Part shown: one piece after another, positions 1 through 64,000 of the stretch
Layout: each line of letters begins with the position of its first letter
Numbering within the stretch: the first letter of the stretch is position 1
From: Parahoeflea alexandrii
GTDB taxonomy: Bacteria; Pseudomonadota; Alphaproteobacteria; Rhizobiales; Rhizobiaceae
Assembly (NCBI RefSeq): GCF_027214025.1
Contig: NZ_JAPWHB010000011.1
Span: forward strand, 1-64,000
DNA: 64,000 bases
Direction: 5' to 3'
Made by a program: the position numbers and the translations under genes
The notes under the pieces: model-generated
Databases searched by the model: none
The model's input: only the letters and a program-made list of their open reading frames with translations
What the model was told of the DNA's origin: nothing

Positions 1-626
1 CCCTCGTTGTGTGAGCGGTTTATAGGCGGCACCCACCAAAAGAGTCAACTGCATTTTTTCGTAAATCTGTCATTTTTTTTGACCGGGCGGAAAAAACTTG
101 GCCGGGCATCGCCGGAAAGCCCGGAAAACATGGGATTGGGACGTATTTTCAATAGGATATCAACAGATGATCGGACCCTGCCAGTTCGAAGACCTGCTTC
201 ATGGCGGGTTTTCAGGGTGTCCCCAAGGCTGAGAAACCGACCAAACGACGAGGAACTGCCTAGATCCGTCCGGGGGATCGACGCGGAGCGTCTCGGTTCT
301 GAGCGCAAGGCGCTCGCCGCGTCCAGCCAGATGGTTCGGCAATCCTGAACTGTTTGCAACTTCGGCTCAGCCAACCTATCCATTGGCCGAGCCGGCACCG
401 CGCCGGACCATACCGGTCGCCGACCGGATGCGTCCCTTGAACGACATCGCGCCATTCGGGCGCAGCGGCAACCTGACTGGACCGCCTCAACGGGTCTCGG
501 CGGTCGCGGCCATTTCGCGGACCAGCCACCATATGGCCGCCTCATCAAGTCGATACCGATATATAAATACATCTTTTATAAATGAATGCATGATTGTAGA
601 CTCTCGCCGGCATTCTGGAGGAACTC
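1..626. other. Non-coding region upstream of the first gene
   Basis: I see no convincing gene in these 626 bases. The open frames here have no family-like composition and the two strands overlap each other. The last 70 bases are markedly AT-rich against a GC-rich background and contain a short inverted repeat, TATAAA-N7-TTTATA, at 562-580. This is a reasonable promoter or operator zone for the gene starting at 627. A strong GGAGGA ribosome-binding site lies at 617-622, directly before that start. Which neighbour lies to the left cannot be seen. Confidence 0.5.
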
Positions 627-1766
627 ATGACAGCCTTGATCAAATTGAAGGGCATGACCTGGTCGGATCCGCGCGGATACGATCCGGTCGTCGCCGCGGC
701 CACAGCTTTTGCCAAATCACGTCCCAGCGTCTGCATCTCCTGGGACAAGCGCTCGTTGCAGGGATTCGAGACGACGCCGGTGGAGGAACTCGCGGCCAGG
801 TACGATCTGATGGTGATTGATCATCCGCATGTCGGCTCCGTCGCCGAGCAGGGCTGTCTTCTGCCATTCGAGACCCATGCCAGTGAGGATGCGCTGGCCG
901 AACTCGCCAACCACTCCGTCGGCCGCAGCTTCCAGAGCTATTTCCTTCATGGCAAGCAATGGGCGCTGCCGATCGATGCCGCAACCCAGGTCCAGGCTCA
1001 CCGCGCCGATCTCTCGCCCCGCGTCAAGCGCTGGAGCGATGTCATCCGCAAGGCGGAAGACGGGCTGGTCATCTGGCCGCTGCGATCGCCGCACGTGCTG
1101 ATGAGTTTCTTCACCCTTGCCGCCAATCTCGGCCGTCCTTGCGCCACGAGCTTCGGCGATCTCATCGACATCGAGACGGGGCTGCAGGTCCTGGCCGCAC
1201 TCCGCGCAGTCTCCCGCCACATGGATGAAGCCTTCTATGCAATGGACCCGATTGCGGTGCTGGATGAACTCGCCACGTCCGGCCGACATCACCTCGCGCC
1301 ACTGGTCTACCTCTACAAGGGTTACGCCAATGAAGGCTATCGGGCCAATCGCATCAGCTTCACCGACATGCCGGTGCTGGGCCGCGCCGGCCCTTTGGGC
1401 TCGGCCCTGGGAGGCACCGGCATCGCAATCTCGTCGAAGACCGCCTATCCGGAGCTCTGCACCGAGTTTGCCGTCTGGCTTGCCGGCGCCGAATGCCAGT
1501 CCGGTCTCTATGCCGAAGCCAATGGCCAGCCGGGCAACGCGCTGGCCTGGAGCGACCCCGCGGTCAACGCCCCCGTGCTCGACACCTACTTCAACACACG
1601 CCTGACCCACGAGACCGCCTGGCTCCGGCCACGCCACGATGGCTACATGCAATTCCAGGAAGAAGGATCGGACATCGTCGCCGATGTGCTGCGCGGACGA
1701 CTTGCACCCGAAACGGGTGTTGCGCGGCTCAACGAGCGGTTTCGCAAGAGCTTCAGGAGCCCTTAG
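627..1766 (+). CDS. Solute-binding-protein homologue without signal peptide
   Basis: This 379-residue protein resembles extracellular solute-binding proteins of the carbohydrate ABC-transporter type (family 1). It has the usual alternating layout and C-terminal segments seen in those proteins, such as the stretch with FAVWLAGAECQSGLYAEANG near residue 285. The N-terminus begins directly with a folded-domain sequence and has no hydrophobic or twin-arginine leader, so the protein should stay in the cytoplasm. GGAGGA at 617-622 supports the ATG at 627. No permease or ATPase of the matching type is next to it. Its last 14 bases overlap the convergent oxidoreductase gene. The ligand is unknown; a cytosolic sensor role is possible but only inferred. 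Confidence 0.65.
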   Translation: MTALIKLKGMTWSDPRGYDPVVAAATAFAKSRPSVCISWDKRSLQGFETTPVEELAARYDLMVIDHPHVGSVAEQGCLLPFETHASEDALAELANHSVGRSFQSYFLHGKQWALPIDAATQVQAHRADLSPRVKRWSDVIRKAEDGLVIWPLRSPHVLMSFFTLAANLGRPCATSFGDLIDIETGLQVLAALRAVSRHMDEAFYAMDPIAVLDELATSGRHHLAPLVYLYKGYANEGYRANRISFTDMPVLGRAGPLGSALGGTGIAISSKTAYPELCTEFAVWLAGAECQSGLYAEANGQPGNALAWSDPAVNAPVLDTYFNTRLTHETAWLRPRHDGYMQFQEEGSDIVADVLRGRLAPETGVARLNERFRKSFRSP

Positions 1767-3171
1767 CAGACGTGAGTTTTCCCGCAGACGCGCCGGCGAC
1801 AAAGCCGAAGGCGATGGCCGTCAAGAGACCGTTGCCGGAAAGATAACCCGCCACATCCGGGCCGGAGACCCCGCAAGCCGCTCCGCCCCCGGCAAACAGG
1901 TTGGCGAACGGCGTGCCATCCTCGCGCACCACCCGTGCCTGGTCATCGATCATCAGGCCACCCTGGGTGTGAAACAGCGCCCCCGTCACCTTGACCGCAT
2001 GGAACGGCGCCGCCAGCACCGGCTTGCCGGTGAAATCGCGGCCGAGCGGATCGGGTGTCTCGCCGGATTGATAAGTCGCCACTTCGGAAAGCGTCCTCGC
2101 CAGCGCCGCTTCCGGCAAGCCGGTCGCGCGGGCAAGCGCTGTCACGTCTGCTGCCTCGCGGATGGCGCCCGCCGCCATTGCCTCCCGATAATCGGGAAAG
2201 CCCTGGGCGAATGCGTGCAGCCGGGCATCGTAGATGTTCCAGGCGATGCCGCCCGGCTGCGCCAGCACATTGACCGCCTGTTCGGAATAGCCGCCATGTT
2301 CGTTGGAAAAGCGCAAGCCCTCGCTGTTGACCTGGATGCCCCCCTCCATCATCAGTGCCCAGGAAATCAGGATGCCGTGCGGATGCGCCAGCGAGCCGTG
2401 GCCTTGATAGCCGGACAGATGCTCGATGCGCGCGCCCAGCGCCTTGCCCCAGATCAGCGCATCGCCGGTGTTGCCCCGGTGTCCGTAGTAGAGACCGTCG
2501 GCGATCTCGGGAATGTGCCGCCGCACCAGCGCGGAGTTGCCGCCAAAACCGTTGCAGGCGAGCACCAGCGCTTGGCAAGCCAGCACTTCCTTGGCGCCAT
2601 CAGGCCGGGTGATCCCGACCGCAGCGATCCGGTCCTTTCCCTCCGTGTAAAGAGTGGTGACATGCGCTCCGGTCACAATTGGTATTCCCGCTGCCTCGGC
2701 CGCAGCCAACAGCCGCGCTTCCAGTGCTGCACCGGTCTTCTCGGGCACCGCATGCATCCGGTGCCGCGAATGGCCGGGATAGAGAAAATCATCCAGCACG
2801 ATCCACTCGAGGCCGTGCGCATCGCTCAGCCATTCGAGCGCCGGGCCGATGGTCTCAGTGGCAAGGCGCGCAAGAGAGGCAATCGATTTGCCCTTGGACT
2901 TGGACAGGATGTCGGTCTCGAAACGACCTGGCGTGTCATCCTCGACGCCGATGGCGCGCTGAAAACGTGTGGCCGGAGCTGGCACGAACCCGGACGACAT
3001 CGAGGTGGAGCCGGTGGGAGAGGCATCGCGTTCAAGCATGACAACGTCGGCGCCGGCAGCCCTGGCCCGCAACGCCGCAACCAGACCGCAAGCCCCTGCG
3101 CCGATGACAACGACTTCGGCCTCGGCATCGATGCGCACGGGCGGTTCACGCGATATCCGCTGGCTGTTCAT
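1753..3171 (-). CDS. FAD-dependent oxidoreductase (fumarate reductase/KstD type)
   Basis: This 472-residue flavoprotein belongs to the FAD_binding_2 family (fumarate reductase flavoprotein, 3-ketosteroid dehydrogenase, urocanate reductase relatives). A Rossmann dinucleotide motif GAGACG lies near residues 24-29 and is followed by the acidic ribose-binding residue in MLERD. A second FAD motif, NLFAGGGAACGVSG, lies near the C-terminus. Such enzymes reduce or introduce a C=C double bond next to a carbonyl or carboxylate. I chose the ATG at 3171, one base after the upstream stop and 6 bases after GGAG, rather than the in-frame TTG 15 bases earlier. It is the last gene of the operon; its substrate is unknown. 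There is no haem-binding or signal region, so it is cytoplasmic. Confidence 0.8.
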   Translation of the reverse strand: MNSQRISREPPVRIDAEAEVVVIGAGACGLVAALRARAAGADVVMLERDASPTGSTSMSSGFVPAPATRFQRAIGVEDDTPGRFETDILSKSKGKSIASLARLATETIGPALEWLSDAHGLEWIVLDDFLYPGHSRHRMHAVPEKTGAALEARLLAAAEAAGIPIVTGAHVTTLYTEGKDRIAAVGITRPDGAKEVLACQALVLACNGFGGNSALVRRHIPEIADGLYYGHRGNTGDALIWGKALGARIEHLSGYQGHGSLAHPHGILISWALMMEGGIQVNSEGLRFSNEHGGYSEQAVNVLAQPGGIAWNIYDARLHAFAQGFPDYREAMAAGAIREAADVTALARATGLPEAALARTLSEVATYQSGETPDPLGRDFTGKPVLAAPFHAVKVTGALFHTQGGLMIDDQARVVREDGTPFANLFAGGGAACGVSGPDVAGYLSGNGLLTAIAFGFVAGASAGKLTSAKGS

Positions 3172-3172
3172 C

Positions 3173-3787
3173 TCAGGCTCCGGCAATCAGGTCTGCCGCC
3201 TCGCTGCAGGTCATGGTCTTCGCCACCGTCGACAGATCACCGATCGCGCGCTCATGCGTCTCGCGTGAGAACGCGGCACACCCGTCGCTCAGCACGAAAG
3301 TCGAGAAATCACGCACATGCGCGTCGCGCACGGTGGACGCGACGCCGCCATTGGTGACGATGCCACAAACCATCAAAGTGTCGATCCCGGCCTTGCGCAG
3401 CACCCATTCGAGCCGCGTCATGTAGAACGCCGAGTAGGCCACTTTCTCGACGGAGAGATCGGCCGGCTGCAACTCGTCCACCAACGCATGCCCCCAGCTG
3501 CCGGGCGCAAAGTCGCCTTTGGCCAAGAATGGCCTGATCTGCTTCAGATGCGGCGAGATGAACGGCTCCCCGCCCTTTCCCGGTACCAGCGTGAATTGGG
3601 TCGAGACGATCCAGCCACCTTTTTGCCTCAGCGCCTCGGCCACGGGCAGCACTCGCGCCGGCAGCGCGGCGATATCCGCGCTTTTCTGTCCGCCACGTGC
3701 ATAGGCGCCGTCGGGGTGCAGAAAATCATTCTGCAAATCGACAATCAGCAGGCCTGTGCGGCTCGGATCGAAGGGTTGGTTTGCCAT
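3173..3787 (-). CDS. Isochorismatase-family hydrolase lacking the usual Cys
   Basis: This 204-residue protein has the isochorismatase/cysteine-hydrolase fold: an Asp motif DLQNDF (Asp17) and a Lys motif VEKVAYSAF (Lys115) are in their usual places. The position normally holding the nucleophilic Cys (T-N-x-C-V) reads TNGGV, with Gly148 there. Amidases of this family (N-carbamoylsarcosine amidase, maleamate amidase, nicotinamidase) need that Cys. True isochorismatases such as EntB and PhzD carry Gly and do not form a thioester. The protein may therefore cleave an ether or enol-ether-like bond, or act non-classically. It lies 3 bases after hyuA and 1 base before the flavoprotein start, so it is cotranscribed with both. 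Confidence 0.8.
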   Translation of the reverse strand: MANQPFDPSRTGLLIVDLQNDFLHPDGAYARGGQKSADIAALPARVLPVAEALRQKGGWIVSTQFTLVPGKGGEPFISPHLKQIRPFLAKGDFAPGSWGHALVDELQPADLSVEKVAYSAFYMTRLEWVLRKAGIDTLMVCGIVTNGGVASTVRDAHVRDFSTFVLSDGCAAFSRETHERAIGDLSTVAKTMTCSEAADLIAGA

Positions 3788-3790
3788 GAT

Positions 3791-5842
3791 CTAGACTCCC
3801 GGGGTGATGACAAGATTGCCGAAGGCATCAACAACGGCAACAAGACCCGGATCGACGAAGATCGTCGTGTCGGCCTGCTCCAGCAATGCCGGCCCGGCAA
3901 TTGTGGCGCCGACAGCCAGTTGCAGCCGCTCGTAGACTCCGGCCTCATGCCATGCCCCCTCGGCGAACACATTACGTGTTCCGATCCGGCAGGCATCCGC
4001 CGGTTTGCCGACAACCGGGGCGAAGACCGCCATATCCAGCTTCGGCCGGCGGCCAATCACGGCGATGCGGTAATTCATCACCCGCATCGGAATGCCGTCG
4101 AGAAGCCGTCCGTATGCCTCCCGGTAGGCGGTTTCGAAGGCGCCTCGAATACCTTGCATGGTCAGCCCGGTATCCGGGATGGCGATAGCGACATTCACCG
4201 TGTGGGTCTGGCCGAGATAGAGCATGTCGAGCTCGACCACCCGGTCGATCCGGGCGAAGGCCACGCCCGCGCTTTCGAGCAGCGATTCGGTTTCATCGCC
4301 GACGCGCATCATCTCGGCGCCCAGTTCCGTGGCATCAATCTGGTCGAGCAGGCGGTTGACCGTCTGAACCCGGTCGTGGCGCATGTCGGCCACGACACAG
4401 CCGAGCGCCGATGTCACGCCCGGGAAGCGCGGCACCAATGCCGAGGCGAGTCCCACTTCCTTGATCAGCGCGCCCGTGTGCAGCGCGCCGCCGCCACCGA
4501 ATGGCATGGCGGAGAATTTCGCCGGATCATGTCCCTTCTCGATAGAGACCAGTCGGATCGCTCCGGCCATTTTGGCATTGGCAAGCTGCAGAATCGCTTC
4601 CGCCGCCTGTTCGATCGACAGACCGAGCGGCGTGGCCAGATGCGTATCGATGGCCAGCCTTGCAGCCTCGACGTCGAGCCGCGCGAGCTTGCCGCCGATC
4701 GGGCGGTCCGGATTGATCCGGCCGAGCACCACATTGGCGTCGGTCACCGTCGGCCGGTCATTGCCGAGCCCGTAGCAGACGGGGCCGGGGTCGGAGCCCG
4801 CCGATTCCGGGCCGACCTGCAACAATCCACCCTTGTCAAGCGAGGCAATCGAGCCGCCGCCGGCGCCGATGGTGGTGATCTCGATCATCGGCGTGCGCAC
4901 CACCATGCCGAAATCGATGGCTGTCTGCGCCGCCAGCGCGGCTTCATTGTTGGCGACCAGCGACACATCGAACGAGGTGCCACCCATGTCGCAGGTGATG
5001 ATGTTGTCGAAACCCGCCGCCTTGGCGATCGCTGTGGCTGCGATGACCCCTGCCGCCGGCCCCGAGAGCGCGGTCTTGACGGGATAGCGCTTGGCCATGT
5101 CGATCGACATCACGCCGCCATTCGACTGCACGATCAGGATGTCGCCGTCAAAGCCCTTGCCGGCCAGCCCCTTTTCCAGCTTGTCCAGATAGGACGAGAC
5201 GACTGGTTGCAGATAGGCGTTCAGCGTCGCAGTCGACAGCCGTTCGAATTCGCGGATCTCCGGCAGGATTTCGGTGGCCGCCGTAACATAGGCATTGGGC
5301 CAGACCGAGCGCACGGCCTCGACGGCGCGGAGTTCGTTGTCGTTGTTGGCGTAGCCATTGATGAAGAAGACGCAGACCGCCTCGCAGCCGGCGTCGGCGA
5401 GCTCGGCGGCTCGCGCCTTGACCTCGGCCACATCGACGGCTTCAAGCACGGAACCGTCGGCGAGCACACGCTCGCGCACTTCCACCCGGTCGGGCCGTTC
5501 CACCACCGGAGTGAAGGAGCCCTTCAGGCCCCAGGTCGTCGGCCGGTCGCGGCGGCGCATTTCCAGCACGTCGCGAAAGCCTTCGGTGGTGATGATGCCG
5601 GTGCGCGCGCCCTTGCGTTCGAGCAACGCGTTCGTTCCGACGGTCGTGCCGTGGACGACGGTGCGGATGTCGGAGAAATCATCCACCTTGCTGGCGATAC
5701 CTTCGACAAAACCTTTCGACTGGTCGCCACGGGTAGACGGCACCTTGGCGGTAAAGACCTGACCGCTGGTTTCGTCGAGAATGAAGACATCGGTGAACGT
5801 TCCGCCGACGTCGACGCCGATCACATAGGCTGGTCGTGTCAT
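3791..5842 (-). CDS. hyuA: Hydantoinase/oxoprolinase subunit A
   Basis: This 683-residue protein is the ATP-binding subunit of the HyuA/HyuB family, which includes N-methylhydantoinase, 5-oxoprolinase, caprolactamase and acetone carboxylase subunits. The N-terminal domain opens with the phosphate-binding motif GVDVGGTFTDV (residues 9-19), followed by HGTTVGTNALLERKGA. The central domain has CDMGGTSFDVSL and a GAGGGSIASLD segment. A C-terminal beta-rich domain ends at residue 683. The family phosphorylates a lactam or imide oxygen so that subunit B can open the ring. It overlaps hyuB by 4 bases (ATGA) and is surely cotranslated with it. The substrate cannot be read from sequence. Confidence 0.9.
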   Translation of the reverse strand: MTRPAYVIGVDVGGTFTDVFILDETSGQVFTAKVPSTRGDQSKGFVEGIASKVDDFSDIRTVVHGTTVGTNALLERKGARTGIITTEGFRDVLEMRRRDRPTTWGLKGSFTPVVERPDRVEVRERVLADGSVLEAVDVAEVKARAAELADAGCEAVCVFFINGYANNDNELRAVEAVRSVWPNAYVTAATEILPEIREFERLSTATLNAYLQPVVSSYLDKLEKGLAGKGFDGDILIVQSNGGVMSIDMAKRYPVKTALSGPAAGVIAATAIAKAAGFDNIITCDMGGTSFDVSLVANNEAALAAQTAIDFGMVVRTPMIEITTIGAGGGSIASLDKGGLLQVGPESAGSDPGPVCYGLGNDRPTVTDANVVLGRINPDRPIGGKLARLDVEAARLAIDTHLATPLGLSIEQAAEAILQLANAKMAGAIRLVSIEKGHDPAKFSAMPFGGGGALHTGALIKEVGLASALVPRFPGVTSALGCVVADMRHDRVQTVNRLLDQIDATELGAEMMRVGDETESLLESAGVAFARIDRVVELDMLYLGQTHTVNVAIAIPDTGLTMQGIRGAFETAYREAYGRLLDGIPMRVMNYRIAVIGRRPKLDMAVFAPVVGKPADACRIGTRNVFAEGAWHEAGVYERLQLAVGATIAGPALLEQADTTIFVDPGLVAVVDAFGNLVITPGV

Positions 5843-7575
5843 TGGGCAGTCTCCCGGGCGCGCAGGTCTCGTGTGGCCGTTTCATCGACGCAGCCATCAG
5901 GTCCGATAACGACGCCATAATCGGCTTCGGCGTGCTCGGCCGAGATGTAGCCCAAGCGCAAGTCGCGAGCGACGCTTTCGGGGTTCCGGTCAAGGGCGCG
6001 GCCGTAACCGCCGCCGCCTGGCGTCTCCAGCCGCAATTTCTGGCCGCGGTCGATATGGACCCCGACAATCTTTGACGCCATCGGCGGAACGTGGTCGCCA
6101 TCCGCCTGCTGGTAGTGGAACGTGTTGAGAGCCCCGGCGCCGCCGCCGACCACGCCAGGCGGTGCAAACCGCCCGCGCTCGCCGAACAGGAAGACATCGG
6201 CCTGCTTTTCCAGCAGCTCGATTTCATAGATCGCGCCAAGTCCGCCGCGGAACTCTCCGGCCCCACCGGAATCCGGTCTCAGCGCCCATTGCGTGAACCG
6301 AACCGGATAGGCGGCTTCGAGAATTTCGAGCGGCGGAATCGTGGCCGTAGAGATTGGCGCGTTGCCGTGGTTGAGCCCGTCGCCTGCCCCATGCGCGCCA
6401 TGGCCGCCGCCGAAGAACGAGAACATCACCCAGCGCTGGCCATTGGCACGGTGGCCGGCCAGCGACAGCGCGTTGATGGTGCCGTAGGCGCAGGCCATCG
6501 CCGGTTCGGGCGCAATCTGCGCCACCGCCTGGAACACCACGTCGATCAAGCGAAGGATGGTCTCGGTGTAGCCGCCGACAGGCTTTGGCGCCTTCACCGA
6601 AAGCAGCGAATCCTCGTCAATGCGGAATTCGACCGGCTCCAGCACCCCGGCATTGGCGGGCACATCGCCGAAGATGTGCTTGAGCGCCACGTAACAGGCA
6701 GCAATCGTCGTTGCCCGCGAGATATTGACCGGCCCGGCGCAGGCCGGCGAGGATCGGGAAAAATCCATCACCATCCGGTCGCCGTCGATGACCAGGTCGA
6801 GCGCGATCTTCAGCGGCTCGTCATTGATGCCGTCATTGTCGAGAAAATCCTCAGCCGAGACGGTGCCCGAAGGCAGGTTGGAAATCTGCGCCCGCATCAT
6901 CTGCGCCGCACGCGCCGTCAGCTCGCCCATGCAGGCGGCCACCCTGGCGTCGCCGTACTCGTCAAGCAGAGCGTTCATACGCTTCTCACCGAGCTGAAGC
7001 GCGTTGATCTGGCCGTTCAAGTCACCATAGAGCGACAAGGGAAGTCTCGAATTGGAAGACAGGATATCGACAATGTCCTGCCTGAATTCACCGCGGTCAT
7101 AGAGCTTGACCGGCGGGATCAGCATGCCTTCCTGGAAACATTCGGTCGCCGCCGGATTGTAATTGCCGGGCACATTGCCGCCGACATCGTGCCAATGGCC
7201 GACAGACGCCAAATAGCAGAACACCTTGCCATCTCGGAACACCGGCTTGACCAGCCGGAAGTCCGACAGATGCGTGCCGCCGTCATAGGGATCGTTGAAG
7301 ATCCAGACGTCGCCCTCGTGCACGCCCCCCTGTTTCGCCGCCTTGTCGATCACCGCCTTGACCGCAAACGCCATCACACCGACGAAGATCGGCAGGCCAG
7401 ACTTGCCCTGCACCAGCGTGTCGCCGGTCTTCGCGTCGTAGATTCCGTGCGAGGCATCATGCGCTTCGGCAATGATCGGATTGAACGCAGAGCGGAACAG
7501 TGTCGCGTCCATCTCGTCGGCGATCTGTTCCAGCCGGCCTTTCAGAATGGCCAGCGTAACCGGATCAATCGTCAT
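5839..7575 (-). CDS. hyuB: Hydantoinase/oxoprolinase subunit B
   Basis: This 578-residue protein is the catalytic partner of HyuA. The family hallmark NDPYDGGTHLSDF lies near residues 91-103, with conserved His and Asp residues likely to bind metal. A Gly-rich C-terminal block typical of HyuB (PGGGGYG) lies just before the tail, after the stretch RGQKLRLET. The length matches the family. It overlaps both neighbours by 4 bases. With HyuA it should hydrolyse a cyclic amide, imide or hydantoin in the cytoplasm using ATP. Fused 5-oxoprolinases exist, but the separate A and B genes here are the usual bacterial form. Confidence 0.9.
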   Translation of the reverse strand: MTIDPVTLAILKGRLEQIADEMDATLFRSAFNPIIAEAHDASHGIYDAKTGDTLVQGKSGLPIFVGVMAFAVKAVIDKAAKQGGVHEGDVWIFNDPYDGGTHLSDFRLVKPVFRDGKVFCYLASVGHWHDVGGNVPGNYNPAATECFQEGMLIPPVKLYDRGEFRQDIVDILSSNSRLPLSLYGDLNGQINALQLGEKRMNALLDEYGDARVAACMGELTARAAQMMRAQISNLPSGTVSAEDFLDNDGINDEPLKIALDLVIDGDRMVMDFSRSSPACAGPVNISRATTIAACYVALKHIFGDVPANAGVLEPVEFRIDEDSLLSVKAPKPVGGYTETILRLIDVVFQAVAQIAPEPAMACAYGTINALSLAGHRANGQRWVMFSFFGGGHGAHGAGDGLNHGNAPISTATIPPLEILEAAYPVRFTQWALRPDSGGAGEFRGGLGAIYEIELLEKQADVFLFGERGRFAPPGVVGGGAGALNTFHYQQADGDHVPPMASKIVGVHIDRGQKLRLETPGGGGYGRALDRNPESVARDLRLGYISAEHAEADYGVVIGPDGCVDETATRDLRARETAQ

Positions 7576-8441
7576 TCCTGGGTGTCTCCATCGTAGCGCT
7601 TGCCGCTGGCAAGCAGGTCGGCGGTGCCGATGACGCCGTTGAGCCCGGCAAAATCGAACATGCGGTTGCGGAAAGCCTCATTTGATCCGGATTCCAGAAG
7701 GTTGGCGTAGTAATCCCGCGCCGTGGCGGCGATGGCGCGCACGATCCCGCCCGGAAAAATGACAAAGCTGAAGCCGAGCTCCTGCAAGCCGCTGGCATTG
7801 ATGATCGGCGTCTTGCCGCCTTCCACCATGTTGGCCATCAGCGGCACGCGGCCGCCAAAACGTTTGACGATGAGGTTGATCTCTTCCATCGATTGCGGCG
7901 CCTCGATGAAAAGCATGTCGGCGCCGGCCTCGACATAGGCCTCGGCCCGGTCCATCGCGGCGTCAAACCCTTCGACCGCGATTGCATCGGTGCGGCCGAT
8001 GACCAGGGTTTCCTCCGACAGCCGCGCATCGCAGGCCGCGCGGATCTTGCCGGCCATCTCGCCCTTCGAGATCAGCGACTTCCCGTCAAGATGGCCGCAA
8101 CGTTTGGGCATGGTCTGGTCTTCAAGCTGCAGCGCATTGGCGCCCATGCGCTCGAACACCCGCACCGTGCGCTGGACATTGAGCGCATTGCCAAATCCAT
8201 TGTCGGCATCGACCACGATCGGCAGCGCAATCCGGTCACGCAGTGCTGCAACTGTGTCCGCCACCTCGCTCATCGAAACGAGCCCGATGTCGGGCCGGCC
8301 GAAACGCGTATAGGCGATCGACGCCCCCGACAGATAGACCGCCTCGGCACCCGACTGCTCTGCGATCAGGCCGGTCAAGGCATCATAGACACCGGGAGCG
8401 AGCAGGATTTCCGCCCGGCCCAGCCGTTGTTTCAGGCTCAT
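7572..8441 (-). CDS. Isocitrate lyase/PEP mutase-family C-C lyase
   Basis: This 289-residue protein belongs to the ICL/PEP-mutase superfamily (2-methylisocitrate lyase, 2,3-dimethylmalate lyase, oxaloacetate decarboxylase, phosphonomutases). It shows the metal-binding motif VVDADNGFG (residues 77-85), the LEDQ motif (107-110) and the catalytic loop PKRCGH with Cys115, which marks true lyases rather than decarboxylases. The likely reaction is retro-aldol or Claisen cleavage of a 2-alkylated malate or isocitrate-like acid to pyruvate (or glyoxylate) plus a second acid. It overlaps both neighbouring genes by 4 bases. It follows an aconitase-family hydratase pair, as dimethylmalate lyase does in bacterial nicotinate fermentation. 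Confidence 0.85.
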   Translation of the reverse strand: MSLKQRLGRAEILLAPGVYDALTGLIAEQSGAEAVYLSGASIAYTRFGRPDIGLVSMSEVADTVAALRDRIALPIVVDADNGFGNALNVQRTVRVFERMGANALQLEDQTMPKRCGHLDGKSLISKGEMAGKIRAACDARLSEETLVIGRTDAIAVEGFDAAMDRAEAYVEAGADMLFIEAPQSMEEINLIVKRFGGRVPLMANMVEGGKTPIINASGLQELGFSFVIFPGGIVRAIAATARDYYANLLESGSNEAFRNRMFDFAGLNGVIGTADLLASGKRYDGDTQE

Positions 8442-8944
8442 TCGCCCGCCTCCTTTGCGCGTTCCGCAGCGAAACGCTTTTTCAAGTGCGGCACCAGCCC
8501 GCCATCGGCGAGCATCGGCTTGAGATTGTCCGGCAACGGCTCGAGCCGGACTGTACGGTTCCTGGCTTCAAGCACCAGCTCGCCCGCGGCCGGATCGAGA
8601 CTTGCGGCATCTCCATCTTCCACCGCGCTGATATCGTCCGCGACCAGCACCGGGAGGCCAAGATTGAGCGCGTTGCGGTAGAAGATCCCAGCGAAGGATT
8701 TTGCCACGACACCTGCAAGGCCGAGGTGCTTCAGCGCCTCCGCCGCCTGCTCGCGCGACGAGCCCATGCCGAAATTCTTGCCCGCCACGATGACATCGCC
8801 CGGCTTCACCGATCCGGCGAAATCCGGCCGCGCCGCTTCGAGACAATGGGCGGCAAGCATGTCGAGACCGCCCTTCATGTACTGGCCCGGCGCCAGCTGG
8901 TCGGTGTCGATGTCATCGCCAAGCAGAAAGATACGGCCGCTCAT
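8438..8944 (-). CDS. LeuD-like small subunit of aconitase-family hydratase
   Basis: This 168-residue protein is the swivelling domain of the two-subunit hydro-lyases (3-isopropylmalate dehydratase, dimethylmaleate hydratase, homoaconitase). The motifs GDDIDTDQL near residues 9-17 and GKNFGMGSSREQA near 55-67 are both present; the latter carries the substrate-carboxylate-binding Ser and Arg. The protein is short, as in the LeuD2/HacB subgroup rather than the roughly 200-residue leucine-biosynthesis LeuD. The context of a lyase, hydantoinase and importer argues for a catabolic hydratase. It overlaps the large subunit and the lyase by 4 bases each. Confidence 0.85.
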   Translation of the reverse strand: MSGRIFLLGDDIDTDQLAPGQYMKGGLDMLAAHCLEAARPDFAGSVKPGDVIVAGKNFGMGSSREQAAEALKHLGLAGVVAKSFAGIFYRNALNLGLPVLVADDISAVEDGDAASLDPAAGELVLEARNRTVRLEPLPDNLKPMLADGGLVPHLKKRFAAERAKEAGE

Positions 8945-10221
8945 GCCACGCCCTCGCCGTCATTCAGAAATTCACGCGGGTCGGCGATCTGTCCGGTAAT
9001 GGCGGATGCCGCCACCGTCAGCGGCGACGCGAGCCAGATCTTCGACGATGACGCACCCATGCGGCCCTGGAAATTGCGCGCTGTCGAGGAAATGCAGGTC
9101 ACGTCCTCGCCCAGCCGGTCCGCGCCGTATCCGGCACAGATGCCGCAGGCATTGGGCAGGACCTGCGCACCTGCTTCCTCGAAGACGGCCATGATTCCCT
9201 CGTCCGCGGCGCGTTGCTGGTCACGCATCGAAGCCGGCGCGACCTTGAGTGCAAGACCCGGCGCCAGCTTGCGGCCCCGGAGAATGGAGGCCGCCCCCTT
9301 CAGATCTTCGTACTTCGCACCGGTACAGGCACCGATATAGGCCACCTCGAAGCGGGTCTCGGGCGCCTGCGTCACCGGCATTGCGTTGGCCGGCGAATGT
9401 GGCGCTGCCACTTGCGGTTCCAGAGTGGACGCATCGAACACGTGGTGCGCGGCGAGCTCCGCACCCGGATCGGTCACCAGCCCGAGCCAGTCGCCGGCCG
9501 AACCGCCGACGCTTTCCAGATAGGCCTCGGTGGTGGCATCGGGCGCGATCAACCCGGCCTGCCCGCCGAGTTCCGCCGCCATGTTCGACAGCGTCATCCG
9601 CTCCTGCATCGAAAGCGCCGCGATCGCCTCTCCTGTGTATTCCACCGCCTGGTACTGGCCGCCATCCATGCCGAGCCGGCCGCAAAGGGCCAGCATGATG
9701 TCCTTTGCGAGAACGCCCGGCGACAGCCGGCCCTGCCATTCGATCAGGATGGTGCCGGGAACCTTGAGCCAGATCTCACCGGTTGCGAGCACACCTGCCA
9801 TTTCTGTGGCCCCGATACCGAACATGTAGGCGCCGAATGCCCCGCCTGTCGGAGAGTGGCTGTCACCGCCGACGACCAGCATGCCGGGCTTCAGGTGCCC
9901 GCGCTCCGGCAAGACCACATGGCAGATGCCTTCGCCGTCATGGAAGGCGACTTTCCGCTCCCTGGCCCATTGCCGGGTCAGCTCGAGAATGCGCGCGCCT
10001 TCATCGGTATCTCCGGGAACGAAGTGGTCCGATATCAGCACGACCTTGGAGGCATCGAACAGCCCGACGCCGAGTTCCTTGAGAATCGGCTCGACCCGTC
10101 GCGGGCCGCCCGAATCGTGGATCATGGCGAGATCGACCTGAGCCGTCACCACTTCGCCGGGGCGGACGCTATCGCGTCCCGCCGCGCGGGCGATGATTTT
10201 CTGTGCAAGCGTCGACGCCAT
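8941..10221 (-). CDS. LeuC-like large subunit of aconitase-family hydratase
   Basis: This 426-residue protein is the [4Fe-4S] subunit that pairs with the small subunit next to it. The three cluster ligands are visible as one Cys in GACTGAK (residue 299) and two in CGIC (359 and 362). The GGDSHSPTGGAFG motif near residue 120 is also intact. The length fits the HacA/LeuC2/DmdA subgroup. The reaction should be reversible addition of water to a maleate- or methylmaleate-like diacid, giving a substituted malate. I chose the ATG at 10221 over a GTG one codon upstream because it gives a TGATG overlap with the upstream ATPase gene. Leucine biosynthesis is unlikely in this setting. Confidence 0.85.
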   Translation of the reverse strand: MASTLAQKIIARAAGRDSVRPGEVVTAQVDLAMIHDSGGPRRVEPILKELGVGLFDASKVVLISDHFVPGDTDEGARILELTRQWARERKVAFHDGEGICHVVLPERGHLKPGMLVVGGDSHSPTGGAFGAYMFGIGATEMAGVLATGEIWLKVPGTILIEWQGRLSPGVLAKDIMLALCGRLGMDGGQYQAVEYTGEAIAALSMQERMTLSNMAAELGGQAGLIAPDATTEAYLESVGGSAGDWLGLVTDPGAELAAHHVFDASTLEPQVAAPHSPANAMPVTQAPETRFEVAYIGACTGAKYEDLKGAASILRGRKLAPGLALKVAPASMRDQQRAADEGIMAVFEEAGAQVLPNACGICAGYGADRLGEDVTCISSTARNFQGRMGASSSKIWLASPLTVAASAITGQIADPREFLNDGEGVA

Positions 10222-10925
10222 CACGCCAGCCCTAGGTAGGAACGCTGCAGTTCCGGGTCATCCATCAGGTCGGCGGGGATGCCCGACAGCCGGATCTCGC
10301 CGTTCTCCATCACGAAGGCCCGGTCGGCAATCTCCATCGACTGCAGCACGTTCTGCTCGACAAGCAGGATTGTCAGGCCGTCGGTGTTGAGCTGCTTGAT
10401 CAGGCTGAACATCTCCTCGACCAGCAACGGCGAAAGACCGATCGACGGCTCGTCGAGGATGAGCAGTTTCGGCTCGGCCATCATGCCCCGACCGATGGCA
10501 AGCATCTGTTGCTCACCGCCCGAAAGCGTGCCGGCATTCTGCGCAAACCGTTCCTTCAGCCGCGGAAAGATGTGAGCCACATGCTCGATGTTTTTCGACC
10601 TGTTGGCCCGGCCGCGCCGGTAGCTCCCGAGTTCGAGATTCTCCCGCACCGTCATGTTGGGAAACACGTGCCGGCCTTCCGGCACCTGGATCAGCCCCTC
10701 GTCGACGATCGCCTGTGGCGTTAATCCGGCAATCGGCTTGCCCTCGAATGTGATCGATCCGCTCCAGGGCTGAAGCAGCCCCGAGACAACCGCCGAGAAC
10801 GTTGTCTTGCCAACCCCGTTCGAGCCCAGCAGCGTGACGATTTCGCCCTTGCTGATCGAAAGGTCGATGCCGCGCAACACCTCGACCGCACCATAGCCGG
10901 CGCGCAGATTGCTGACTTCAAGCAC
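10221..10925 (-). CDS. LivF-type ABC transporter ATPase
   Basis: This 234-residue ABC ATPase is of the branched-chain amino acid (HAAT) class. Walker A is GSNGVGKTT near residues 33-41, the signature LSGGEQQML is followed by LLILDEPSIGLSP, and the switch region reads LLVEQNV, the Gln form normal for LivF. The start is a GTG at 10925 that overlaps the end of the second ATPase gene by 8 bases. With its partner it powers uptake of a small amide, acid or amino-acid-like solute. The operon context makes the imported solute the probable substrate of the hydrolases encoded downstream. Confidence 0.88.
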   Translation of the reverse strand: MLEVSNLRAGYGAVEVLRGIDLSISKGEIVTLLGSNGVGKTTFSAVVSGLLQPWSGSITFEGKPIAGLTPQAIVDEGLIQVPEGRHVFPNMTVRENLELGSYRRGRANRSKNIEHVAHIFPRLKERFAQNAGTLSGGEQQMLAIGRGMMAEPKLLILDEPSIGLSPLLVEEMFSLIKQLNTDGLTILLVEQNVLQSMEIADRAFVMENGEIRLSGIPADLMDDPELQRSYLGLA

Positions 10926-11664
10926 TGGCGGCCTCCCGCTTGGCGATCCGTTCCGCCATGCCCTTGCCGAGATAGGCTTCGATGACGTGGGGATCGGAGA
11001 CCACGTCCTTCGGCGGCCCCTCCGCGATGATCGCGCCTTGGTTCAGAACCCAAGTGTAATCCGACAGGCTCATCACCGCCTGCATCACGTGCTCGATCAG
11101 CAGGATGGTCACCCCCGCATCACGGATCGCATTGATGACCGGAATGACATCGCGGATTTCCGAAGGATTGAGCCCGGCCAGCACCTCGTCGAACAGGATC
11201 AGTTTCGGATCCGTCGCCAGCGCCCGCGCCACTTCAAGCCGCTTGCGTCCGGCAACCGTCAGCGAACCGGCATCCATGTCGAGCCTGTCACCGAGACCCA
11301 CCTGCCGCGCCACGGCCTCTGCCTTCGCCAATGCTTGTGCGCGATCGCGGATCTTCAGATGCGCACCGACCGCAATGTTTTCCCGCACCGTCTGCCCGGC
11401 AAACGGCTGCACGGTCTGGAACGTCCGGATCATGCCGCGTTTCGCAATCGCTTCCGGCGGCAGTCCGGTGATGTCCTCGCCGAGAAACCGGACAGAGCCG
11501 GAATCGGGCCGGTGGAAGCCGGTGATCAGGGCAAACAATGTGGTCTTGCCGGCGCCGTTGGGCCCGATCAGCGAAGTGATGCCGCCTTGCGGCACCGTCA
11601 GCGTCACCGATTGGGAGGCCTGCAGGCCGCCGAAACTCTTGCAAAGGCTGGAGATCTCAAGCAT
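10918..11664 (-). CDS. LivG-type ABC transporter ATPase
   Basis: This 248-residue protein is the second ATPase of the importer. It has Walker A GPNGAGKTTLF, the degenerate signature typical of LivG (TVAGRKRLEVARAL), Walker B LILFDEVLAGLNP and the His-switch LLIEHVM. I placed the start at the ATG 11664 because a strong GGGGGAGG lies 7-8 bases before it. A GTG 21 bases upstream is the alternative. It overlaps the permease gene by 8 bases and the LivF-type gene by 8 bases. Confidence 0.88.
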   Translation of the reverse strand: MLEISSLCKSFGGLQASQSVTLTVPQGGITSLIGPNGAGKTTLFALITGFHRPDSGSVRFLGEDITGLPPEAIAKRGMIRTFQTVQPFAGQTVRENIAVGAHLKIRDRAQALAKAEAVARQVGLGDRLDMDAGSLTVAGRKRLEVARALATDPKLILFDEVLAGLNPSEIRDVIPVINAIRDAGVTILLIEHVMQAVMSLSDYTWVLNQGAIIAEGPPKDVVSDPHVIEAYLGKGMAERIAKREAASA

Positions 11665-12649
11665 GGCCTTTGCCTCCCCCTGCACGGGAAACCGGGGGCT
11701 TTCCGCCCCTGAGATGCGACATCAGCCCAGCAAGTCCGCGCGGGACAAACAGCACCATGATCACCAGCAACACGCCGTAGAGCACGAGACTGACCCCCGG
11801 CGCGTCACCGATCACTGCACGCGAAAGCTCGGACAGGCCGTGCAGGAAGGCAGCCCCCAGCAGCGGGCCGAACAGCGTTCCCATGCCGCCGATGATCGGA
11901 ACCAGCAGGCTTTCCACCGAGATCGCCGCGCCATAGGCAATATGCGGATCGAGGTAGAGAAAGTACTGGGCGTAGAACACCCCGGCGAGACCGGCAAAGA
12001 ACCCTGAGAGCATGATTGCCCCCATCTTCACCCGAAAGGCATCGACGCCGAGCGCCCGTGCCGCATCCTCGTTGTCACGTACCGCGGTCAACTGCGCGCC
12101 GAAGCGGGAATTTCCGATCTTCCAGACGGTGAGGAAGGCGGCGAACGTCATCACCCAGATCACCCAGAAGAACTCGGCTTTGGAAGCGAACTGGAAGTTC
12201 GCGGCACTGCGCTCGAGCGGGATCAGCAGGCCGACGCCGGCGCCGGTGAAATCGACCGAATTCGACAGGATCCGCAGAACTTCCGCGAAAGCCAGCGTCA
12301 CCAGCGCGAAATAGGAGCCGCGCAGGCCGTAGCGGAACGTGCAGAACCCGATGAATGCGCCGACTGCGGCCGCGGCAAGTCCACCGACCGCAAGGCCGAT
12401 CCACGGATTGATGCCGAACTGCACCTGCAGCACCGCCACCGTGTAGGCCCCCGTGCCGAAATAGGCCGCGTGACCGAACGAGACCTGGCCGCCATAGCCG
12501 CCGAGGATGTTCCATGCCTGCCCCAGGAGCGCGGCGTAAAGCGTCATGATCACGATGTTGAGCAGCGAGTCCTGCGTGATCAGCACGGGCGCGAGCCCGA
12601 TCAGACCGAAGACAACGATAAGCATCAGCAATTTGGTGTCGGTCTTCAT
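11657..12649 (-). CDS. LivM-type ABC transporter permease
   Basis: This 330-residue inner-membrane permease of the branched-chain amino acid type has eight or more hydrophobic segments. The family motifs YGGQVSFGHAAYFGTGAYT (near residues 50-68) and the cytoplasmic coupling loop VRDNEDAARALGVD (near 200) are present. The ATG at 12649 overlaps the stop of the LivH-type gene by 4 bases. A longer reading exists in the same frame upstream but it lies inside the LivH gene and has an unlikely Arg-rich composition. The C-terminus is extended by a short basic tail. Confidence 0.88.
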   Translation of the reverse strand: MKTDTKLLMLIVVFGLIGLAPVLITQDSLLNIVIMTLYAALLGQAWNILGGYGGQVSFGHAAYFGTGAYTVAVLQVQFGINPWIGLAVGGLAAAAVGAFIGFCTFRYGLRGSYFALVTLAFAEVLRILSNSVDFTGAGVGLLIPLERSAANFQFASKAEFFWVIWVMTFAAFLTVWKIGNSRFGAQLTAVRDNEDAARALGVDAFRVKMGAIMLSGFFAGLAGVFYAQYFLYLDPHIAYGAAISVESLLVPIIGGMGTLFGPLLGAAFLHGLSELSRAVIGDAPGVSLVLYGVLLVIMVLFVPRGLAGLMSHLRGGKPPVSRAGGGKGHA

Positions 12650-13518
12650 GCCTTGGCTCCAAAAAGACCGGTCGGCCGGAAAATCAGCACCAGGATGAAG
12701 ATCAGGAAGATCCCGATCTGCCCGAGGCTTTCGCCGAGGAACAGCCCGCCAAGTGCCTCGACCACGCCGATAATCAGCCCGCCGATCAGTGCGCCGACGA
12801 ACGAGCCCATGCCGCCGAGCACGACAATGGTGAAGGCGATCAGCACGAAACCGCCGCCCACCTGTGGATTGACATAATAGCTCGGCAGCAGAAGGCAGGC
12901 CGCAACGCCGAGACATGCAACGCCGAGCCCGAAGCTCATCGCGAACACATGATCGGCGTTGATGCCGACCAGTTGCGCGCCCTTCCGCTCCTTGGCGAGC
13001 GCCCGGATGGCGCGGCCGAGATCGGTCCGGCTCATCAGCAGCCAGAGCAATGCGGACGTCACCAGCGCGCCGATAAAGGCCACCACCTTTGGATAAGGTA
13101 GAAAGGCGCCGAAAATCTCGACGACGTCGAATGAATAGGGTGTGTCGACGGTCCGCGTGTCGGACCGGAAGAAGAAGAGCGACAGGTTCTCGATGATGAT
13201 CGAAAGCCCAAGCGTCACCAGCAGGATGTTTTCATCACGACCGTGGCTCGCCCGGCCGATGATCCCGCGCTGCAACCCGTAGCCAAGCGCGAACATCGCC
13301 GGCGGCACGATCAGCAATGACACATAGGGATCGATCCCGAACTGGGCATTGAGGAAATAGACCGCGTATAACCCGAGCATCAAAAGCGCGCCGTGGGCAA
13401 AGTTGATGATGTGCAGGACGCCATAGATCAGGGTCAGCCCGAGCGCAACGAGAGCATAGAGCCCGCCGGTGGTCAGCCCGTTGAGAACCGATGGAATGAT
13501 GATTGCGCTGTCTGGCAT
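12646..13518 (-). CDS. LivH-type ABC transporter permease
   Basis: This 290-residue permease partner of the LivM-type protein contains the family signature GLYALVALGLTLIYGVLHIINFAHG split over residues 18-42, and about eight membrane segments. The coupling loop AIRALAKERKGAQLVGIN lies near residue 170. The gene follows the binding-protein gene after a 74-base gap that carries a strong hairpin. This spacing typically lets the binding protein be made in excess over the membrane parts. Confidence 0.88.
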   Translation of the reverse strand: MPDSAIIIPSVLNGLTTGGLYALVALGLTLIYGVLHIINFAHGALLMLGLYAVYFLNAQFGIDPYVSLLIVPPAMFALGYGLQRGIIGRASHGRDENILLVTLGLSIIIENLSLFFFRSDTRTVDTPYSFDVVEIFGAFLPYPKVVAFIGALVTSALLWLLMSRTDLGRAIRALAKERKGAQLVGINADHVFAMSFGLGVACLGVAACLLLPSYYVNPQVGGGFVLIAFTIVVLGGMGSFVGALIGGLIIGVVEALGGLFLGESLGQIGIFLIFILVLIFRPTGLFGAKA

Positions 13519-13546
13519 GCTGGCCCGCGATCCGGATGGGAGAATC

Positions 13547-13573
13547 CGGGCCGGGCGCTATCCGCCCGGCCCG
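13547..13573 (-). other. Intercistronic hairpin between binding protein and permease
   Basis: An 11-bp perfect GC stem (CGGGCCGGGCG paired with CGCCCGGCCCG) has a 5-base loop and lies between the binding-protein stop and the LivH-type start. No T tract follows in the direction of transcription, so it is more likely an mRNA-stabilising 3' structure than a full terminator. Comparable hairpins follow the two other binding-protein genes in this window. Confidence 0.7.
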
Positions 13574-13592
13574 TCGGTGTCGGTCGAACGAC

Positions 13593-14837
13593 CTACATCT
13601 TCATCGGGAAGACAGTTTCAGCCGAGGCGAATTCTGCGGGATAGATCACCTCGATGGCGCCCTTCTGGACCTGCGTGTTGACCGGCTGCGCACCTTCGTT
13701 CTGGCCGTTGACCATCTTGGTCGCACCGTAGGGCATGCCGTGCTGGTCCCAGGTCGAGGCCGCCATCGCCGCATTGACGGCGTCCGGATCGGTTGAACCG
13801 GCGCGATCGATCGCATCAGCGAGGAAGGCGACGGCGTTGTAGGCCAGGAACACTTCGTAGGTGTAGACCAGACCCTTTGCTTCCGCGGCCTTGCGGCGAG
13901 CGAGCGCAACTTCCGACTTCGGGTCGTACCAGTGATTGCAGTCCATGATCAGCTCGGCTGCTTCCGGGAACTCGTTGACGAACTGCAGGTTGGACGCAGC
14001 CCCGCCGAGCACCGAATAGATGCCCATGGCCTCGATCTTCTGCTGGCGCAGGGTGCGGGCCAGAAGCACGTACTCATTATAGTAGTTGGCCGGAATGATC
14101 AGGTCAGGCTTCTTCGACTTGATCTGCAGCGCGATGTTGGTGAAGTCGCGTGTCGGATTGGCATGCTTGATGACATCGATCACTTCGATGCCGATGCCCG
14201 GCAGCTGCTTTGACAGAAGTTCGGCGGTGCCGGTTCCAAACAGCGATTCCTCGTGCACGATCATCGCGGTCTTGGCCGGAGAACCGGCAGCCTTGTTGAT
14301 GGTGTCGAGATTGGCGACCGCCATCTGCGCGACCTTGCCGTAGCCGGGGCTGAAGCGGAAGGTGTTGGCGAGACCGCGGGTAACGATGGAATCGGAAACG
14401 CCGACATCGACCACGTGCGGCGTGTTGGTCTTGGCAGCTTCTTGCGAGGTGGCGAGCGAAATCGCCGAGGAGTAGCCGGCAACGATGCCGTGCACGCCGG
14501 CCTCGGTCATCTTGGTCACTTCCGCCGCACCGATATCGGGCTTGCCCTGGCTGTCGGCCAGCATCGCCTCGATCATGGCGCCGCCCATCGACTTGATGCC
14601 GCCGGCTGCGTTGATGTCAGCGATTGCCATTTCGGCACCGGCCCGGCACTGCGAGCCCGAGAATGCGATGAACCCGGAAACCGGATGGATCAGGCCGATC
14701 TTCACCGGCGCGGCCTGCGCCCTGAGAACTGCCGGGAACCCTGTGACACCAACGGCGAGAGCCGCAGCACCGGTTGCAAGGAAGTCGCGGCGGCGAACCC
14801 CTGCGGAATTGGTTTTCGTTGTCTTCGTATCAGCCAT
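13593..14837 (-). CDS. LIV-type periplasmic binding protein, Tat-exported
   Basis: This 414-residue ABC substrate-binding protein is of the Leu/Ile/Val class. The N-terminus carries a twin-arginine signal (RRRDFLATGAAALAVG, near residues 15-30) with an AQA-type cleavage site, so it is exported folded through Tat. The mature part starts VKIGLIHPVSGFIAFSGSQC, the usual opening of periplasmic LivK-like domains. I prefer the second of two adjacent ATGs because AGGAGG then sits 6 bases upstream. It is the first structural gene of the operon and defines solute specificity, which is unknown. The adjacent hydratase, lyase and hydantoinase suggest a cyclic amide or imide, or a related acid, as ligand. 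Confidence 0.88.
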   Translation of the reverse strand: MADTKTTKTNSAGVRRRDFLATGAAALAVGVTGFPAVLRAQAAPVKIGLIHPVSGFIAFSGSQCRAGAEMAIADINAAGGIKSMGGAMIEAMLADSQGKPDIGAAEVTKMTEAGVHGIVAGYSSAISLATSQEAAKTNTPHVVDVGVSDSIVTRGLANTFRFSPGYGKVAQMAVANLDTINKAAGSPAKTAMIVHEESLFGTGTAELLSKQLPGIGIEVIDVIKHANPTRDFTNIALQIKSKKPDLIIPANYYNEYVLLARTLRQQKIEAMGIYSVLGGAASNLQFVNEFPEAAELIMDCNHWYDPKSEVALARRKAAEAKGLVYTYEVFLAYNAVAFLADAIDRAGSTDPDAVNAAMAASTWDQHGMPYGATKMVNGQNEGAQPVNTQVQKGAIEVIYPAEFASAETVFPMKM

Positions 14838-14871
14838 CATTCACCTCCTGTTTGGTCGACCGGCGGTCGAT

Positions 14872-15750
14872 TCAATGTTCCCCGGTTATGTTGCTTGCAG
14901 CGCCGCCGGCCGGGACCGGTGACGAGGTCTGCGTCGCCCATCGCATGCCTTCTCTTTCGCGAACGCGATTCATGGACATTTCGAAGCGATAGATGTCGGG
15001 CCGGTACAAAACCCGGATGTACTCGACCGGGCGTCCGGAACTGTCACGCACGACACGGCGGACCTCGATCAGCGGCGAACCGGCATGAACCGAAAGCGCG
15101 CCGGCGACCTCGGAATCGGCCAGCGTCGCGGAAATGGTCTGTCGCGCCGAGGCCACCTTGACCCCGGCAAGCTCCAGCAAGAGCAACAGCGGTTTGGTAT
15201 CGAGATCCTCGCGGTCGTATTGCCGGCCGATATCGGCAGGCACGTAGGTCACCAGGTAGGACATCGGCTCTCCGTCGAGCCGGCGTACGCGCACCGCGTG
15301 CTGAACTTCAGTACCGGGATCGAGTTCAAGCGCCTGGGCGATGTCCTCGCTGGCCGCGAGATAACCGAAATCCAGCACCCGGGCTTCCGTCGCGATGCCC
15401 ATCAGCGAGATGTTTTCGAGCCAGCCATCAATCGAGGAGGTCACCGCCGGCGCTTTCGGCCGGTGCGTCACGCGGGTGCCCCGGCCACGTTCGCGCACGA
15501 CCAGTCCGGCTCCCGCGAGTTCGTTCAGCGCACGCTTGGCGGTAATGCGGGAGACGTTGAATTCCGCAGCCAGTTCCTGCTCGCCCGGAACCAGTTCGCC
15601 GGGTCGGACCTCGCCGCCGAAGATACGGTTGCGCAGGATCAGGAAAATCTGGTGGTAGAGCGGTACCCGGGCATTGGGATCGAGCCGAACGGACGAGCGT
15701 TCCTGCCCAGCATCAACCACACCTGATTGTTCCAAGTCTTTCGTTTTCAT
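14872..15750 (-). CDS. GntR-family regulator with UTRA domain (HutC type)
   Basis: This 292-residue protein has an N-terminal winged helix (about residues 30-95, with PGEQELAAEFNVSRITAKRAL as recognition region) and a C-terminal UTRA ligand-binding domain (about 115-255). That is the HutC subfamily layout. It is encoded 34 bases upstream of the binding-protein gene on the same strand, so it is the likely local repressor and may be cotranscribed with the operon. HutC-type proteins usually respond to a substrate or intermediate of the pathway they control. An inverted and direct repeat just upstream of the start is a candidate binding site. Confidence 0.88.
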   Translation of the reverse strand: MKTKDLEQSGVVDAGQERSSVRLDPNARVPLYHQIFLILRNRIFGGEVRPGELVPGEQELAAEFNVSRITAKRALNELAGAGLVVRERGRGTRVTHRPKAPAVTSSIDGWLENISLMGIATEARVLDFGYLAASEDIAQALELDPGTEVQHAVRVRRLDGEPMSYLVTYVPADIGRQYDREDLDTKPLLLLLELAGVKVASARQTISATLADSEVAGALSVHAGSPLIEVRRVVRDSSGRPVEYIRVLYRPDIYRFEMSMNRVREREGMRWATQTSSPVPAGGAASNITGEH

Positions 15751-15775
15751 ACCGGCTCCAGATCTCGTTGAAGCT

Positions 15776-15805
15776 AATGGTATGTCAATATGCCATTATG
15801 TCAAT
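15776..15805. promoter_or_regulatory. Candidate operator of the GntR regulator
   Basis: Upstream of the GntR start there is an inverted repeat, AATGGTAT-N6-ATGCCATT (7 of 8 matching). It overlaps a direct repeat of TATGTCAAT at 15781-15789 and 15797-15805, one and a half helical turns apart. Each direct repeat also reads as TTGACA on the minus strand, so the site could overlap the promoter -35 region. Autoregulation by the GntR protein is inferred from position only. Confidence 0.5.
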
Positions 15806-15964
15806 CAGTATCATCCGGAGCTTGATCCGGAATCCAGAAAACGCGATCTGGAGGCGATCGGCGGCCGTCCGCGACGGCATCGCGATGCATGTGGCTCAGG
15901 GCTGGTTCCGGGAAGACGGCTGGTTCATTTCGATGACTGCCGCCAGGGCGCGGGGCTTCCCGAC

Positions 15965-16453
15965 TCAGGCGACGACCGGTTCGGCGGCGTCTTTAAAAGA
16001 ACAGGAAGCTGGCCTCTCCGGCACCAGCTTGAGAATGGTCTCCAGGCCGCAATTGCCGGCGACGAGATCATATAGGGTGACCATGTCGAGCTCGTGATAG
16101 AACGCCTCGACAGCCCGTAAGATGAATCCGCGCAGCCTGCACTCCGCCGTCAGCGGGCAGGTATTCTGCTCACCCGCAAAGCACTCGGCAAACGGAACGC
16201 TCGATTCGAAAATGCGGAAGACCTTGCCGATACTGATATCGCGCGGCCTGAGGCCGAGCTGAAGCCCGCCTGCCCGCCCACGTATGGTCTCGACAAAACC
16301 GTGCTGCTGGAGCTGATGAATGACATGACCCAGATGATTGCCCGAAGCATTGCAGGCCTTGGCGATGTCGGACGAACGGACGACCTGGCCATCATTGACC
16401 GCGCAAAACATCAGCACACGGGTGGCAAGGTTTGTTCTGGTTGTCAGGCGCAT
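15965..16453 (-). CDS. nsrR: Rrf2-family Fe-S regulator, NsrR-like
   Basis: This 162-residue Rrf2 protein has an N-terminal winged helix and three Cys at about 91, 99 and 105 (C-x7-C-x5-C), the spacing of NsrR nitric-oxide sensors. The ATG at 16453 gives the canonical MRLTTRTN opening; a longer reading adds 15 unlikely residues. The residue matching the Asp8 cluster ligand of Streptomyces NsrR is Asn8 here. It is divergent from cydDC and a 23-bp NsrR-like inverted repeat precedes cydA, so it probably controls cytochrome bd genes in response to NO or the Fe-S state. IscR is less likely because its Cys spacing differs. Confidence 0.75.
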   Translation of the reverse strand: MRLTTRTNLATRVLMFCAVNDGQVVRSSDIAKACNASGNHLGHVIHQLQQHGFVETIRGRAGGLQLGLRPRDISIGKVFRIFESSVPFAECFAGEQNTCPLTAECRLRGFILRAVEAFYHELDMVTLYDLVAGNCGLETILKLVPERPASCSFKDAAEPVVA

Positions 16454-16512
16454 GGTGCGGTTCCGGTGGCATCGACAGACCTCCACAATATGCTGCATTG
16501 ATCCCGCCCGGA

Positions 16513-16526
16513 TTGATTCAGATCAC
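16513..16526 (+). promoter_or_regulatory. FNR/FixK-type box upstream of cydD
   Basis: TTGAT-TCAG-ATCAC matches the consensus TTGAT-N4-ATCAA at 9 of 10 positions. It lies in the divergent region between the NsrR-like gene and cydD, about 58 bases before the cydD start. This suggests activation of cydDC at low oxygen by a CRP/FNR-family protein encoded elsewhere. Confidence 0.7.
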
Positions 16527-16583
16527 TTTCCTGTCAGTCCGGAACAGATATTACGCATTTTGAAAGCAACTTTGCAGGCGCGC

Positions 16584-18251
16584 ATGTCCCCACGGCCAGA
16601 CACGAACCCCAAGACCGACGAGCACGCGCTGGACCAGTTGACGCGCGCTGTCGGTAGACAGATGCGCCTGGCTTCGATCCTCGCGGTTGCCTCGTCGCTG
16701 ATCTGGCCGGTGCAGGCGGCGATCGTGGCGATGGCAATTTCGGGATTGCTTGGTCCGGCCCCCGGCCCAGGTCCGGTCATGACTGCGGCCGCCTTCGTCG
16801 GCTTCGGTGTCGCGCGCGCCTTGATGGCCTACCACGCCGAAGCCTTGCTTTTTGCAGCGGCCACCAAGGCCGTGACAGCTGCAAGGGAAGAGATCGTCCG
16901 GCGCGAGATGCGGGCAACCGACAGCGGCGGGGCCGGATCCATCGCAGCGCTCGCCACCGAGAAACTCGACGCCATCATACCCTACATCACCCGCTATGCG
17001 CCGGCGCGCGCACGTGTGATGACCGTTCCGCTGGTCATCCTTGCCCTCAGCTTCTGGTTTTCATGGGCCGTCGGCTTGGTGCTCCTTGTCTCCGGCCCGC
17101 TGATCCCGGTCTTCATGGCGTTGGTCGGGATGGCCGCGAAGGACGCAAGCCAGCGGCAAATGGCCGATATCGGTTCACTCAACGATCTGCTGATCGAGCG
17201 CCTGTCCGCCCTTGTCGACATCAGGTTGCTTGACGCCGGACCGGCAGTTGTTTCGGATTTCGCCCGGGGCGCGGACCAGCTCAGGGCCAAGACCATGAAC
17301 GTGCTCAGCATCGCGTTCCTGTCCTCGACGGTGCTTGAGCTCTTTGCGGCGATCGGCGTGGCCATGGTTGCGGTCTATGTCGGATTTGCCCTGCTCGGCG
17401 CCATCGAGTTCGGCGGATATGCGGCCGCGCTCACTCCAGCCGCCGGGATCTTCCTCCTGTTGCTGGCGCCCGATTTCTATCAACCGATGCGCGACCTGTC
17501 CGCCGCCTGGCATGACAAGGCGGCCGCACTGGCCGTCGCTGGAGAACTTGCCGAATGGCGGAAGCAGTCGCCGGCGGCATTGCTCGGTCAGGGCGGCAAA
17601 ACCGGAAAACTCCCCGGATCTCCCGAGATCGGCTTGCGGAATGTAGCCGTGCAGATGGGAGACAGGCTGATCCGCTATCCCGACATTTCGATCCGTCCAG
17701 GCGAGAGCGTTGCCCTGATGGGGCCATCGGGTGCAGGCAAGACAACGCTTCTGCGGCTGCTTGCCGGACTGGTTGCGCCGGATGAGGGGCGCATCACCGT
17801 CGCCGGAGATGCTCTCACCGCCGACACCGCCGATGCCTGGCGCGCCCGGCTGGGCTGGATGCCGCAAGCCCCGCATTTCATCAACGCCAGCCTGGCCGAC
17901 AACATCAGCTTCGGACAGCCCGGCGACCTCGACGAATCCTTGCGCGCCGCAGCGGTCGGCTCCGTCATCGAGGCGCTGCCGGGTGGAACAGAGGCGCTGC
18001 TTGGCGAGACCGGCGGCGGGCTCTCGGGCGGCGAAGCCCGCCGGATCACACTGGCGCGGGCGGTCTTCGCCCAGCCCGACATCCTGCTGGCCGACGAGCC
18101 GACGGCTGATCTCGATGCCGAAACCGCCGGCCTGGTGATGGCGGGTCTGCAAGCGCTCGCAGCGCGGGGCTGCAGCCTCATCATCGCCACCCACGATCCC
18201 GCGCTTGCCGCGCGGATGGACCGGACGATCCAGATCGGGTCCTGCGCATGA
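16584..18251 (+). CDS. cydD: Thiol reductant ABC exporter subunit CydD
   Basis: This 555-residue half-transporter has an N-terminal six-helix membrane domain (about residues 25-320) and a C-terminal ABC ATPase. Walker A is GPSGAGKTTLL, the signature is LSGGEARRITLARA, Walker B is ILLADEPTADLD and the switch is ATHDP. CydDC exports cysteine and glutathione or haem-linked thiols to the periplasm and is needed for cytochrome bd assembly. I chose the ATG at 16584, which starts the protein MSPRPDTN; the frame is open further upstream but that part overlaps the divergent regulator and looks non-coding. The gene overlaps cydC by 4 bases. Confidence 0.9.
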   Translation: MSPRPDTNPKTDEHALDQLTRAVGRQMRLASILAVASSLIWPVQAAIVAMAISGLLGPAPGPGPVMTAAAFVGFGVARALMAYHAEALLFAAATKAVTAAREEIVRREMRATDSGGAGSIAALATEKLDAIIPYITRYAPARARVMTVPLVILALSFWFSWAVGLVLLVSGPLIPVFMALVGMAAKDASQRQMADIGSLNDLLIERLSALVDIRLLDAGPAVVSDFARGADQLRAKTMNVLSIAFLSSTVLELFAAIGVAMVAVYVGFALLGAIEFGGYAAALTPAAGIFLLLLAPDFYQPMRDLSAAWHDKAAALAVAGELAEWRKQSPAALLGQGGKTGKLPGSPEIGLRNVAVQMGDRLIRYPDISIRPGESVALMGPSGAGKTTLLRLLAGLVAPDEGRITVAGDALTADTADAWRARLGWMPQAPHFINASLADNISFGQPGDLDESLRAAAVGSVIEALPGGTEALLGETGGGLSGGEARRITLARAVFAQPDILLADEPTADLDAETAGLVMAGLQALAARGCSLIIATHDPALAARMDRTIQIGSCA

Positions 18252-19948
18252 CCCCGGATGGCAACAACAGCGGAGGCCGAGCCCTGTGGCGCATCTTCCG
18301 CATGATCCTTGGGGATCAGAAAACCGCACTGATGCGAGGTGCGGCGCTGAGCCTCGCCGTGCTCGTCGCCGGCATCACCCTTCTGGGATTGTCCGGCTGG
18401 TTCATCACCGCCGCAGCCGCCGCGGGACTTGCCGGCATGGGCGCGGTCTTTGACGTTTTCAGGCCCTCGGCCATGGTGCGCTTCCTCGCGCTCGGACGAA
18501 CCGCCGCCCGCTACGGCGAGAGACTTCTGACCCACGACGCGACGCTCAGGGCCCTGACATCGATAAGGGTACGTCTGCTGGCCGCCACCATCTCAGCCCC
18601 GCATGATGTGCTGGTGCGGTTGCGCGGGCCCCAGGCGTTGAACCGGCTGATGGCGGATGTCGATGCGCTTGACGGTGTGCCGTTGCGGCTGATCCTGCCG
18701 ATCGCGGCCGGCCTTGCTGCCCAACTGCTGACATTCGCAATACTGTGGTGGCTGGTCGAACTCGGTGTCGCCCTCTGGATCGCCTCCGGTTTCCTTGTCG
18801 CTTCCGCGGCGACGCTCTATCTCGCGGCCCGTACCGCAGCCAACGCGTCCCGCAACGAAGAAGCCGGTTCCCAGGCCTTTCGATCAGGTTTCATCGATCT
18901 GATCCGGGCACGAAGCGATCTCGCGGTCTATGGGCAACTGGTGCGGCATGGAGAAACAGTGCTGGCGACGGACGCCCGAAGACAGGCCGACAGGGGCAGG
19001 CTCGACCGCATTGAGCGGCGCGCCGGTTTCGCCCTCTCGCTCACCGGAACGGTCGTCGCCGCTGGCGCGCTGGCGCTGGGCATGACACTGGCTCAGGCGG
19101 GCACCATCACCCCGGCATTGGCGGCCATCGGCTTCTTCGCTTCGCTGGCGTTGACAGAAACCATTGGTCCATTGCGCAGGGCGATGGCCGATCTTGGCCG
19201 CATGGCGGTTGCCGCGCAGAGGGTCGATTCGACGCTGGCATCGGATCGTATCGAACACGGCGGGAACCTTTTCGGCGAAACCGCGGACTTGCTGATTGAA
19301 GAGTTGTCATTCCGGCGAGCCAATGCGGCAAGGCCGGTTCTCGACCGGGTCTCTTTTGGTCTGACGGCTGGAGAAAGCCTTGCCATCACCGGCGCCAGCG
19401 GATCCGGAAAAAGCACATTGCTGCTGCTCGCCGCCGGCCTTCTGCGCCCCGATAGCGGGCGCATTGTCCTGGGCTCCGTGCCGCTTGACCGATGGGACGA
19501 GACCAAGTTGCGGTCCACGCTCACTCTGGTCCCGCAGCGCAGCACTCTGATGGCCGGCACAATCAGGGAGGCGCTGCAACTCGCCGCGCCCGAAGCGGTT
19601 GATGCCGATTTGTGGCGGGCACTGGACGCCGTGGCCTTGGCTGGCGTAGTCCGCGCAAAGGGGGGGCTTGAGTTCCGGCTGGGACCGATGGGGTCGGGAC
19701 TCTCGGGCGGCGAGGCACGCCGGCTGGTATTGGCGCGTAGCATCTTGCGCGGACCGCGACTGCTCCTGCTCGACGAACCGACCGAAGGGCTGGATGAGGC
19801 TACGGCACTGGCCGTTCTAAAGGGAATCCGGAAATATCTGCCGGAAGCGTCGATCCTGACCGCATCACATCGCCCGGTCGAAACCACCTGGGCGGACCGG
19901 GTCGTGAATTTGAACCAGCCCTTCAGCGCGACACCGGAACTCCTCTGA
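18248..19948 (+). CDS. cydC: Thiol reductant ABC exporter subunit CydC
   Basis: This 566-residue partner of CydD has the same layout: membrane domain to about residue 330, then an ATPase with Walker A GASGSGKSTLL, signature LSGGEARRLVLARS, Walker [13 protein letters not shown] and switch ASHRP. The start ATG overlaps the cydD stop (ATGA). About 20 bases after its stop begins the cydA control region with its NsrR-like and FNR sites, so cydAB can be transcribed both by read-through and from its own promoter. Confidence 0.9.
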   Translation: MTPDGNNSGGRALWRIFRMILGDQKTALMRGAALSLAVLVAGITLLGLSGWFITAAAAAGLAGMGAVFDVFRPSAMVRFLALGRTAARYGERLLTHDATLRALTSIRVRLLAATISAPHDVLVRLRGPQALNRLMADVDALDGVPLRLILPIAAGLAAQLLTFAILWWLVELGVALWIASGFLVASAATLYLAARTAANASRNEEAGSQAFRSGFIDLIRARSDLAVYGQLVRHGETVLATDARRQADRGRLDRIERRAGFALSLTGTVVAAGALALGMTLAQAGTITPALAAIGFFASLALTETIGPLRRAMADLGRMAVAAQRVDSTLASDRIEHGGNLFGETADLLIEELSFRRANAARPVLDRVSFGLTAGESLAITGASGSGKSTLLLLAAGLLRPDSGRIVLGSVPLDRWDETKLRSTLTLVPQRSTLMAGTIREALQLAAPEAVDADLWRALDAVALAGVVRAKGGLEFRLGPMGSGLSGGEARRLVLARSILRGPRLLLLDEPTEGLDEATALAVLKGIRKYLPEASILTASHRPVETTWADRVVNLNQPFSATPELL

Positions 19949-19969
19949 TACAGCGTGGATCCAGATCTA

Positions 19970-19992
19970 AAGATGCATCCCGCATGCAGCTT
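19970..19992 (+). promoter_or_regulatory. NsrR-like operator upstream of cydA
   Basis: An inverted repeat AAGATGCAT-N5-ATGCAGCTT has 8 of 9 pairs matching. Its 11-1-11 overall geometry and AAGATGCA half-site are those of known proteobacterial NsrR sites. It lies 2 bases before the FNR box and about 105 bases before the cydA start. Repression of cydAB by the NsrR-like protein encoded at 15965-16453 is the natural inference. Confidence 0.6.
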
Positions 19993-19994
19993 TA

Positions 19995-20008
19995 TTGATT
20001 CAAATCAA
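19995..20008 (+). promoter_or_regulatory. Perfect FNR/FixK-type box upstream of cydA
   Basis: TTGAT-TCAA-ATCAA is a 10 of 10 match to the FNR/Anr/FixK consensus. Its centre lies about 41 bases upstream of a plausible transcription start near 20043, with TATTCA at 20031-20036 as a possible -10 element. This is the class II activator position. Low-oxygen induction of cydABX is expected. Confidence 0.8.
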
Positions 20009-20097
20009 TGTCACCCCGTCCAGTCGGACATATTCAAGAGTTCATAGATATGTTTTCGGGACGTCTGTCACGTCCCCCGTTCCAAGGAGCAAAGCAA

Positions 20098-21708
20098 ATG
20101 GAGTTCGGGATCGTCGAGCTGTCACGGCTGCAGTTCGCCATGACGGCGATGTACCACTTCCTCTTCGTGCCGTTGACGCTTGGGCTTTCCATCGTCGTCG
20201 CCATCATGGAGACGGTGTATGTGATGACCAACCGTCCGATCTGGCGGCAGATGACGAAGTTCTGGGGCACGCTGTTCGGCATCAACTTCGTTCTTGGCGT
20301 CGCCACCGGCATCACCATGGAATTCCAGTTCGGGATGAACTGGAGCTATTACAGCCATTATGTCGGCGACATCTTCGGCGCGCCGCTGGCGATCGAGGGC
20401 CTGATGGCGTTCTTCCTCGAAGCAACCTTCGTCGGGCTGTTCTTCTTCGGCTGGGACAAGCTGAGCAAGGTGGCGCACCTCACCGTCGCCTGGCTGGTGG
20501 CCATCGGCTCCAACTTCTCGGCCCTGTGGATCCTGATTGCCAACGGCTGGATGCAGAACCCGGTCGGCGCTCAGTTCAACCCGATGACCATGCGCATGGA
20601 AATGACCGATTTCTACGAGGTGCTTTTCAACGAGGTGGCCCAGGCCAAGTTCGTCCATACGGTTTCGGCCGGCTATGTCACCGCCTCGGTCTTCGTGCTC
20701 GGCGTCTCGGCCTGGTATCTGCTGCGCGGGCGTCACATCGAGCTGGCCCGGCGTTCGATCACCGTGGCAGCCGCGTTCGGCCTCGCATCGGCGTTCTCCG
20801 TGGTGTTGCTGGGCGATGAATCCGGCTACAGCGCCACGCACAGCCAGAAGATGAAGCTCGCTGCCATCGAGGGCATGTGGGAAACGGAGCCGGCGCCGGC
20901 CTCCTTCACTGCGTTCGGTTTTCCGGATCAGGAGGCGCGGACCACCCACTACGCCATCCACATTCCCTATGTGATGGGACTGATCGGCACCCGCTCGCTG
21001 ACCACCTCGATCCCCGGTATCGAGGAGCTCGAAAACCAGGCTGAAACCCGCATCAAATCCGGTCTGATCGCCTATGACGCGCTGATGCATATCCGCGAGG
21101 CGCGCGACAATGCCGATCCGTCCGAGACAGCCAGGTTCGAGGCGCACTCTGCGGATCTCGGCTTTGCGTTTCTTCTGCGGAAATATGTCGATGATCCGCG
21201 GCAGGCGACACCCGAGCAGATCGTCCAGGCCGCGAACGACACCATCCCGACCGTCTGGCCGCTGTTCTGGGCCTTCCGGATCATGGTGGCGCTCGGCTTC
21301 GGCTTCATCGCGACGATGCTCTACTTCTTCTATAGGGCCTCGTTCAAGGGCATGAACTTCCCCCGCCCGGCCCTGCATCTGGCGGTGTGGATGATCCCTG
21401 CGCCGTGGATTGCCGCGGAACTGGGCTGGTTCGTCGCCGAGTTCGGCCGCCAGCCCTGGACCGTGGACGGCGTGCTGCCGACGGCCATGTCGGTCTCGGC
21501 GTTGTCGATGACCGAGGTGGCGCTGACGCTTGCCGGATTTGTCATCTTCTACACCGTCCTGTTCATCATCGAGATGGGGCTGATGCTCAAATACATCCGC
21601 AAGGGACCCTTCCAGGACGTCGAGGAAACCGACGCCTGGGTTATCAGACACACAGAACGGCTGGCCGGCCGGCGCAATGCCGACGCCATCGCCATGCCGG
21701 CGGAGTAA
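20098..21708 (+). CDS. cydA: Cytochrome bd ubiquinol oxidase subunit I
   Basis: This 536-residue membrane protein is the haem-bearing subunit of the bd-type terminal oxidase, which oxidises quinol and reduces oxygen to water. The haem ligands are visible: His20 (b595), His187 and Met396 (b558). Glu100 and Glu108 of the proton path and the GRQPW motif (450-454) are also present. The quinol loop has Lys253 and Glu258, and its long insertion points to the L (long Q-loop) form rather than cyanide-insensitive CioA. AAGGAG 9 bases before the ATG at 20098 fixes the start; the frame is open for 30 more codons upstream. Confidence 0.95.
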   Translation: MEFGIVELSRLQFAMTAMYHFLFVPLTLGLSIVVAIMETVYVMTNRPIWRQMTKFWGTLFGINFVLGVATGITMEFQFGMNWSYYSHYVGDIFGAPLAIEGLMAFFLEATFVGLFFFGWDKLSKVAHLTVAWLVAIGSNFSALWILIANGWMQNPVGAQFNPMTMRMEMTDFYEVLFNEVAQAKFVHTVSAGYVTASVFVLGVSAWYLLRGRHIELARRSITVAAAFGLASAFSVVLLGDESGYSATHSQKMKLAAIEGMWETEPAPASFTAFGFPDQEARTTHYAIHIPYVMGLIGTRSLTTSIPGIEELENQAETRIKSGLIAYDALMHIREARDNADPSETARFEAHSADLGFAFLLRKYVDDPRQATPEQIVQAANDTIPTVWPLFWAFRIMVALGFGFIATMLYFFYRASFKGMNFPRPALHLAVWMIPAPWIAAELGWFVAEFGRQPWTVDGVLPTAMSVSALSMTEVALTLAGFVIFYTVLFIIEMGLMLKYIRKGPFQDVEETDAWVIRHTERLAGRRNADAIAMPAE

Positions 21709-21713
21709 GAACC

Positions 21714-22877
21714 ATGATCCTGCACACTCTTATCGACTATGACATCTTGCGCGTGATCTGGTGGGGGCTGCTCGGCGTCCTGCTGATCGGCTTCGCCCTC
21801 ACCGACGGGTTCGACATGGGTGTCGGCGCCCTGTTGCCCTTCGTTGCGAAGACCGATGTCGAGCGTCGCGTGGCGATCAACACGGTTGGGCCCGTCTGGG
21901 AAGGCAACCAGGTCTGGTTCATCCTCGGCGGCGGTGCAATCTTCGCCGCCTGGCCGCCGCTCTACGCGGTCTCGTTCTCCGGCTTCTATCTGGCGATGTT
22001 CGTGATCCTTGCGGCATTCATTGTCCGGCCGGTGGCCTTCAAGTACCGCTCAAAGCGTGACGACACGCGCTGGCGGACGTCCTGGGACTGGGCATTGTTT
22101 GCCAGTGGCGCGATCCCCGCCCTTCTGTTCGGCGTCGCCGTCGGCAACGTGATCCAGGGTGTGCCGTTCCATTTCACCGATGATTTGCACACCATCTACG
22201 AGGGCGCCTGGTACACCAAGTTCATCGGCCTGCTCGATCCGTTCTCGCTTCTGGCAGGCGTGGTGTCGCTGTCGATGCTGGTGATGCATGGCGGCGCCTG
22301 GCTGACCCTGAAGGCCGAAGGCGAGGTGCAGGACCGCGCCCGCCGCTTCGGCTCCATCGCGGCACTTGTCGCGGTGGCAGCCTATGTTCTGGCTGGCGTC
22401 TGGATGGCCGTCGGGATCGAAGGCTACCGCATCGTCGGCGATTACCTGACCGCCGGCCCGTCCAATCCGCTGCATTTCGAGGTGGAGAAGACAGCGAGTT
22501 GGTTCACCGCCTATTCGGACCGCCCGTGGATCGCCATTGCCCCGATCATGGGCATCGCTGGCGGCCTGCTGACCTTCCTCGGCCTGCGCGCCGGGCGTGA
22601 AGTCTCGACGCTGCTGGTCTCCAAGATGGCAATCCTCGGCGTGATCTCGTCGGTCGGACTGACGATGTTCCCGTTCATCATGCCGTCCTCGTCCGACCCG
22701 CAGTCGTCGCTGACGGTCTGGAACAGCTCGTCCTCACACATGACCCTGTTCATCATGCTGGTGGTGACCGTGATCTTCATGCCGATGATCCTGGCCTACA
22801 CGGCATGGGTCTACAAGGTGCTGTGGGGCAAGGTCACCGAGGCCGACGTCACCGACAATTCTCATTCCGTCTACTGA
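21714..22877 (+). CDS. cydB: Cytochrome bd ubiquinol oxidase subunit II
   Basis: This 387-residue, roughly nine-helix partner of CydA begins MILHTLIDYDILRVIWWGLLG and contains the family motif LTDGFDMGVGALLPF near residue 30. The ATG at 21714 comes 5 bases after the cydA stop. A longer same-frame reading upstream lies inside cydA and is not real. CydB supports haem insertion and assembly of the oxidase in the inner membrane. Confidence 0.95.
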   Translation: MILHTLIDYDILRVIWWGLLGVLLIGFALTDGFDMGVGALLPFVAKTDVERRVAINTVGPVWEGNQVWFILGGGAIFAAWPPLYAVSFSGFYLAMFVILAAFIVRPVAFKYRSKRDDTRWRTSWDWALFASGAIPALLFGVAVGNVIQGVPFHFTDDLHTIYEGAWYTKFIGLLDPFSLLAGVVSLSMLVMHGGAWLTLKAEGEVQDRARRFGSIAALVAVAAYVLAGVWMAVGIEGYRIVGDYLTAGPSNPLHFEVEKTASWFTAYSDRPWIAIAPIMGIAGGLLTFLGLRAGREVSTLLVSKMAILGVISSVGLTMFPFIMPSSSDPQSSLTVWNSSSSHMTLFIMLVVTVIFMPMILAYTAWVYKVLWGKVTEADVTDNSHSVY

Positions 22878-22893
22878 TCAGGAGGATCAAGAT

Positions 22894-23037
22894 ATGTGGT
22901 ATTTCGCCTGGTTGCTGGGTCTTCCGCTGGCCGCAATGTTCGCCGTCGTCAACGCCATGTGGCTGGAACTGCAGGAAGACAGCCGCATGATCAACGATCA
23001 GGGCGGCAATCCTCCGCAAGGCAAAACGCGGCGCTGA
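22894..23037 (+). CDS. cydX: Cytochrome bd small subunit CydX
   Basis: This 47-residue protein starts MWYFAWLLGLPLAAMFAVVN, followed by AMWLELQEDS. That is the hallmark CydX/CbdX sequence: one transmembrane helix with a conserved Trp-Tyr-Phe-Ala-Trp start and a Glu shortly after the helix. AGGAGG at 22880-22885 precedes the ATG, and the gene is 16 bases after cydB. CydX stabilises the haems in cytochrome bd. The C-terminus is hydrophilic with the end GKTRR. Its size makes it easy to miss. Confidence 0.92.
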   Translation: MWYFAWLLGLPLAAMFAVVNAMWLELQEDSRMINDQGGNPPQGKTRR

Positions 23038-23062
23038 TCCGCGAACCGTCCCTCCGAGCTCA

Positions 23063-23097
23063 AAGGGCGCCTCATTCTTGCGGCGCCCTTCTTTTTT
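23063..23097 (+). terminator. Rho-independent terminator after cydX
   Basis: A 9-bp perfect stem (AAGGGCGCC with GGCGCCCTT) and a 10-base loop are followed by CTTTTTT. It lies 25 bases after the cydX stop and just before the convergent dabA gene ends at 23125. It closes the cydDCABX unit. Confidence 0.9.
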
Positions 23098-23124
23098 CCG
23101 CCCGTGCGGATCAGACCATGAAAC

Positions 23125-25554
23125 TCATGCGACATTTCTCCGGTCCGCTGCGGCAGCCTCGGCCGGTGTGTCGCATTGCGTCCATTTGAGGTCTCCGGCA
23201 TAGCGCCAGGCAAGACGACCCTCCTCGTCCATGGCGAAGAGATGAAGCCAGCGATTGTCGAACAGGGCGCGCACCTCCTCATGACGGCTCAGAATATCGT
23301 TCATCGCCTCGCGGGGCGCGTTGATGCAGACCGACAGGCGCAACGGTTCATGCGCATGGGTCTCGCCGTCATGGACCGATTGCCACGGCAGCCCGCTACG
23401 CAGCAGTCCGCCATTGCCTTCAAAGACCCCGATGCCGCCAACAACATTGTGCAAGAGCTTGTTGCCGGCGCCAAAACTGTCGGGCGCCACCGTTGAGCCG
23501 TAATATTGCAGGCTGATCCAACTCGCGACCACCACCGGCGCCGTCATGATGAGCTCGAGTACGCCGAACCCGTTGCTGCTGTCCTTGTGCCAGTCATAAT
23601 CATGCAGGAAGGAGCGCCCTTCCAGATTGCGCCCTGCCGTGTGACCGCGCGGCGCGGCGATGAAGGCCTTGCAGCCTGCCAGCGCCCATTCGGGACGAAC
23701 TTCGGCCCAGTCCCGCGCCCGCATGGCGATTTCGCCGGCATTCGCCGCATGGGGCAGGCGCAGGGCGCGCTCTCCGCGAACGACCTTCCCCGCCAAAGCC
23801 AGCCAGTCGCGGACTTGCCTGAGATCGGCCAGGTGGGACTTGGCCGCAACATCGCCATCGTAAAGCGTGACCGCGTCTGTCGTCGTATCGTGCAGGGCCG
23901 CAACGAAAAGCGTGTCTTTCGGGATCGCAATTCCGCGCGCGGCAAGCCCATCGCGAACCTCGGTGTCATTGAGCAGTTGCGCCAGCAGACGGGCATTGAC
24001 CTCGCCGGGATGACCGCCGCATGCGCCGCACTGCAGGCCGCTTGCGAAGGGATTGTTCACTACGCTCGCGCCGTGACCCGCCAGCAGGACAATCCGGGCA
24101 AACCCCTCGGTCAGCGACATCGCCCGCAGCACGGACTCAGCCGAATCCGTCTTGGTCTTGATGTCGAGCTCGGATTCGAATCGCGGCGCCGGGTCGCTTG
24201 CACGGTTAGGGGCGCTCATGCCCAGCGCATCGCGCACAAGCTTGCCGGCATAGACCGGTCCCATCGCCTCGACGAACGCGAACGAGGACACCGCCGCCAG
24301 CTTGAACCGGCCCCAGGCCCGCTTCGACCGCGCCGCGTAGCGCGCGGCAAGGTCATCGGCCTTGCTGGTCGTGTCGCCGGAACAGGAGCTTGTCGCGGGA
24401 TTGAGAAGCACCGGCAGGCGGAGTTCGTCCACGTCCGAGGCAAAGCCCCGGTGCCTGACCGATACGCCGAAGAACCCTGCGAAGCCGAGCGTGCGGATCG
24501 AAGGGGCAACGGCTTCCAGCGCGCGGCGGAAGACTTCCGAGCGCACGTCGATGCAGAAGGCTGCCTGCAGCGCCGGGCGCGCATCTTCCGCGACCGGAGA
24601 AGCCTCGGCCGCCAGGGTGCCGGAAAGACGGCGTTGCGCGGCAAGCTCGGCTGCCTCCTGCAGGATCGCATCGATGATGCCTGCCCTGTCGGGCAGGACC
24701 GGCGTTTCGTGGATGGCGCGAACCTGAGCCCATTTCTCGTCGATCACGGCCCCGTGCCGGAGATACAAGGCCTCTTCCCACAACAGCCGTATTGCCAGGA
24801 GGTCGGCGATCGTCCGGCTCTCGCCGCCGGCCAGCTCGGCCCGCCAGAGTTCGTAACGCGCATGCTGCGCCCAGCCTCCGAGCGAGAAAAGCAGCTGGTG
24901 GAAGTAGGTCGGCAACGCCGCCTCGCTCAGGCCCAGCCGGTCGACGGCCCGTGCAACCGCGGCCATCGGCCTGTCCGGCGCCTCTGTCGCCAGCCGGGCA
25001 AATCCCTTGAGCCCCATGATCTCCGGCGTGAGATCGTGGGTGGCAAAGGACTGGAAAGCCGCCCATGCGGATTTTCCCCGCGGCGCGGCCCACAGGGCCT
25101 GCCCGCGATCGAAATAGCCCGCGGCCCAGACGCCGAAGCGCTCGGCCAGCAGACCGGGCCAGTCGCAACCATCGATCTCGGCGGCGAGATCCGCGATCGT
25201 CGGCAATGGCTTTGGCGCGGGCCGCGGCTCGGCAGCCATCGCCTTCAGCGCCATCACATCCGCCGGTTTTCCGGCCTCCGCGCAGCTTGCAAGTGCATGA
25301 GCAAGATCCGCATTCGAGATCTCACCCGAGGCGATCCGTTCCTGATACCAGGCCCGCGGCATGGTGACTTGAACCCCGCCGATGCGGGACAGGAGCGCCC
25401 CGGTCCGGGCGAGCGTACCGCTGGTCTGACCCAGGAAAGGATTGACCGCGACCGAAGACGCCAGCGGCCAGAGCGGCGGGATCTGTCGCGCCGCCGCATC
25501 AGCGGCGGCTTCGAGCGTCACCAGAGTGGAATCATGGATGTCTTCGAATGTCAT
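23125..25554 (-). CDS. dabA: Inorganic carbon transporter subunit DabA
   Basis: This 809-residue protein is of the DUF2309/DabA family. DabA has a beta-carbonic-anhydrase-like zinc site and, with DabB, couples vectorial CO2 hydration to ion flow, so bicarbonate accumulates in the cytoplasm. The four zinc-site residues known in Halothiobacillus DabA are matched here by Cys334 and Asp336 (FCIDVRSE), His494 ([11 protein letters not shown]) and Cys509 (LQCGACGG). The length is typical. It lies 20 bases after dabB and is cotranscribed with it. No carboxysome or RuBisCO gene is in the window. Confidence 0.9.
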
Positions 25555-25574
25555 TTCAGATCTCTTTCTCAGGT

Positions 25575-27140
25575 TCAGGATGACCGCCGGACCGACCAGT
25601 TGCCGGCAAGCCGGTCAAAGACGGCATTGGCATAAAGTCCGTTCGACAGGTGTACGCGTAGGCCGGCGGCGGCGGGATGGTTGGACCACAGCGGGAACAT
25701 CGCCTGCGCGATCGCCACCAGACCGAAGCTCGAGACCGCGAGGATGATCAGCAGCCATTCCAGCGGTTCGGGAGAAGGTGCAGGCGGCAGGGTTCCCTCG
25801 GTCACCCAGCTTGCTCCTGTCTGCAGCGCGAAATAGCTAACCGAGGTGGCAAGCGCGTAGACCGCCGTACGCCGGGTCAGCGCCCGGGGAGCGGCATCGG
25901 CGAGGCCCTGCGCCAGCAGGTAGGCGACACCGAAGATCAGCATCGCGCCGAGCGCGATCGCCTGCGGCGACTTGCTTTCAATGCCGAAACCGAACCCGAT
26001 GGCGGCATAGATGATCAATGCGAGGCCGAATGACCGGAGCACCGCCGCACCATTCGGGATGGCGATCGGCCCCGGCCGCTGCAGCGCGGCCACTGTTTCG
26101 ACGGCAGTACCCGAGGCCAGGAAGGCATGTGCCTTGTAGAGCGAATGCGCAACGATATGCAGCAGCGCCAGCGGAAAAAGGGCCAGTCCGCACTGCATGA
26201 TCATGAAGCCCATCTGGGCAATGGTCGACCAGGCCAGCGAGGTCTTGACCGCGGGCTGGGCGAGCATCGCCAACCCGCCGAGCAGGGCGGTGAAACCGCC
26301 GATCATCACCAGAATTGCGAGAACGCCCGGCGCCAGCAGCGTCACGTCGGCGAACCGGATCAACAGGAAGCCACCCCCATTGATGACGCCGGCATGCAGC
26401 AGCGCCGAAACGGGCGTCGGGGTTTCCATGACTTCGGTGAGCCAGCCGTGGCTCGGAAACTGGGCCGACTTGAGGATTGCAGCGAGCGCCAGGAACGCCG
26501 CCGCCCAGAATGCGCCCGCCGGCATCACCCCGTCCCGCGCCGCGGACAGTATGGTGGCGATGTCGATTGTCTCGTAACCGAAGGCGAGCAGGCCCGCCGC
26601 GATGACCAGTGCCGCATCGCCAAGCCGGGCGACGATGAACTTCTTGCGTGCCGCGCGGATAGCTCCGGTCCGGCCGGAGAAATGCAACAGCAGATTATGC
26701 AGGAACAGGCTTGTGCCTATCCAGGATGCCACCAGCAGCATCAGGTTTCCCGACAGCACCAGAAGCAACACCGATGTCAGCGTGAGGCAGAGCCATCCGG
26801 TAAACCGCCCCTGCCGATCGTCACCATCGAGATAGGTGGCGCTGAACCGGATCACCACCGTGCCGATGAACGAGACCAGCAACAGCATGGTGACGCTGAG
26901 CACATCGAGCCGGAAGCTGATGATCCCGAGCAGACCGGAACCGGCGGCCCAGGTCTGCGCCCCGTTGAGGACCTGGACCACAGGGGCGGCCACGGAGGCG
27001 AGCAGCGAGACAATGCTTGCAAGCGCTGCCGCCATCTTGGCGCGCCGCGGCCGCAATCCGGGGTCCAGCCTGCTGACGCCAAAGGCAACGGCGAGGGCCA
27101 ACGGCCCGCTGAGAGCCAGGAGAACGAGGGGAAACTGCAT
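25575..27140 (-). CDS. dabB: Inorganic carbon transporter subunit DabB (NuoL-like)
   Basis: This 521-residue membrane protein of the NADH-quinone oxidoreductase subunit L/Mrp family has about 13 hydrophobic segments. Proton-channel residues are in the expected segments, including the Lys in [14 protein letters not shown] and the His-rich [14 protein letters not shown]. In DabAB pairs this subunit supplies the cation flow that drives DabA. GGAGG before the ATG at 27140 supports the start. It is divergent from a LysR regulator 105 bases away, the usual arrangement for this pair. Confidence 0.9.
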
Positions 27141-27245
27141 GCGGGCCTCCAGTGCGATGTTGATCGGCGCACCGGATAGCAGCAGATTTTCTATATATTA
27201 AATTCATTGTTTATGCCTTATCGTTTCTTATTGGAGAACGATTGC

Positions 27246-28127
27246 ATGAGCCAGCTCAACTACAATCACTTGCGCTACTTCTGGGCTGTCGCTCACGAGG
27301 GCAATCTGACCCGCACCGCAGAGAAGTTGAATGTCTCGCAGTCAGCCCTTTCGATTCAGATCAGGAAGCTTGAAGCACAAGTGGGTCATGCTCTCTTCGA
27401 GCGACGCGGAAAACAGTTGATCCTGACAGAAGCCGGGCGGATGGCGCTTGACCATGCCGACACCATCTTCGCCACCGGCGACGAACTCATGGGAACCCTG
27501 AAGGAGCGAGCCGGCAGGATCCGGCGTGTGATCAGGGTTGGAGCGCTCGCCACGCTGTCACGCAACTTCCAGCTCGGATTCCTCCGCCCGGTGGTGTCGC
27601 TTCCCGACGTGGAGGTCGTGCTCCGCTCGGGCCGCATGGATGACCTGCTGCGGGAACTTGAAGCGCTGCGGCTCGATGTGGTGCTCGTCAACCAGGTGCC
27701 GCACCGCGATGCCGCGACACCCTGGATATCGCACAAGCTGGCCGACCAGCAGGTGAGCCTCGTCGGTTCGCCCCGGCGCATCGCCGGATCGACCGGCATC
27801 GTCGAGTTGATGACGAACAACCCGATCATCTTGCCGAGCCTCGAAAGCAGCGTGCGGACGGGTTTCGACGCCTTGGCGGCCCGCCTTGGCGTCCGCCCCC
27901 GAATCGCCGCCGAAGTCGACGACATGGCAATGCTTCGCCTCATGGCCCGCGAGGATGTCGGCCTGGCGGTGGTGCCGCCGATCGTCGTCAACGATGAATT
28001 GGCAAACGGACTGCTGGTCGAGGCTTCAAAACTGCCCGGGCTTCAGGAAACCTTCTACGCGGTCACGCAGATGCGGCGGTTTCCCAATCCCTTGCTCAAG
28101 CAGCTGCTAAAGGCTGACGTGATCTAG
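27246..28127 (+). CDS. LysR-family regulator divergent from dabBA
   Basis: This 293-residue LysR-type regulator has an N-terminal helix-turn-helix (LTRTAEKLNVSQSALSIQIRKLE) and a C-terminal co-inducer domain. The opening MSQLNYNHLRYFWAVAHEGN resembles the NhaR-like branch. GGAG 9 bases before the ATG at 27246 supports this start over an upstream in-frame one. The 105-base AT-rich divergent gap with dabB should hold its binding sites. Control of inorganic carbon uptake by CO2 status is the inferred role. CbbR is less likely because no cbb genes are near. Confidence 0.85.
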   Translation: MSQLNYNHLRYFWAVAHEGNLTRTAEKLNVSQSALSIQIRKLEAQVGHALFERRGKQLILTEAGRMALDHADTIFATGDELMGTLKERAGRIRRVIRVGALATLSRNFQLGFLRPVVSLPDVEVVLRSGRMDDLLRELEALRLDVVLVNQVPHRDAATPWISHKLADQQVSLVGSPRRIAGSTGIVELMTNNPIILPSLESSVRTGFDALAARLGVRPRIAAEVDDMAMLRLMAREDVGLAVVPPIVVNDELANGLLVEASKLPGLQETFYAVTQMRRFPNPLLKQLLKADVI

Positions 28128-28228
28128 ATGTGGAGCAGCATCCGCTGTCGCCGACCGGGGCTCGCGATCAAAGCGCCCGGGTAGTGGCAGTGCGAGGTGC
28201 CAGTACCCGGCTGTCCGCTGGAGGAAAC

Positions 28229-29101
28229 CTAGGATACACCCAGCAGCCGCATGGCATTTTCCTTCAGGATCAGCGGCCGCACTTCTTCCTTGAAATCGGC
28301 CTTGTCGAAGGCGTCCAGCCATTTTTCCGGTGCGATCATCGGCCAGTCCGAACCAAACAGCATCTTCTTCTTCAGAAGCGTGTTGGCGTAGCGGATGAGA
28401 ATCGGCGGGAAGTATTTCGGCGACCATCCGGAAAGGTCGATATAGACATTGGGCTTGTGGGACGCGATCGACAGCGCCTCTTCCTGCCAGGGGAACGAGG
28501 GATGCGCCAGAATGATCGGCATGTCGGGGAGATCCACCGCCAGGTCGTCGATATACATCGGGTTCGAATATTTGAGCCGCATGCCGTTGCCGCCGCGCAT
28601 GCCCGAGCCGACACCGGTCTGACCGGTGTGAAACAAGGCCGGCTTGCCGGTTTCCGCGATCGCCTCGTAAAGATCGTAGGCCATCCGGTCATTGGGATAG
28701 AAGCCCTGCATGGTCGGGTGGAACTTGAAGCCCTGGACGCCGTGGTTCTTCACCAGGTCGAGCGCTTCGCGCGCACCGAGCTTGCCCTTGTGCGGATCGA
28801 TCGAGGCGAACGGAATCAGGATATCACTTTCCTTGGCGCAGGCCTCGGCAACCTCGTAATTGTTGTAACGGCGGAAACCGGTCTCGCGCTCGGCATCGAC
28901 CGGGAAGATCACCGCCGCGATATTCATCTCGCGATAATGCGCCGCGGTTTCGGCAATGGTCGGCGGATGCTCCCAGGGTGCGCCGAAATATTTCGCCATC
29001 CTGCTCTGCAGATCATCATAGCCGTCATCGGCATGGCAGCCGCAGGGCTCCTCGGCATGGGTATGCGTGTCGATTGCGCGGACTTTTGAAAAATCTACCA
29101 T
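28229..29101 (-). CDS. Amidohydrolase-family beta-ketoacyl-CoA hydrolase (CouO-like)
   Basis: This 290-residue metal-dependent hydrolase is of the amidohydrolase_2 family. The N-terminal metal motif DTHTH (His13, His15) is followed by FKFHP, a second metal-binding His in ILAHPSF and the terminal motif LFGSDWP. It ends an operon with feruloyl-CoA synthetase, enoyl-CoA hydratase and a dehydrogenase. In the hydroxycinnamate routes of Agrobacterium and Rhodococcus (CouLMNO) an amidohydrolase in this place cleaves the aryl-beta-ketoacyl-CoA to the aryl carboxylate and acetyl-CoA. GAGGAAAC before the ATG supports the start. The function is strong by context and moderate by sequence alone. Confidence 0.8.
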   Translation of the reverse strand: MVDFSKVRAIDTHTHAEEPCGCHADDGYDDLQSRMAKYFGAPWEHPPTIAETAAHYREMNIAAVIFPVDAERETGFRRYNNYEVAEACAKESDILIPFASIDPHKGKLGAREALDLVKNHGVQGFKFHPTMQGFYPNDRMAYDLYEAIAETGKPALFHTGQTGVGSGMRGGNGMRLKYSNPMYIDDLAVDLPDMPIILAHPSFPWQEEALSIASHKPNVYIDLSGWSPKYFPPILIRYANTLLKKKMLFGSDWPMIAPEKWLDAFDKADFKEEVRPLILKENAMRLLGVS

Positions 29102-29108
29102 TGTTTCC

Positions 29109-30923
29109 TCACACCCGGATCAGCGCCGGATCTTCATTGTCATAGAGCCGTTCGAGAAGATCGGCTCGGCGGGTGATGACCTTGCGGACATTGAGCGACC
29201 CCTTGTCCGTCATCTCTGAATCCTTCAGGCTCGGCGGCTCGGCAAGAATGATGGCGCGGGTGATCCGCTTTGCCGATCCGGTCGCGGCCTTGGCCATGAC
29301 GCGCAATCGGTTCTCGATGGCCGACTGCAGTTCGGCGTCGATCACCGCTCCTTCCGATGTGGTATCGCCATGCACCTGGCCCGGCTTCGGGAAGATGAAC
29401 AGGCCGATCTCGCCCCGGTCATGGCCGCAGATGACGACATCCTGCACAAGCCCGCGCAAATGCTCAAGCGCATCGAGCCGCAACCTGCCGGCCTGCACCC
29501 AGGTCCCGGTCAACAGCTTGAAATCCTCGGACACGCGGCCGTCAAAGATCAATCCCCGGTCTGGATCATCCGGATTGACGAACCGCACAGCGTCCCCGGT
29601 GATGAGAAACCCTTCCTCGTCGAAGGCGGCGGCCGATTTTTCCGCGTCCCCCCAGTACCCGGCCATCACGTTGGGGCCCTTGACCCGCAACTCGCAACGC
29701 ATCTCGTCATCCGGGATCAGCTTGATCTCGGTGCCCGGCAGCGGCACGCCGATCACACCGGACCGGCCGATGGGCTCGTGCACCATCAGCGTCGCAGGCG
29801 CCGTTTCGGTCATGCCCCAGCTCGAAATCATCAGCGGCAGCTTGCCGCGGATTTCGATCGCCATCTCCTCGAGCCGCGTCCAGATTTCCTGCGGCAACGA
29901 CGCACCGGCATAAAACAGCATGTCCAGATCGCTGAAATAAGCCTTCCGCAGCGCCATGTTGGTCTCCATCTCATGCACCAGCATGGCAAAGCCGACCGGC
30001 ACATTGAAGGATAGCGTGCCTGGCTTGTCGATGACATTCCGGATCGTATCCGGGAAGCCGGTACTCGTCGGCTTTCCATTGTCGATGTAAAGGCTTCCGC
30101 CATGCGCCAGCATCATCAGCGTGTTGTGCGAGCCGCCGAAGACATGGTTCCACGGCAGCCAGTCCATGATCCGCGGCGGCCGTTCCTTGAGGAACGGAAG
30201 CACGCTGGCCATCTGGGCCTGGTTGGTGCACATCATCTTCTGTGTGGTCAGCACGCCCTTCGGATCCGAGGAGGATCCTGAAGTAAAGAGTATCTTGGCA
30301 AGCGTTTCGGGGCCAACTTTCGCATGAACGCTGTCGAGGTCGACGCCGCTGTCGCCACGCAACAGCTCAGCGAACGGCGTCACCTTGACCGGCGATTTCC
30401 CGGTCATGCTTGCGACGATCTCGACACCTTCGAGCTCGGGCCGCGAGATCGCGGCGCCATAGCGCGAGGCTTCGTCGACGAAGGCCATGGTCGGCCGCAC
30501 CTTGTTGAGCACATAGACAAGCCGGTCATGCGCTTCAGGAATCAGCGAATACTGCTCGGCCAGCGGAACCGTCGGAACTCCGGCATATTGTGCGCCCAGG
30601 GACAGCAATGCGTGATCGAGGCTGTTGCCCGACATGATGACGATAGGGGTCGAGGCATCCATCCCGCGCGCGGCCAGGCTTGACGCAATGGCGCGGACAG
30701 CGTCGCGGACTTCCGCATACCCCATTTCGCGCCAGCCATCGCCCGACCTTTCGGCAAGGAAGATGCTCGACGGTGTCTCCTCGGCCCATTTGTCGAGCCA
30801 GACACCGGTGTTCGAGACCACCGGATCGAACGGCGTCCGGCTTGTCATCAACAAGTCGCCGGTGCGCCGCTCCATCGCGGCGGCATGAGGGACCAGTGTC
30901 AGCCCCGTTGCGTTGTCCTTCAT
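29109..30923 (-). CDS. fcs: Feruloyl-CoA (hydroxycinnamoyl-CoA) synthetase
   Basis: This 604-residue adenylate-forming enzyme activates ferulate, p-coumarate or caffeate to the CoA thioester with ATP. The P-loop TSGSSSDPKG is at residues 214-223, NHVFGGSHN follows as the A4-type region, the SWGMTETAP motif is in the middle, and ITGDAVRFV with FDGRVSEDFKL forms the C-terminal hinge. That pattern is specific to the Fcs subgroup. It starts 22 bases after the MarR stop with GGGAGG as ribosome site, and the amidohydrolase follows 7 bases downstream. Confidence 0.92.
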   Translation of the reverse strand: MKDNATGLTLVPHAAAMERRTGDLLMTSRTPFDPVVSNTGVWLDKWAEETPSSIFLAERSGDGWREMGYAEVRDAVRAIASSLAARGMDASTPIVIMSGNSLDHALLSLGAQYAGVPTVPLAEQYSLIPEAHDRLVYVLNKVRPTMAFVDEASRYGAAISRPELEGVEIVASMTGKSPVKVTPFAELLRGDSGVDLDSVHAKVGPETLAKILFTSGSSSDPKGVLTTQKMMCTNQAQMASVLPFLKERPPRIMDWLPWNHVFGGSHNTLMMLAHGGSLYIDNGKPTSTGFPDTIRNVIDKPGTLSFNVPVGFAMLVHEMETNMALRKAYFSDLDMLFYAGASLPQEIWTRLEEMAIEIRGKLPLMISSWGMTETAPATLMVHEPIGRSGVIGVPLPGTEIKLIPDDEMRCELRVKGPNVMAGYWGDAEKSAAAFDEEGFLITGDAVRFVNPDDPDRGLIFDGRVSEDFKLLTGTWVQAGRLRLDALEHLRGLVQDVVICGHDRGEIGLFIFPKPGQVHGDTTSEGAVIDAELQSAIENRLRVMAKAATGSAKRITRAIILAEPPSLKDSEMTDKGSLNVRKVITRRADLLERLYDNEDPALIRV

Positions 30924-30945
30924 GACGTGCCTCCCAAGCGGTCAT

Positions 30946-31422
30946 TCAGCTCTTGCGATTGTCCTCGATGATGCGCCCGAGCAGCTCTTTCAGCGTTTTC
31001 CGCTCGGAAGCGCTCAATCCGGAAAGAATCCCGTCTTCATGGTCATGAACCTGTTTCTCTGTACGGCTCCAGAGGTTGCGGCCCTTCAGGGTTGCCCGAA
31101 GCGCATAGGACCGCCGGTCGCCTTCCACCCTGTTGCGGGAGATCAGGTCGGCATTCTCCAGCTCGTCGACAATGACAACAACCCCGGACCGCTCGATCTG
31201 CAGTGCCTGCGCCAACTGCGTCTGCGACATGTCCGGATTCTCGACCACGATGCCCAGCGCCGAGAAGGTCACGATCCTCAGTCCGGTCGGTTTGAGGAGG
31301 CGCACCATGTCTTCATGAACCAGCAGGTAGGCCAGCTTCATCTCGTAGCCGACGAACTGACGCAGATTGCTCTGCGTCAACTGCTCGTCCTTTGCCGCCG
31401 CCTCGGTTGCTTGCTTTTTCAT
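30946..31422 (-). CDS. MarR-family repressor of the hydroxycinnamate operon
   Basis: This 158-residue MarR protein has a winged helix centred on QTQLAQALQIERSGVVVIVDELE and the wing RNRVEGDRRSYALRAT. The start at 31422 is set by AGGAG six bases upstream; earlier in-frame starts add a basic, unlikely leader. It is encoded between the hydratase and fcs genes, like CouR/HcaR-type repressors of hydroxycinnamate genes in other Alphaproteobacteria, which release DNA on binding the hydroxycinnamoyl-CoA. Its operator is probably near 33074-33237. Confidence 0.85.
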   Translation of the reverse strand: MKKQATEAAAKDEQLTQSNLRQFVGYEMKLAYLLVHEDMVRLLKPTGLRIVTFSALGIVVENPDMSQTQLAQALQIERSGVVVIVDELENADLISRNRVEGDRRSYALRATLKGRNLWSRTEKQVHDHEDGILSGLSASERKTLKELLGRIIEDNRKS

Positions 31423-31477
31423 GTCTGCTCCTGTCGTGACATCCTTGCCCGGCATCGCTTCGCCTGTGCCAGTGCGG

Positions 31478-32251
31478 TCACCGGAAAACCGGGCGCCGCT
31501 TTTCGAGGAAGGACTTGAGGCCCTCCTCCGCGTCGGCGCTCGTCTGCGACACCGCGGCACAGAGACTTTCGGCGAAAAGACCGTCCGATTTCGACATGTC
31601 GGAAATCCGGCTGATCGCCTGGATCATCATGTAGTTGGACAGGCTGGCATTGCCCGCGATCTTGGTGGCGAGCTTTTGTGCCAGCGCCATGGCTTCGCCT
31701 TCGCCGACTGAATAGTGCGTCAGTCCCAGTGCCAGGCCTTCCTCGGCCGTGTACTTGCGTCCGGTCAGCATCATCTCGCACATCCGGTCCGAGCCGATGA
31801 TGCGGCCGACCCGCACCGTGGCGCCGCCACCGACGAAAATGCCGCGCATGCCCTCAGGCAGCTGGAAAATCGTCGAGGGCTCGGCAATACGCACATGGGT
31901 GGAGGTAGCCAGTTCCAGTCCGCCGCCGATCACCGCCCCGAACATCGCCGAGACAACCGGAAGACCGGAGAACTGGATGATATCCATCACCCGGTGCCAG
32001 TTACGCGAATGCCGCATCGTGCCTTCCGCATCCCGCGACACGTGCTCCGACAGGTCGAGGCCTGAGCAGTAGTGCCCCGCCGTTCCGGTCAGGATGACCG
32101 CCCTGACGCCTTCCGGCGGCGACGTGAAGAACTCCTCGAGCGCTTCGAGCAGTTCGTCGCACATGGCATTGCGCTTGGCCGGGCGGTTCATCGTCAGTGT
32201 GGCCACCGGTCCATCGACGGTCACCAACAGCATTTCACTGGAATTGGTCAT
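31478..32251 (-). CDS. Enoyl-CoA hydratase (hydroxycinnamoyl-CoA hydratase)
   Basis: This 257-residue crotonase-family enzyme has oxyanion-hole segments GHYCSGLDLSEH (near 59-70) and FGAVIGGGLELATSTH (near 104-119). In this operon it should add water to feruloyl- or p-coumaroyl-CoA to give the beta-hydroxy thioester. The classic Ech/HCHL enzyme would also cleave to vanillin, but a dehydrogenase and hydrolase are encoded in the same unit. The non-cleaving version is therefore the better fit. It follows the dehydrogenase gene by 30 bases. Confidence 0.85.
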   Translation of the reverse strand: MTNSSEMLLVTVDGPVATLTMNRPAKRNAMCDELLEALEEFFTSPPEGVRAVILTGTAGHYCSGLDLSEHVSRDAEGTMRHSRNWHRVMDIIQFSGLPVVSAMFGAVIGGGLELATSTHVRIAEPSTIFQLPEGMRGIFVGGGATVRVGRIIGSDRMCEMMLTGRKYTAEEGLALGLTHYSVGEGEAMALAQKLATKIAGNASLSNYMMIQAISRISDMSKSDGLFAESLCAAVSQTSADAEEGLKSFLEKRRPVFR

Positions 32252-32281
32252 CTTGATCTGTGCAATCCTATATTTGCGGGC

Positions 32282-33049
32282 CTATTTTGCAGGCATGCGG
32301 GCTGCACCATCCAACCGGATGACGCAACCGTTCAGCATCGAATTTTCGACAATCTGCTGGACCAGTTGCGCGTATTCAGCGGGCAAACCCATCCGGCTCG
32401 GGAAAGGTACATTCTTCAGAATGTCCCCGCGAACATCGTCGGGCAGTCCGGCGCTCATGCCGGTTTCGAACAGGCCTGGCGCGATGGCAACAACCCGGAT
32501 CCCGAACCGCGCCAGCTCCCGCGCCGCCGGCAGCGTCATCGAGACCACTCCGCCCTTTGACGCGGAATAGGCCACCTGCCCGATCTGGCCATCCTCGAAC
32601 GCCACCGAAGCGGTGTTGACGATCACGCCCCGCGTTCCGTCTTCATCCAGAGGCTCGGCGGCCGCCATCGCCCGGGCGGCGACATTCATGACAGCATAGG
32701 TCCCCATCAGGTTCACTTGGATCGTGCGGTCGAATATCCCGGTCGTCAGCGAGCCGTCACGCGGCAGAATGCGCGACGCCGTGCCGATCCCGGCGCATGA
32801 AACGACCACTCGTGGCGCACCGCCAAGGGCCTGGATCGCCTTTTCGAACGCAGCCTCGACATCTGCGGCATTCGAGACATCGGCGGCAAGCGCCTCACCA
32901 TTGACGTCGCCGGCTACCCGCCTGGCCGCCTCCAGCGAAAGATCGAGCACTGCCACCCGGGCACCGGCTGCTGCGAGACGGTGGGCTGTTGCCTCGCCCA
33001 GTCCGCTACCGCCGCCGGTTACCAGCGCGATGGTTCCGTTCAGATTCAT
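32282..33049 (-). CDS. SDR beta-hydroxyacyl-CoA dehydrogenase
   Basis: This 255-residue short-chain dehydrogenase resembles type-II 3-hydroxyacyl-CoA dehydrogenases (HSD10/HSD17B10-like). It shows the cofactor motif TGGGSGLG (residues 11-18), Asp36 for NAD preference and the catalytic Ser148, Tyr161 and Lys165 (YSASK). In context it oxidises the aryl-beta-hydroxypropionyl-CoA to the beta-keto thioester. The ATG at 33049 follows a strong GGAGAGG; 20 further in-frame codons upstream are rejected. It is the first gene of the hydroxycinnamate operon. Confidence 0.87.
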   Translation of the reverse strand: MNLNGTIALVTGGGSGLGEATAHRLAAAGARVAVLDLSLEAARRVAGDVNGEALAADVSNAADVEAAFEKAIQALGGAPRVVVSCAGIGTASRILPRDGSLTTGIFDRTIQVNLMGTYAVMNVAARAMAAAEPLDEDGTRGVIVNTASVAFEDGQIGQVAYSASKGGVVSMTLPAARELARFGIRVVAIAPGLFETGMSAGLPDDVRGDILKNVPFPSRMGLPAEYAQLVQQIVENSMLNGCVIRLDGAARMPAK

Positions 33050-33073
33050 GGTGCCTCTCCTCATTCCTCCGAA

Positions 33074-33102
33074 ATTGTGATCAAAAATAACTGTTGTGTC
33101 AA
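33074..33102 (-). promoter_or_regulatory. Candidate promoter of the hydroxycinnamate operon
   Basis: On the minus strand a perfect TTGACA (33097-33102) is followed after 17 bases by CACAAT (33074-33079, 4 of 6 matches to TATAAT). This gives a start near 33067 and a leader of about 18 bases. Short TTGT and ACAA arms flank the -35 and could be part of a MarR site. Confidence 0.6.
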
Positions 33103-33209
33103 TGAACAATCACTGCTGGAAACAAACCCGCACCGACATGATCCCGACCTCCGGGACCCGTCAGCCTTGGTCAATCCTTGCGATGTCAATTCGGGTAACG
33201 GACGTTGCA

Positions 33210-33237
33210 ATATAAGTAAGTGAACACTTACCTATAT
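33210..33237. promoter_or_regulatory. 28-bp near-perfect palindrome upstream of the hydroxycinnamate operon
   Basis: The arms ATATA-x-GTAAGTG and CACTTAC-x-TATAT mirror each other around a central AA; only the x positions and the centre break symmetry. It is AT-rich, has no T tract and lies between the SDR promoter and the end of the thiamine-diphosphate enzyme gene. It looks like an operator for a dimeric MarR- or TetR-type protein. The local MarR repressor is the obvious candidate, though the site is over 100 bases upstream of the predicted promoter. Confidence 0.65.
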
Positions 33238-33294
33238 CGACCAGATGAAACTCGACCTGGATCACACGGCATGGGGACCGATAGAATGCGTCTT

Positions 33295-34920
33295 CTAGCT
33301 CAACGGCGCCGGATGGATGAACGGCCAGGGCGAGCTGTCCGAACCACGTGGGATGGCAACTTCGATCACCACAGGCTCATCGGCCTGCAAGGCTTCGGCA
33401 AGTTTGCCCCGGAGATCTTCGGGACTGTCGGCTTTCATGGCGATGACGCCGAAAGATTTTGCCAGAGCGACAAAATCGGGATTTTCCAGATCGGCGCCGA
33501 GCAGCCGGTTGCCATAGACCGCCTGCTGGTCCCTCCGTACATTGCCGTAAGCCGAGTTGTTGAAGACGATCACCACCACCGCGATGCCGAATTGTTTTGC
33601 CGTCGCCAGTTCCTGGACACCGAACATGAAGCCGCCGTCGCCCGAAACGGAAACCACGGCCTTGTCCGGATTGGCGACCTTCACACCCAGCGCCGAGTTG
33701 AAGCCAAAGCCCAGATTGTCCTGGTAACCGCAGGTGACATATTGGCGGGCCGCATAGACCGGGAAGCACATCCGCGCAGTGAAACCGACCTGTGAAACCT
33801 CTTCGACAAAGAAGCCGTCGCGCGGCAGCACGTCGCGGATCACCCGAAGATAGCCTTCCTGCGGCTGAACACTGGTCAGCGCTTCTGCCGCGTCCGCTTT
33901 CAGCTTCGCGAGCTCGGCTTCGCGCGAGGATCGCGCAGGCAACCCCTTGAGCTCGTCAATCAGCGCGCGGACGCCCGCAGCCGAGTCCGTCACCAGGCCG
34001 ACATCCGGTTTCAGCCGCACCATCTCGGTCGGATCGATATCGACCCGCACGATCTTCAGTCCCCTGGGCATCCAGCGCCAGCGGAAAAACTGAAGCTCGA
34101 GCCGCGAGCCGATGCCGATCAGCAGGTCGCAAGTCTGCCAGTACTGCCAGGCGGCCGGCGGCAGCAGCGCAAGCGGATCGTCATCGGGCAGAATGCCCTT
34201 GCCCGAGCGGTGCGCGGTGGCTGGCGCCTGCAGCAGCCGCGCCAGTTCGGCCACTTCGGCCTCCGCGCCGATGGCTCCGGAGCCGAGCATGATCATCGGG
34301 TTCTTCGCGGCACTGATCAGTGCCGCGGCCTTGGCGACAGTTTCGGGATCGGGCCGGGGAGCGGTGACCGGTCGAGCGGCCTCCGGCATGTCGACCTCGG
34401 CCGCCATGCCGAACACATCCCACGGCGCCTCGACACCGACCGGCCGCTGACGGCCCGACAGCATCTGCTTGAAGGCCTCGTCCATCACCGCGCCGGCTTC
34501 CGTCGGATGATTGATCCGCTCGGCCCACTTGGTCAGCCCCTTGAGCGTGCCGAGGTGGTCGGGCAGTTCGTGCAGCTGTCCCCTGCCCTGGCCGATCAGA
34601 TGCGACATGATATTGCCGGTCAGGCATATCACCGGGGCATTGGCGCCGTAGGCGGTACACAGCGCGGCGCCCGAGTTGAGAAGCCCCGGCCCCGGCACCA
34701 CCGTGTAAGCCCCCACCCGTCCGCTCGACTTGGCATAGCCATAGGCCATGTAGCCCGCACCCTGCTCGTGACGTGTATGGATGAACCGGATGCTCCCTGC
34801 CTCCCGCGCCAGCGCGTCGTTGAAATCATACATGTGCGCGCCGGGAATGCCGAACACGGTATCCACGCCGTTGGCAATCAGCGACTTGGCCATTACTTCG
34901 CCGGTGGTCATGCGGGTCAT
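33295..34920 (-). CDS. Thiamine-diphosphate-dependent enzyme (acetolactate synthase-like)
   Basis: This 541-residue protein has the three-domain layout of the acetolactate synthase/benzoylformate decarboxylase family. The N-terminal PYR domain has the activating Glu in HTRHEQGAG. The C-terminal PP domain has the Mg-ThDP motif GDGGFMFGVQELATAKQF ending with NN about 27 residues after GDG. It is not certain to be the biosynthetic IlvB, as no small subunit gene follows and the neighbourhood is aromatic catabolism. Decarboxylation of a 2-oxo acid is possible. Two ATGs (34920, 34911) fit; AGGA precedes the first. It is separated from hpaR by 182 bases. Confidence 0.75.
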   Translation of the reverse strand: MTRMTTGEVMAKSLIANGVDTVFGIPGAHMYDFNDALAREAGSIRFIHTRHEQGAGYMAYGYAKSSGRVGAYTVVPGPGLLNSGAALCTAYGANAPVICLTGNIMSHLIGQGRGQLHELPDHLGTLKGLTKWAERINHPTEAGAVMDEAFKQMLSGRQRPVGVEAPWDVFGMAAEVDMPEAARPVTAPRPDPETVAKAAALISAAKNPMIMLGSGAIGAEAEVAELARLLQAPATAHRSGKGILPDDDPLALLPPAAWQYWQTCDLLIGIGSRLELQFFRWRWMPRGLKIVRVDIDPTEMVRLKPDVGLVTDSAAGVRALIDELKGLPARSSREAELAKLKADAAEALTSVQPQEGYLRVIRDVLPRDGFFVEEVSQVGFTARMCFPVYAARQYVTCGYQDNLGFGFNSALGVKVANPDKAVVSVSGDGGFMFGVQELATAKQFGIAVVVIVFNNSAYGNVRRDQQAVYGNRLLGADLENPDFVALAKSFGVIAMKADSPEDLRGKLAEALQADEPVVIEVAIPRGSDSSPWPFIHPAPLS

Positions 34921-35102
34921 CGGAGTATCCTAACTTGCAATGCTGAAAATCTGGACGGCATTGGTTTCGCCCCGCCTTCCGGGCCCGGTTTGAGTCCGAT
35001 CCTGCTCATCTCGCCTGGATGTCCCGGCAAAACCTGGTCGTACAGTTGCTGTTTCACGGCCGCTCCATTGGACAGCTTGATTTCTCCGCCATCACGCTGC
35101 CC

Positions 35103-35567
35103 TCACATCCGTATCTGCTGAAGTTCATCCAGCAGGTCGAGCAGCAGGTCCAGCTTCTCGCGTCCGAACTCCGCCTCCACTGTGGCGAATATCTGCGCGT
35201 TGCGTTGGCGATGTCTGGCAATCAGTGCCTTTCCCGCAGCCATGACACTGACCAGGGTCCGGCGCCGGTCGGCCTCGTCAGTCTTCCGTCCAACCAGCCC
35301 ATCACTCTCCATCGAGCGCAGGATCCTGGTCAGGCTTGGAAGCTGAAGGCAGGCGGCCTGGGCAATGGCTGTCTGTTCCATTTCGCCGGCCTCGTCGACA
35401 ACCCGCAGAACCCGCCACTGCTGCTCCGAGATGCCGCTTTGCTGCAACATCTCCCGAATCGGAACCATGATACGTTCACGCGTCCGGAGCAGCGCGATCG
35501 GCAGCGAGCGGGATGTCGGTCCAAAATGGGAGGAGCCGTTTGTCGGCCTGGAATCAGGTTTGTCCAT
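35103..35567 (-). CDS. hpaR: Homoprotocatechuate operon regulator HpaR (MarR family)
   Basis: This 154-residue MarR-family protein has the HpaR-type sequence. The segment SLPIALLRTRERIMVPIREML precedes the helix-turn-helix QTAIAQAACLQLPSLTRILRSME and the wing DEADRRRTLVSVM. The start ATG at 35567 is preferred over an upstream codon because the extra 22 residues are Cys- and Pro-rich and lie in the promoter gap. It is divergent from hpaF by 105 bases, the usual position for the repressor of the meta-cleavage genes, which responds to homoprotocatechuate. Confidence 0.88.
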   Translation of the reverse strand: MDKPDSRPTNGSSHFGPTSRSLPIALLRTRERIMVPIREMLQQSGISEQQWRVLRVVDEAGEMEQTAIAQAACLQLPSLTRILRSMESDGLVGRKTDEADRRRTLVSVMAAGKALIARHRQRNAQIFATVEAEFGREKLDLLLDLLDELQQIRM

Positions 35568-35618
35568 GATCTCTCTGACACTCCGCGGTTGGGTATCGCC
35601 GACCTTGCAGCAGAATGG

Positions 35619-35647
35619 TTGACAAGGCAACAAATATTACTTAACAA
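35619..35647 (+). promoter_or_regulatory. Candidate promoter of hpaFEDGHI
   Basis: TTGACA (35619-35624), a 17-base spacer and TAACAA (35642-35647) give a start near 35654, upstream of the GGGAGGA ribosome site of hpaF. The spacer and -10 region are AT-rich and are where an HpaR operator would be expected, but I could not define its half-sites with confidence. Confidence 0.45.
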
Positions 35648-35672
35648 AGCAATTATCTGGGAGGATAGCAGA

Positions 35673-36065
35673 ATGCCGCATTTCCATATCGATTATTCCG
35701 CAAACCTCGAGGAGAGGCTTGAGATCGCCGATCTTCTGATCGTGCTTCGAGATGCGGCGATGGAAACCGGCATCTTTCCGCTTGCCGGCATCCGCATCCG
35801 CGCCACCGCCAGTGATCACTGGCTCATCGCCGACGGCAATCCCGATCATGCGTTCGTGGATATCTCCATTCGCCTGCGCGCCGGCCGCGCCGCTGAAGCC
35901 AAAAAACAGGCTACCGAGCACATTTTCGCAGCCGCCGAAGCCTTCTGCGCCGAAGTGATGGCGACATCTTCATTCATGTTGTCGCTTGAGCTGCGCGACA
36001 TCGATCCCGAACTGAGCCCAAAGGCCAGTTCGATCCGCAAATATCTTCCGGGAGACGGCAAATGA
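35673..36065 (+). CDS. hpaF: 5-carboxymethyl-2-hydroxymuconate isomerase
   Basis: This 130-residue protein of the tautomerase superfamily begins MPHFHIDYSANLEE, so Pro2 becomes the catalytic N-terminal proline after Met removal. It isomerises 5-carboxymethyl-2-hydroxymuconate to 5-oxopent-3-ene-1,2,5-tricarboxylate in the homoprotocatechuate pathway. GGGAGGA just upstream fixes the start; the frame stays open upstream for over 200 codons but without coding character. It overlaps hpaE by 4 bases. Confidence 0.92.
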   Translation: MPHFHIDYSANLEERLEIADLLIVLRDAAMETGIFPLAGIRIRATASDHWLIADGNPDHAFVDISIRLRAGRAAEAKKQATEHIFAAAEAFCAEVMATSSFMLSLELRDIDPELSPKASSIRKYLPGDGK

Positions 36066-37567
36066 GCGACCTTTCCACCCATCTGGCCAAACTCGAGGCT
36101 CACCTGGCCCGCTTCCGCGACAAGGGAATCCTTAACCTGATCGGCGGGAAGGACGTCGCTGGGTCCGCAACCTTCGAAACCCGGTCGCCGGTCGATGAAA
36201 GCCTGATCTGCAACGTTGCCAGGGGCACTGCCGCGGATATCGATTCGGCCGCCAAGGCCGCCAAGGCCGCGTTTCCCGCCTGGTCCGCCATGAGCGGCGA
36301 AGCCCGCAAGAAGATCCTCCACAAGATCGCCGACCTCATCGTCGAGCGGGCCGAGGAAATCGCCCTGTGCGAATGCTGGGACACCGGCCAAGCCTACCGC
36401 TTCATGTCCAAGGCAGCCCTGCGCGGAGCGGAGAATTTCCGCTACTACGCCGATCTCGCCCCCAGCGCCCGCGATGGCCAATCGCTGCCGACACAGTCCC
36501 ATCTGAACATTACCAGCCGCAGCGCAATCGGCCCGGTCGGCGTCATCACCCCGTGGAACACGCCGTTCATGCTGTCCACCTGGAAGATTGCTCCGGCGCT
36601 CGCCGCCGGCTGCACGGTGGTGCACAAGCCGGCGGAGTTCAGCCCGCTGACCGCCCGTATCCTCGCCGAGATCGCCCACGAGGCAGGCCTGCCGGCCGGC
36701 GTGTGGAACCTGGTCAACGGCTTCGGCGAAGACACCGGCAAGGCCCTGACCGAGCATCCCGACATCAAGGCCATCGCCTTTGTCGGCGAAAGCCGCACAG
36801 GCTCCATGATCATGAAGCAGGGCGCCGATACGCTGAAGCGCGTTCATTTCGAACTCGGCGGCAAGAACCCGGTCATCGTCTTCGATGACGCCGATCTCGA
36901 ACGTGCGCTCGATGCGGCGATCTTCATGATCTATTCGCTCAATGGCGAACGCTGCACATCCTCGAGCCGGCTGCTGGTGCAGGAAACCATTGCCGACGAG
37001 TTCGAAGCCAGGCTCGCCGAACGGGTCAACAGGATCAAGGTCGGCCACCCGCTCGACCCCGCCACCGAAATCGGACCGCTGATCCACAAGGTGCATTTCG
37101 ACAAGGTCACCGACTATGTCAGCATCGGCAAGGCCGACGGGGCGACCCTCGCCGCCGGCGGTGAGCGGATCGGCGATGCAGGATGGTTCATTCAGCCGAC
37201 GCTGTTTACCCATGCCGACACATCGATGCGCATTGCCGAGGAGGAGGTCTTCGGTCCGTTCCTCACCTCCATCCGCTTCAGGGACGAGGCCGAGGCGTTG
37301 GCCATCGCCAACGACGTCCAGTACGGCCTCACCGGCTATATCTGGACCAATGATGTCACTCGCGCCCTGCGCTTCTCCGATGCGCTCGAGGCCGGGATGA
37401 TCTGGGTGAACTCAGAAAACGTGCGCCACCTGCCCACGCCGTTCGGCGGCGTCAAGTCCAGCGGCATCGGCCGCGACGGCGGGCAATGGTCATTCGAATT
37501 CTACATGGAACAGAAGAACGTGGCCTTCGCCCTGGGCCAGCACAAGATCCAGCGCCTGGGCGCCTGA
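36062..37567 (+). CDS. hpaE: 5-carboxymethyl-2-hydroxymuconate semialdehyde dehydrogenase
   Basis: This 501-residue NAD-dependent aldehyde dehydrogenase has the active-site Glu in FELGGKNPVIV and the catalytic Cys in NGERCTSSSR, with TPWNTPF and the cofactor loop FVGESRTGS in the expected places. It oxidises the ring-cleavage semialdehyde from HpaD to the diacid. It sits between hpaF (ATGA overlap) and hpaD (13-base gap), which with the sequence makes the assignment firm. Confidence 0.92.
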   Translation: MSDLSTHLAKLEAHLARFRDKGILNLIGGKDVAGSATFETRSPVDESLICNVARGTAADIDSAAKAAKAAFPAWSAMSGEARKKILHKIADLIVERAEEIALCECWDTGQAYRFMSKAALRGAENFRYYADLAPSARDGQSLPTQSHLNITSRSAIGPVGVITPWNTPFMLSTWKIAPALAAGCTVVHKPAEFSPLTARILAEIAHEAGLPAGVWNLVNGFGEDTGKALTEHPDIKAIAFVGESRTGSMIMKQGADTLKRVHFELGGKNPVIVFDDADLERALDAAIFMIYSLNGERCTSSSRLLVQETIADEFEARLAERVNRIKVGHPLDPATEIGPLIHKVHFDKVTDYVSIGKADGATLAAGGERIGDAGWFIQPTLFTHADTSMRIAEEEVFGPFLTSIRFRDEAEALAIANDVQYGLTGYIWTNDVTRALRFSDALEAGMIWVNSENVRHLPTPFGGVKSSGIGRDGGQWSFEFYMEQKNVAFALGQHKIQRLGA

Positions 37568-37580
37568 GGAGGAAAAGATC

Positions 37581-38561
37581 ATGGCCATTCCGGCACCCAA
37601 CCTGAACCCGCCCTTCAACATTGTCCGGCTCAGCCATACCGAGCTGCGCGTCACCGATCTCGCCTGGTCGCGCGGATATTATGTCGACACGCTCGGGCTG
37701 CAGGTCACCCACGAGGATGCGGACACGATCTACCTGCGAGCGATGGAGGAACGCGGTCACCACTGCATGATCTTGAAGCAGGCAGAGCGGCCATCGGTCG
37801 GCGTGCTCGGCTTCAAGGTCTGGAGCGAGGAGGACCTCGACAAGGCCGAGAGTTGGTTCAGGTCACGCGACCTTCCCACCTCCTGGATCGAGCGTCCGTT
37901 CATGGGACGAGTGTTGAGCACCCGCGATCCCTTCGGCGTTCCCCTGGAATTTTATGCGAAGATGGACCGGCTGGAGCCGATCCATCAGAAATACAAACTC
38001 TATCGCGGCGTCAAGCCGCTCAGGATCGACCACTTCAACCTGTTCTCCTCCAATGTCGACGAAAGCGTCAAATTCTACGGAGACATCGGGTTCCGCGTCA
38101 CCGAATACACCGAGGATTCGATCACCGGCCGCAGCTGGGCCGCCTGGATGCACCGCAAGGGCGGCGTCCACGATATCGCCTTTACCAACGGTACCGGCCC
38201 GCGCCTACACCACACGGCGTTCTGGGTGCCCACGCCGATGAACATCATCGATCTTCTCGATCTGATGTCGACGACGGGCTACCTCGCCAATGTCGAGCGC
38301 GGCCCGGGCCGTCACGGCATCTCCAACGCATTCTTTCTCTATATCCGCGACCAGGACGGCCATCGCACGGAGATCTATTGCTCGGATTACCAGACCATCG
38401 ACCCGGATCACGAACCGATCAAATGGGATCTCAAGGATCCGCAGCGTCAGACGCTCTGGGGCGCGCCGGCTCCGCGCAGCTGGTTCGAGCTGGGATCGGA
38501 ATTCGAAGGCGCGGAGCTGGTGGAAAGCGACCTCAAGTCTCAGCCCATCATTGCACCGTGA
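37581..38561 (+). CDS. hpaD: 3,4-dihydroxyphenylacetate 2,3-dioxygenase
   Basis: This 326-residue extradiol dioxygenase of the vicinal-oxygen-chelate type has two domains of repeated beta-alpha-beta modules. The metal ligands are likely His151 (RIDHFNLF), His210 or His211 (RLHHTAFW) and Glu264 (HRTEIY), spaced as in the Mn/Fe homoprotocatechuate dioxygenases. It opens the ring of homoprotocatechuate with oxygen. GAGGAGG precedes the ATG. It is the committed step of the local pathway. Confidence 0.93.
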   Translation: MAIPAPNLNPPFNIVRLSHTELRVTDLAWSRGYYVDTLGLQVTHEDADTIYLRAMEERGHHCMILKQAERPSVGVLGFKVWSEEDLDKAESWFRSRDLPTSWIERPFMGRVLSTRDPFGVPLEFYAKMDRLEPIHQKYKLYRGVKPLRIDHFNLFSSNVDESVKFYGDIGFRVTEYTEDSITGRSWAAWMHRKGGVHDIAFTNGTGPRLHHTAFWVPTPMNIIDLLDLMSTTGYLANVERGPGRHGISNAFFLYIRDQDGHRTEIYCSDYQTIDPDHEPIKWDLKDPQRQTLWGAPAPRSWFELGSEFEGAELVESDLKSQPIIAP

Positions 38562-38619
38562 GCATGGCGAGATCGTCTGAATTCGTCCGTATCAATCCGG
38601 ATCTGCATGGGAGAACCCG

Positions 38620-39474
38620 ATGAACCTGGCAACATTCACCGCCGGCGGACAGCAATTCTGGGGCGCCGTGGCGAACGGCGGCATGGTAGCCTTGTCGCCG
38701 GATTTCCCGCGGTGGAAAACCCTGCGCAACGTCATCGAGGCGGGTACGGTGCAAACCGTGCTGGACGCCGCTGCCGGCAAGCCGGTTTCCCATCCTGATG
38801 GCAGCTTCCGCTGGGATATCCCTGTTCCGGACCCGGAGAAGATCATCTGTGTCGGCGTCAACTTCCCCGACCGCAACGCCGAATACAAGGACGGCCAGGA
38901 AGCGCCGCCCAACATGAGCCTGTTCATCCGCTTCCCGCGCTCCTTCGTCGGCCACGAGACGCCGCTCACCCGCCCGCCGGAAACGCCGCAACTCGACTAT
39001 GAAGGCGAGATCGCCATCGTGATCGGCAAGGGCGGGCGCCGGATACAGGAAGCAGAAGCCCTGTCCCACATCGCCGCGCTGACACTCTGCAACGAAGGCA
39101 CTCTGCGCGACTGGGTCCGGCACGCGAAATTCAACGTCACACAAGGCAAGAACTGGGACGGCTCCGGCGCCATGGGCCCCTGGCTGGTGCCTTTCACCGA
39201 TCCCTCTCAAATCGTCGACATACATCTGCAGACCAGGGTCAATGGCGAGACCCGGCAGGACGATCGCACCGGCCGCATGCTCTTCCCCGTGGCCCGGCAG
39301 ATCGCCTATATCTCGACCTTCACCACGCTTGTCCCCGGGGATATCATCGTTACCGGCACGCCGACCGGCGCCGGCGCCCGCTTTGATCCGCCCGTCTGGC
39401 TGGTGCCGGGCGACACCATCGAGATCGAAGCAGACGGCATCGGCACCTTGCGCAACGGAGTGGTCGACGAATGA
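38620..39474 (+). CDS. hpaG: FAH-family isomerase/decarboxylase (HpaG-like)
   Basis: This 284-residue fumarylacetoacetate-hydrolase-family protein has the motifs CVGVNFPDRNAE (near 85), LDYEGEIAIVIGKGG with the metal-binding Glu residues, and GDIIVTGTPTGAG near 240. In the pathway it decarboxylates the tricarboxylate and isomerises the product to 2-hydroxyhepta-2,4-dienedioate. In E. coli HpaG is a double-length protein of two FAH domains; here there is one domain, as in many Alphaproteobacteria. It overlaps hpaH by 4 bases. Confidence 0.85.
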   Translation: MNLATFTAGGQQFWGAVANGGMVALSPDFPRWKTLRNVIEAGTVQTVLDAAAGKPVSHPDGSFRWDIPVPDPEKIICVGVNFPDRNAEYKDGQEAPPNMSLFIRFPRSFVGHETPLTRPPETPQLDYEGEIAIVIGKGGRRIQEAEALSHIAALTLCNEGTLRDWVRHAKFNVTQGKNWDGSGAMGPWLVPFTDPSQIVDIHLQTRVNGETRQDDRTGRMLFPVARQIAYISTFTTLVPGDIIVTGTPTGAGARFDPPVWLVPGDTIEIEADGIGTLRNGVVDE

Positions 39475-40271
39475 CACCCGAACAGATTGAAGAAGCCGCA
39501 ATCCGTTTGTTCGAGGCTGAGAAGACTGGCATTCAATGCGGGCTCCTGAGCCTGGCCTATCCGGGCATGACGCTGGACGACGCCTATGCAGTGCAGTCCG
39601 CCCTGGTCGCGAGGAAGCGCGCCTCCGGTCTCGGCATCATCGGCTGGAAGATCGGCCTGACCAGCCGCGCCATGCAGCAGGCGCTGAACATCACCACGCC
39701 CGACAGCGGCGTGCTGCTCGAAGACATGCTGTTTGCAAACGGCGCGGCGATCCCCGCGGGGCGGTTCATCCAGCCGCGTGTCGAAGCGGAGATTGCCTTT
39801 GTCATGAAAACCGATCTCGCCGGCGCGAACGTGACCCGAGACGATGTGCTCTCCGCCACCGCCCATGTCGCCCCCTCGCTCGAAATCCTCGACACCCGCA
39901 TCCTGCGGGTGGATCCCGAAACCGGCAAAGCGCGGATCATCACCGACACCATCTCCGACAATGCCGCCAATGCCGGCATCGTTCTGGGCAAGGAACGTCA
40001 CGCCATCGACGCGTTTGACCTGCGCCGGGTCGGGGCCATCGTCAAACGCGACGGCATCGTTGAAGAAACCGGTCTCGGCGCCGGCGTGCTAGATGATCCA
40101 GTGACCGGGATTCTCTGGCTGGTTCATCGCCTCGCCCGGTATGGAGACGGCCTTTCCGCAGGCGACATTGTTCTGTCGGGCTCCTTCATCCGCCCGATCG
40201 AAGCCCCGTCAGGATCAGCATTCGAAGCCGATTTCGGCGATTTTGGTTCGGTCTCCGTGTCATTCAGCTAA
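39471..40271 (+). CDS. hpaH: 2-oxo-hept-4-ene-1,7-dioate hydratase
   Basis: This 266-residue enzyme is of the hydratase/decarboxylase group (relatives MhpD, XylJ). It shows RASGLGIIGWKIGLTSRAMQQ split near residues 43-63, the RVEAEIAFVM motif with metal-binding Glu residues, and LEILDTRI. It adds water to the dienedioate to give 4-hydroxy-2-oxoheptanedioate for HpaI. The ATG at 39471 overlaps the hpaG stop. Confidence 0.92.
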   Translation: MTPEQIEEAAIRLFEAEKTGIQCGLLSLAYPGMTLDDAYAVQSALVARKRASGLGIIGWKIGLTSRAMQQALNITTPDSGVLLEDMLFANGAAIPAGRFIQPRVEAEIAFVMKTDLAGANVTRDDVLSATAHVAPSLEILDTRILRVDPETGKARIITDTISDNAANAGIVLGKERHAIDAFDLRRVGAIVKRDGIVEETGLGAGVLDDPVTGILWLVHRLARYGDGLSAGDIVLSGSFIRPIEAPSGSAFEADFGDFGSVSVSFS

Positions 40272-40281
40272 GGATTTTTCC

Positions 40282-41055
40282 ATGCCAGCTCCCGTAAACA
40301 CGCTCAAGCACCGGCTTCAGGCCGGCGAAACCCTGATCGGTTGCTGGCTTGGCCTGGCCGAACCCTATCTGGCCGAAATCTCAGCCACTGCCGGGTTTGA
40401 CTGGTTGCTGATTGACGGCGAGCATGCGCCCAATGATATCCGTTCGATGGCCGCGCAACTGGCAGTGCTCGAAGCAAGTGGGGCATCGACGGTGATCCGC
40501 CTGCCCGATGACGATCCGGCCAGGATCAAGCAGGCACTCGATATCGGCGCCCAAACCTTGCTGATCCCGATGGTCGAGAGCGCCTCGCAGGCTGAACGCA
40601 TCTACCGCGCCACCCGCTACCCGCCGCTTGGCTTCCGCGGTGTCGGCTCCGCCCTCGCCCGTGCCTCGAAATTTGCCGCCATTCCCGACTACCTGACCAC
40701 TGCCGACGATCAGATCTGCGTGCTGGCCCAGGTTGAAAGCCGGGCCGGCCTCGAAGCCCTGGACGCGATACTCGCCATTGACGGCATCGACGGCGTGTTC
40801 ATCGGCCCCTCCGATCTGGCCGCTGACATGGGCCATATCGGCAGGCCGGCGGAACCGGCCGTCAAGCACGCCGTGCTCGACGCACTCAAGCGCATTCGCG
40901 CTGCCGGAAAGATCGCCGGCGTGCTCTCCATGGATCCCGCCTACATCGCCGATTGCAGGGACGCCGGGGCAAACTTTTTGGGAGTCGGCATCGACGTCAC
41001 CTTGTTTGCTGGCGCCATGAGGGCGCATGCGATGAAGTACAAATCAGACACCTGA
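40282..41055 (+). CDS. hpaI: 4-hydroxy-2-oxoheptanedioate aldolase
   Basis: This 257-residue class II pyruvate aldolase of the HpaI family has a TIM barrel with catalytic Arg in STVIRLPDDD, metal-binding Glu in AQVESRAGLE and Asp in GVFIGPSDLAADMGH. It splits 4-hydroxy-2-oxoheptanedioate to pyruvate and succinic semialdehyde, the last step encoded here. The start at 40282 follows AAGGA and lies 10 bases after hpaH. The gene runs towards a convergent ABC-permease gene 34 bases away with no clear terminator between them. Confidence 0.93.
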   Translation: MPAPVNTLKHRLQAGETLIGCWLGLAEPYLAEISATAGFDWLLIDGEHAPNDIRSMAAQLAVLEASGASTVIRLPDDDPARIKQALDIGAQTLLIPMVESASQAERIYRATRYPPLGFRGVGSALARASKFAAIPDYLTTADDQICVLAQVESRAGLEALDAILAIDGIDGVFIGPSDLAADMGHIGRPAEPAVKHAVLDALKRIRAAGKIAGVLSMDPAYIADCRDAGANFLGVGIDVTLFAGAMRAHAMKYKSDT

Positions 41056-41089
41056 GTTCCGCACGGGCACGGTTGAGAGCGCTGCAGCA

Positions 41090-42007
41090 TCAATCCAGCG
41101 TCGGGTCGAACTTGTCGCGCATCCAGTCACCGAGAATCGAGATCGACAGGGTCGTGACAACGATCGCGGCGCTTGGCGCCAGCATGATCCAAGGCGCCGA
41201 CTGGATGTAGTCGCGGCCGTAGCCGACCATATTGCCAAGCGAAGTCATCGGCGGCTGAACGCCAAGACCGAGAAAGGAGAGGCCGGACTCGAGCAGGATC
41301 ACCTCCGGGAAGTTCAGCGTCAGCGAGACGATCAGCGTCGAGGCGATGTTGGGCAGGATATGCCGGGCATAGATCCGGATCGGCGTCGCCCCCAGATCGC
41401 GCACCGCCGTGGCGTAACCGCGCTCATTGGCCGAAATGGCAAGTCCCCTGGAGATGCGCGCAATCCGCTCCCAGCCGTAAAAGCCCATCAGGATCGTGAA
41501 CAGGAACAGCGAGCTGCCGAGAAACGCAAGCACGGCCAGAGCGATAATCATGAACGGCATAGCGGCCTGCGCATCGATCAGCATCAGGATGACCTGCTCG
41601 ACTCGCCCCCGGAAATAGGCGGCAAGGAACCCGAGCGACACGCCGACAATGGCGGCGATCAGCGTCGACAGGAACGCGATGACCATCGAGATCCGGATCG
41701 AAACGATCAGCCGGGACAGCACGTCGCGGCCGAGCTCGTCGGTCCCGAGCGGGTGAACCCAGCTACCCCCCATGAAAACCGGAGGGATCAGCCGGGCTCT
41801 CAGGTCGAGCGCCATGAAGTCGTAGGGCGCGATCCATTTCGCGCCAATCACCACGACTGCAATCAGCCCGATCCAGAACAGCGCAATCAGCACCAGCGGC
41901 GGCCAGGCTTCGAAGAAGGCCCCCATCCGGCTTTTTGACGTGAAGACGCTGCCGCTCGCATGTGCAGGAGAGGCCGGTTCAAGGCCAGGTGTGGTATCGA
42001 TTGTCAT
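41090..42007 (-). CDS. Dipeptide-type ABC permease (DppC-like)
   Basis: This 305-residue inner-membrane permease is of the peptide/nickel class. It has the family N-terminal region HPLGTDELGRDVLSRL near 85-100, six membrane helices and the coupling loop SANERGYATAVRDLGATPIRI. It starts at the ATG 42007, two bases after the DppB-like stop, with GGGAG as ribosome site; the longer frame upstream is not coding. It is the last gene of the importer set. Confidence 0.9.
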   Translation of the reverse strand: MTIDTTPGLEPASPAHASGSVFTSKSRMGAFFEAWPPLVLIALFWIGLIAVVVIGAKWIAPYDFMALDLRARLIPPVFMGGSWVHPLGTDELGRDVLSRLIVSIRISMVIAFLSTLIAAIVGVSLGFLAAYFRGRVEQVILMLIDAQAAMPFMIIALAVLAFLGSSLFLFTILMGFYGWERIARISRGLAISANERGYATAVRDLGATPIRIYARHILPNIASTLIVSLTLNFPEVILLESGLSFLGLGVQPPMTSLGNMVGYGRDYIQSAPWIMLAPSAAIVVTTLSISILGDWMRDKFDPTLD

Positions 42008-42009
42008 TA

Positions 42010-42945
42010 TCAGCTCCCGGCCTGAAGCCGCTTGATACGAAGACGCGGATCGACGATCCCGTAGAGGATGTCGACGGCGAGATTGGCGCCAACCATGGTC
42101 AGGCCGACAAGCAGCAGGATGACCTGGACCACGGCCAGATCGCGGTTGGCGACCGCATTGACAAGGAGCCGCCCGACGCCCGGCCAGGAAAAGACGCTTT
42201 CCACCACCACCGCACCCGCCACCAGCGAACCGACCAGAAAGCCGATGATCGTAAGCGTCGGAATCGCGGCATTCGGCAGGGCATGGCTGCGCACGACATT
42301 CCGCCACAACAATCCCTTCGCCGAAGCAGTCCGGATATAGGGTTGCCCCAATACTTCGAGCATGGCCGATCGGGTGAAGCGCGCAATGACGGCAGCGCCC
42401 ACCAGGCCCATGGTGACGGTCGGCAACACCGCATGCGCCCAGGTGTCCGAGCCGCCGGATGGCAGCCAGCCGAGCCAGACCGCGAAGATCATCGCCAGCA
42501 CCAGCCCGAGCACGAAACTCGGCACGGTGAATCCCGCCACCGACAACATCATGATCAGCCGGTCCACCCAGGTGTTGCGGTAGAGCGCGGCCACGACGCC
42601 GGCCGGCAGGCCGATGGCAAGCTTGATGAACAGCGCCGGCAAGGTGATTGCCAGCGTCAGGGGGATGCGCTCGCCGACGACGACCAGCGCCGAGCGCCCG
42701 TCCCGCATCGAGTTGCCCAGGTCGCCTTGGGCCACGGCCACGAAATACTTGAAGTACTGAACCCATATCGGCTGGTCGAGGCCCCAGTTCCGCCGGAAGG
42801 CTTCGAAGGCTTCAGGCGGCGCTTCCGGCCCCAGAATGATGATCGCCGGGTCACCCGACAACCTGAGCACCACGAAGGCCGCTGAAACGATCAGCGTCAC
42901 TGTCACCAGCGCGCGAAAAATCTTCATCAAGAGATACTGGACCAT
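42010..42945 (-). CDS. Dipeptide-type ABC permease (DppB-like)
   Basis: This 311-residue permease has the N-terminal membrane helix MVQYLLMKIFRALVTVTLIV and the motif GDPAIIILGPEAPPEAFEAFRR characteristic of DppB. The coupling loop is IRTASAKGLLWRNVVRSHAL. I chose the ATG at 42945, five bases after the ATPase gene; 43 upstream in-frame codons are rejected as non-coding inside the neighbouring gene. Confidence 0.9.
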   Translation of the reverse strand: MVQYLLMKIFRALVTVTLIVSAAFVVLRLSGDPAIIILGPEAPPEAFEAFRRNWGLDQPIWVQYFKYFVAVAQGDLGNSMRDGRSALVVVGERIPLTLAITLPALFIKLAIGLPAGVVAALYRNTWVDRLIMMLSVAGFTVPSFVLGLVLAMIFAVWLGWLPSGGSDTWAHAVLPTVTMGLVGAAVIARFTRSAMLEVLGQPYIRTASAKGLLWRNVVRSHALPNAAIPTLTIIGFLVGSLVAGAVVVESVFSWPGVGRLLVNAVANRDLAVVQVILLLVGLTMVGANLAVDILYGIVDPRLRIKRLQAGS

Positions 42946-42950
42946 GATTC

Positions 42951-43952
42951 CTACTCCGCCGCCTGAGCAGCCGGCGCGGCGCCCGCGTTGACCAGATGAC
43001 AGGCCACCGCATGGCCCCCACTTGTCACCAGCTGCGGAACCTCGTTTCTGCAGGAAGCTTGGGCGATCGGGCAACGGGTGTGAAAGCTGCAGCCCGACGG
43101 CACGTCGACGGGGCTTGGAGGATCCCCCTCAAGCACGATCCGCTCCCGTTTTCCCCGCCGTGCAGGCGTCGGAATGGCCGAGACGAGCGCCTTGGTGTAG
43201 GGGTGCTGGGGACGCCGGAACACCTCTTCCGGCAGGCCCGATTCGACGATGCGGCCGAGATACATCACCGCCACCCGGTCCGACATCTGGCGAACGACCT
43301 TCAGATCATGGCTGATGAACAGGGCAGCGAATCCGGTGCGCTCGCGCAGGTCGTCGAGCAGGTTGAGCACCTGGGCCTGGATCGATACGTCAAGCGCCGA
43401 AACAGGCTCGTCGCACACCAGCAGGTCCGGTTCCAGCGCCAGTGCCCGCGCGATCACCACGCGCTGGCGTTGCCCGCCTGAAAGCTCGTGCGGATAGCGC
43501 ATGGCCATGTCCGGCCTGAGCCCGACGGACTCCATCAGAAGGGCAGAGCGTTCGGTCCGCTCTGCTGCCAACATTTCAGGATTGTGGATCTCGAACGGTT
43601 CGGCGATCTGGGTGATCACCGGCAGTCGCCGGTCGAGCGCGCCGAGCGGATCCTGGTAGATCATCTGCATCCGCCGACGCATCGCCCGCCACTGTGCATC
43701 GTGCCTGGCGGTCACTCGCGTTCCGGCGAATTCAACCGTGCCCGCGGTCGCCGGTATCAGGCCCAGCACCAGCTTGGCCGTGGTCGACTTGCCGCAGCCC
43801 GATTCCCCGACCAGACCCAAGGTACGGCCCTTCTCGATCGAGAAGGAAACGCCATCGACCGCCTTGAGCGATGCCTTGCGGCCAAACAGCCCCTCGGGGA
43901 TATGCACCTCGTAATGCCGCTTCAGATCCTTGGCCTGCAACAGGGCGCTCAT
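42951..43952 (-). CDS. Oligopeptide-type ABC ATPase (DppF/OppF-like)
   Basis: This 333-residue ATPase has Walker A GESGCGKSTTAK, signature LSGGQRQRVVIARAL, Walker B LLVCDEPVSALDVS and the peptide-transporter C-terminal domain with the Cys-rich segment GCSFHTRCPIAQASC, which can bind an Fe-S cluster in this family. Its ATG overlaps the DppD-like stop by 4 bases. Confidence 0.9.
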   Translation of the reverse strand: MSALLQAKDLKRHYEVHIPEGLFGRKASLKAVDGVSFSIEKGRTLGLVGESGCGKSTTAKLVLGLIPATAGTVEFAGTRVTARHDAQWRAMRRRMQMIYQDPLGALDRRLPVITQIAEPFEIHNPEMLAAERTERSALLMESVGLRPDMAMRYPHELSGGQRQRVVIARALALEPDLLVCDEPVSALDVSIQAQVLNLLDDLRERTGFAALFISHDLKVVRQMSDRVAVMYLGRIVESGLPEEVFRRPQHPYTKALVSAIPTPARRGKRERIVLEGDPPSPVDVPSGCSFHTRCPIAQASCRNEVPQLVTSGGHAVACHLVNAGAAPAAQAAE

Positions 43953-44974
43953 GCCGGCACCAGCACGTGTTTGTTGCCGGAAAGCCGCGCACTCTCTGCC
44001 GGCTTCTCGTCCCTGCACTTCACACAGGCGGCAAAATGACTCTGCGATTCGCCATAGGGCAGGAACGCCGGCATCCTGGCATCGCAGATCTTGCTGGCGA
44101 TCGCACAGCGCGGCGCGAAGCTGCAGCCGGGCGGCAACCGGTCGGGAGCAGGAACTGTTCCGGGAATGGATTCCAGACGCCGACGCGGACCGTCGATGTC
44201 CGGAAGTGCGGCTATCAGGCCCTTCGTGTAGGGATGCGCCGGGCTATCAAACAGCGAGCCGGTATCGGCCTCCTCTATCACCCGCCCGCCATACATCACC
44301 GCCACCCGGTCGCTCATGTCTGCAACGACACCCAAATCGTGCGAAATCAACACCAGCGCCATGCCCGAGTCACGGCGCAGTTCGGTGAGCAGATCCAGAA
44401 TCTGAGCCTGGATGGTGGCGTCCAGCGCCGTGGTCGGCTCATCGGCGATCAGCAGGTCGGGCTCGCCCGCGAGCGCCATGGCAATCATGATGCGCTGGTT
44501 CATGCCGCCCGACATTTCGTGCGGGTATTCCCGCAGGCGCCGCGTGGCGTTGGCAATGCCGACCCGGTCGAGAAGACGCGCTGCCTCCGCATCGGCGGAA
44601 GCCCCGGTCATGCCCCGGTGCAGTTTCAGCGCCTCGACGATCTGCCGGCCGATGCGGTGCACCGGATTGAGCGAACTTGAGGGGTCCTGGAAGATCATGG
44701 CGATGCGTCCACCGCGCAGTCCGGCGAGATCATTTTCCGGAGCACCGGCTATTTCCTGCCCGTTGAGCTGCACCGAGCCCGATATGCGCGCCCTGCTGCC
44801 AAGCAGCCCCAGGGCCGCCAGCCAGGTGATCGACTTGCCGCAACCGGATTCGCCGACAACGCCCAGAACCTCGCCCCTGGCGACAGTCAGGCTGACTCCG
44901 TGCAGCGCCCTGACAAAGCGCTTTCCCTGGTCGAAATCGATCGCCAGATCCTCAATTGACAGAAGCGTTTCCAT
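43949..44974 (-). CDS. Oligopeptide-type ABC ATPase (DppD/OppD-like)
   Basis: This 341-residue ATPase has Walker A GESGCGKSITWL, signature MSGGMNQRIMIAMAL, Walker B LLIADEPTTALDATI and the C-terminal Cys-containing segment PGCSFAPRCAIASKIC. It follows the binding-protein gene after a gap holding a strong hairpin with a T run, so its expression is probably reduced relative to that gene. Confidence 0.9.
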   Translation of the reverse strand: METLLSIEDLAIDFDQGKRFVRALHGVSLTVARGEVLGVVGESGCGKSITWLAALGLLGSRARISGSVQLNGQEIAGAPENDLAGLRGGRIAMIFQDPSSSLNPVHRIGRQIVEALKLHRGMTGASADAEAARLLDRVGIANATRRLREYPHEMSGGMNQRIMIAMALAGEPDLLIADEPTTALDATIQAQILDLLTELRRDSGMALVLISHDLGVVADMSDRVAVMYGGRVIEEADTGSLFDSPAHPYTKGLIAALPDIDGPRRRLESIPGTVPAPDRLPPGCSFAPRCAIASKICDARMPAFLPYGESQSHFAACVKCRDEKPAESARLSGNKHVLVPA

Positions 44975-44996
44975 TGGCTGGTTCTCCGTTGCGACT

Positions 44997-45029
44997 AAAA
45001 GGCCGGGGCGCGCAGTCCGCGCCCCGGCC
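44997..45029 (-). terminator. Strong intercistronic terminator or attenuator after binding-protein gene
   Basis: A 12-bp perfect GC stem (GGCCGGGGCGCG with CGCGCCCCGGCC) with a 5-base loop is followed at once on the minus strand by TTTT. It lies 8 bases past the binding-protein stop and before the DppD-like start. The operon must continue past it, so it probably acts as a partial terminator and a 3' stabiliser. Confidence 0.8.
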
Positions 45030-45036
45030 CCTGGCT

Positions 45037-46704
45037 TCAGTTGCCCGGTGCAACGACCTGGAAGTTGTCAGCCCGGAAATCCATCGACTGGAGACCCGAC
45101 CAGTTCCACTCGATGTCCTTGCGCTTGCCGAAGAAGATCGCGCTCTGGTGCAGCACCGTGTAGGCGGGATCCTCGCGCTCGGCGATTTCCAGCATCCGCC
45201 GGAAAGAAGCGCGGCGCTCTTCGAGATCGGTCGAGGTTTCGAGCTTGATGCAGAGCGCATTGAACTCTTCATTGGTCCATTCGCCGACCTGCTGCTGCTG
45301 GCCGTTCTGGCAATGCTGGTTGACGATCGAGGAGACCGGATCCGGGAACGGAGCCGAGTTCGACCAGTCGCGGACCATGCGCGGGCCGCTCTCCTTGTCG
45401 AAGATCTGCTGCCAGTTTTCCTTCATCTCGATCTTCACGTTGAGACCGATCTGGCGGAAGGATTCAGCATTGATCTGCGCTGTCGAAACCTGGTTGGTGT
45501 AGTAGTTGTTGAGGACGCGGAAGGTAATTTCCTCGCCATTGTAACCGGATTCCTGGACCAGCTTCCTGGCCAGTTCCATGTCATATTCCGGCACGGTCCA
45601 GTCAGACAGGAACATGTCGCCGTAATAGGACCACTGCAGACCGGCAGGAACCGTGGTGCGGCCATCCCAGAGCGTCTCGACGATGGTCTCGCGGTCGATC
45701 GCATGGGTCATCGCCTGTCGGATCTTCGGATTCTGCATCGGGCCGTTGTTCTTGTCGAACACCATTAGGCGGTGGTTGGTGATCGGGCCGCCGACGACTT
45801 CGAATGCGGCGTTGGATTCAACGGTGTTGATCTGGTCCGGCGGCAGGTCCGTGATGAAATCATATTCGCCGGAAAGAAGGCCGTTGACGCGGCTGGCAAC
45901 TTCCGGAACCACGGCAAACCGAAGCGTCTTGATCGGCGGCTTGCCACCCCAGTAGTCGTCATGGGCTTCGAGAACCAGGATGTTGTCGGGCTTGAACTCG
46001 ACCACCTTGTAGGGACCTGTACCGACCGGCTTCTGAGCGAAGGCAAGCCAGGACTCGGCTTCCTCATAGGCGCGCTTGGAGAGGATTTCCGCGCCGTAGC
46101 GGGAGATGCGGCCTTCGAGCGTCGGATCGGCGACCGTCGAGACGAAGCGGACGGTCATGTCATCGACCTTTTCAACGCGGTCGAGGTTCGGCCAGGCGCG
46201 TTTGGCGACGGCGGCCACTTCAGCCGGCGGAACCTTGCCGCCAACGGCGGTGCTGGCGCTCGCGGTGAACAGCGTCTTGCCGTCCTTGCGCGCATTGTCC
46301 TGCTCGTCGAGAAGGCCGAAGCGCTCCTTGGAGAAGGTGAAGACAACATCATCCGCCGTCATGACGTCGCCATTGTGGAACTTGACGCCGGGGCGCAGCT
46401 TCAACTCGACGGTCTTGTCGTCGATGCGCTTCCATTCGGTGGCAAGACCCGGCTTCTGCGGCAGGTCGGCGTTCTGGCGGTCGTAGTCGATGAGTGTTTC
46501 GAAAATCGAGTAGAACACGCGCGCTCCGACGTTGGACTGCTCGCGCAGCACGTCGAGTGCGCCTGCATTGACGATCTGCTGAACAGCAACCGTGATTACG
46601 GGGCGATCCTCGGCCAGAGCCTTCCCGGGCATCGTCAGCATCGTCGTTGCAAGAAGATATGCACCAATCAGCATGGCGCCTTTAAGCTTGCGGCTATGGG
46701 TCAT
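45037..46704 (-). CDS. Dipeptide-type periplasmic substrate-binding protein
   Basis: This 555-residue family 5 (DppA/OppA) solute-binding protein has a Sec signal peptide MTHSRKLKGAMLIGAYLLAT with an ALA-E type cleavage site near residue 31. The mature domain has the family motif GLATEWKRIDDKTVELKLRPGVKFH split near residues 85-110. GAGGAAC precedes the ATG at 46704; a longer frame upstream is rejected. The ligand may be a peptide, opine, glycoside or other hydrophilic solute. It heads the importer genes and is preceded by a phosphodiesterase-family gene. Confidence 0.9.
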   Translation of the reverse strand: MTHSRKLKGAMLIGAYLLATTMLTMPGKALAEDRPVITVAVQQIVNAGALDVLREQSNVGARVFYSIFETLIDYDRQNADLPQKPGLATEWKRIDDKTVELKLRPGVKFHNGDVMTADDVVFTFSKERFGLLDEQDNARKDGKTLFTASASTAVGGKVPPAEVAAVAKRAWPNLDRVEKVDDMTVRFVSTVADPTLEGRISRYGAEILSKRAYEEAESWLAFAQKPVGTGPYKVVEFKPDNILVLEAHDDYWGGKPPIKTLRFAVVPEVASRVNGLLSGEYDFITDLPPDQINTVESNAAFEVVGGPITNHRLMVFDKNNGPMQNPKIRQAMTHAIDRETIVETLWDGRTTVPAGLQWSYYGDMFLSDWTVPEYDMELARKLVQESGYNGEEITFRVLNNYYTNQVSTAQINAESFRQIGLNVKIEMKENWQQIFDKESGPRMVRDWSNSAPFPDPVSSIVNQHCQNGQQQQVGEWTNEEFNALCIKLETSTDLEERRASFRRMLEIAEREDPAYTVLHQSAIFFGKRKDIEWNWSGLQSMDFRADNFQVVAPGN

Positions 46705-46886
46705 GTTCAGTTCCTCAGCTTCGCATCTGTGCGTGGTTGTAGATCTCATGATCTCTCGCCCGGGGTCCTCGTGCAGGCCCAAAGACACGGCCACTGATAT
46801 TGGCGGCATGTGACGCTCAGGATTCGTCTGGATAAATTTTTGATGACAATCCACAGACGGCGCTCCGGGTGCGGCAAGCCTCGTGC

Positions 46887-48356
46887 TCAGAAGCGTCCCC
46901 CGCTAAGGGGAAATGATTGCCGCCCGTCAACTCCGGACAGAACGAGATACTGCCTGAAATCACCGGATCCGGCCTCAAGACGGATCTCTCGCGGTTCCGG
47001 AGCAGTCTTTCCGAGCACCCGTTCGAGCGGCGAGCCCGTCATCGTGGCGGGCCGGTCAATACCGAGAACTGCGAGAACCGTCGGTGCGATATCCGTGAGG
47101 TTCGCGTGGTCATTTACCATGGCGACAGGCAGCGTGGCGCCGCCGAATGCAAGCACCGTGTTCATCTCGAACGGGTTGAGCCCGCCATGCATGCCGCCTC
47201 CAACCGGCACGTTGACCCCGGTCGTGTAGACACCGGCTCCCGCGAGGCCGTGTTGATCCGCTTCCGGCGACGAACGCCCGACCCAGTAGATATCCGGTGC
47301 ACGAGAATGCTCGGCCCCGGCAAGAGCCCGATCGAACGCGCCGCTGATGACCGGTTCTCCGTTTGCATCGGTCCCACAAAACAAAAGCCCGGTCTCAGGC
47401 ATTTCCATCAGCGCTGCGCCGAGGGCCTGAAGCCGCGAGGCATCACCGCTGAGCAATGTCAGCCCGGCCGCGGATCCCGGCGTGACGAGAACCTCAACGC
47501 CGGGCTCGCCTCGGTTTCCGGCGGCAAAGCCCTTCTCACGGAGAGCCCCGACAAGGTCAAAGGCGGAGGTAGTCGAGATCTGCCCGTGATCGCTCATCAC
47601 GATCAGGAGTGTCTCATCCGCCCGCTCCGAAGCACGAACCATGTCGACGATCTTGCCGAAACAGGCATCCACATGGGCCGTCGCCGTGTCGGATTCCGGC
47701 GATCCAATTTCATGGATATGATAGGATGTGTCGGGTTCCGAGTACCAGATGATGGCGACATCCGGCTGCACCTCGGGCAGCACCAGCTCCGTCAGCACCC
47801 GCGTGGCATAGGATGCCTCATCAAGCTTGGGTGTCTTTCCGCCCGGAAGCGGACCAAACCGCTCGACGGCCTGGTCGACGGCTTCGGGCGTATCCGTGTG
47901 CTCTCTGCCGTGGATCGAGAATGTCCAGTGGCCAAGTTCCCTGGCGCGATGGCTGAGAAGCCAGGCAGACCCGGCCGAGCCCGAATGCACGACCGCGAGC
48001 CGCTTGCCGACTTCGGCCAGCGCGCAGCCGAGACCCTTGGCCTCGACGAATTCTCCATCGTGCCAGGCATTGGCCGCTCTTATGTGGGCCGCACGGGATG
48101 TGTCGAGCGGTTCACCGCCATCGATTGCCGGATGGAAGAAAGCGTTGTTGACCACGCCGTGCCGGGTGGGATGCGAGCCGGTCGCCAAGCTGGTGGTCGC
48201 CACCCTGGTCATGGACGGAAACACCGAGCGCGCCTCGCGGTACCAAAGCCCTTCGGTCAGGAACCGGCTGAGGTTGGGTGTCAGCGCTTCGGAAATGCGA
48301 TCGGGACGAAGCCCGTCAAAGACGGCAATGATGACGCGGGCGACTTTGGCTGACAC
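46887..48356 (-). CDS. Type I phosphodiesterase/alkaline-phosphatase-superfamily hydrolase
   Basis: This protein of about 489 residues is of the phosphodiesterase/nucleotide pyrophosphatase family (PF01663 type). The first metal-binding Asp is in IIAVFDGLRPD near the start, the nucleophile region is FPSMTRVATTSLATGSHPT, further metal ligands lie in PDTSYHIHE and MSDHGQIST, and a late His is in GMHGGLNP. No signal peptide is seen, so it acts in the cytoplasm. I prefer a GTG at 48356 with GGAG eight bases upstream; another GTG seven codons earlier is possible. Being next to an importer suggests hydrolysis of an imported phospho-compound, but the substrate is unknown. Confidence 0.8.
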   Translation of the reverse strand: MSAKVARVIIAVFDGLRPDRISEALTPNLSRFLTEGLWYREARSVFPSMTRVATTSLATGSHPTRHGVVNNAFFHPAIDGGEPLDTSRAAHIRAANAWHDGEFVEAKGLGCALAEVGKRLAVVHSGSAGSAWLLSHRARELGHWTFSIHGREHTDTPEAVDQAVERFGPLPGGKTPKLDEASYATRVLTELVLPEVQPDVAIIWYSEPDTSYHIHEIGSPESDTATAHVDACFGKIVDMVRASERADETLLIVMSDHGQISTTSAFDLVGALREKGFAAGNRGEPGVEVLVTPGSAAGLTLLSGDASRLQALGAALMEMPETGLLFCGTDANGEPVISGAFDRALAGAEHSRAPDIYWVGRSSPEADQHGLAGAGVYTTGVNVPVGGGMHGGLNPFEMNTVLAFGGATLPVAMVNDHANLTDIAPTVLAVLGIDRPATMTGSPLERVLGKTAPEPREIRLEAGSGDFRQYLVLSGVDGRQSFPLSGGRF

Positions 48357-48559
48357 GACTGTTTCTCCGGTTTCCACTTTCCCGGTCTATGCGCGCGTAT
48401 TGCGACAGGCGTGCTACAGGCCGGTGGAAAACCGGCATGAGCCGCGAACCTTCATCGATCCGTCATGGTTCTGATATCCGCCTGTCGCATGCCCGGCGCT
48501 ATAGCCGGTCCCGCATGCGGGGCCCGATCGACCCTGCCCAATCAGGAGAAGGTTTGGCC

Positions 48560-49378
48560 ATGAGTGATTTGCCTGTAATCGGCGCGGCGATGATGATCGC
48601 CACTTACGAAACCCATTATGATTTCATGCGCGAATTGCCGCGCGACATCGAGATTCAGGATTTTTTCGACGCCAGCCTGCTCAACGGCGACTGGGAAACC
48701 GTTGCCGCGCGCGCCCGCAAGCTGCTCGACGGCCATACGGGCCGCATCGGCATTCACGGCCCGTTCTGGGGCTTCAACATTGCATCCCAGGATCCTGATG
48801 TCCGCGCCATCGTCCGCAAGCGGTTTCACCAGGGCCTGGATGTCTGCGAGGCGATCGGCGCCAACCAGATGGTCATCCACTCGCCTTTTTCGACGTGGGA
48901 TTACAACAATCTCGACAATCTCCCGAATGCCCGCGCCTCTGTCGTGGAGCGCACTCATGACGCCATCGGCGAGATCGTCAAACGCGCCGAAGACATGGGC
49001 TGCGTTCTCGTCGTCGAGAACATCGAGGACGTCGATCCGCACGCCCGGGTGGAGCTGGTCAAGAGCTTCCAGTCAGATGCCATTGCCGTTTCGATCGACA
49101 CCGGCCATGCCTGCTACGCGCACGGTTCGACTGGTGCCCCGCCGATCGATTACTATGTCGGTGCGGCAGGCAACCTGTTGCAGCACGTTCATTTGCAGGA
49201 CGCCGATGGTTACGCGGACCGTCACTGGAGCCTCGGCGAAGGCATCATCCGCTGGCATCCGGTCTTTGCAGCCCTTGGTTCGCTGACGTCCAATCCACGC
49301 CTGATCGTCGAGATCCGCGACAAGGACAAGATCCCGGCTTCGGTTGCCCATCTGCAATCCCTGGGGCTTGGGCAGTAA
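48560..49378 (+). CDS. Sugar phosphate isomerase/epimerase-like TIM barrel protein
   Basis: This 272-residue xylose-isomerase-like TIM-barrel protein (AP_endonuc_2 fold) has metal-binding positions in ENIEDVD, SIDTGHACYAHG, HVHLQDADG and VEIRDKD. AGGAGAAGG before the ATG at 48560 sets the start. It is divergent from the phosphodiesterase gene across a 203-base gap, so the two may share regulation. Typical substrates of the family are keto-sugars, inososes and hydroxypyruvate; none can be chosen here. Confidence 0.8.
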   Translation: MSDLPVIGAAMMIATYETHYDFMRELPRDIEIQDFFDASLLNGDWETVAARARKLLDGHTGRIGIHGPFWGFNIASQDPDVRAIVRKRFHQGLDVCEAIGANQMVIHSPFSTWDYNNLDNLPNARASVVERTHDAIGEIVKRAEDMGCVLVVENIEDVDPHARVELVKSFQSDAIAVSIDTGHACYAHGSTGAPPIDYYVGAAGNLLQHVHLQDADGYADRHWSLGEGIIRWHPVFAALGSLTSNPRLIVEIRDKDKIPASVAHLQSLGLGQ

Positions 49379-49401
49379 GCTTCGATCCAGAATGCGTCAG
49401 G

Positions 49402-49434
49402 CAGGGGCGGGATTGGTCGATGTTCCCGCTCCTG
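49402..49434. terminator. Possible bidirectional terminator hairpin
   Basis: CAGGGGCGGGA and TCCCGCTCCTG pair at 10 of 11 positions around an 11-base loop between two convergent genes. There is no clear T run on either side, so efficiency is uncertain. Confidence 0.45.
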
Positions 49435-49481
49435 TCGGCGTTCAAGGTAGGCCGATTGCCAATCGGCGTGGATAACCCCGA

Positions 49482-51239
49482 TCAGCCTTTGCCGAGCAAT
49501 TCCATCATCTGATCGCGCATGACGAATTTCTGCGGCTTGCCGGTGATTGTCATCGGCAGCGCCTCGACGATCCGGACGTATCTGGGAACCTTGTAGTGGG
49601 CGATCTGGCCGCTGCAGAACGCCCGCAGCTCTTCCCCGTCAATGCTGACGCCAGGCTTGGGGACAACCCAGGCACAGACTTCCTCGCCATACTTGTCGTC
49701 CGGCACGCCGAACACCTGCACTTCCGAGATCTTCGGATGCCGGAACAGGAACTCCTCGATCTCGCGCGGATAGACGTTCTCGCCGCCGCGGATGATCATG
49801 TCCTTGACCCGACCGACAATGGCGCAGAAACCCTGCTCGTCCATCACCGCTAGGTCTCCGGTGTGCATCCATCCGTCCCGGATCGACTCGGTGGTCTTTC
49901 CCTGGTCATCCCAGTAGCCCTTCATCACCGAATACCCCCGGGTGCAGAGTTCGCCACGGGCACCGACCGGCACGATCCGGCCGTCATCATCGACGATCTT
50001 GACCTCGAGATGCGGATGGATCCGGCCAACGGTTTCGCAGCGCTTGTCGATCGGGTCGTCGGTAAAACTCTGGAATGACACCGGCGACGTCTCGGTCATG
50101 CCGTAGCAGATCGTTACCTCGCGCATGTGCATCCGCTCCATCACCCGGTGCATCACTTCCACGGGACACGGGGCACCGGCCATGATCCCGGTCCGCAGCT
50201 GCGTCAGGTTGCGCGGTGAACGGTCGAGCTCCTCGAGCATGGCGACGAACATCGTCGGCACGCCGTAGACGGCGGTGCAGCGCTCCGCCTCCAGCGCCTG
50301 CAAGGTGGCCACCGGATCGAAAGCCTCGCCGGGAAACACCATCGCAGCGCCCTTGCTGACGGCACCCAGCACGCCCATCACCATGCCGAAGCAATGGTAG
50401 AGCGGCACCGGAATGCACAGCCGGTCGCTTTCGGTCAGCGCAATGCGATCTGTCACGAAGCGGGCATTGTTGACGATGTTGTAATGCGACAGCGTGGCGC
50501 CCTTGGGATGACCCGTTGTGCCCGAGGTGAACTGGATGTTGATGGCGTCATCCGGGCCGAGTTCGGCCTCGATCGCCGGCAGCCGCAGCTGCTGCGCCGG
50601 GCCGCCGAGCGTCCGCACCCGGTCGAATGAGAAGACCCCCGGCTCGCCGGCCTCGCCAAGCACGATCACCGACCGAAGATGCGGCAGTTTCGCTGCCCGC
50701 AACCGGCCGGGTTCGCATTCCGTGATCTCCGGCGCCAGCGACGTGATCATCTCAAGATAGTTGGAGGACTTGAACGCGCGCGCGGTCACCAGCGCCCTGC
50801 AGCCGACCTTGTTGAGCGCATATTCGAGTTCGGAGACGCGATAGGCCGGGTTGATGTTGACCAGCACCAGCCCGATCCGCGCCGTCGCAAACTGGGTCAG
50901 CACCCACTCGTAGCGATTGGGCGACCAGATGCCAATGCGGTCGCCCTTCTGCAGACCCATGGCGAGAAAACCGGATGCCAGTTCGTCCACCGCGCGGTCG
51001 AACTCGTAATAGCTCAACCGAATATCCTGCTGCGGACAGATGATCGCCTCGCGTGGGCCGAACAGCGACACGGCCTCGCGCAGCAATTGCGGGATGGTCA
51101 TGTAGCGCAAGGGCAGATGGGTGCTGCCGCGGACATAGGAAAGATTGTTCTCGGGCTCCGTCAATTCAACCGCCTGCGCCTTGCCGGTCCGGCCGAAATC
51201 GGAAAGTTTTCCTGCCAGGCTCTCGTTCAGAATGGACAT
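49482..51239 (-). CDS. Medium-chain acyl-CoA synthetase (ACSF2-like)
   Basis: This 585-residue AMP-forming acyl-CoA synthetase has the P-loop [16 protein letters not shown], the adenine motif [12 protein letters not shown], the hinge [22 protein letters not shown] and the C-terminal catalytic Lys in [11 protein letters not shown]. It resembles the ACSF2-type medium-chain or branched-acid ligases. GGAGGGAGG lies before the ATG. It follows the ATPase-amidase fusion by 11 bases, so it probably activates the carboxylic acid released by that amidase for entry into beta-oxidation or related routes. Confidence 0.88.
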
Positions 51240-51250
51240 GGGCCTCCCTC

Positions 51251-53617
51251 CTACATGCTGCGCCAGTCTTCGCTTTGCTCAAAGGCGTGCGCCGCCTGGT
51301 AAATCTTCAACTCGCCAAAACTCGGCCCCACCAGCATCATGCCGATCGGCAACCCCTCGCTCAACCCGCAAGGTACACTCATGGCAGGCAGTCCGCCATT
51401 GAAGGGCGCGGTGTTTCCGATCATCTCGAAGGCGCGCTGCACATAGAGGCTGATCGAACAGTCTGTCGGCGGGATCTGCTGCGGCTTCATCGGCATGGTC
51501 GGCATCAAGAGGACGTCGAAGCGCTTGAGCGCCTGGGCATACTTCTCGTTGACGCGGCGCATCAGATTCTGGGCCTTGCCGTAGAAGCGCCCGCGATACT
51601 GGGTCTGGAAATGCTCTCCGAGGAACATGCAGGTTTTCAGCGAATGGCTGAGTTCGTCCGCCCGGTTGCGCCACTGCGACATCTGGTCGATCATCGATGG
51701 CAGGAACAGGCCGCGGTAGTTGGTGCCCGCGGTATTGCCGTGCATCATGAAGTCCTGCAGGCCTTCCACCGTGATCGCGGTCCAGCAATCGACGGCCAGA
51801 GTGTGCTCCGGCACGGAGATTTCCTCGACCATGGCGCCCAGCTGCCGGAACCGCTCCGCAGCCGCGAGCACCTTCTCATCGACATCCGACTCGCTCTCGG
51901 GGCGACGGAAGCCTTCCTTCAGGATCCCGATCCGCAGCCCGTGCGCACCGCGGCCCAGCGCCTCGGTGTAGCGGTAGACCTTGGGGTTGTACTGGCGCGG
52001 ATCGAGCCCGTCCTCCCCTGCAAGCACCTCAAGCAGGAGCGCGTTGTCGGCAACGTTCGATGTGACCGGACCGACATGGTCGATGGTCATCTCCACCGGC
52101 ATCACGCCGGTGTAGGGCACCAGACCGTGAGTGGCCTTCATGCCGTAAACCCCGCAAGCCGAGGACGGCAACCTGATCGAGCCGCCCTGGTCGCCGGCGA
52201 TCGCCATGTCGACCTCACCGGTCGCCACCAGCGCCGCCGAGCCGCTCGACGAGCCGTTGGCCATGTAGCCGCGCTTCCACGGATTGTGCACCGGCCCCTT
52301 GGCATTGGTGTGCGATCCGCCGGACAGGCAGAAATTCTCGCAATGCGCCTTTCCGGCGATGATGGCGCCGGCATCGAGCATCCGCGTGACGATGGTTGCA
52401 TCGATCTCGGGCGTGTAGCCCTCCATGATCGACGACCCGTTCATCATCGGCACGCCGGCAAGGCAGATCGTGTCCTTCAGCGCGATCCGCTTGCCGCGCA
52501 ACGGCCCGTCGGGCGCTCCGCGCACCTCAGTTTTGACGTACCAGGCATTGAGCGGGTTTTCCGAGGGATCCGGAAAGCGCCCCGGCGAACGCGGATAGCG
52601 GACCTCGGGCAGATTGTCCGGAAGGGCGTCGAGCCGGTCATAGGCCTGGATGTAGGGCTCCATGATCTGGCTGTACTCGGCCAGTTCCGCGTCCGTCAGG
52701 TTCATGCCGAAACGGCTCGCCATGGCGCGCATCTGCGAAAGGCTGGGGCGTTTGACTGTCATGCTTGTCACCAGGGGCTGGGGAGTGATGGGTGCAGGTT
52801 CGGCAATCTGCTGCTGCCTCGGGGAGTTGGTCTTCGGATCGGGACCCGCATGCGCGGTGGCAGTTCCAGTGCCGCGTGTGGAACGCGCCGCGCCAAACCC
52901 GAGGAACTGGTCGACCTTCGCCTGGTCGGCCAGCTCGGCCTTGGAAAGTTCGCCGGCGATCCGTCCGCGTTCCAGCACCAGGACCCGGTCCGACAGATCC
53001 GAGATGAAGTCGAAGTTCTGCTCGACCAGCAGGATCGAAAGCCCGCGCCGTTCGCGCAAGCGAAGCAGGGTCTCCGACATCTCCTCGATGATCGAGGGTT
53101 GGATGCCTTCGGTCGGCTCGTCCAGCAGCAGGAATTCCGGATCGCCCATCAGGCTCCGGGCCAGCGCCAGCAATTGCTGTTCGCCGCCGGACAAGGCGCC
53201 ACCCATCCGGTCGAGCAGCCGCGCCAGCCGCGGGAAATCGGCGAGCACAGCTTCGATCACCTCTTCCTCGCCGCCGCCGGAGTAGTCGTGCCAGGCAAAA
53301 CGCAGATTGTCGCGCACGCTCAGTTGCGGGAAGATCCCGCGCCCCTGCGGCACGTAACCGATCCCGAGCCCGGCGCGCTCATAAGGTGAAAAGCGGGTGA
53401 TCTCGACACCGTGAAACCGGACGGTGCCGGAACTGGCCGGCAGAAACCCCATGATGGTCTTGAGCAGGGTGGACTTGCCCATGCCGTTGTGGCCGAGAAT
53501 GCCCACGACCTCGTTCTCGGCCACCGAAAACTCGATACCGTGCAGGATCGGGACCTTGCCGTAGCCTCCCGACAGGCTCTTGATATCCAGGCAGGTCTTG
53601 CGCTCCTCGGCCATCAT
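51251..53617 (-). CDS. LivF-type ABC ATPase fused to an amidase-signature amidase
   Basis: This 788-residue two-enzyme fusion has a complete LivF-type ATPase at residues 1-240 (Walker [10 protein letters not shown] 42-50, signature LSGGEQQLL 142-150, Walker B LLLDEP 163-168, switch LLVEQN). A Pro/Ala/Ser/Thr-rich linker spans 243-285. The rest is an amidase-signature enzyme resembling the nitrile-associated enantioselective amidases of Rhodococcus, with the Ser-cisSer-Lys triad intact as Lys381, a Ser in GSSSGS (455-460) and Ser480 in GDQGGSIR. The single frame has no stop, and an internal Met286 marks the usual amidase start without a good ribosome site. It starts by TGATG overlap with the LivG-type gene. 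It implies hydrolysis of an imported amide at the cytoplasmic mouth of the transporter. Confidence 0.9.
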
Positions 53618-54333
53618 CAGGCTTTCTTTCCCAGGTAGACATTGCGGACCGTGGGATCCGCCATGACCCGGTCGACATGATCCTCCATCAGCACAGCGCC
53701 CTGGTGGAAAACGGTCACGGTGCTGGCGATCGAGCGGATGAACTGCATGTCGTGCTCGACAATGACGACCGCCGCGGTGCGGGTCATCTCGCGGATGATG
53801 CCGCTCATGCGTTCGACGTCGTCGGCGCTCATCCCCGCGGCAGGCTCATCGAGCAGCACCAGCCAGGGATCGCCGGCAACGACCAGGCCCAGCTCGACCC
53901 GCTGCCGCTCGCCATGCGCCAGCCGACCGAGCTCGGTCCGCGCGATCGGGCCAAGGGCCAGCCGCTCGATCACCTCGGACGCCTTGCGCATCGCATCCTG
54001 CATCGGCAGGAACCGGCGCGCCGCCATCCAGATGTTCTCGAACACATCAAGGCCGTCCATCAGGTTGGGAACCTGTGTCTTGATGCCGACCCCAAGGGCT
54101 GCGACCTGATGCGGACTCCAGCCGGTGGTTTCATGCCCGCGCATGAAGACCTGACCGCTGGTGGGCGTCAGCAGACCGGTGATGCACTTGAAGAAGGTCG
54201 ACTTCCCCGCCCCGTTCGGACCGATCAGGCAGCGCAGCTCTCCGGCCCGCAGCTTGAAATCGACATTGTCGCTGGCAACCACGCCGCCGAACCGCATCGT
54301 CAGGCCAGCCGTTTCAAGCACGATTTCAGCCAT
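53617..54333 (-). CDS. LivG/UrtD-type ABC ATPase
   Basis: This 238-residue ATPase has Walker A GPNGAGKSTFFK, the modified signature LAHGERQRVELGL usual in UrtD proteins, Walker B LVLLDEPAAGMS and the switch IVEHDMQFI. It resembles urea/short-chain-amide transporter ATPases more than LivG proper. The ATG at 54333 overlaps the permease gene by 8 bases and has GGAG upstream; a GTG three codons earlier is possible. Its stop overlaps the start of the ATPase-amidase fusion by 1 base. Confidence 0.88.
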   Translation of the reverse strand: MAEIVLETAGLTMRFGGVVASDNVDFKLRAGELRCLIGPNGAGKSTFFKCITGLLTPTSGQVFMRGHETTGWSPHQVAALGVGIKTQVPNLMDGLDVFENIWMAARRFLPMQDAMRKASEVIERLALGPIARTELGRLAHGERQRVELGLVVAGDPWLVLLDEPAAGMSADDVERMSGIIREMTRTAAVVIVEHDMQFIRSIASTVTVFHQGAVLMEDHVDRVMADPTVRNVYLGKKA

Positions 54334-55363
54334 GCCCGGCACTCCGGCTGCGAAGGCGGCGCGCGCCGTGGCGGGGAACCCTGCGGCGTTGCCCGAAGCT
54401 GATCCGCCACAGCGAGACGATGGCCGGCACCAGCCCCTTGGGCAGGAAGAGCACGAACAGGACGAGAATGATTCCGGTCAGAAGCGTGTTGTCGATCATG
54501 CTCTGCTGGCCGAGCAAGAACTTGAGATAGGCAAGCCCCGCGGCACCGACGATGGGACCGATGCGGGTGCCAAGGCCTCCGACGATGCACCAGATGATGA
54601 TTTCGGCGGACTGGCCGAGACTGAAGAGATTGGGGGTGACGATCTCGCCCCAATTGGCAAACAGCGCACCGGCCAGCCCGGCGACCGCTGCGCCCACCGA
54701 GAAAAGCACGGTCTTGCGCGCGCTGACGTCGTAGCCCATCAGTGCCACGCGGACCTCGTTCTCGCGAATGCCGACAGCCACGCGCCCGAAGGACGATTTC
54801 AGCAACCAGCTGACCAGCAGGTAGACGATGAGTAGGAGAACGGCACAGAAATAGAAATAGGGATCACCGTAGATGTAGTCGTTCGGCCGTCCCGGCACGT
54901 TCAGCGTCTGGAAGCCGGGGATGCCGTTGAAGCCGCCGAGCCGTGCCTTGCCGATCACATATTCCGGACCGGCGGTCGAAGAGATGAACTTGAACAGGAT
55001 CAGCGTCACCACCAGCGTGATCACGCCGAGATAGACATCCGTCAACCGGCCATAGAACATCATCGCCCCGAGCAAGGCCGCAAATGCAGCCGGCACGAGA
55101 ACCGCAAGCAGCATCGGTATGGTGCTGTCGCCGATATTGATGGCAGCGATGGCGTAGGTGTAGGCCCCGAGCCCGAAAAACGCCGCCTGGCCGAAACAGA
55201 GGATCCCGCCAAAGCCCCAGATCAGCCCGAGGCTGAAGCCGAGCATGCCGTAGATCACCAGAACCGTCAGCGTATACGTGCCGATCATCATCGGCATGAT
55301 CCAGACCAGCAATGCCGCAATGATGATCGTGGCCGGCACTTCTTTTGCCCAGAAGGAAGCCAT
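54326..55363 (-). CDS. LivM/UrtC-type ABC permease
   Basis: This 345-residue permease has about ten hydrophobic segments, the motif GGILCFGQAAFFGLGAYTYA near residue 52 and a coupling loop IRENEVRVALMGYDV, as in urea and amide importers (UrtC, FmdF). The C-terminal end is a basic, Arg-rich tail. The ATG at 55363 overlaps the preceding permease stop as TGATG; a GTG one codon earlier is the alternative. Confidence 0.88.
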   Translation of the reverse strand: MASFWAKEVPATIIIAALLVWIMPMMIGTYTLTVLVIYGMLGFSLGLIWGFGGILCFGQAAFFGLGAYTYAIAAINIGDSTIPMLLAVLVPAAFAALLGAMMFYGRLTDVYLGVITLVVTLILFKFISSTAGPEYVIGKARLGGFNGIPGFQTLNVPGRPNDYIYGDPYFYFCAVLLLIVYLLVSWLLKSSFGRVAVGIRENEVRVALMGYDVSARKTVLFSVGAAVAGLAGALFANWGEIVTPNLFSLGQSAEIIIWCIVGGLGTRIGPIVGAAGLAYLKFLLGQQSMIDNTLLTGIILVLFVLFLPKGLVPAIVSLWRISFGQRRRVPRHGARRLRSRSAGHG

Positions 55364-56229
55364 CACAGGCGTCCCCGGAAGAACTTGCCGGTCACACCCT
55401 GCGGCAGCAGCCTCAGCAGCACCACCGCGGCGAGCAGCAACGCCACTTCACCCATCACCGGCGAGACCGCGAAGGTGAAGATCTGGCTGATGAAGCCGAA
55501 GAGGCCGGAACTCGCCATGAGCCCGGCGATCAATGACGGACCGCCCGCGATCACCGTAATGAAGGCCTTGGCGATGTAGGCTCCGCCCGATGTCGGCACC
55601 AGCCCGACAAGCGGCGCGAGAATCGCGCCGGCGAGCCCGGACAGCGCCGACCCGCAGAAGAACGTCGCCATGTAGATGCGTTCCGGTGAGTAGCCCAGTG
55701 CCGCAGCCATGTCCGGCAGTTGCATCGCGCCGCGCGCAATCAGCCCCAGCCGGGTGCCCTTGAGCACCGCATACATCAGGCCAAGCAGCACGATCGAGAC
55801 CAGGATGATGAAGAAGTTGTACCCGTTGACCTGGTAGTTCCCGACCGTGAAGCCGGAAATCGGCGTCGAGATCCCCGTAGTGGTGTTGCCGAAGATCATG
55901 GTCGCGAGCCCGATGAAGAACAGGCTCAATCCCCAGGTCGCAAGCATCGTGTCGACCAGCCGGCCATAGAGATGGCGGATCACCAGACGCTCGACCACCA
56001 GCCCGATCAGGCCAACGACCAAAGGGGCGATGATGAGCATGGCGACAAAGACATTGGCGCCCAGGGTGACCGCCGTGATCGTCACGTAGCCGCCCATCAT
56101 CATGAACTCGCCATGCGCCAGATTGATGATCTTCATCATGCCGAACACGATGGCGAGGCCCGCGCTGATCAATACCAGCGAAGCAACCGCGTAGAGCATT
56201 TCAACGATGATGACGAATACCAGATCCAT
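55363..56229 (-). CDS. LivH/UrtB-type ABC permease
   Basis: This 288-residue permease begins MDLVFVIIVEMLYAVASLVL. The family signature ISAGLAIVFGMMKIINLAHGE is near residues 21-41 and a coupling loop is at IARGAMQLPDMAAALGY. The start at 56229 is preferred over a longer frame that would run into the binding-protein gene. A GC-rich hairpin separates it from that gene. Confidence 0.88.
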   Translation of the reverse strand: MDLVFVIIVEMLYAVASLVLISAGLAIVFGMMKIINLAHGEFMMMGGYVTITAVTLGANVFVAMLIIAPLVVGLIGLVVERLVIRHLYGRLVDTMLATWGLSLFFIGLATMIFGNTTTGISTPISGFTVGNYQVNGYNFFIILVSIVLLGLMYAVLKGTRLGLIARGAMQLPDMAAALGYSPERIYMATFFCGSALSGLAGAILAPLVGLVPTSGGAYIAKAFITVIAGGPSLIAGLMASSGLFGFISQIFTFAVSPVMGEVALLLAAVVLLRLLPQGVTGKFFRGRL

Positions 56230-56265
56230 GAACGGGTGGCCTTGGAAGAATGGGAGGTGACTGGA

Positions 56266-56288
56266 GGGGCCGCGCGGCTGGCGGCCCC
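56266..56288 (-). other. Intercistronic hairpin after amide-type binding protein
   Basis: An 8-bp perfect stem (GGGGCCGC with GCGGCCCC) and a 7-base loop sit in the 79-base gap between the binding-protein stop and the LivH-type start. No T run follows. Placement matches the hairpins after the other two binding-protein genes. Confidence 0.6.
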
Positions 56289-56308
56289 GCCCTGACCTTG
56301 GGAGGGTG

Positions 56309-57529
56309 TCAGATCTGGATTTCGTACTGGGTGTTGTCGTCCGGATTGGCGCCGAGATCGCACACGGCCTGGGTGTCGATCGGCTGGCGCTGCGGCAGCG
56401 TTTCGACAACCTTCATTCCCTGGTTCTCGAACTCCATCAGGTGAACATCGAGAATGGCATGATGGGTCTGCGGATCGACGGTCACCTTGCCGCCGGGACC
56501 GGTGATGGAAACGCCGGTTTCCAGTGCATCCACAACCGCGTCGCGGTCCAGCGTTCCGGCAATACGCACGCCTTCGGCCCAGGTCAGCACACCGTGATAG
56601 TTGGACACGGCCAGTTCGTGCATGCCGCCTGCTTCACCGCCGGCTGCAACCCATGCTTCCTTGAACGCCACGTTTTCGGGCGTGTCGAGTTCCTGGCTGT
56701 AGTTGTAGGCAACCATGATGCCGTTGCCCTCTTCGGCCGTCAGCACCTTGTGCTCGTTGCCCACACCGAGCGTGGTCGAGGCCAGCGCGATACGGTCCTT
56801 CATGCCGGCAGCCGCCCACTGACGGAAGAACGACAGGTGCGCACCGCCGACCAGCGGCGCGATGACGAGATCGGGGCCGGCGGTCTGGATCTTGGCGATG
56901 GTCGAGCCGAAATCCGAGACATCGAGCGGGAAGAAGTCGACACCGACCGTCTCGCCGCCATTGTCGGCAACGAATTTCTGCAGCCAGCGGGCGGTGATCT
57001 GTCCGTAATTGTAGTCGGCGGCGACGATGTAGACCTTCTTGCCGGACTTGCCCATGGCGTAGGGCACCAGCGCTTCGGCCTGTTGAGCCGGCGTCACGCC
57101 ATTGATGAAGATGTTGCGGTCGCAGACGCCGCCCTCGTACAGCACGTTGTAGAAATAGAGTGTCTTGTTCTTGTGCAGCGTCTGGCGGATCGCCTCGCGC
57201 GAGGCCGACAGGATGCCGCCATGCACCACGTCGACCTTGTCCTCACGGACCAGTTGCTGGGCGTACTGGGAATAGAGCGCCATGTCGGACTGGGTGTCAT
57301 AGCCGACGACCTCGACCTGCTGGCCGAGCAGTCCGCCGGCAGCATTGATCTGGCTCACGGCCAGCCGCAGCGCCGTGTCCATCGGCTTGCCGTAGGCGTC
57401 GAAGATCCCCGAGACATCAAGCACCGAGCCGAGCTTGATCGTATCGGCGGCCATCACGGCGCGCGGCAGCATGACAGCGCCGGTTGCAGCGGCGGCGGAG
57501 GCAAGAAAATGGCGTCTGTTGATCGACAT
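56309..57529 (-). CDS. Urea/short-chain-amide-type binding protein, Tat-exported
   Basis: This 406-residue periplasmic binding protein is of the AmiC/UrtA/FmdD group. A twin-arginine signal NRRHFLASAAAATGAVML is followed by VMA-A cleavage. The mature start TIKLGSVLDVSGIFDAYGKP is typical of amide and urea binders, as are NVLYEGGVCDRNIF and DYNYGQITA. AAGGAATACG precedes the ATG at 57529. Together with the amidase fusion downstream, a carboxamide is the most likely ligand; urea is less likely because no urease or urea carboxylase gene is present. Confidence 0.88.
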   Translation of the reverse strand: MSINRRHFLASAAAATGAVMLPRAVMAADTIKLGSVLDVSGIFDAYGKPMDTALRLAVSQINAAGGLLGQQVEVVGYDTQSDMALYSQYAQQLVREDKVDVVHGGILSASREAIRQTLHKNKTLYFYNVLYEGGVCDRNIFINGVTPAQQAEALVPYAMGKSGKKVYIVAADYNYGQITARWLQKFVADNGGETVGVDFFPLDVSDFGSTIAKIQTAGPDLVIAPLVGGAHLSFFRQWAAAGMKDRIALASTTLGVGNEHKVLTAEEGNGIMVAYNYSQELDTPENVAFKEAWVAAGGEAGGMHELAVSNYHGVLTWAEGVRIAGTLDRDAVVDALETGVSITGPGGKVTVDPQTHHAILDVHLMEFENQGMKVVETLPQRQPIDTQAVCDLGANPDDNTQYEIQI

Positions 57530-57586
57530 GTCGTATTCCTTCCGTGAAATGGTTGGGTTGCGGTCGGGCACCCGGGACGGGTGGTC

Positions 57587-59191
57587 TCAGTCTTTGTCTT
57601 TCTGCTTGGTTCTCTGGGCGTAGTCGGCGGTGCGGCCGGCCAGATTGGCGTCAAAATCGAGCCCGATTTCCTCGCCCATCTGCTTCATCGCAGGCAGTCT
57701 CACCGCCATGCCGAGGATCTGGTCCATCGCCGCGCCGAAGGCGTTGTCGACACCGGTGCCGCCGCCGGTGCCCATGCCGCTGATCTGGTTGATGCGGATG
57801 GAATCGATCTTCTCGACCGGCTTCATCATCTGCGTCATGATCTCCGGCAGGCGATCAAGCTTGCGCTCCTCGAGCCGCATCCGGATGACGGATTCGCTGA
57901 GCGTATTTTCGGCCTGGTTGAGGGCATGGCGTCCTGCGGCCTCGGCCTCCATGCGGCGCTGCTCGGTTTCTGCGGCGGAGCGGGCGACCTCGGCCTCGGC
58001 CTTGGCTTTTGCCAGCATGGTGCCGACATCGCTCTTGACCCGCGCGTCTTCCAGCGCGAGATCCCTCTTCTGCCTGAGGTTGGAGATTTCCTGCTCGCGC
58101 TCGACGACGGCGCGCTCCTTCTGCACCTGCACCCGTTCGGCGGCGAGCAGAACCTGGGCGCGGGCTTCTTCCTCGGCGGCTTTGGTCGAGGACTCCTCGA
58201 TCCTCCGCTTGGCTAGCTGGACCTCGTTTTCGATCCTTGTTTCCTCGAGCGCCAGCACCGCTGCCATCTCGGCGCGGCGCAGAGCCTCGTCATTGGCGAC
58301 CTGCGCCGCCTTCACCCGCTGCGTTTTCTCGATCCGGGCCTGCTCCGTAGCGAACTCGGCCTGCGCTTCGGCCTGATCGGACCGCGCCCGGGCTTCCGAC
58401 TGCATGCGCTTCAAATGTTCCTGCTGAGCGATTTCGGCTTCCTGTTCGGCGCGCTGCAACTCGAGCTGCCTCTGGTGCTGTGCCAGGCGGCTTTCCCGGA
58501 TCGCGATTTCGGTCTCGGTTTCCACCTTGACCCGCGCCTTGCGCTGTTCGGCCACCATCTCGGCGAGCCGCCGCATACCCTGGGCGTTAAACGCGTTGCC
58601 TTCGTTGAGCTGGCTCAGATCGCTCTGGTCGACGCTGACCAACGAGGTCGAAACCATGGCAAGCCCCAGACGCGCGGCATGCTCGGCCACGGCCTGCGTC
58701 ACTTCCGATGTGTAGCCGGAGCGGTCGAGGTGGATGTCGGCCAGGTTGCGCCGGGCGGCGGCATCCTGCATGGCGTTGATCAGGGCGCCGCCGACAACCT
58801 CGCGAATGGCGTCGCCGCCGCGGGCGATCCGCATCCCGAGGACCTGCGCGGCGGTGGCGATGCCTTCCGCCGATGGCTCGACCCGGAGCTCGAATTCCAT
58901 TTCGATGTCGGCGCGCAGCTGATCCTTCGTCAACAGCGATTCACGGCCCTTGCGATGGACGGGAAAGGTCACCGACCCCATCGAGACGCGCTGGATCTGG
59001 TGCAGGATCGGCAAGGCGAGACAGCCACCGTCGAGAACCACACGCTTGCCGCCAAGACCGGTCCGCACGAGTGCGGTGTCCAGCGTCGCCTTGGCGTAAT
59101 AGCGCTGCAGGAACCAGATCGCGATGATCAGCAGAAGCGCAAGTGCGAGCAGCGAAAAAAACCAGACCAAGGCCAAATCCCCCAACGGCAT
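57587..59191 (-). CDS. Flotillin-like SPFH-domain membrane protein
   Basis: This 534-residue protein has one N-terminal membrane helix (about residues 7-28, LALVWFFSLLALALLLIIAI), an SPFH/band-7 domain (about 40-200) and a long Glu/Ala/Arg-rich coiled coil (about 210-430), ending with a Gly-rich hinge GMGTGGGTGVD and a short helix. That is the bacterial flotillin layout. Flotillins organise membrane microdomains and oligomeric protein complexes. It sits 57 bases upstream of the binding-protein gene on the same strand, so it is probably in the amide importer operon, which is unusual. Confidence 0.85.
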   Translation of the reverse strand: MPLGDLALVWFFSLLALALLLIIAIWFLQRYYAKATLDTALVRTGLGGKRVVLDGGCLALPILHQIQRVSMGSVTFPVHRKGRESLLTKDQLRADIEMEFELRVEPSAEGIATAAQVLGMRIARGGDAIREVVGGALINAMQDAAARRNLADIHLDRSGYTSEVTQAVAEHAARLGLAMVSTSLVSVDQSDLSQLNEGNAFNAQGMRRLAEMVAEQRKARVKVETETEIAIRESRLAQHQRQLELQRAEQEAEIAQQEHLKRMQSEARARSDQAEAQAEFATEQARIEKTQRVKAAQVANDEALRRAEMAAVLALEETRIENEVQLAKRRIEESSTKAAEEEARAQVLLAAERVQVQKERAVVEREQEISNLRQKRDLALEDARVKSDVGTMLAKAKAEAEVARSAAETEQRRMEAEAAGRHALNQAENTLSESVIRMRLEERKLDRLPEIMTQMMKPVEKIDSIRINQISGMGTGGGTGVDNAFGAAMDQILGMAVRLPAMKQMGEEIGLDFDANLAGRTADYAQRTKQKDKD

Positions 59192-59253
59192 GACGATCGC
59201 CCTCCCCCTTTTTGGACCGGGGGTATCGGCGTCACATAACCATGGAGAAGTTT

Positions 59254-59270
59254 ATTTTCCTTTTCAACTA
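59254..59270. promoter_or_regulatory. Repeated motif upstream of the flotillin gene
   Basis: ATTTTCC-N3-TCAACTA lies 63 bases before the flotillin start in an AT-rich gap. The same motif with identical spacing occurs at 60489-60505 in the divergent AmiC-like/MarR promoter region. It is a candidate operator shared by both promoters. Confidence 0.5.
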
Positions 59271-59309
59271 AAATGTTTTCCAATTCAAATTAATTGGTAT
59301 CGCATTGAA

Positions 59310-60434
59310 TTATATCTGTTTTATCACTTCAAACATGATTCCGTCGGCCCGAGCCAGGTAGATCGGGGCGCGCGCTACCGACCGTTTCGGAGAGAAAGCC
59401 CGCTTCACGCTCCGGTATCGAAACGCCGATCCCGACAGCGCATTGAGCCCCCGCCAGTCGCCGGATTTGTCGTCCATCAGCGCTGCCAGATAATGCACAC
59501 CCTCATAGGTCGACTGCCCGATCACATTGAGAACGGGAGCCTTGTCGCCGTGCAATCCGTAGTAGCTCTCCTTGAAGGCGCAATTGCCCTCGGTCCTGAG
59601 CGATCCGAAATAGCTCGCCGAGGAGAAGAACCGCTTCAGATTGCGGTCGCCGCAGGCAAGCAGGCCGTTCTCCTCGATGCAGCACGAAAGCCGGATCATC
59701 TTGCCATCCAGTCCCGCAGCCCCGAAGGCCCGGTTGAAGGTCACGGCATCCTGGCCGACGAGCGAGATCAGAAGCGCATCCGCGCCCGATTTTGCGATCT
59801 CGTCGACATAGTGCGACATGTTGCGCACGCCAAAGGGCAGGTATCGTTCATAGCAAAGCCCGACGGACAATTCCTTCAGCTTGGTCTTGGCATAGGAATG
59901 CGAAGTGTGCGGCCAGACATAATCATTGCCGATCAGCGCCCAGCGCTTGGGCCGGAATTGCTTTTGCAACGTCTCGATGGCGGGCCCGAGTTGATCGTGC
60001 GGCGTCTCGCCGATGGCAAAGATCCCGGGCGTGTTCTCCCCGCCTTCGTAAAGCGGCGTGTAGACGTACGGCACCCGCTGGCGCACGACCTTGCTCAACC
60101 GCTGGCGGATGGCGCTGATATGCATACCGACGATCGCGTCGATGGCATTGGCCTCGATCAGGTCATTGACCGTTTCCTCGACCGGGACCTTCGCCTCCAG
60201 AGCCGAGTCGATCATGATCAGCTGCACCTGTCGGCCGCCAATGCCGTTACCGCGGTTGATCTCTTCCGCCGCCAGCTGGGCCGAGGAGATGCAGGACGGT
60301 GCCCAAAGCCCGGCCGACCCGCACATCGGGATCAGCAGTGCCACGCGATAGAACCCCACCGAGCTTACCGAAGCCCAGTCGCGAAGGTCGTTCAACTCTG
60401 CCGGAAATGCCACTGCGGCCCGGGAAAACTCCAT
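59310..60434 (-). CDS. Cytosolic AmiC-like amide-sensing binding protein
   Basis: This protein of about 374 residues has the periplasmic-binding-protein fold of the AmiC/urea-binding family (YRVALLIPMCGSAGLWAPSC, IDAIVGMHISAIRQ, PYVYTPLYEGGEN). It has no signal peptide, so like Pseudomonas AmiC it should be a cytosolic sensor. AmiC works by holding the antiterminator AmiR; no AmiR is present here, but a MarR gene is divergent. I chose the ATG at 60434 with GGGGA upstream; a TTG 21 codons earlier is the alternative. Many Cys residues are notable (for example SCCIEENGLLAC). Its ligand is probably the operon's amide. Confidence 0.8.
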   Translation of the reverse strand: MEFSRAAVAFPAELNDLRDWASVSSVGFYRVALLIPMCGSAGLWAPSCISSAQLAAEEINRGNGIGGRQVQLIMIDSALEAKVPVEETVNDLIEANAIDAIVGMHISAIRQRLSKVVRQRVPYVYTPLYEGGENTPGIFAIGETPHDQLGPAIETLQKQFRPKRWALIGNDYVWPHTSHSYAKTKLKELSVGLCYERYLPFGVRNMSHYVDEIAKSGADALLISLVGQDAVTFNRAFGAAGLDGKMIRLSCCIEENGLLACGDRNLKRFFSSASYFGSLRTEGNCAFKESYYGLHGDKAPVLNVIGQSTYEGVHYLAALMDDKSGDWRGLNALSGSAFRYRSVKRAFSPKRSVARAPIYLARADGIMFEVIKQI

Positions 60435-60488
60435 GCACGTGTCCCCTATAGCCGTGCTTGAGGGATTTTCTTCATTGCAATTGAAATT

Positions 60489-60505
60489 ATTTTCCAAGTC
60501 AACTA
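60489..60505. promoter_or_regulatory. Repeated motif in the AmiC-like/MarR divergent promoter
   Basis: A second copy of ATTTTCC-N3-TCAACTA lies between the two divergent genes. TATTTTC is also directly repeated 16 bases apart here (60488-60494 and 60504-60510). Binding by the MarR protein encoded at 60537 is plausible but unproven. Confidence 0.5.
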
Positions 60506-60536
60506 TTTTCTATGCAACGCGAATTTTGGAACAGAC

Positions 60537-60950
60537 ATGAAGAACCCCATCGAGTCCTATATTTCCTACACCCTGGCGGCGGCACACCGGGCGGTGCATC
60601 AGTCGCTGACGGCTGCGCTGAAGGAGCACGGGGTGCAGGTGGAGGTGTGGCGCGTGCTCGAAACACTGGACGCCGAGCCGAGCCAGACCATGGGCGAACT
60701 GGCGAGGATCGTGCTGATGAACCCGCCGACGCTGACCAAGATGGTCGACCGCATGGTCATGGACGGGCTCGTCCACCGTCAGGCCGGCAAGAGCGACCAG
60801 CGGCAGGTGAACCTGATGCTCACCGACCTGGGACGCAAGCGCATGGCGCAGATACGCGATGTCGTCCAGAGCCAGGACGAGGCGATCTACAACTTGCTCG
60901 GCGAAAGCGAAGTGGCCAAGCTGAACGATATCCTCGGCCGCCTGATGTAG
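60537..60950 (+). CDS. MarR-family regulator next to amide operon
   Basis: This 137-residue MarR-family protein has the winged helix TMGELARIVLMNPPTLTKMVDRM and the wing AGKSDQRQVNLMLT. GGAACAGAC precedes the ATG at 60537. It is divergent from the AmiC-like gene with a 102-base AT-rich gap, so local control of the amide operon is likely. Its effector may be an acid, acyl-CoA or amide of that pathway. Confidence 0.87.
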   Translation: MKNPIESYISYTLAAAHRAVHQSLTAALKEHGVQVEVWRVLETLDAEPSQTMGELARIVLMNPPTLTKMVDRMVMDGLVHRQAGKSDQRQVNLMLTDLGRKRMAQIRDVVQSQDEAIYNLLGESEVAKLNDILGRLM

Positions 60951-61041
60951 CTGCGGAGCATCACGAGACGCCCCGCTGCCGCAATCATCGATCTCGGCCG
61001 GATTTCGCCCGGAGCGAAATTCTGCAACGACGCCTGTTCCA

Positions 61042-62916
61042 CTAACGCCTGACGGGTTTCCTGGCATCGGTTGATACAGCCGCGCCGGTGCCCACGTCCG
61101 GTTCTGCAGGCGCCTCGTCAGACCGCTTCAGCGCAGGAAAATCAGCCGGCGTGATGGTTTCGCGCTCCAGCAGCAGCCTGGCGCCCGCTTCGAGATTGGC
61201 CGCACCGGCCGCAAGGATCGTTTTCGCCGCCTCGTAAGCCTCATCGATCAGCCGCCGCACGGCCAGATCGACTTCGCGCGAGGTTTCTTCCGAATAGTCC
61301 CGCTTGCCGACAAATGCCGGCGCGTCACCGAGGAATTGCGATTTCTGTTCCTCGAGCACCGCCTGCCCGACCTTCTCGTCCATGCCGAAACGGGTGACAT
61401 ATTGCCGGGCGATATCGGTGGCCTTTGCCAGATCATCGGACGCCCCTGTCGACACTTCCCCGAAAATGATTTCCTCAGCCGCACGGCCTGCGAGCAGCAC
61501 GGCCATCCGCTCCCTCAGTTCGGTCGCGGTGATCAGGAAGCGGTCTTCCGTCGGCCGTTGCAGCGTATAGCCGAGGGCGCCGATCGACCGCGGAATGATC
61601 GAAATCTTCTCCACCGGATCCGTCGTCTTGAGCGCTGCGGCCACCAGCGCATGGCCCATCTCGTGATAGGCCACGCGGGTGCGTTCCTCGGGCTTCATCA
61701 GGCGGCTCCTGAGTTCGGTTCCGGCGACGATGCGCTCGATGGCACTGGTGAAATCAGCCCGCGAAACCTTCTCGGCGCCCCGTCTCGTGGCTATGATCGC
61801 CGCCTCGTTGACGAGGTTTGCCAGGTCGGCGCCGGTGAACCCTGCTGTAAGGCCGGCGATGTCACCCAAATCGATCTCCGGATCGACCTGAATCTTGCCG
61901 ACATGCACTTTCAATATGGCTTCGCGGCCATTCCGACCGGGCCGGTCTAACACCACCTGACGGTCGAAACGCCCGGCCCGCAGCAAGGCCGGATCAAGCA
62001 CTTCGGGCCGGTTGGTCGCTGCCAGCAGCACGATGCCGACACGCGGGTCGAACCCGTCCAGTTCCGACAGAAGCTGGTTCAGCGTCTGCTCCTTTTCGTC
62101 GTTGCCACCCATACTGCCAAAGGCACTGCGGGCCCGCCCCAGGGCATCCAGTTCATCGATGAAGATGATGCAGGGCGCGGCTTGCCGGGCCTGGACGAAC
62201 AGGTCGCGCACCCGCGCGGCTCCGACGCCGACAAACATCTCCACGAATTCGGAACCCGAGATCGAGAAGAAGGGAACGCCGGCCTCGCCGGCAATCGCCC
62301 GCGCCATCAACGTCTTGCCGGTGCCCGGAGGGCCGACAAGAAGAATTCCCTTCGGCATCCGCGCGCCCAGGCGGCCATATCGGTCCTTGTCTTTCAGGAA
62401 GGACACGATTTCCTGGAGTTCGACCTTTGCTTCCTCGACACCCGCGACATCATCGAATGTCACGCCGGTATCACGCTCGAGATAGACCTTCGCCTTCGAT
62501 TTGCCGATGTTGATCAGCCCGCCCATGCCCTGCCTGTTGGCGTAGCCGCGAAACACGAACATCCACAATCCGAAGAAGATCAGCGCCGGCAGCACCCAGG
62601 AGATCAGCGTGGTCAGCCAGTTGCTGTCGCTCGCGCCGGTTATCTCGACACCGGCCTTTTCGAATTCCGCTGCGACCGAAGGGTCGACACGCCGGACGAT
62701 AAACTGCGTCCGCCCGTCCTGCGCTTCCTTGAACACCCCCTGGATCATCGTTTCGGTGATGACGACGGACTTGATCTTGTCGTCCTGCAGCAGACGCTGC
62801 AACTCCGAATAGGACGGCTGCGCCACATCCTTGTAAGCCAGCCACGTCTGGAACAGCGTGATCAGGGCGAAGGCAACGATGAAGTAGCCGATGTGAAAGG
62901 AGTTTTTTTTGTCCAT
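61042..62916 (-). CDS. ftsH: ATP-dependent zinc metalloprotease FtsH
   Basis: This 624-residue membrane protease has two membrane helices (about residues 9-27 and 100-122) around a small periplasmic domain. The AAA domain has Walker A GPPGTGKT (195-202), pore motif FVGVG (228-232) and Walker B IIFIDE (250-255). The protease domain has the zinc motif HEMGH (418-422). It degrades membrane and regulatory proteins. The start [11 protein letters not shown] at 62916 follows AAGGAG. The sequence is somewhat divergent and no tilS-type housekeeping neighbour is present, so a second, stress-related FtsH copy is plausible. Its partner gene appears to be the phosphoribosyltransferase across the divergent gap. 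Confidence 0.93.
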
Positions 62917-63101
62917 GCCGGAAAACCTGTTCGCGCGGGTTGCGGAGTGACGATGGCAACGCGTCATCGTGAGTATCGGGGACCGTGCGGCTACATCCCT
63001 GGCACACGAACGAGAAACACTCGCGCCGTCAGCAGCCAGAGCGGATATTCCGATCGCCACGATCCACTTGCCATTTCTCCACTACAGTATCACCAACCGC
63101 C

Positions 63102-63115
63102 TTGATTTGGCTCAA
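63102..63115. promoter_or_regulatory. FNR/FixK-like box, 186 bases upstream of ftsH
   Basis: TTGAT-TTGG-CTCAA matches TTGAT-N4-ATCAA at 9 of 10 positions. It could serve a distal ftsH promoter; I could not identify a convincing -10 element. Confidence 0.5.
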
Positions 63116-63247
63116 TGCGTCGCTGCGGGCAGAGACCACGCTCGCAATCGTTTTCGGCGCACATGTCCTCGCCAGCCAAACATCATTGTCTTGTCCTGTG
63201 TCCCAATCCCGTCGGCTTCATCGCCGGTCGGAACGCATCCCGGTCCA

Positions 63248-63261
63248 TTGACCAACGTCAA
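63248..63261. promoter_or_regulatory. FNR/FixK-like box before phosphoribosyltransferase
   Basis: TTGAC-CAAC-GTCAA is a perfect palindrome of the TTGAy-N4-rTCAA type; adding one base each side (CATTGAC, GTCAATG) extends the symmetry to 18 bases. Its centre lies about 41 bases before the ATG at 63295, with TAGCAT at 63283-63288 as possible -10. Transcription would then start at or within a base or two of the start codon, giving a leaderless message. Confidence 0.6.
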
Positions 63262-63294
63262 TGCACCCTGCGGGCAAGCGCATAGCATCGCCTG

Positions 63295-63990
63295 ATGACA
63301 GACCGGGAGCAGACATTCACTGACAGGGCGGAGGCCGGAAGACTACTGGCGGACCGGCTCAAGGCGATGGGGCTTGATCGACCCGTGGTCTATGCGCTTC
63401 CGCGCGGCGGGGTGCCGGTCACCGTCGAGATTTCCGGGGCTTTGAAAGCCCCGCTTGATCTGGTGATGGTGCGCAAGATAGGCGCGCCGTTCAACCCCGA
63501 AGTAGCGCTCGGTGCCGTCGTCTAGGGCGCCGTGCCGCAAACGGTCCTAAACGAGGACATCCTGCGGGCATCGGGTGCCGATGAGGCCTATGTCGAACGC
63601 GCCCGCACCCGTGAACTGGCCGAGATGGAGCGTCGCAGGACACTTTATCTGGGTCGTCACCCGCGGATCGAACCGGCCGGGCGCACGGTGATCCTCGTTG
63701 ACGACGGCATGGCGACCGGAGCAACCATGAAAGCAGCACTCGCTGCGGTCCGCCGCCAGGGTGCGGATCGGATCGTGGTCGCCATTCCCGTAGCCCCGGA
63801 GGAAACGGTTTCGGAACTGGCGGCCCTCGCCGACGATGTCGTCTGCCTCAATCCCTCGCGCGCCTTCCGAGGCGTTGGCGGGTTCTACGCCGATTTCCAT
63901 CAGCTTACTGACGAGGAAACCATCGGCCTTCTGCGTCAGCGCTGGAACGCCGAAGACTGGAAGCCTGAGATAAGGCGCGCCCGATTCTGA
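63295..63990 (+). pseudogene. Phosphoribosyltransferase-family gene split by an in-frame amber codon
   Basis: The frame encodes a typical type I phosphoribosyltransferase-fold protein of about 231 codons: PRGGVPVTVEIS near residue 37, KIGAPFNPEVALGAVV up to codon 76, then TAG at 63523-63525 (codon 77), then GAVPQTVLNED and the PRPP-binding loop VILVDDGMATGAT (about 132-144) in the same frame to 63990. No length change is needed, only one base substitution at the stop (for example GAG to TAG). It may be a recent nonsense mutation, a sequencing error or read-through. The upstream product of 76 residues would lack the PRPP site and be inactive. Confidence 0.8.
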
Positions 63991-64000
63991 TCCCGCCGCA

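Follow-up and report, generated by a model that had tools for sequence, protein, structure and literature searches.

Does a gene that reads without interruption from an importer ATPase into an amidase encode a genuine transporter–enzyme hybrid, and if so, is the hybrid its sole product? The window analysed here (the whole stretch of 64,000 nucleotides, from a marine bacterium) carries such a gene at 51251..53617 on the minus strand, an in-frame fusion of a LivF/UrtE-type ATPase to an amidase (788 aa) that starts with ATG and runs for 788 codons with 0 internal stops. The uninterrupted frame had already been recognised in the original prediction, from which the strand was absent. Judged from sequence, the gene is a real, conserved two-domain protein composed of a Urt/Liv-like importer ATPase and a Rhodococcus-type amidase.

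The fused frame and its relatives

The ATPase domain (residues 1–240, 52898..53617, minus strand) is delimited by the Pfam ABC_tran model (residues 25–169, 110.7 bits against a cut-off of 25), by the NCBIfam models for UrtE and LivF and by its motif residues. Its score against UrtE (TIGR03410, 261.8 bits, below the cut-off of 285.8) is ahead of its score against LivF (NF008626, 148.4 bits, below the cut-off of 441), and since both equivalog cut-offs are missed the fusion is assigned neither to the urea transporters nor to those for branched-chain amino acids. An ordinary urea transporter was considered for the operon as a whole and rejected, as the UrtA, UrtB, UrtC, UrtD and UrtE models all score below cut-off there. 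Residues G42, N44, G45, G47, K48 and T50, Q91, LSGGEQQ (142–148), D166–E167 and Q200 are invariant in 58/58 aligned fusions, and they include what we take to be the Walker A (core at G42–T50), Q-loop, signature and Walker B residues of a LivF/UrtE-type ATPase. The LivF-type assignment made earlier is thus kept for its motif residues, all of which are intact, and amended for its family label, to which UrtE is nearer than LivF.

A linker of 45 aa (residues 241–285, 52763..52897, minus strand), which varies among relatives and is predicted to be disordered, leads to the amidase-signature domain (residues 286–788, 51251..52762, minus strand), assigned by family models, alignment and fold. Pfam Amidase (PF01425) matches residues 364–769 with 293.7 bits (cut-off 27) and the NCBIfam PRK07235 amidase model NF005565 matches residues 286–787 with 762.2 bits against a cut-off of 545. 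The catalytic residues are complete, as had been claimed: K381, S456 and S480 of the Ser-cisSer-Lys set are invariant in the 58 aligned fusions, the roles of K381 and S456 being presumed from their spacing, and S480 pairs with a serine of the Rhodococcus amidase that appears as alanine in the benzamide-bound structure 3a1i. The best solved relative of the fusion by sequence is the Rhodococcus amidase 3a1k (454.6 bits), and because query residue 289 pairs with residue 4 of its chain, Met286 lies in register with residue 1 of that enzyme. A Foldseek search with the predicted structure placed 3a1k at rank 1 and 1ji0, a LivF-type ATPase, at rank 42. The predicted structure has a mean pLDDT of 81.8 and a pTM of 0.61, with pLDDT below 50 at residues 1–4, 241–286 (the linker), 394–397 and 628–645; structure prediction and the residue-invariance alignment used 58 of the 87 distinct fusions described below.

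The two-domain architecture was sought elsewhere, as had been proposed, and was found fused in frame in 92 of 122 amidase loci; 24 are unfused and six, cut by contig ends and counted as neither fused nor unfused, are undecided. The 122 are those loci with an amidase match, mostly close relatives and not a random sample, and they include the best 80 loci of the named scan. Removal of duplicates (L055, L056, L058, L099 and L121) reduces the 92 to 87 distinct fusions, with linkers of 32–124 aa measured from the end of the ATPase match. Their hosts, among the matches listed, are Hoeflea, roseobacters, other Alphaproteobacteria, Beta- and Gammaproteobacteria and one SAR324 bin. The full-length fusion is present in 12 of 101 genomes, own genome included, with five among the 18 genomes of the window's genus, and in 11 of the 397 genomes of the order sample (own included), where two more are cut by contig ends; each fusion from both samples was confirmed by an open-frame check. 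Matches at 1e-120 came from 21 of the 398 genomes in the phylum sample, and no fused locus other than the window's own was seen among the loci fetched.

On two complete Sulfitobacter plasmids the fusion is annotated as one CDS under the bare name "amidase", and a fusion recorded in this way is easily overlooked; no description of a LivF–amidase fusion was found among the matches listed in the open-licence literature on fusion and amide import. Two candidate loci were rejected: L138 (genome G468) has a stop after the ATPase and is not fused, and at L128 (Cupriavidus) the long frame preceding the amidase is spurious. Additionally, two genomes that belong to one family (f18) have a second amidase of the same protein family directly downstream of the fusion, at G304:C4:463553-465046 and G218:C1:650688-652250.

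The internal start and the origin of the fusion

Within the frame, Met286 (ATG at 52760..52762, minus strand) is preceded by GGTGA (52768..52772, minus strand), a candidate ribosome-binding site by pairing energy and conservation. Across the fusions, a conserved start codon was found together with a ribosome-binding sequence above expectation (86 of 87 fusions; 18 of 20 clusters). The 86 Mets at the amidase start include 13 that sit one codon upstream of the window position, those of Betaproteobacteria, a Chromatiales and a SAR324 bin among them. The sole fusion without an internal ATG, L076 from Pseudosulfitobacter koreensis, has ATC (Ile) there and retains the GGTGA before it, and may be regarded as a natural control for the idea of two products.

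Over the 87 fusions, column entropy is 0.09 bits at the internal Met vs 2.6–3.5 bits at the 15 preceding residues. Predicted pairing with an assumed 16S tail sequence has a mean of -7.5 kcal/mol before this Met vs a synonymous expectation of -4.8, and a mean of -3.9 before 2,479 other in-frame Mets of the fusions. A search for this tail gave no match in the window's genome or in four other Hoeflea assemblies; of six further genomes, including four from the window's genus, only G312 matched. Pairing is stronger than the synonymous expectation in 79 fusions and shows the opposite in 8, these statistics covering all 87 and hence L076, which has no ATG. After grouping into 20 clusters (single linkage, 80% crude ungapped identity), 18 clusters lie beyond the synonymous expectation (Wilcoxon P 4e-5) and two, those of L012 and L091, on the wrong side of it; control Mets, taken from one member per cluster, lie beyond expectation in 10 of 20, i.e. 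without excess.

Alternatively, only the full-length fusion may be made, the internal Met with its ribosome-binding-like bases being a relic of a once separate amidase gene. The true starts of 21 unfused relatives (L016, L023 and L026 being left out of this positive control) occupy the same position as the internal Met and have strong sites with a mean pairing of -8.7, which makes a relic the natural null. Additionally, the window's own site is moderate (-7.2 vs -4.6 expected, P 0.26 alone, not significant), the sites of L012, L034 and L037 are weak, as are those in several sequences of the L012 and L034 groups, and L076 is without the Met. Relics should decay, however, and here the preceding residues vary freely and the amidases differ from that of the window by up to 41%, yet the Met persists in all but one fusion. 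The letters of the site also change between groups (GGTGA, GGAGG, GGGGGA), yet its strength is kept above expectation. In the window's tree group of 41 fusions, codon -3 is of the GTG, GTA or GGG type in 35 (the other six were dropped for another codon type), and the third base of codon -4 is G in 35/35 despite an amino acid that ranges over L, P, V, T, A, S and Q; outside this group the wobble G occurs in 4 of 14 sequences with such a -3 codon, so that the overall figure of 39/49 vs 21 expected reflects a signal confined to one group. A relic is accordingly held to be unlikely. Our own reading, for sequences that are related to one another, is that the patterns point to selection for initiation at the internal Met, and this suggests that the gene makes both the tethered fusion and a free amidase. 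A start at Met286 had been named in the original prediction as grounds for abandoning the fusion; the sequences suggest instead that the two products coexist. Start codon and site conservation were likewise weighed in a study of alternative starts in Salmonella, as far as the available part of that report describes (PMC11005335).

A further explanation holds that the free amidase from Met286 does the work and that the fused frame is a coupling or dosage device, the long form being an ATPase with a passive tail. A complete amidase does start at Met286, and unfused relatives have separate genes in operons that are otherwise alike; the catalytic residues do not discriminate between a working tethered form and a passive-tail form. 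The frame is nevertheless kept through linkers of very different length, and the six rows in which both domains are adjacent but separate all fall in one clade of a 115-row amidase tree, none being scattered among the fusions, a distribution that passive read-through does not predict. Taken together, these points leave the passive-tail explanation quite improbable.

The 115-row amidase tree, from which the distant amidases L023 and L026 were left out, needs three changes between the fused and separate states, its separate rows being a clade of 20, L128 and the distant L016. A 97-row tree of complete loci only (without L125, L133 and L019) needs one change. On a rooted ATPase tree with a paralogue outgroup, the separate group is nested inside the fused group, and forcing the fused rows together was not rejected (P-AU 0.375, for 32 of the 87 fusions, 9 of the 12 separate loci and 7 of the 10 paralogues). 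To the question raised earlier of whether the architecture forms a clade, the 97-row tree thus answers with a single change and the 115-row tree with three, and on the ATPase tree a fused clade is neither shown nor rejected. The history may have been either one fusion event or an ancient fusion later split in one line. An assembly error or frameshift in the linker, which had been foreseen as one way in which the fusion might fail, or an annotation artefact, is practically ruled out by the occurrence of the fusion in 87 distinct loci and on the two complete Sulfitobacter plasmids.

The operon and a proposed import unit

The operon of the window lies on the minus strand in the order AmiC-like gene, flotillin, binding protein, two permeases, UrtD-type ATPase, fusion and acyl-CoA ligase, with gene spacings between -17 and +118 bases when likely starts are used, so that a binding protein, two permeases and a LivG/UrtD partner accompany the fusion. 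The first gene (59310..60434; likely start ATG 60434, mechanical ORF to 60497) encodes a ligand-sensor-like protein of the binding-protein family, which in our own reading is labelled AmiC-like because of its leading position in the operon and its lack of an evident signal peptide. It is followed by the flotillin gene (57587..59191), with both Pfam domains present (Flot 106.9 bits, Band_7 33.7 bits) and no solved relative found by sequence search, and by the substrate-binding protein (56309..57529; likely start ATG 57529, mechanical ORF to 57571), whose Tat-like signal of 22.6 bits is just under the Pfam cut-off of 22.7. The UrtB/LivH-type permease (55363..56229; likely start ATG 56229, mechanical ORF to 56409), the UrtC/LivM-type permease (54326..55366, assigned by family models) and the UrtD/LivG-type ATPase (53617..54342), which overlaps the start of the fusion by one base, complete the transporter, and the acyl-CoA ligase (AMP-binding, 49482..51239) follows 11 bases after the fusion, all of these on the minus strand. 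A divergent MarR-type-like regulator gene (60537..60950, plus strand) is assigned from our own reading of its translation and from Sulfitobacter annotation, a MarR gene being annotated at the corresponding place in the two Sulfitobacter plasmids. Beside this regulator, at 61042-63060 (minus strand), our reading of the translation gives an FtsH-like membrane protease gene. By the same kind of reading, the region 42010-48377 holds peptide-type ABC importer-like genes on the minus strand, adjoined by a phosphodiesterase/pyrophosphatase-like gene at 46887-48377.

Neighbours were counted in 72 fused loci from the best 80 loci of the named scan, where enough DNA was present. Among these, flotillin is upstream in 57 of 58, the binding protein is in place in 61 of 62 and an acyl-CoA ligase is downstream in 68 of 70; the miss at L133 is due to a cut, as the contig begins inside the ATPase and the ligase itself is present. 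Of 58 fused loci of this set, 45 have the AmiC-like gene upstream in the same orientation and three have it on the opposite strand or downstream, while in ten it was not seen. L132 (a Burkholderiales bin, CP070753.1) has the fusion, permeases and UrtD with no flotillin, binding protein or ligase nearby, in a locus that holds 300 N, and is a real exception to the association. Neither flotillin nor an acyl-CoA ligase was found, also at E 1e-3, in any of the 12 unfused loci whose adjacent transporter is complete (L127, L134, L147, L149, L153, L157, L160, L163, L164, L165, L168 and L169), L144 being left out of this comparison from the 13 unfused loci with an adjacent LivF. By sequence comparison, the fusion thus appears strongly associated with flotillin and ligase, perhaps through one evolutionary event, given that the tree needs just one or a few switches between the fused and unfused states. 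Additionally, six loci from one family of genomes (f35; L148, L152, L154, L155, L156 and L158) have a separate amidase with an AmiC-like gene some 1.2 kb ahead of it; the amidase is followed by a distant transporter set (31–44% identity), in which a permease precedes the binding protein.

As to the substrate, the nearest solved relatives of the binding protein are 8tg1, urea-binding proteins and then AmiC, and the product of the first gene matches 8tg1 with 106.7 bits, urea-binding proteins with 75–79 bits and AmiC (1pea, 1qnl) with 58.8 bits. Neither these solved relatives nor those of the ligase singled out a substrate; the relatives of the binding protein, taken with the amidase, point to a carboxylic amide as its type, and the ligase in the operon suggests use of the acid in the form of its CoA ester. 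Liv and Urt importers have two different ATPases on the cytoplasmic side of the membrane. Neither in the window nor in the two annotated Sulfitobacter operons does the transporter have a LivF-type gene other than the fusion, and for this reason the amidase should sit on the cytoplasmic side of the importer, one tethered per assembled importer. The cytoplasmic placement proposed originally is supported by this argument; the proposed ratio of one amidase per transporter need not hold if free amidase is also made.

A Urt/Liv-like importer would accordingly take up a carboxylic amide, and the tethered amidase would split it, as it enters, to acid and ammonia, after which the acyl-CoA ligase would convert the acid to its CoA ester. 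Flotillin may collect importer, amidase and ligase at one membrane site, a connection of the operon's flotillin and ligase that goes beyond what was first predicted. The internal start would add free amidase, and tethered and free subunits may pair. Considered as a whole, the operon probably encodes a membrane-attached unit for amide import, hydrolysis and CoA activation, in which the internal start also supplies free amidase. The more specific picture of a transporter–enzyme hybrid, in which tethered and free amidase pair on the importer and flotillin holds all of this with the ligase so that the amide leaves as a CoA ester, is possible and is put forward tentatively.

Comparison with known systems

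If the proposal is true, this would be a natural ABC importer joined to the enzyme that uses its substrate and conserved in several classes of Proteobacteria, and it would allow a test of whether a physical link between uptake and catabolism is of benefit. The gene would be a clean case of a fusion that retained an old start site and may make both forms. A bacterial flotillin tied to one defined import operon would additionally make the role of flotillin in nutrient uptake directly testable.

Several elements of the system have known counterparts. Urt-like ABC importers beside amidase genes occur in Fmd systems, and ABC exporters that contain a peptidase also exist. The Rhodococcus sp. N-771 amidase (3a1k, 3a1i; NF005565) is the nearest enzyme by sequence and fold and has the catalytic serine in common, but it stands alone, without an ATPase domain, whereas the window amidase is fused to one. 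AmiC, the amide sensor of known structure (1pea, 1qnl), is matched by the product of the first gene, which 8tg1 and the urea-binding proteins match better, and the fused operons seen have a MarR-type gene beside the sensor, not an ANTAR gene. At L169, a Paracoccus methylovorus plasmid, an unfused transporter and amidase precede a gene annotated as a substrate-binding domain and then an ANTAR gene, presumably the order expected of amiC–amiR regulators, in contrast with the MarR-type gene beside the fused operons.

In Bradyrhizobium, the available part of one report describes a Urt-like cluster beside amidases, for which uptake of an amide other than urea was proposed; its importers comprise, as here, a binding protein, two permeases and two ATPases with amide-hydrolysing enzymes next door (PMC3098086). 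Those amidases are described there as separate proteins of other families (PF03069, PF00795), whereas the enzyme of the window is part of one ATPase and its operon includes a flotillin and an acyl-CoA ligase. A heme importer of Staphylococcus, IsdF, needs flotillin and is presented, in the portion of the report considered, as the first such nutrient system (PMC10147376); a nutrient importer at flotillin-organised membrane sites is comparable to the present proposal, and that portion mentions no fused enzyme or shared operon. HlyB-type ABC exporters with a C39 peptidase-like domain similarly unite a transporter chain with an enzyme-type domain, according to the available part of their description (PMC11026475), but they are exporters with an N-terminal domain, whereas the window protein joins an importer ATPase to a C-terminal catabolic enzyme. 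Enzyme-type domains on ABC exporters being already known, what appears to be new here is an importer ATPase that carries a catabolic enzyme, together with a probable second product.
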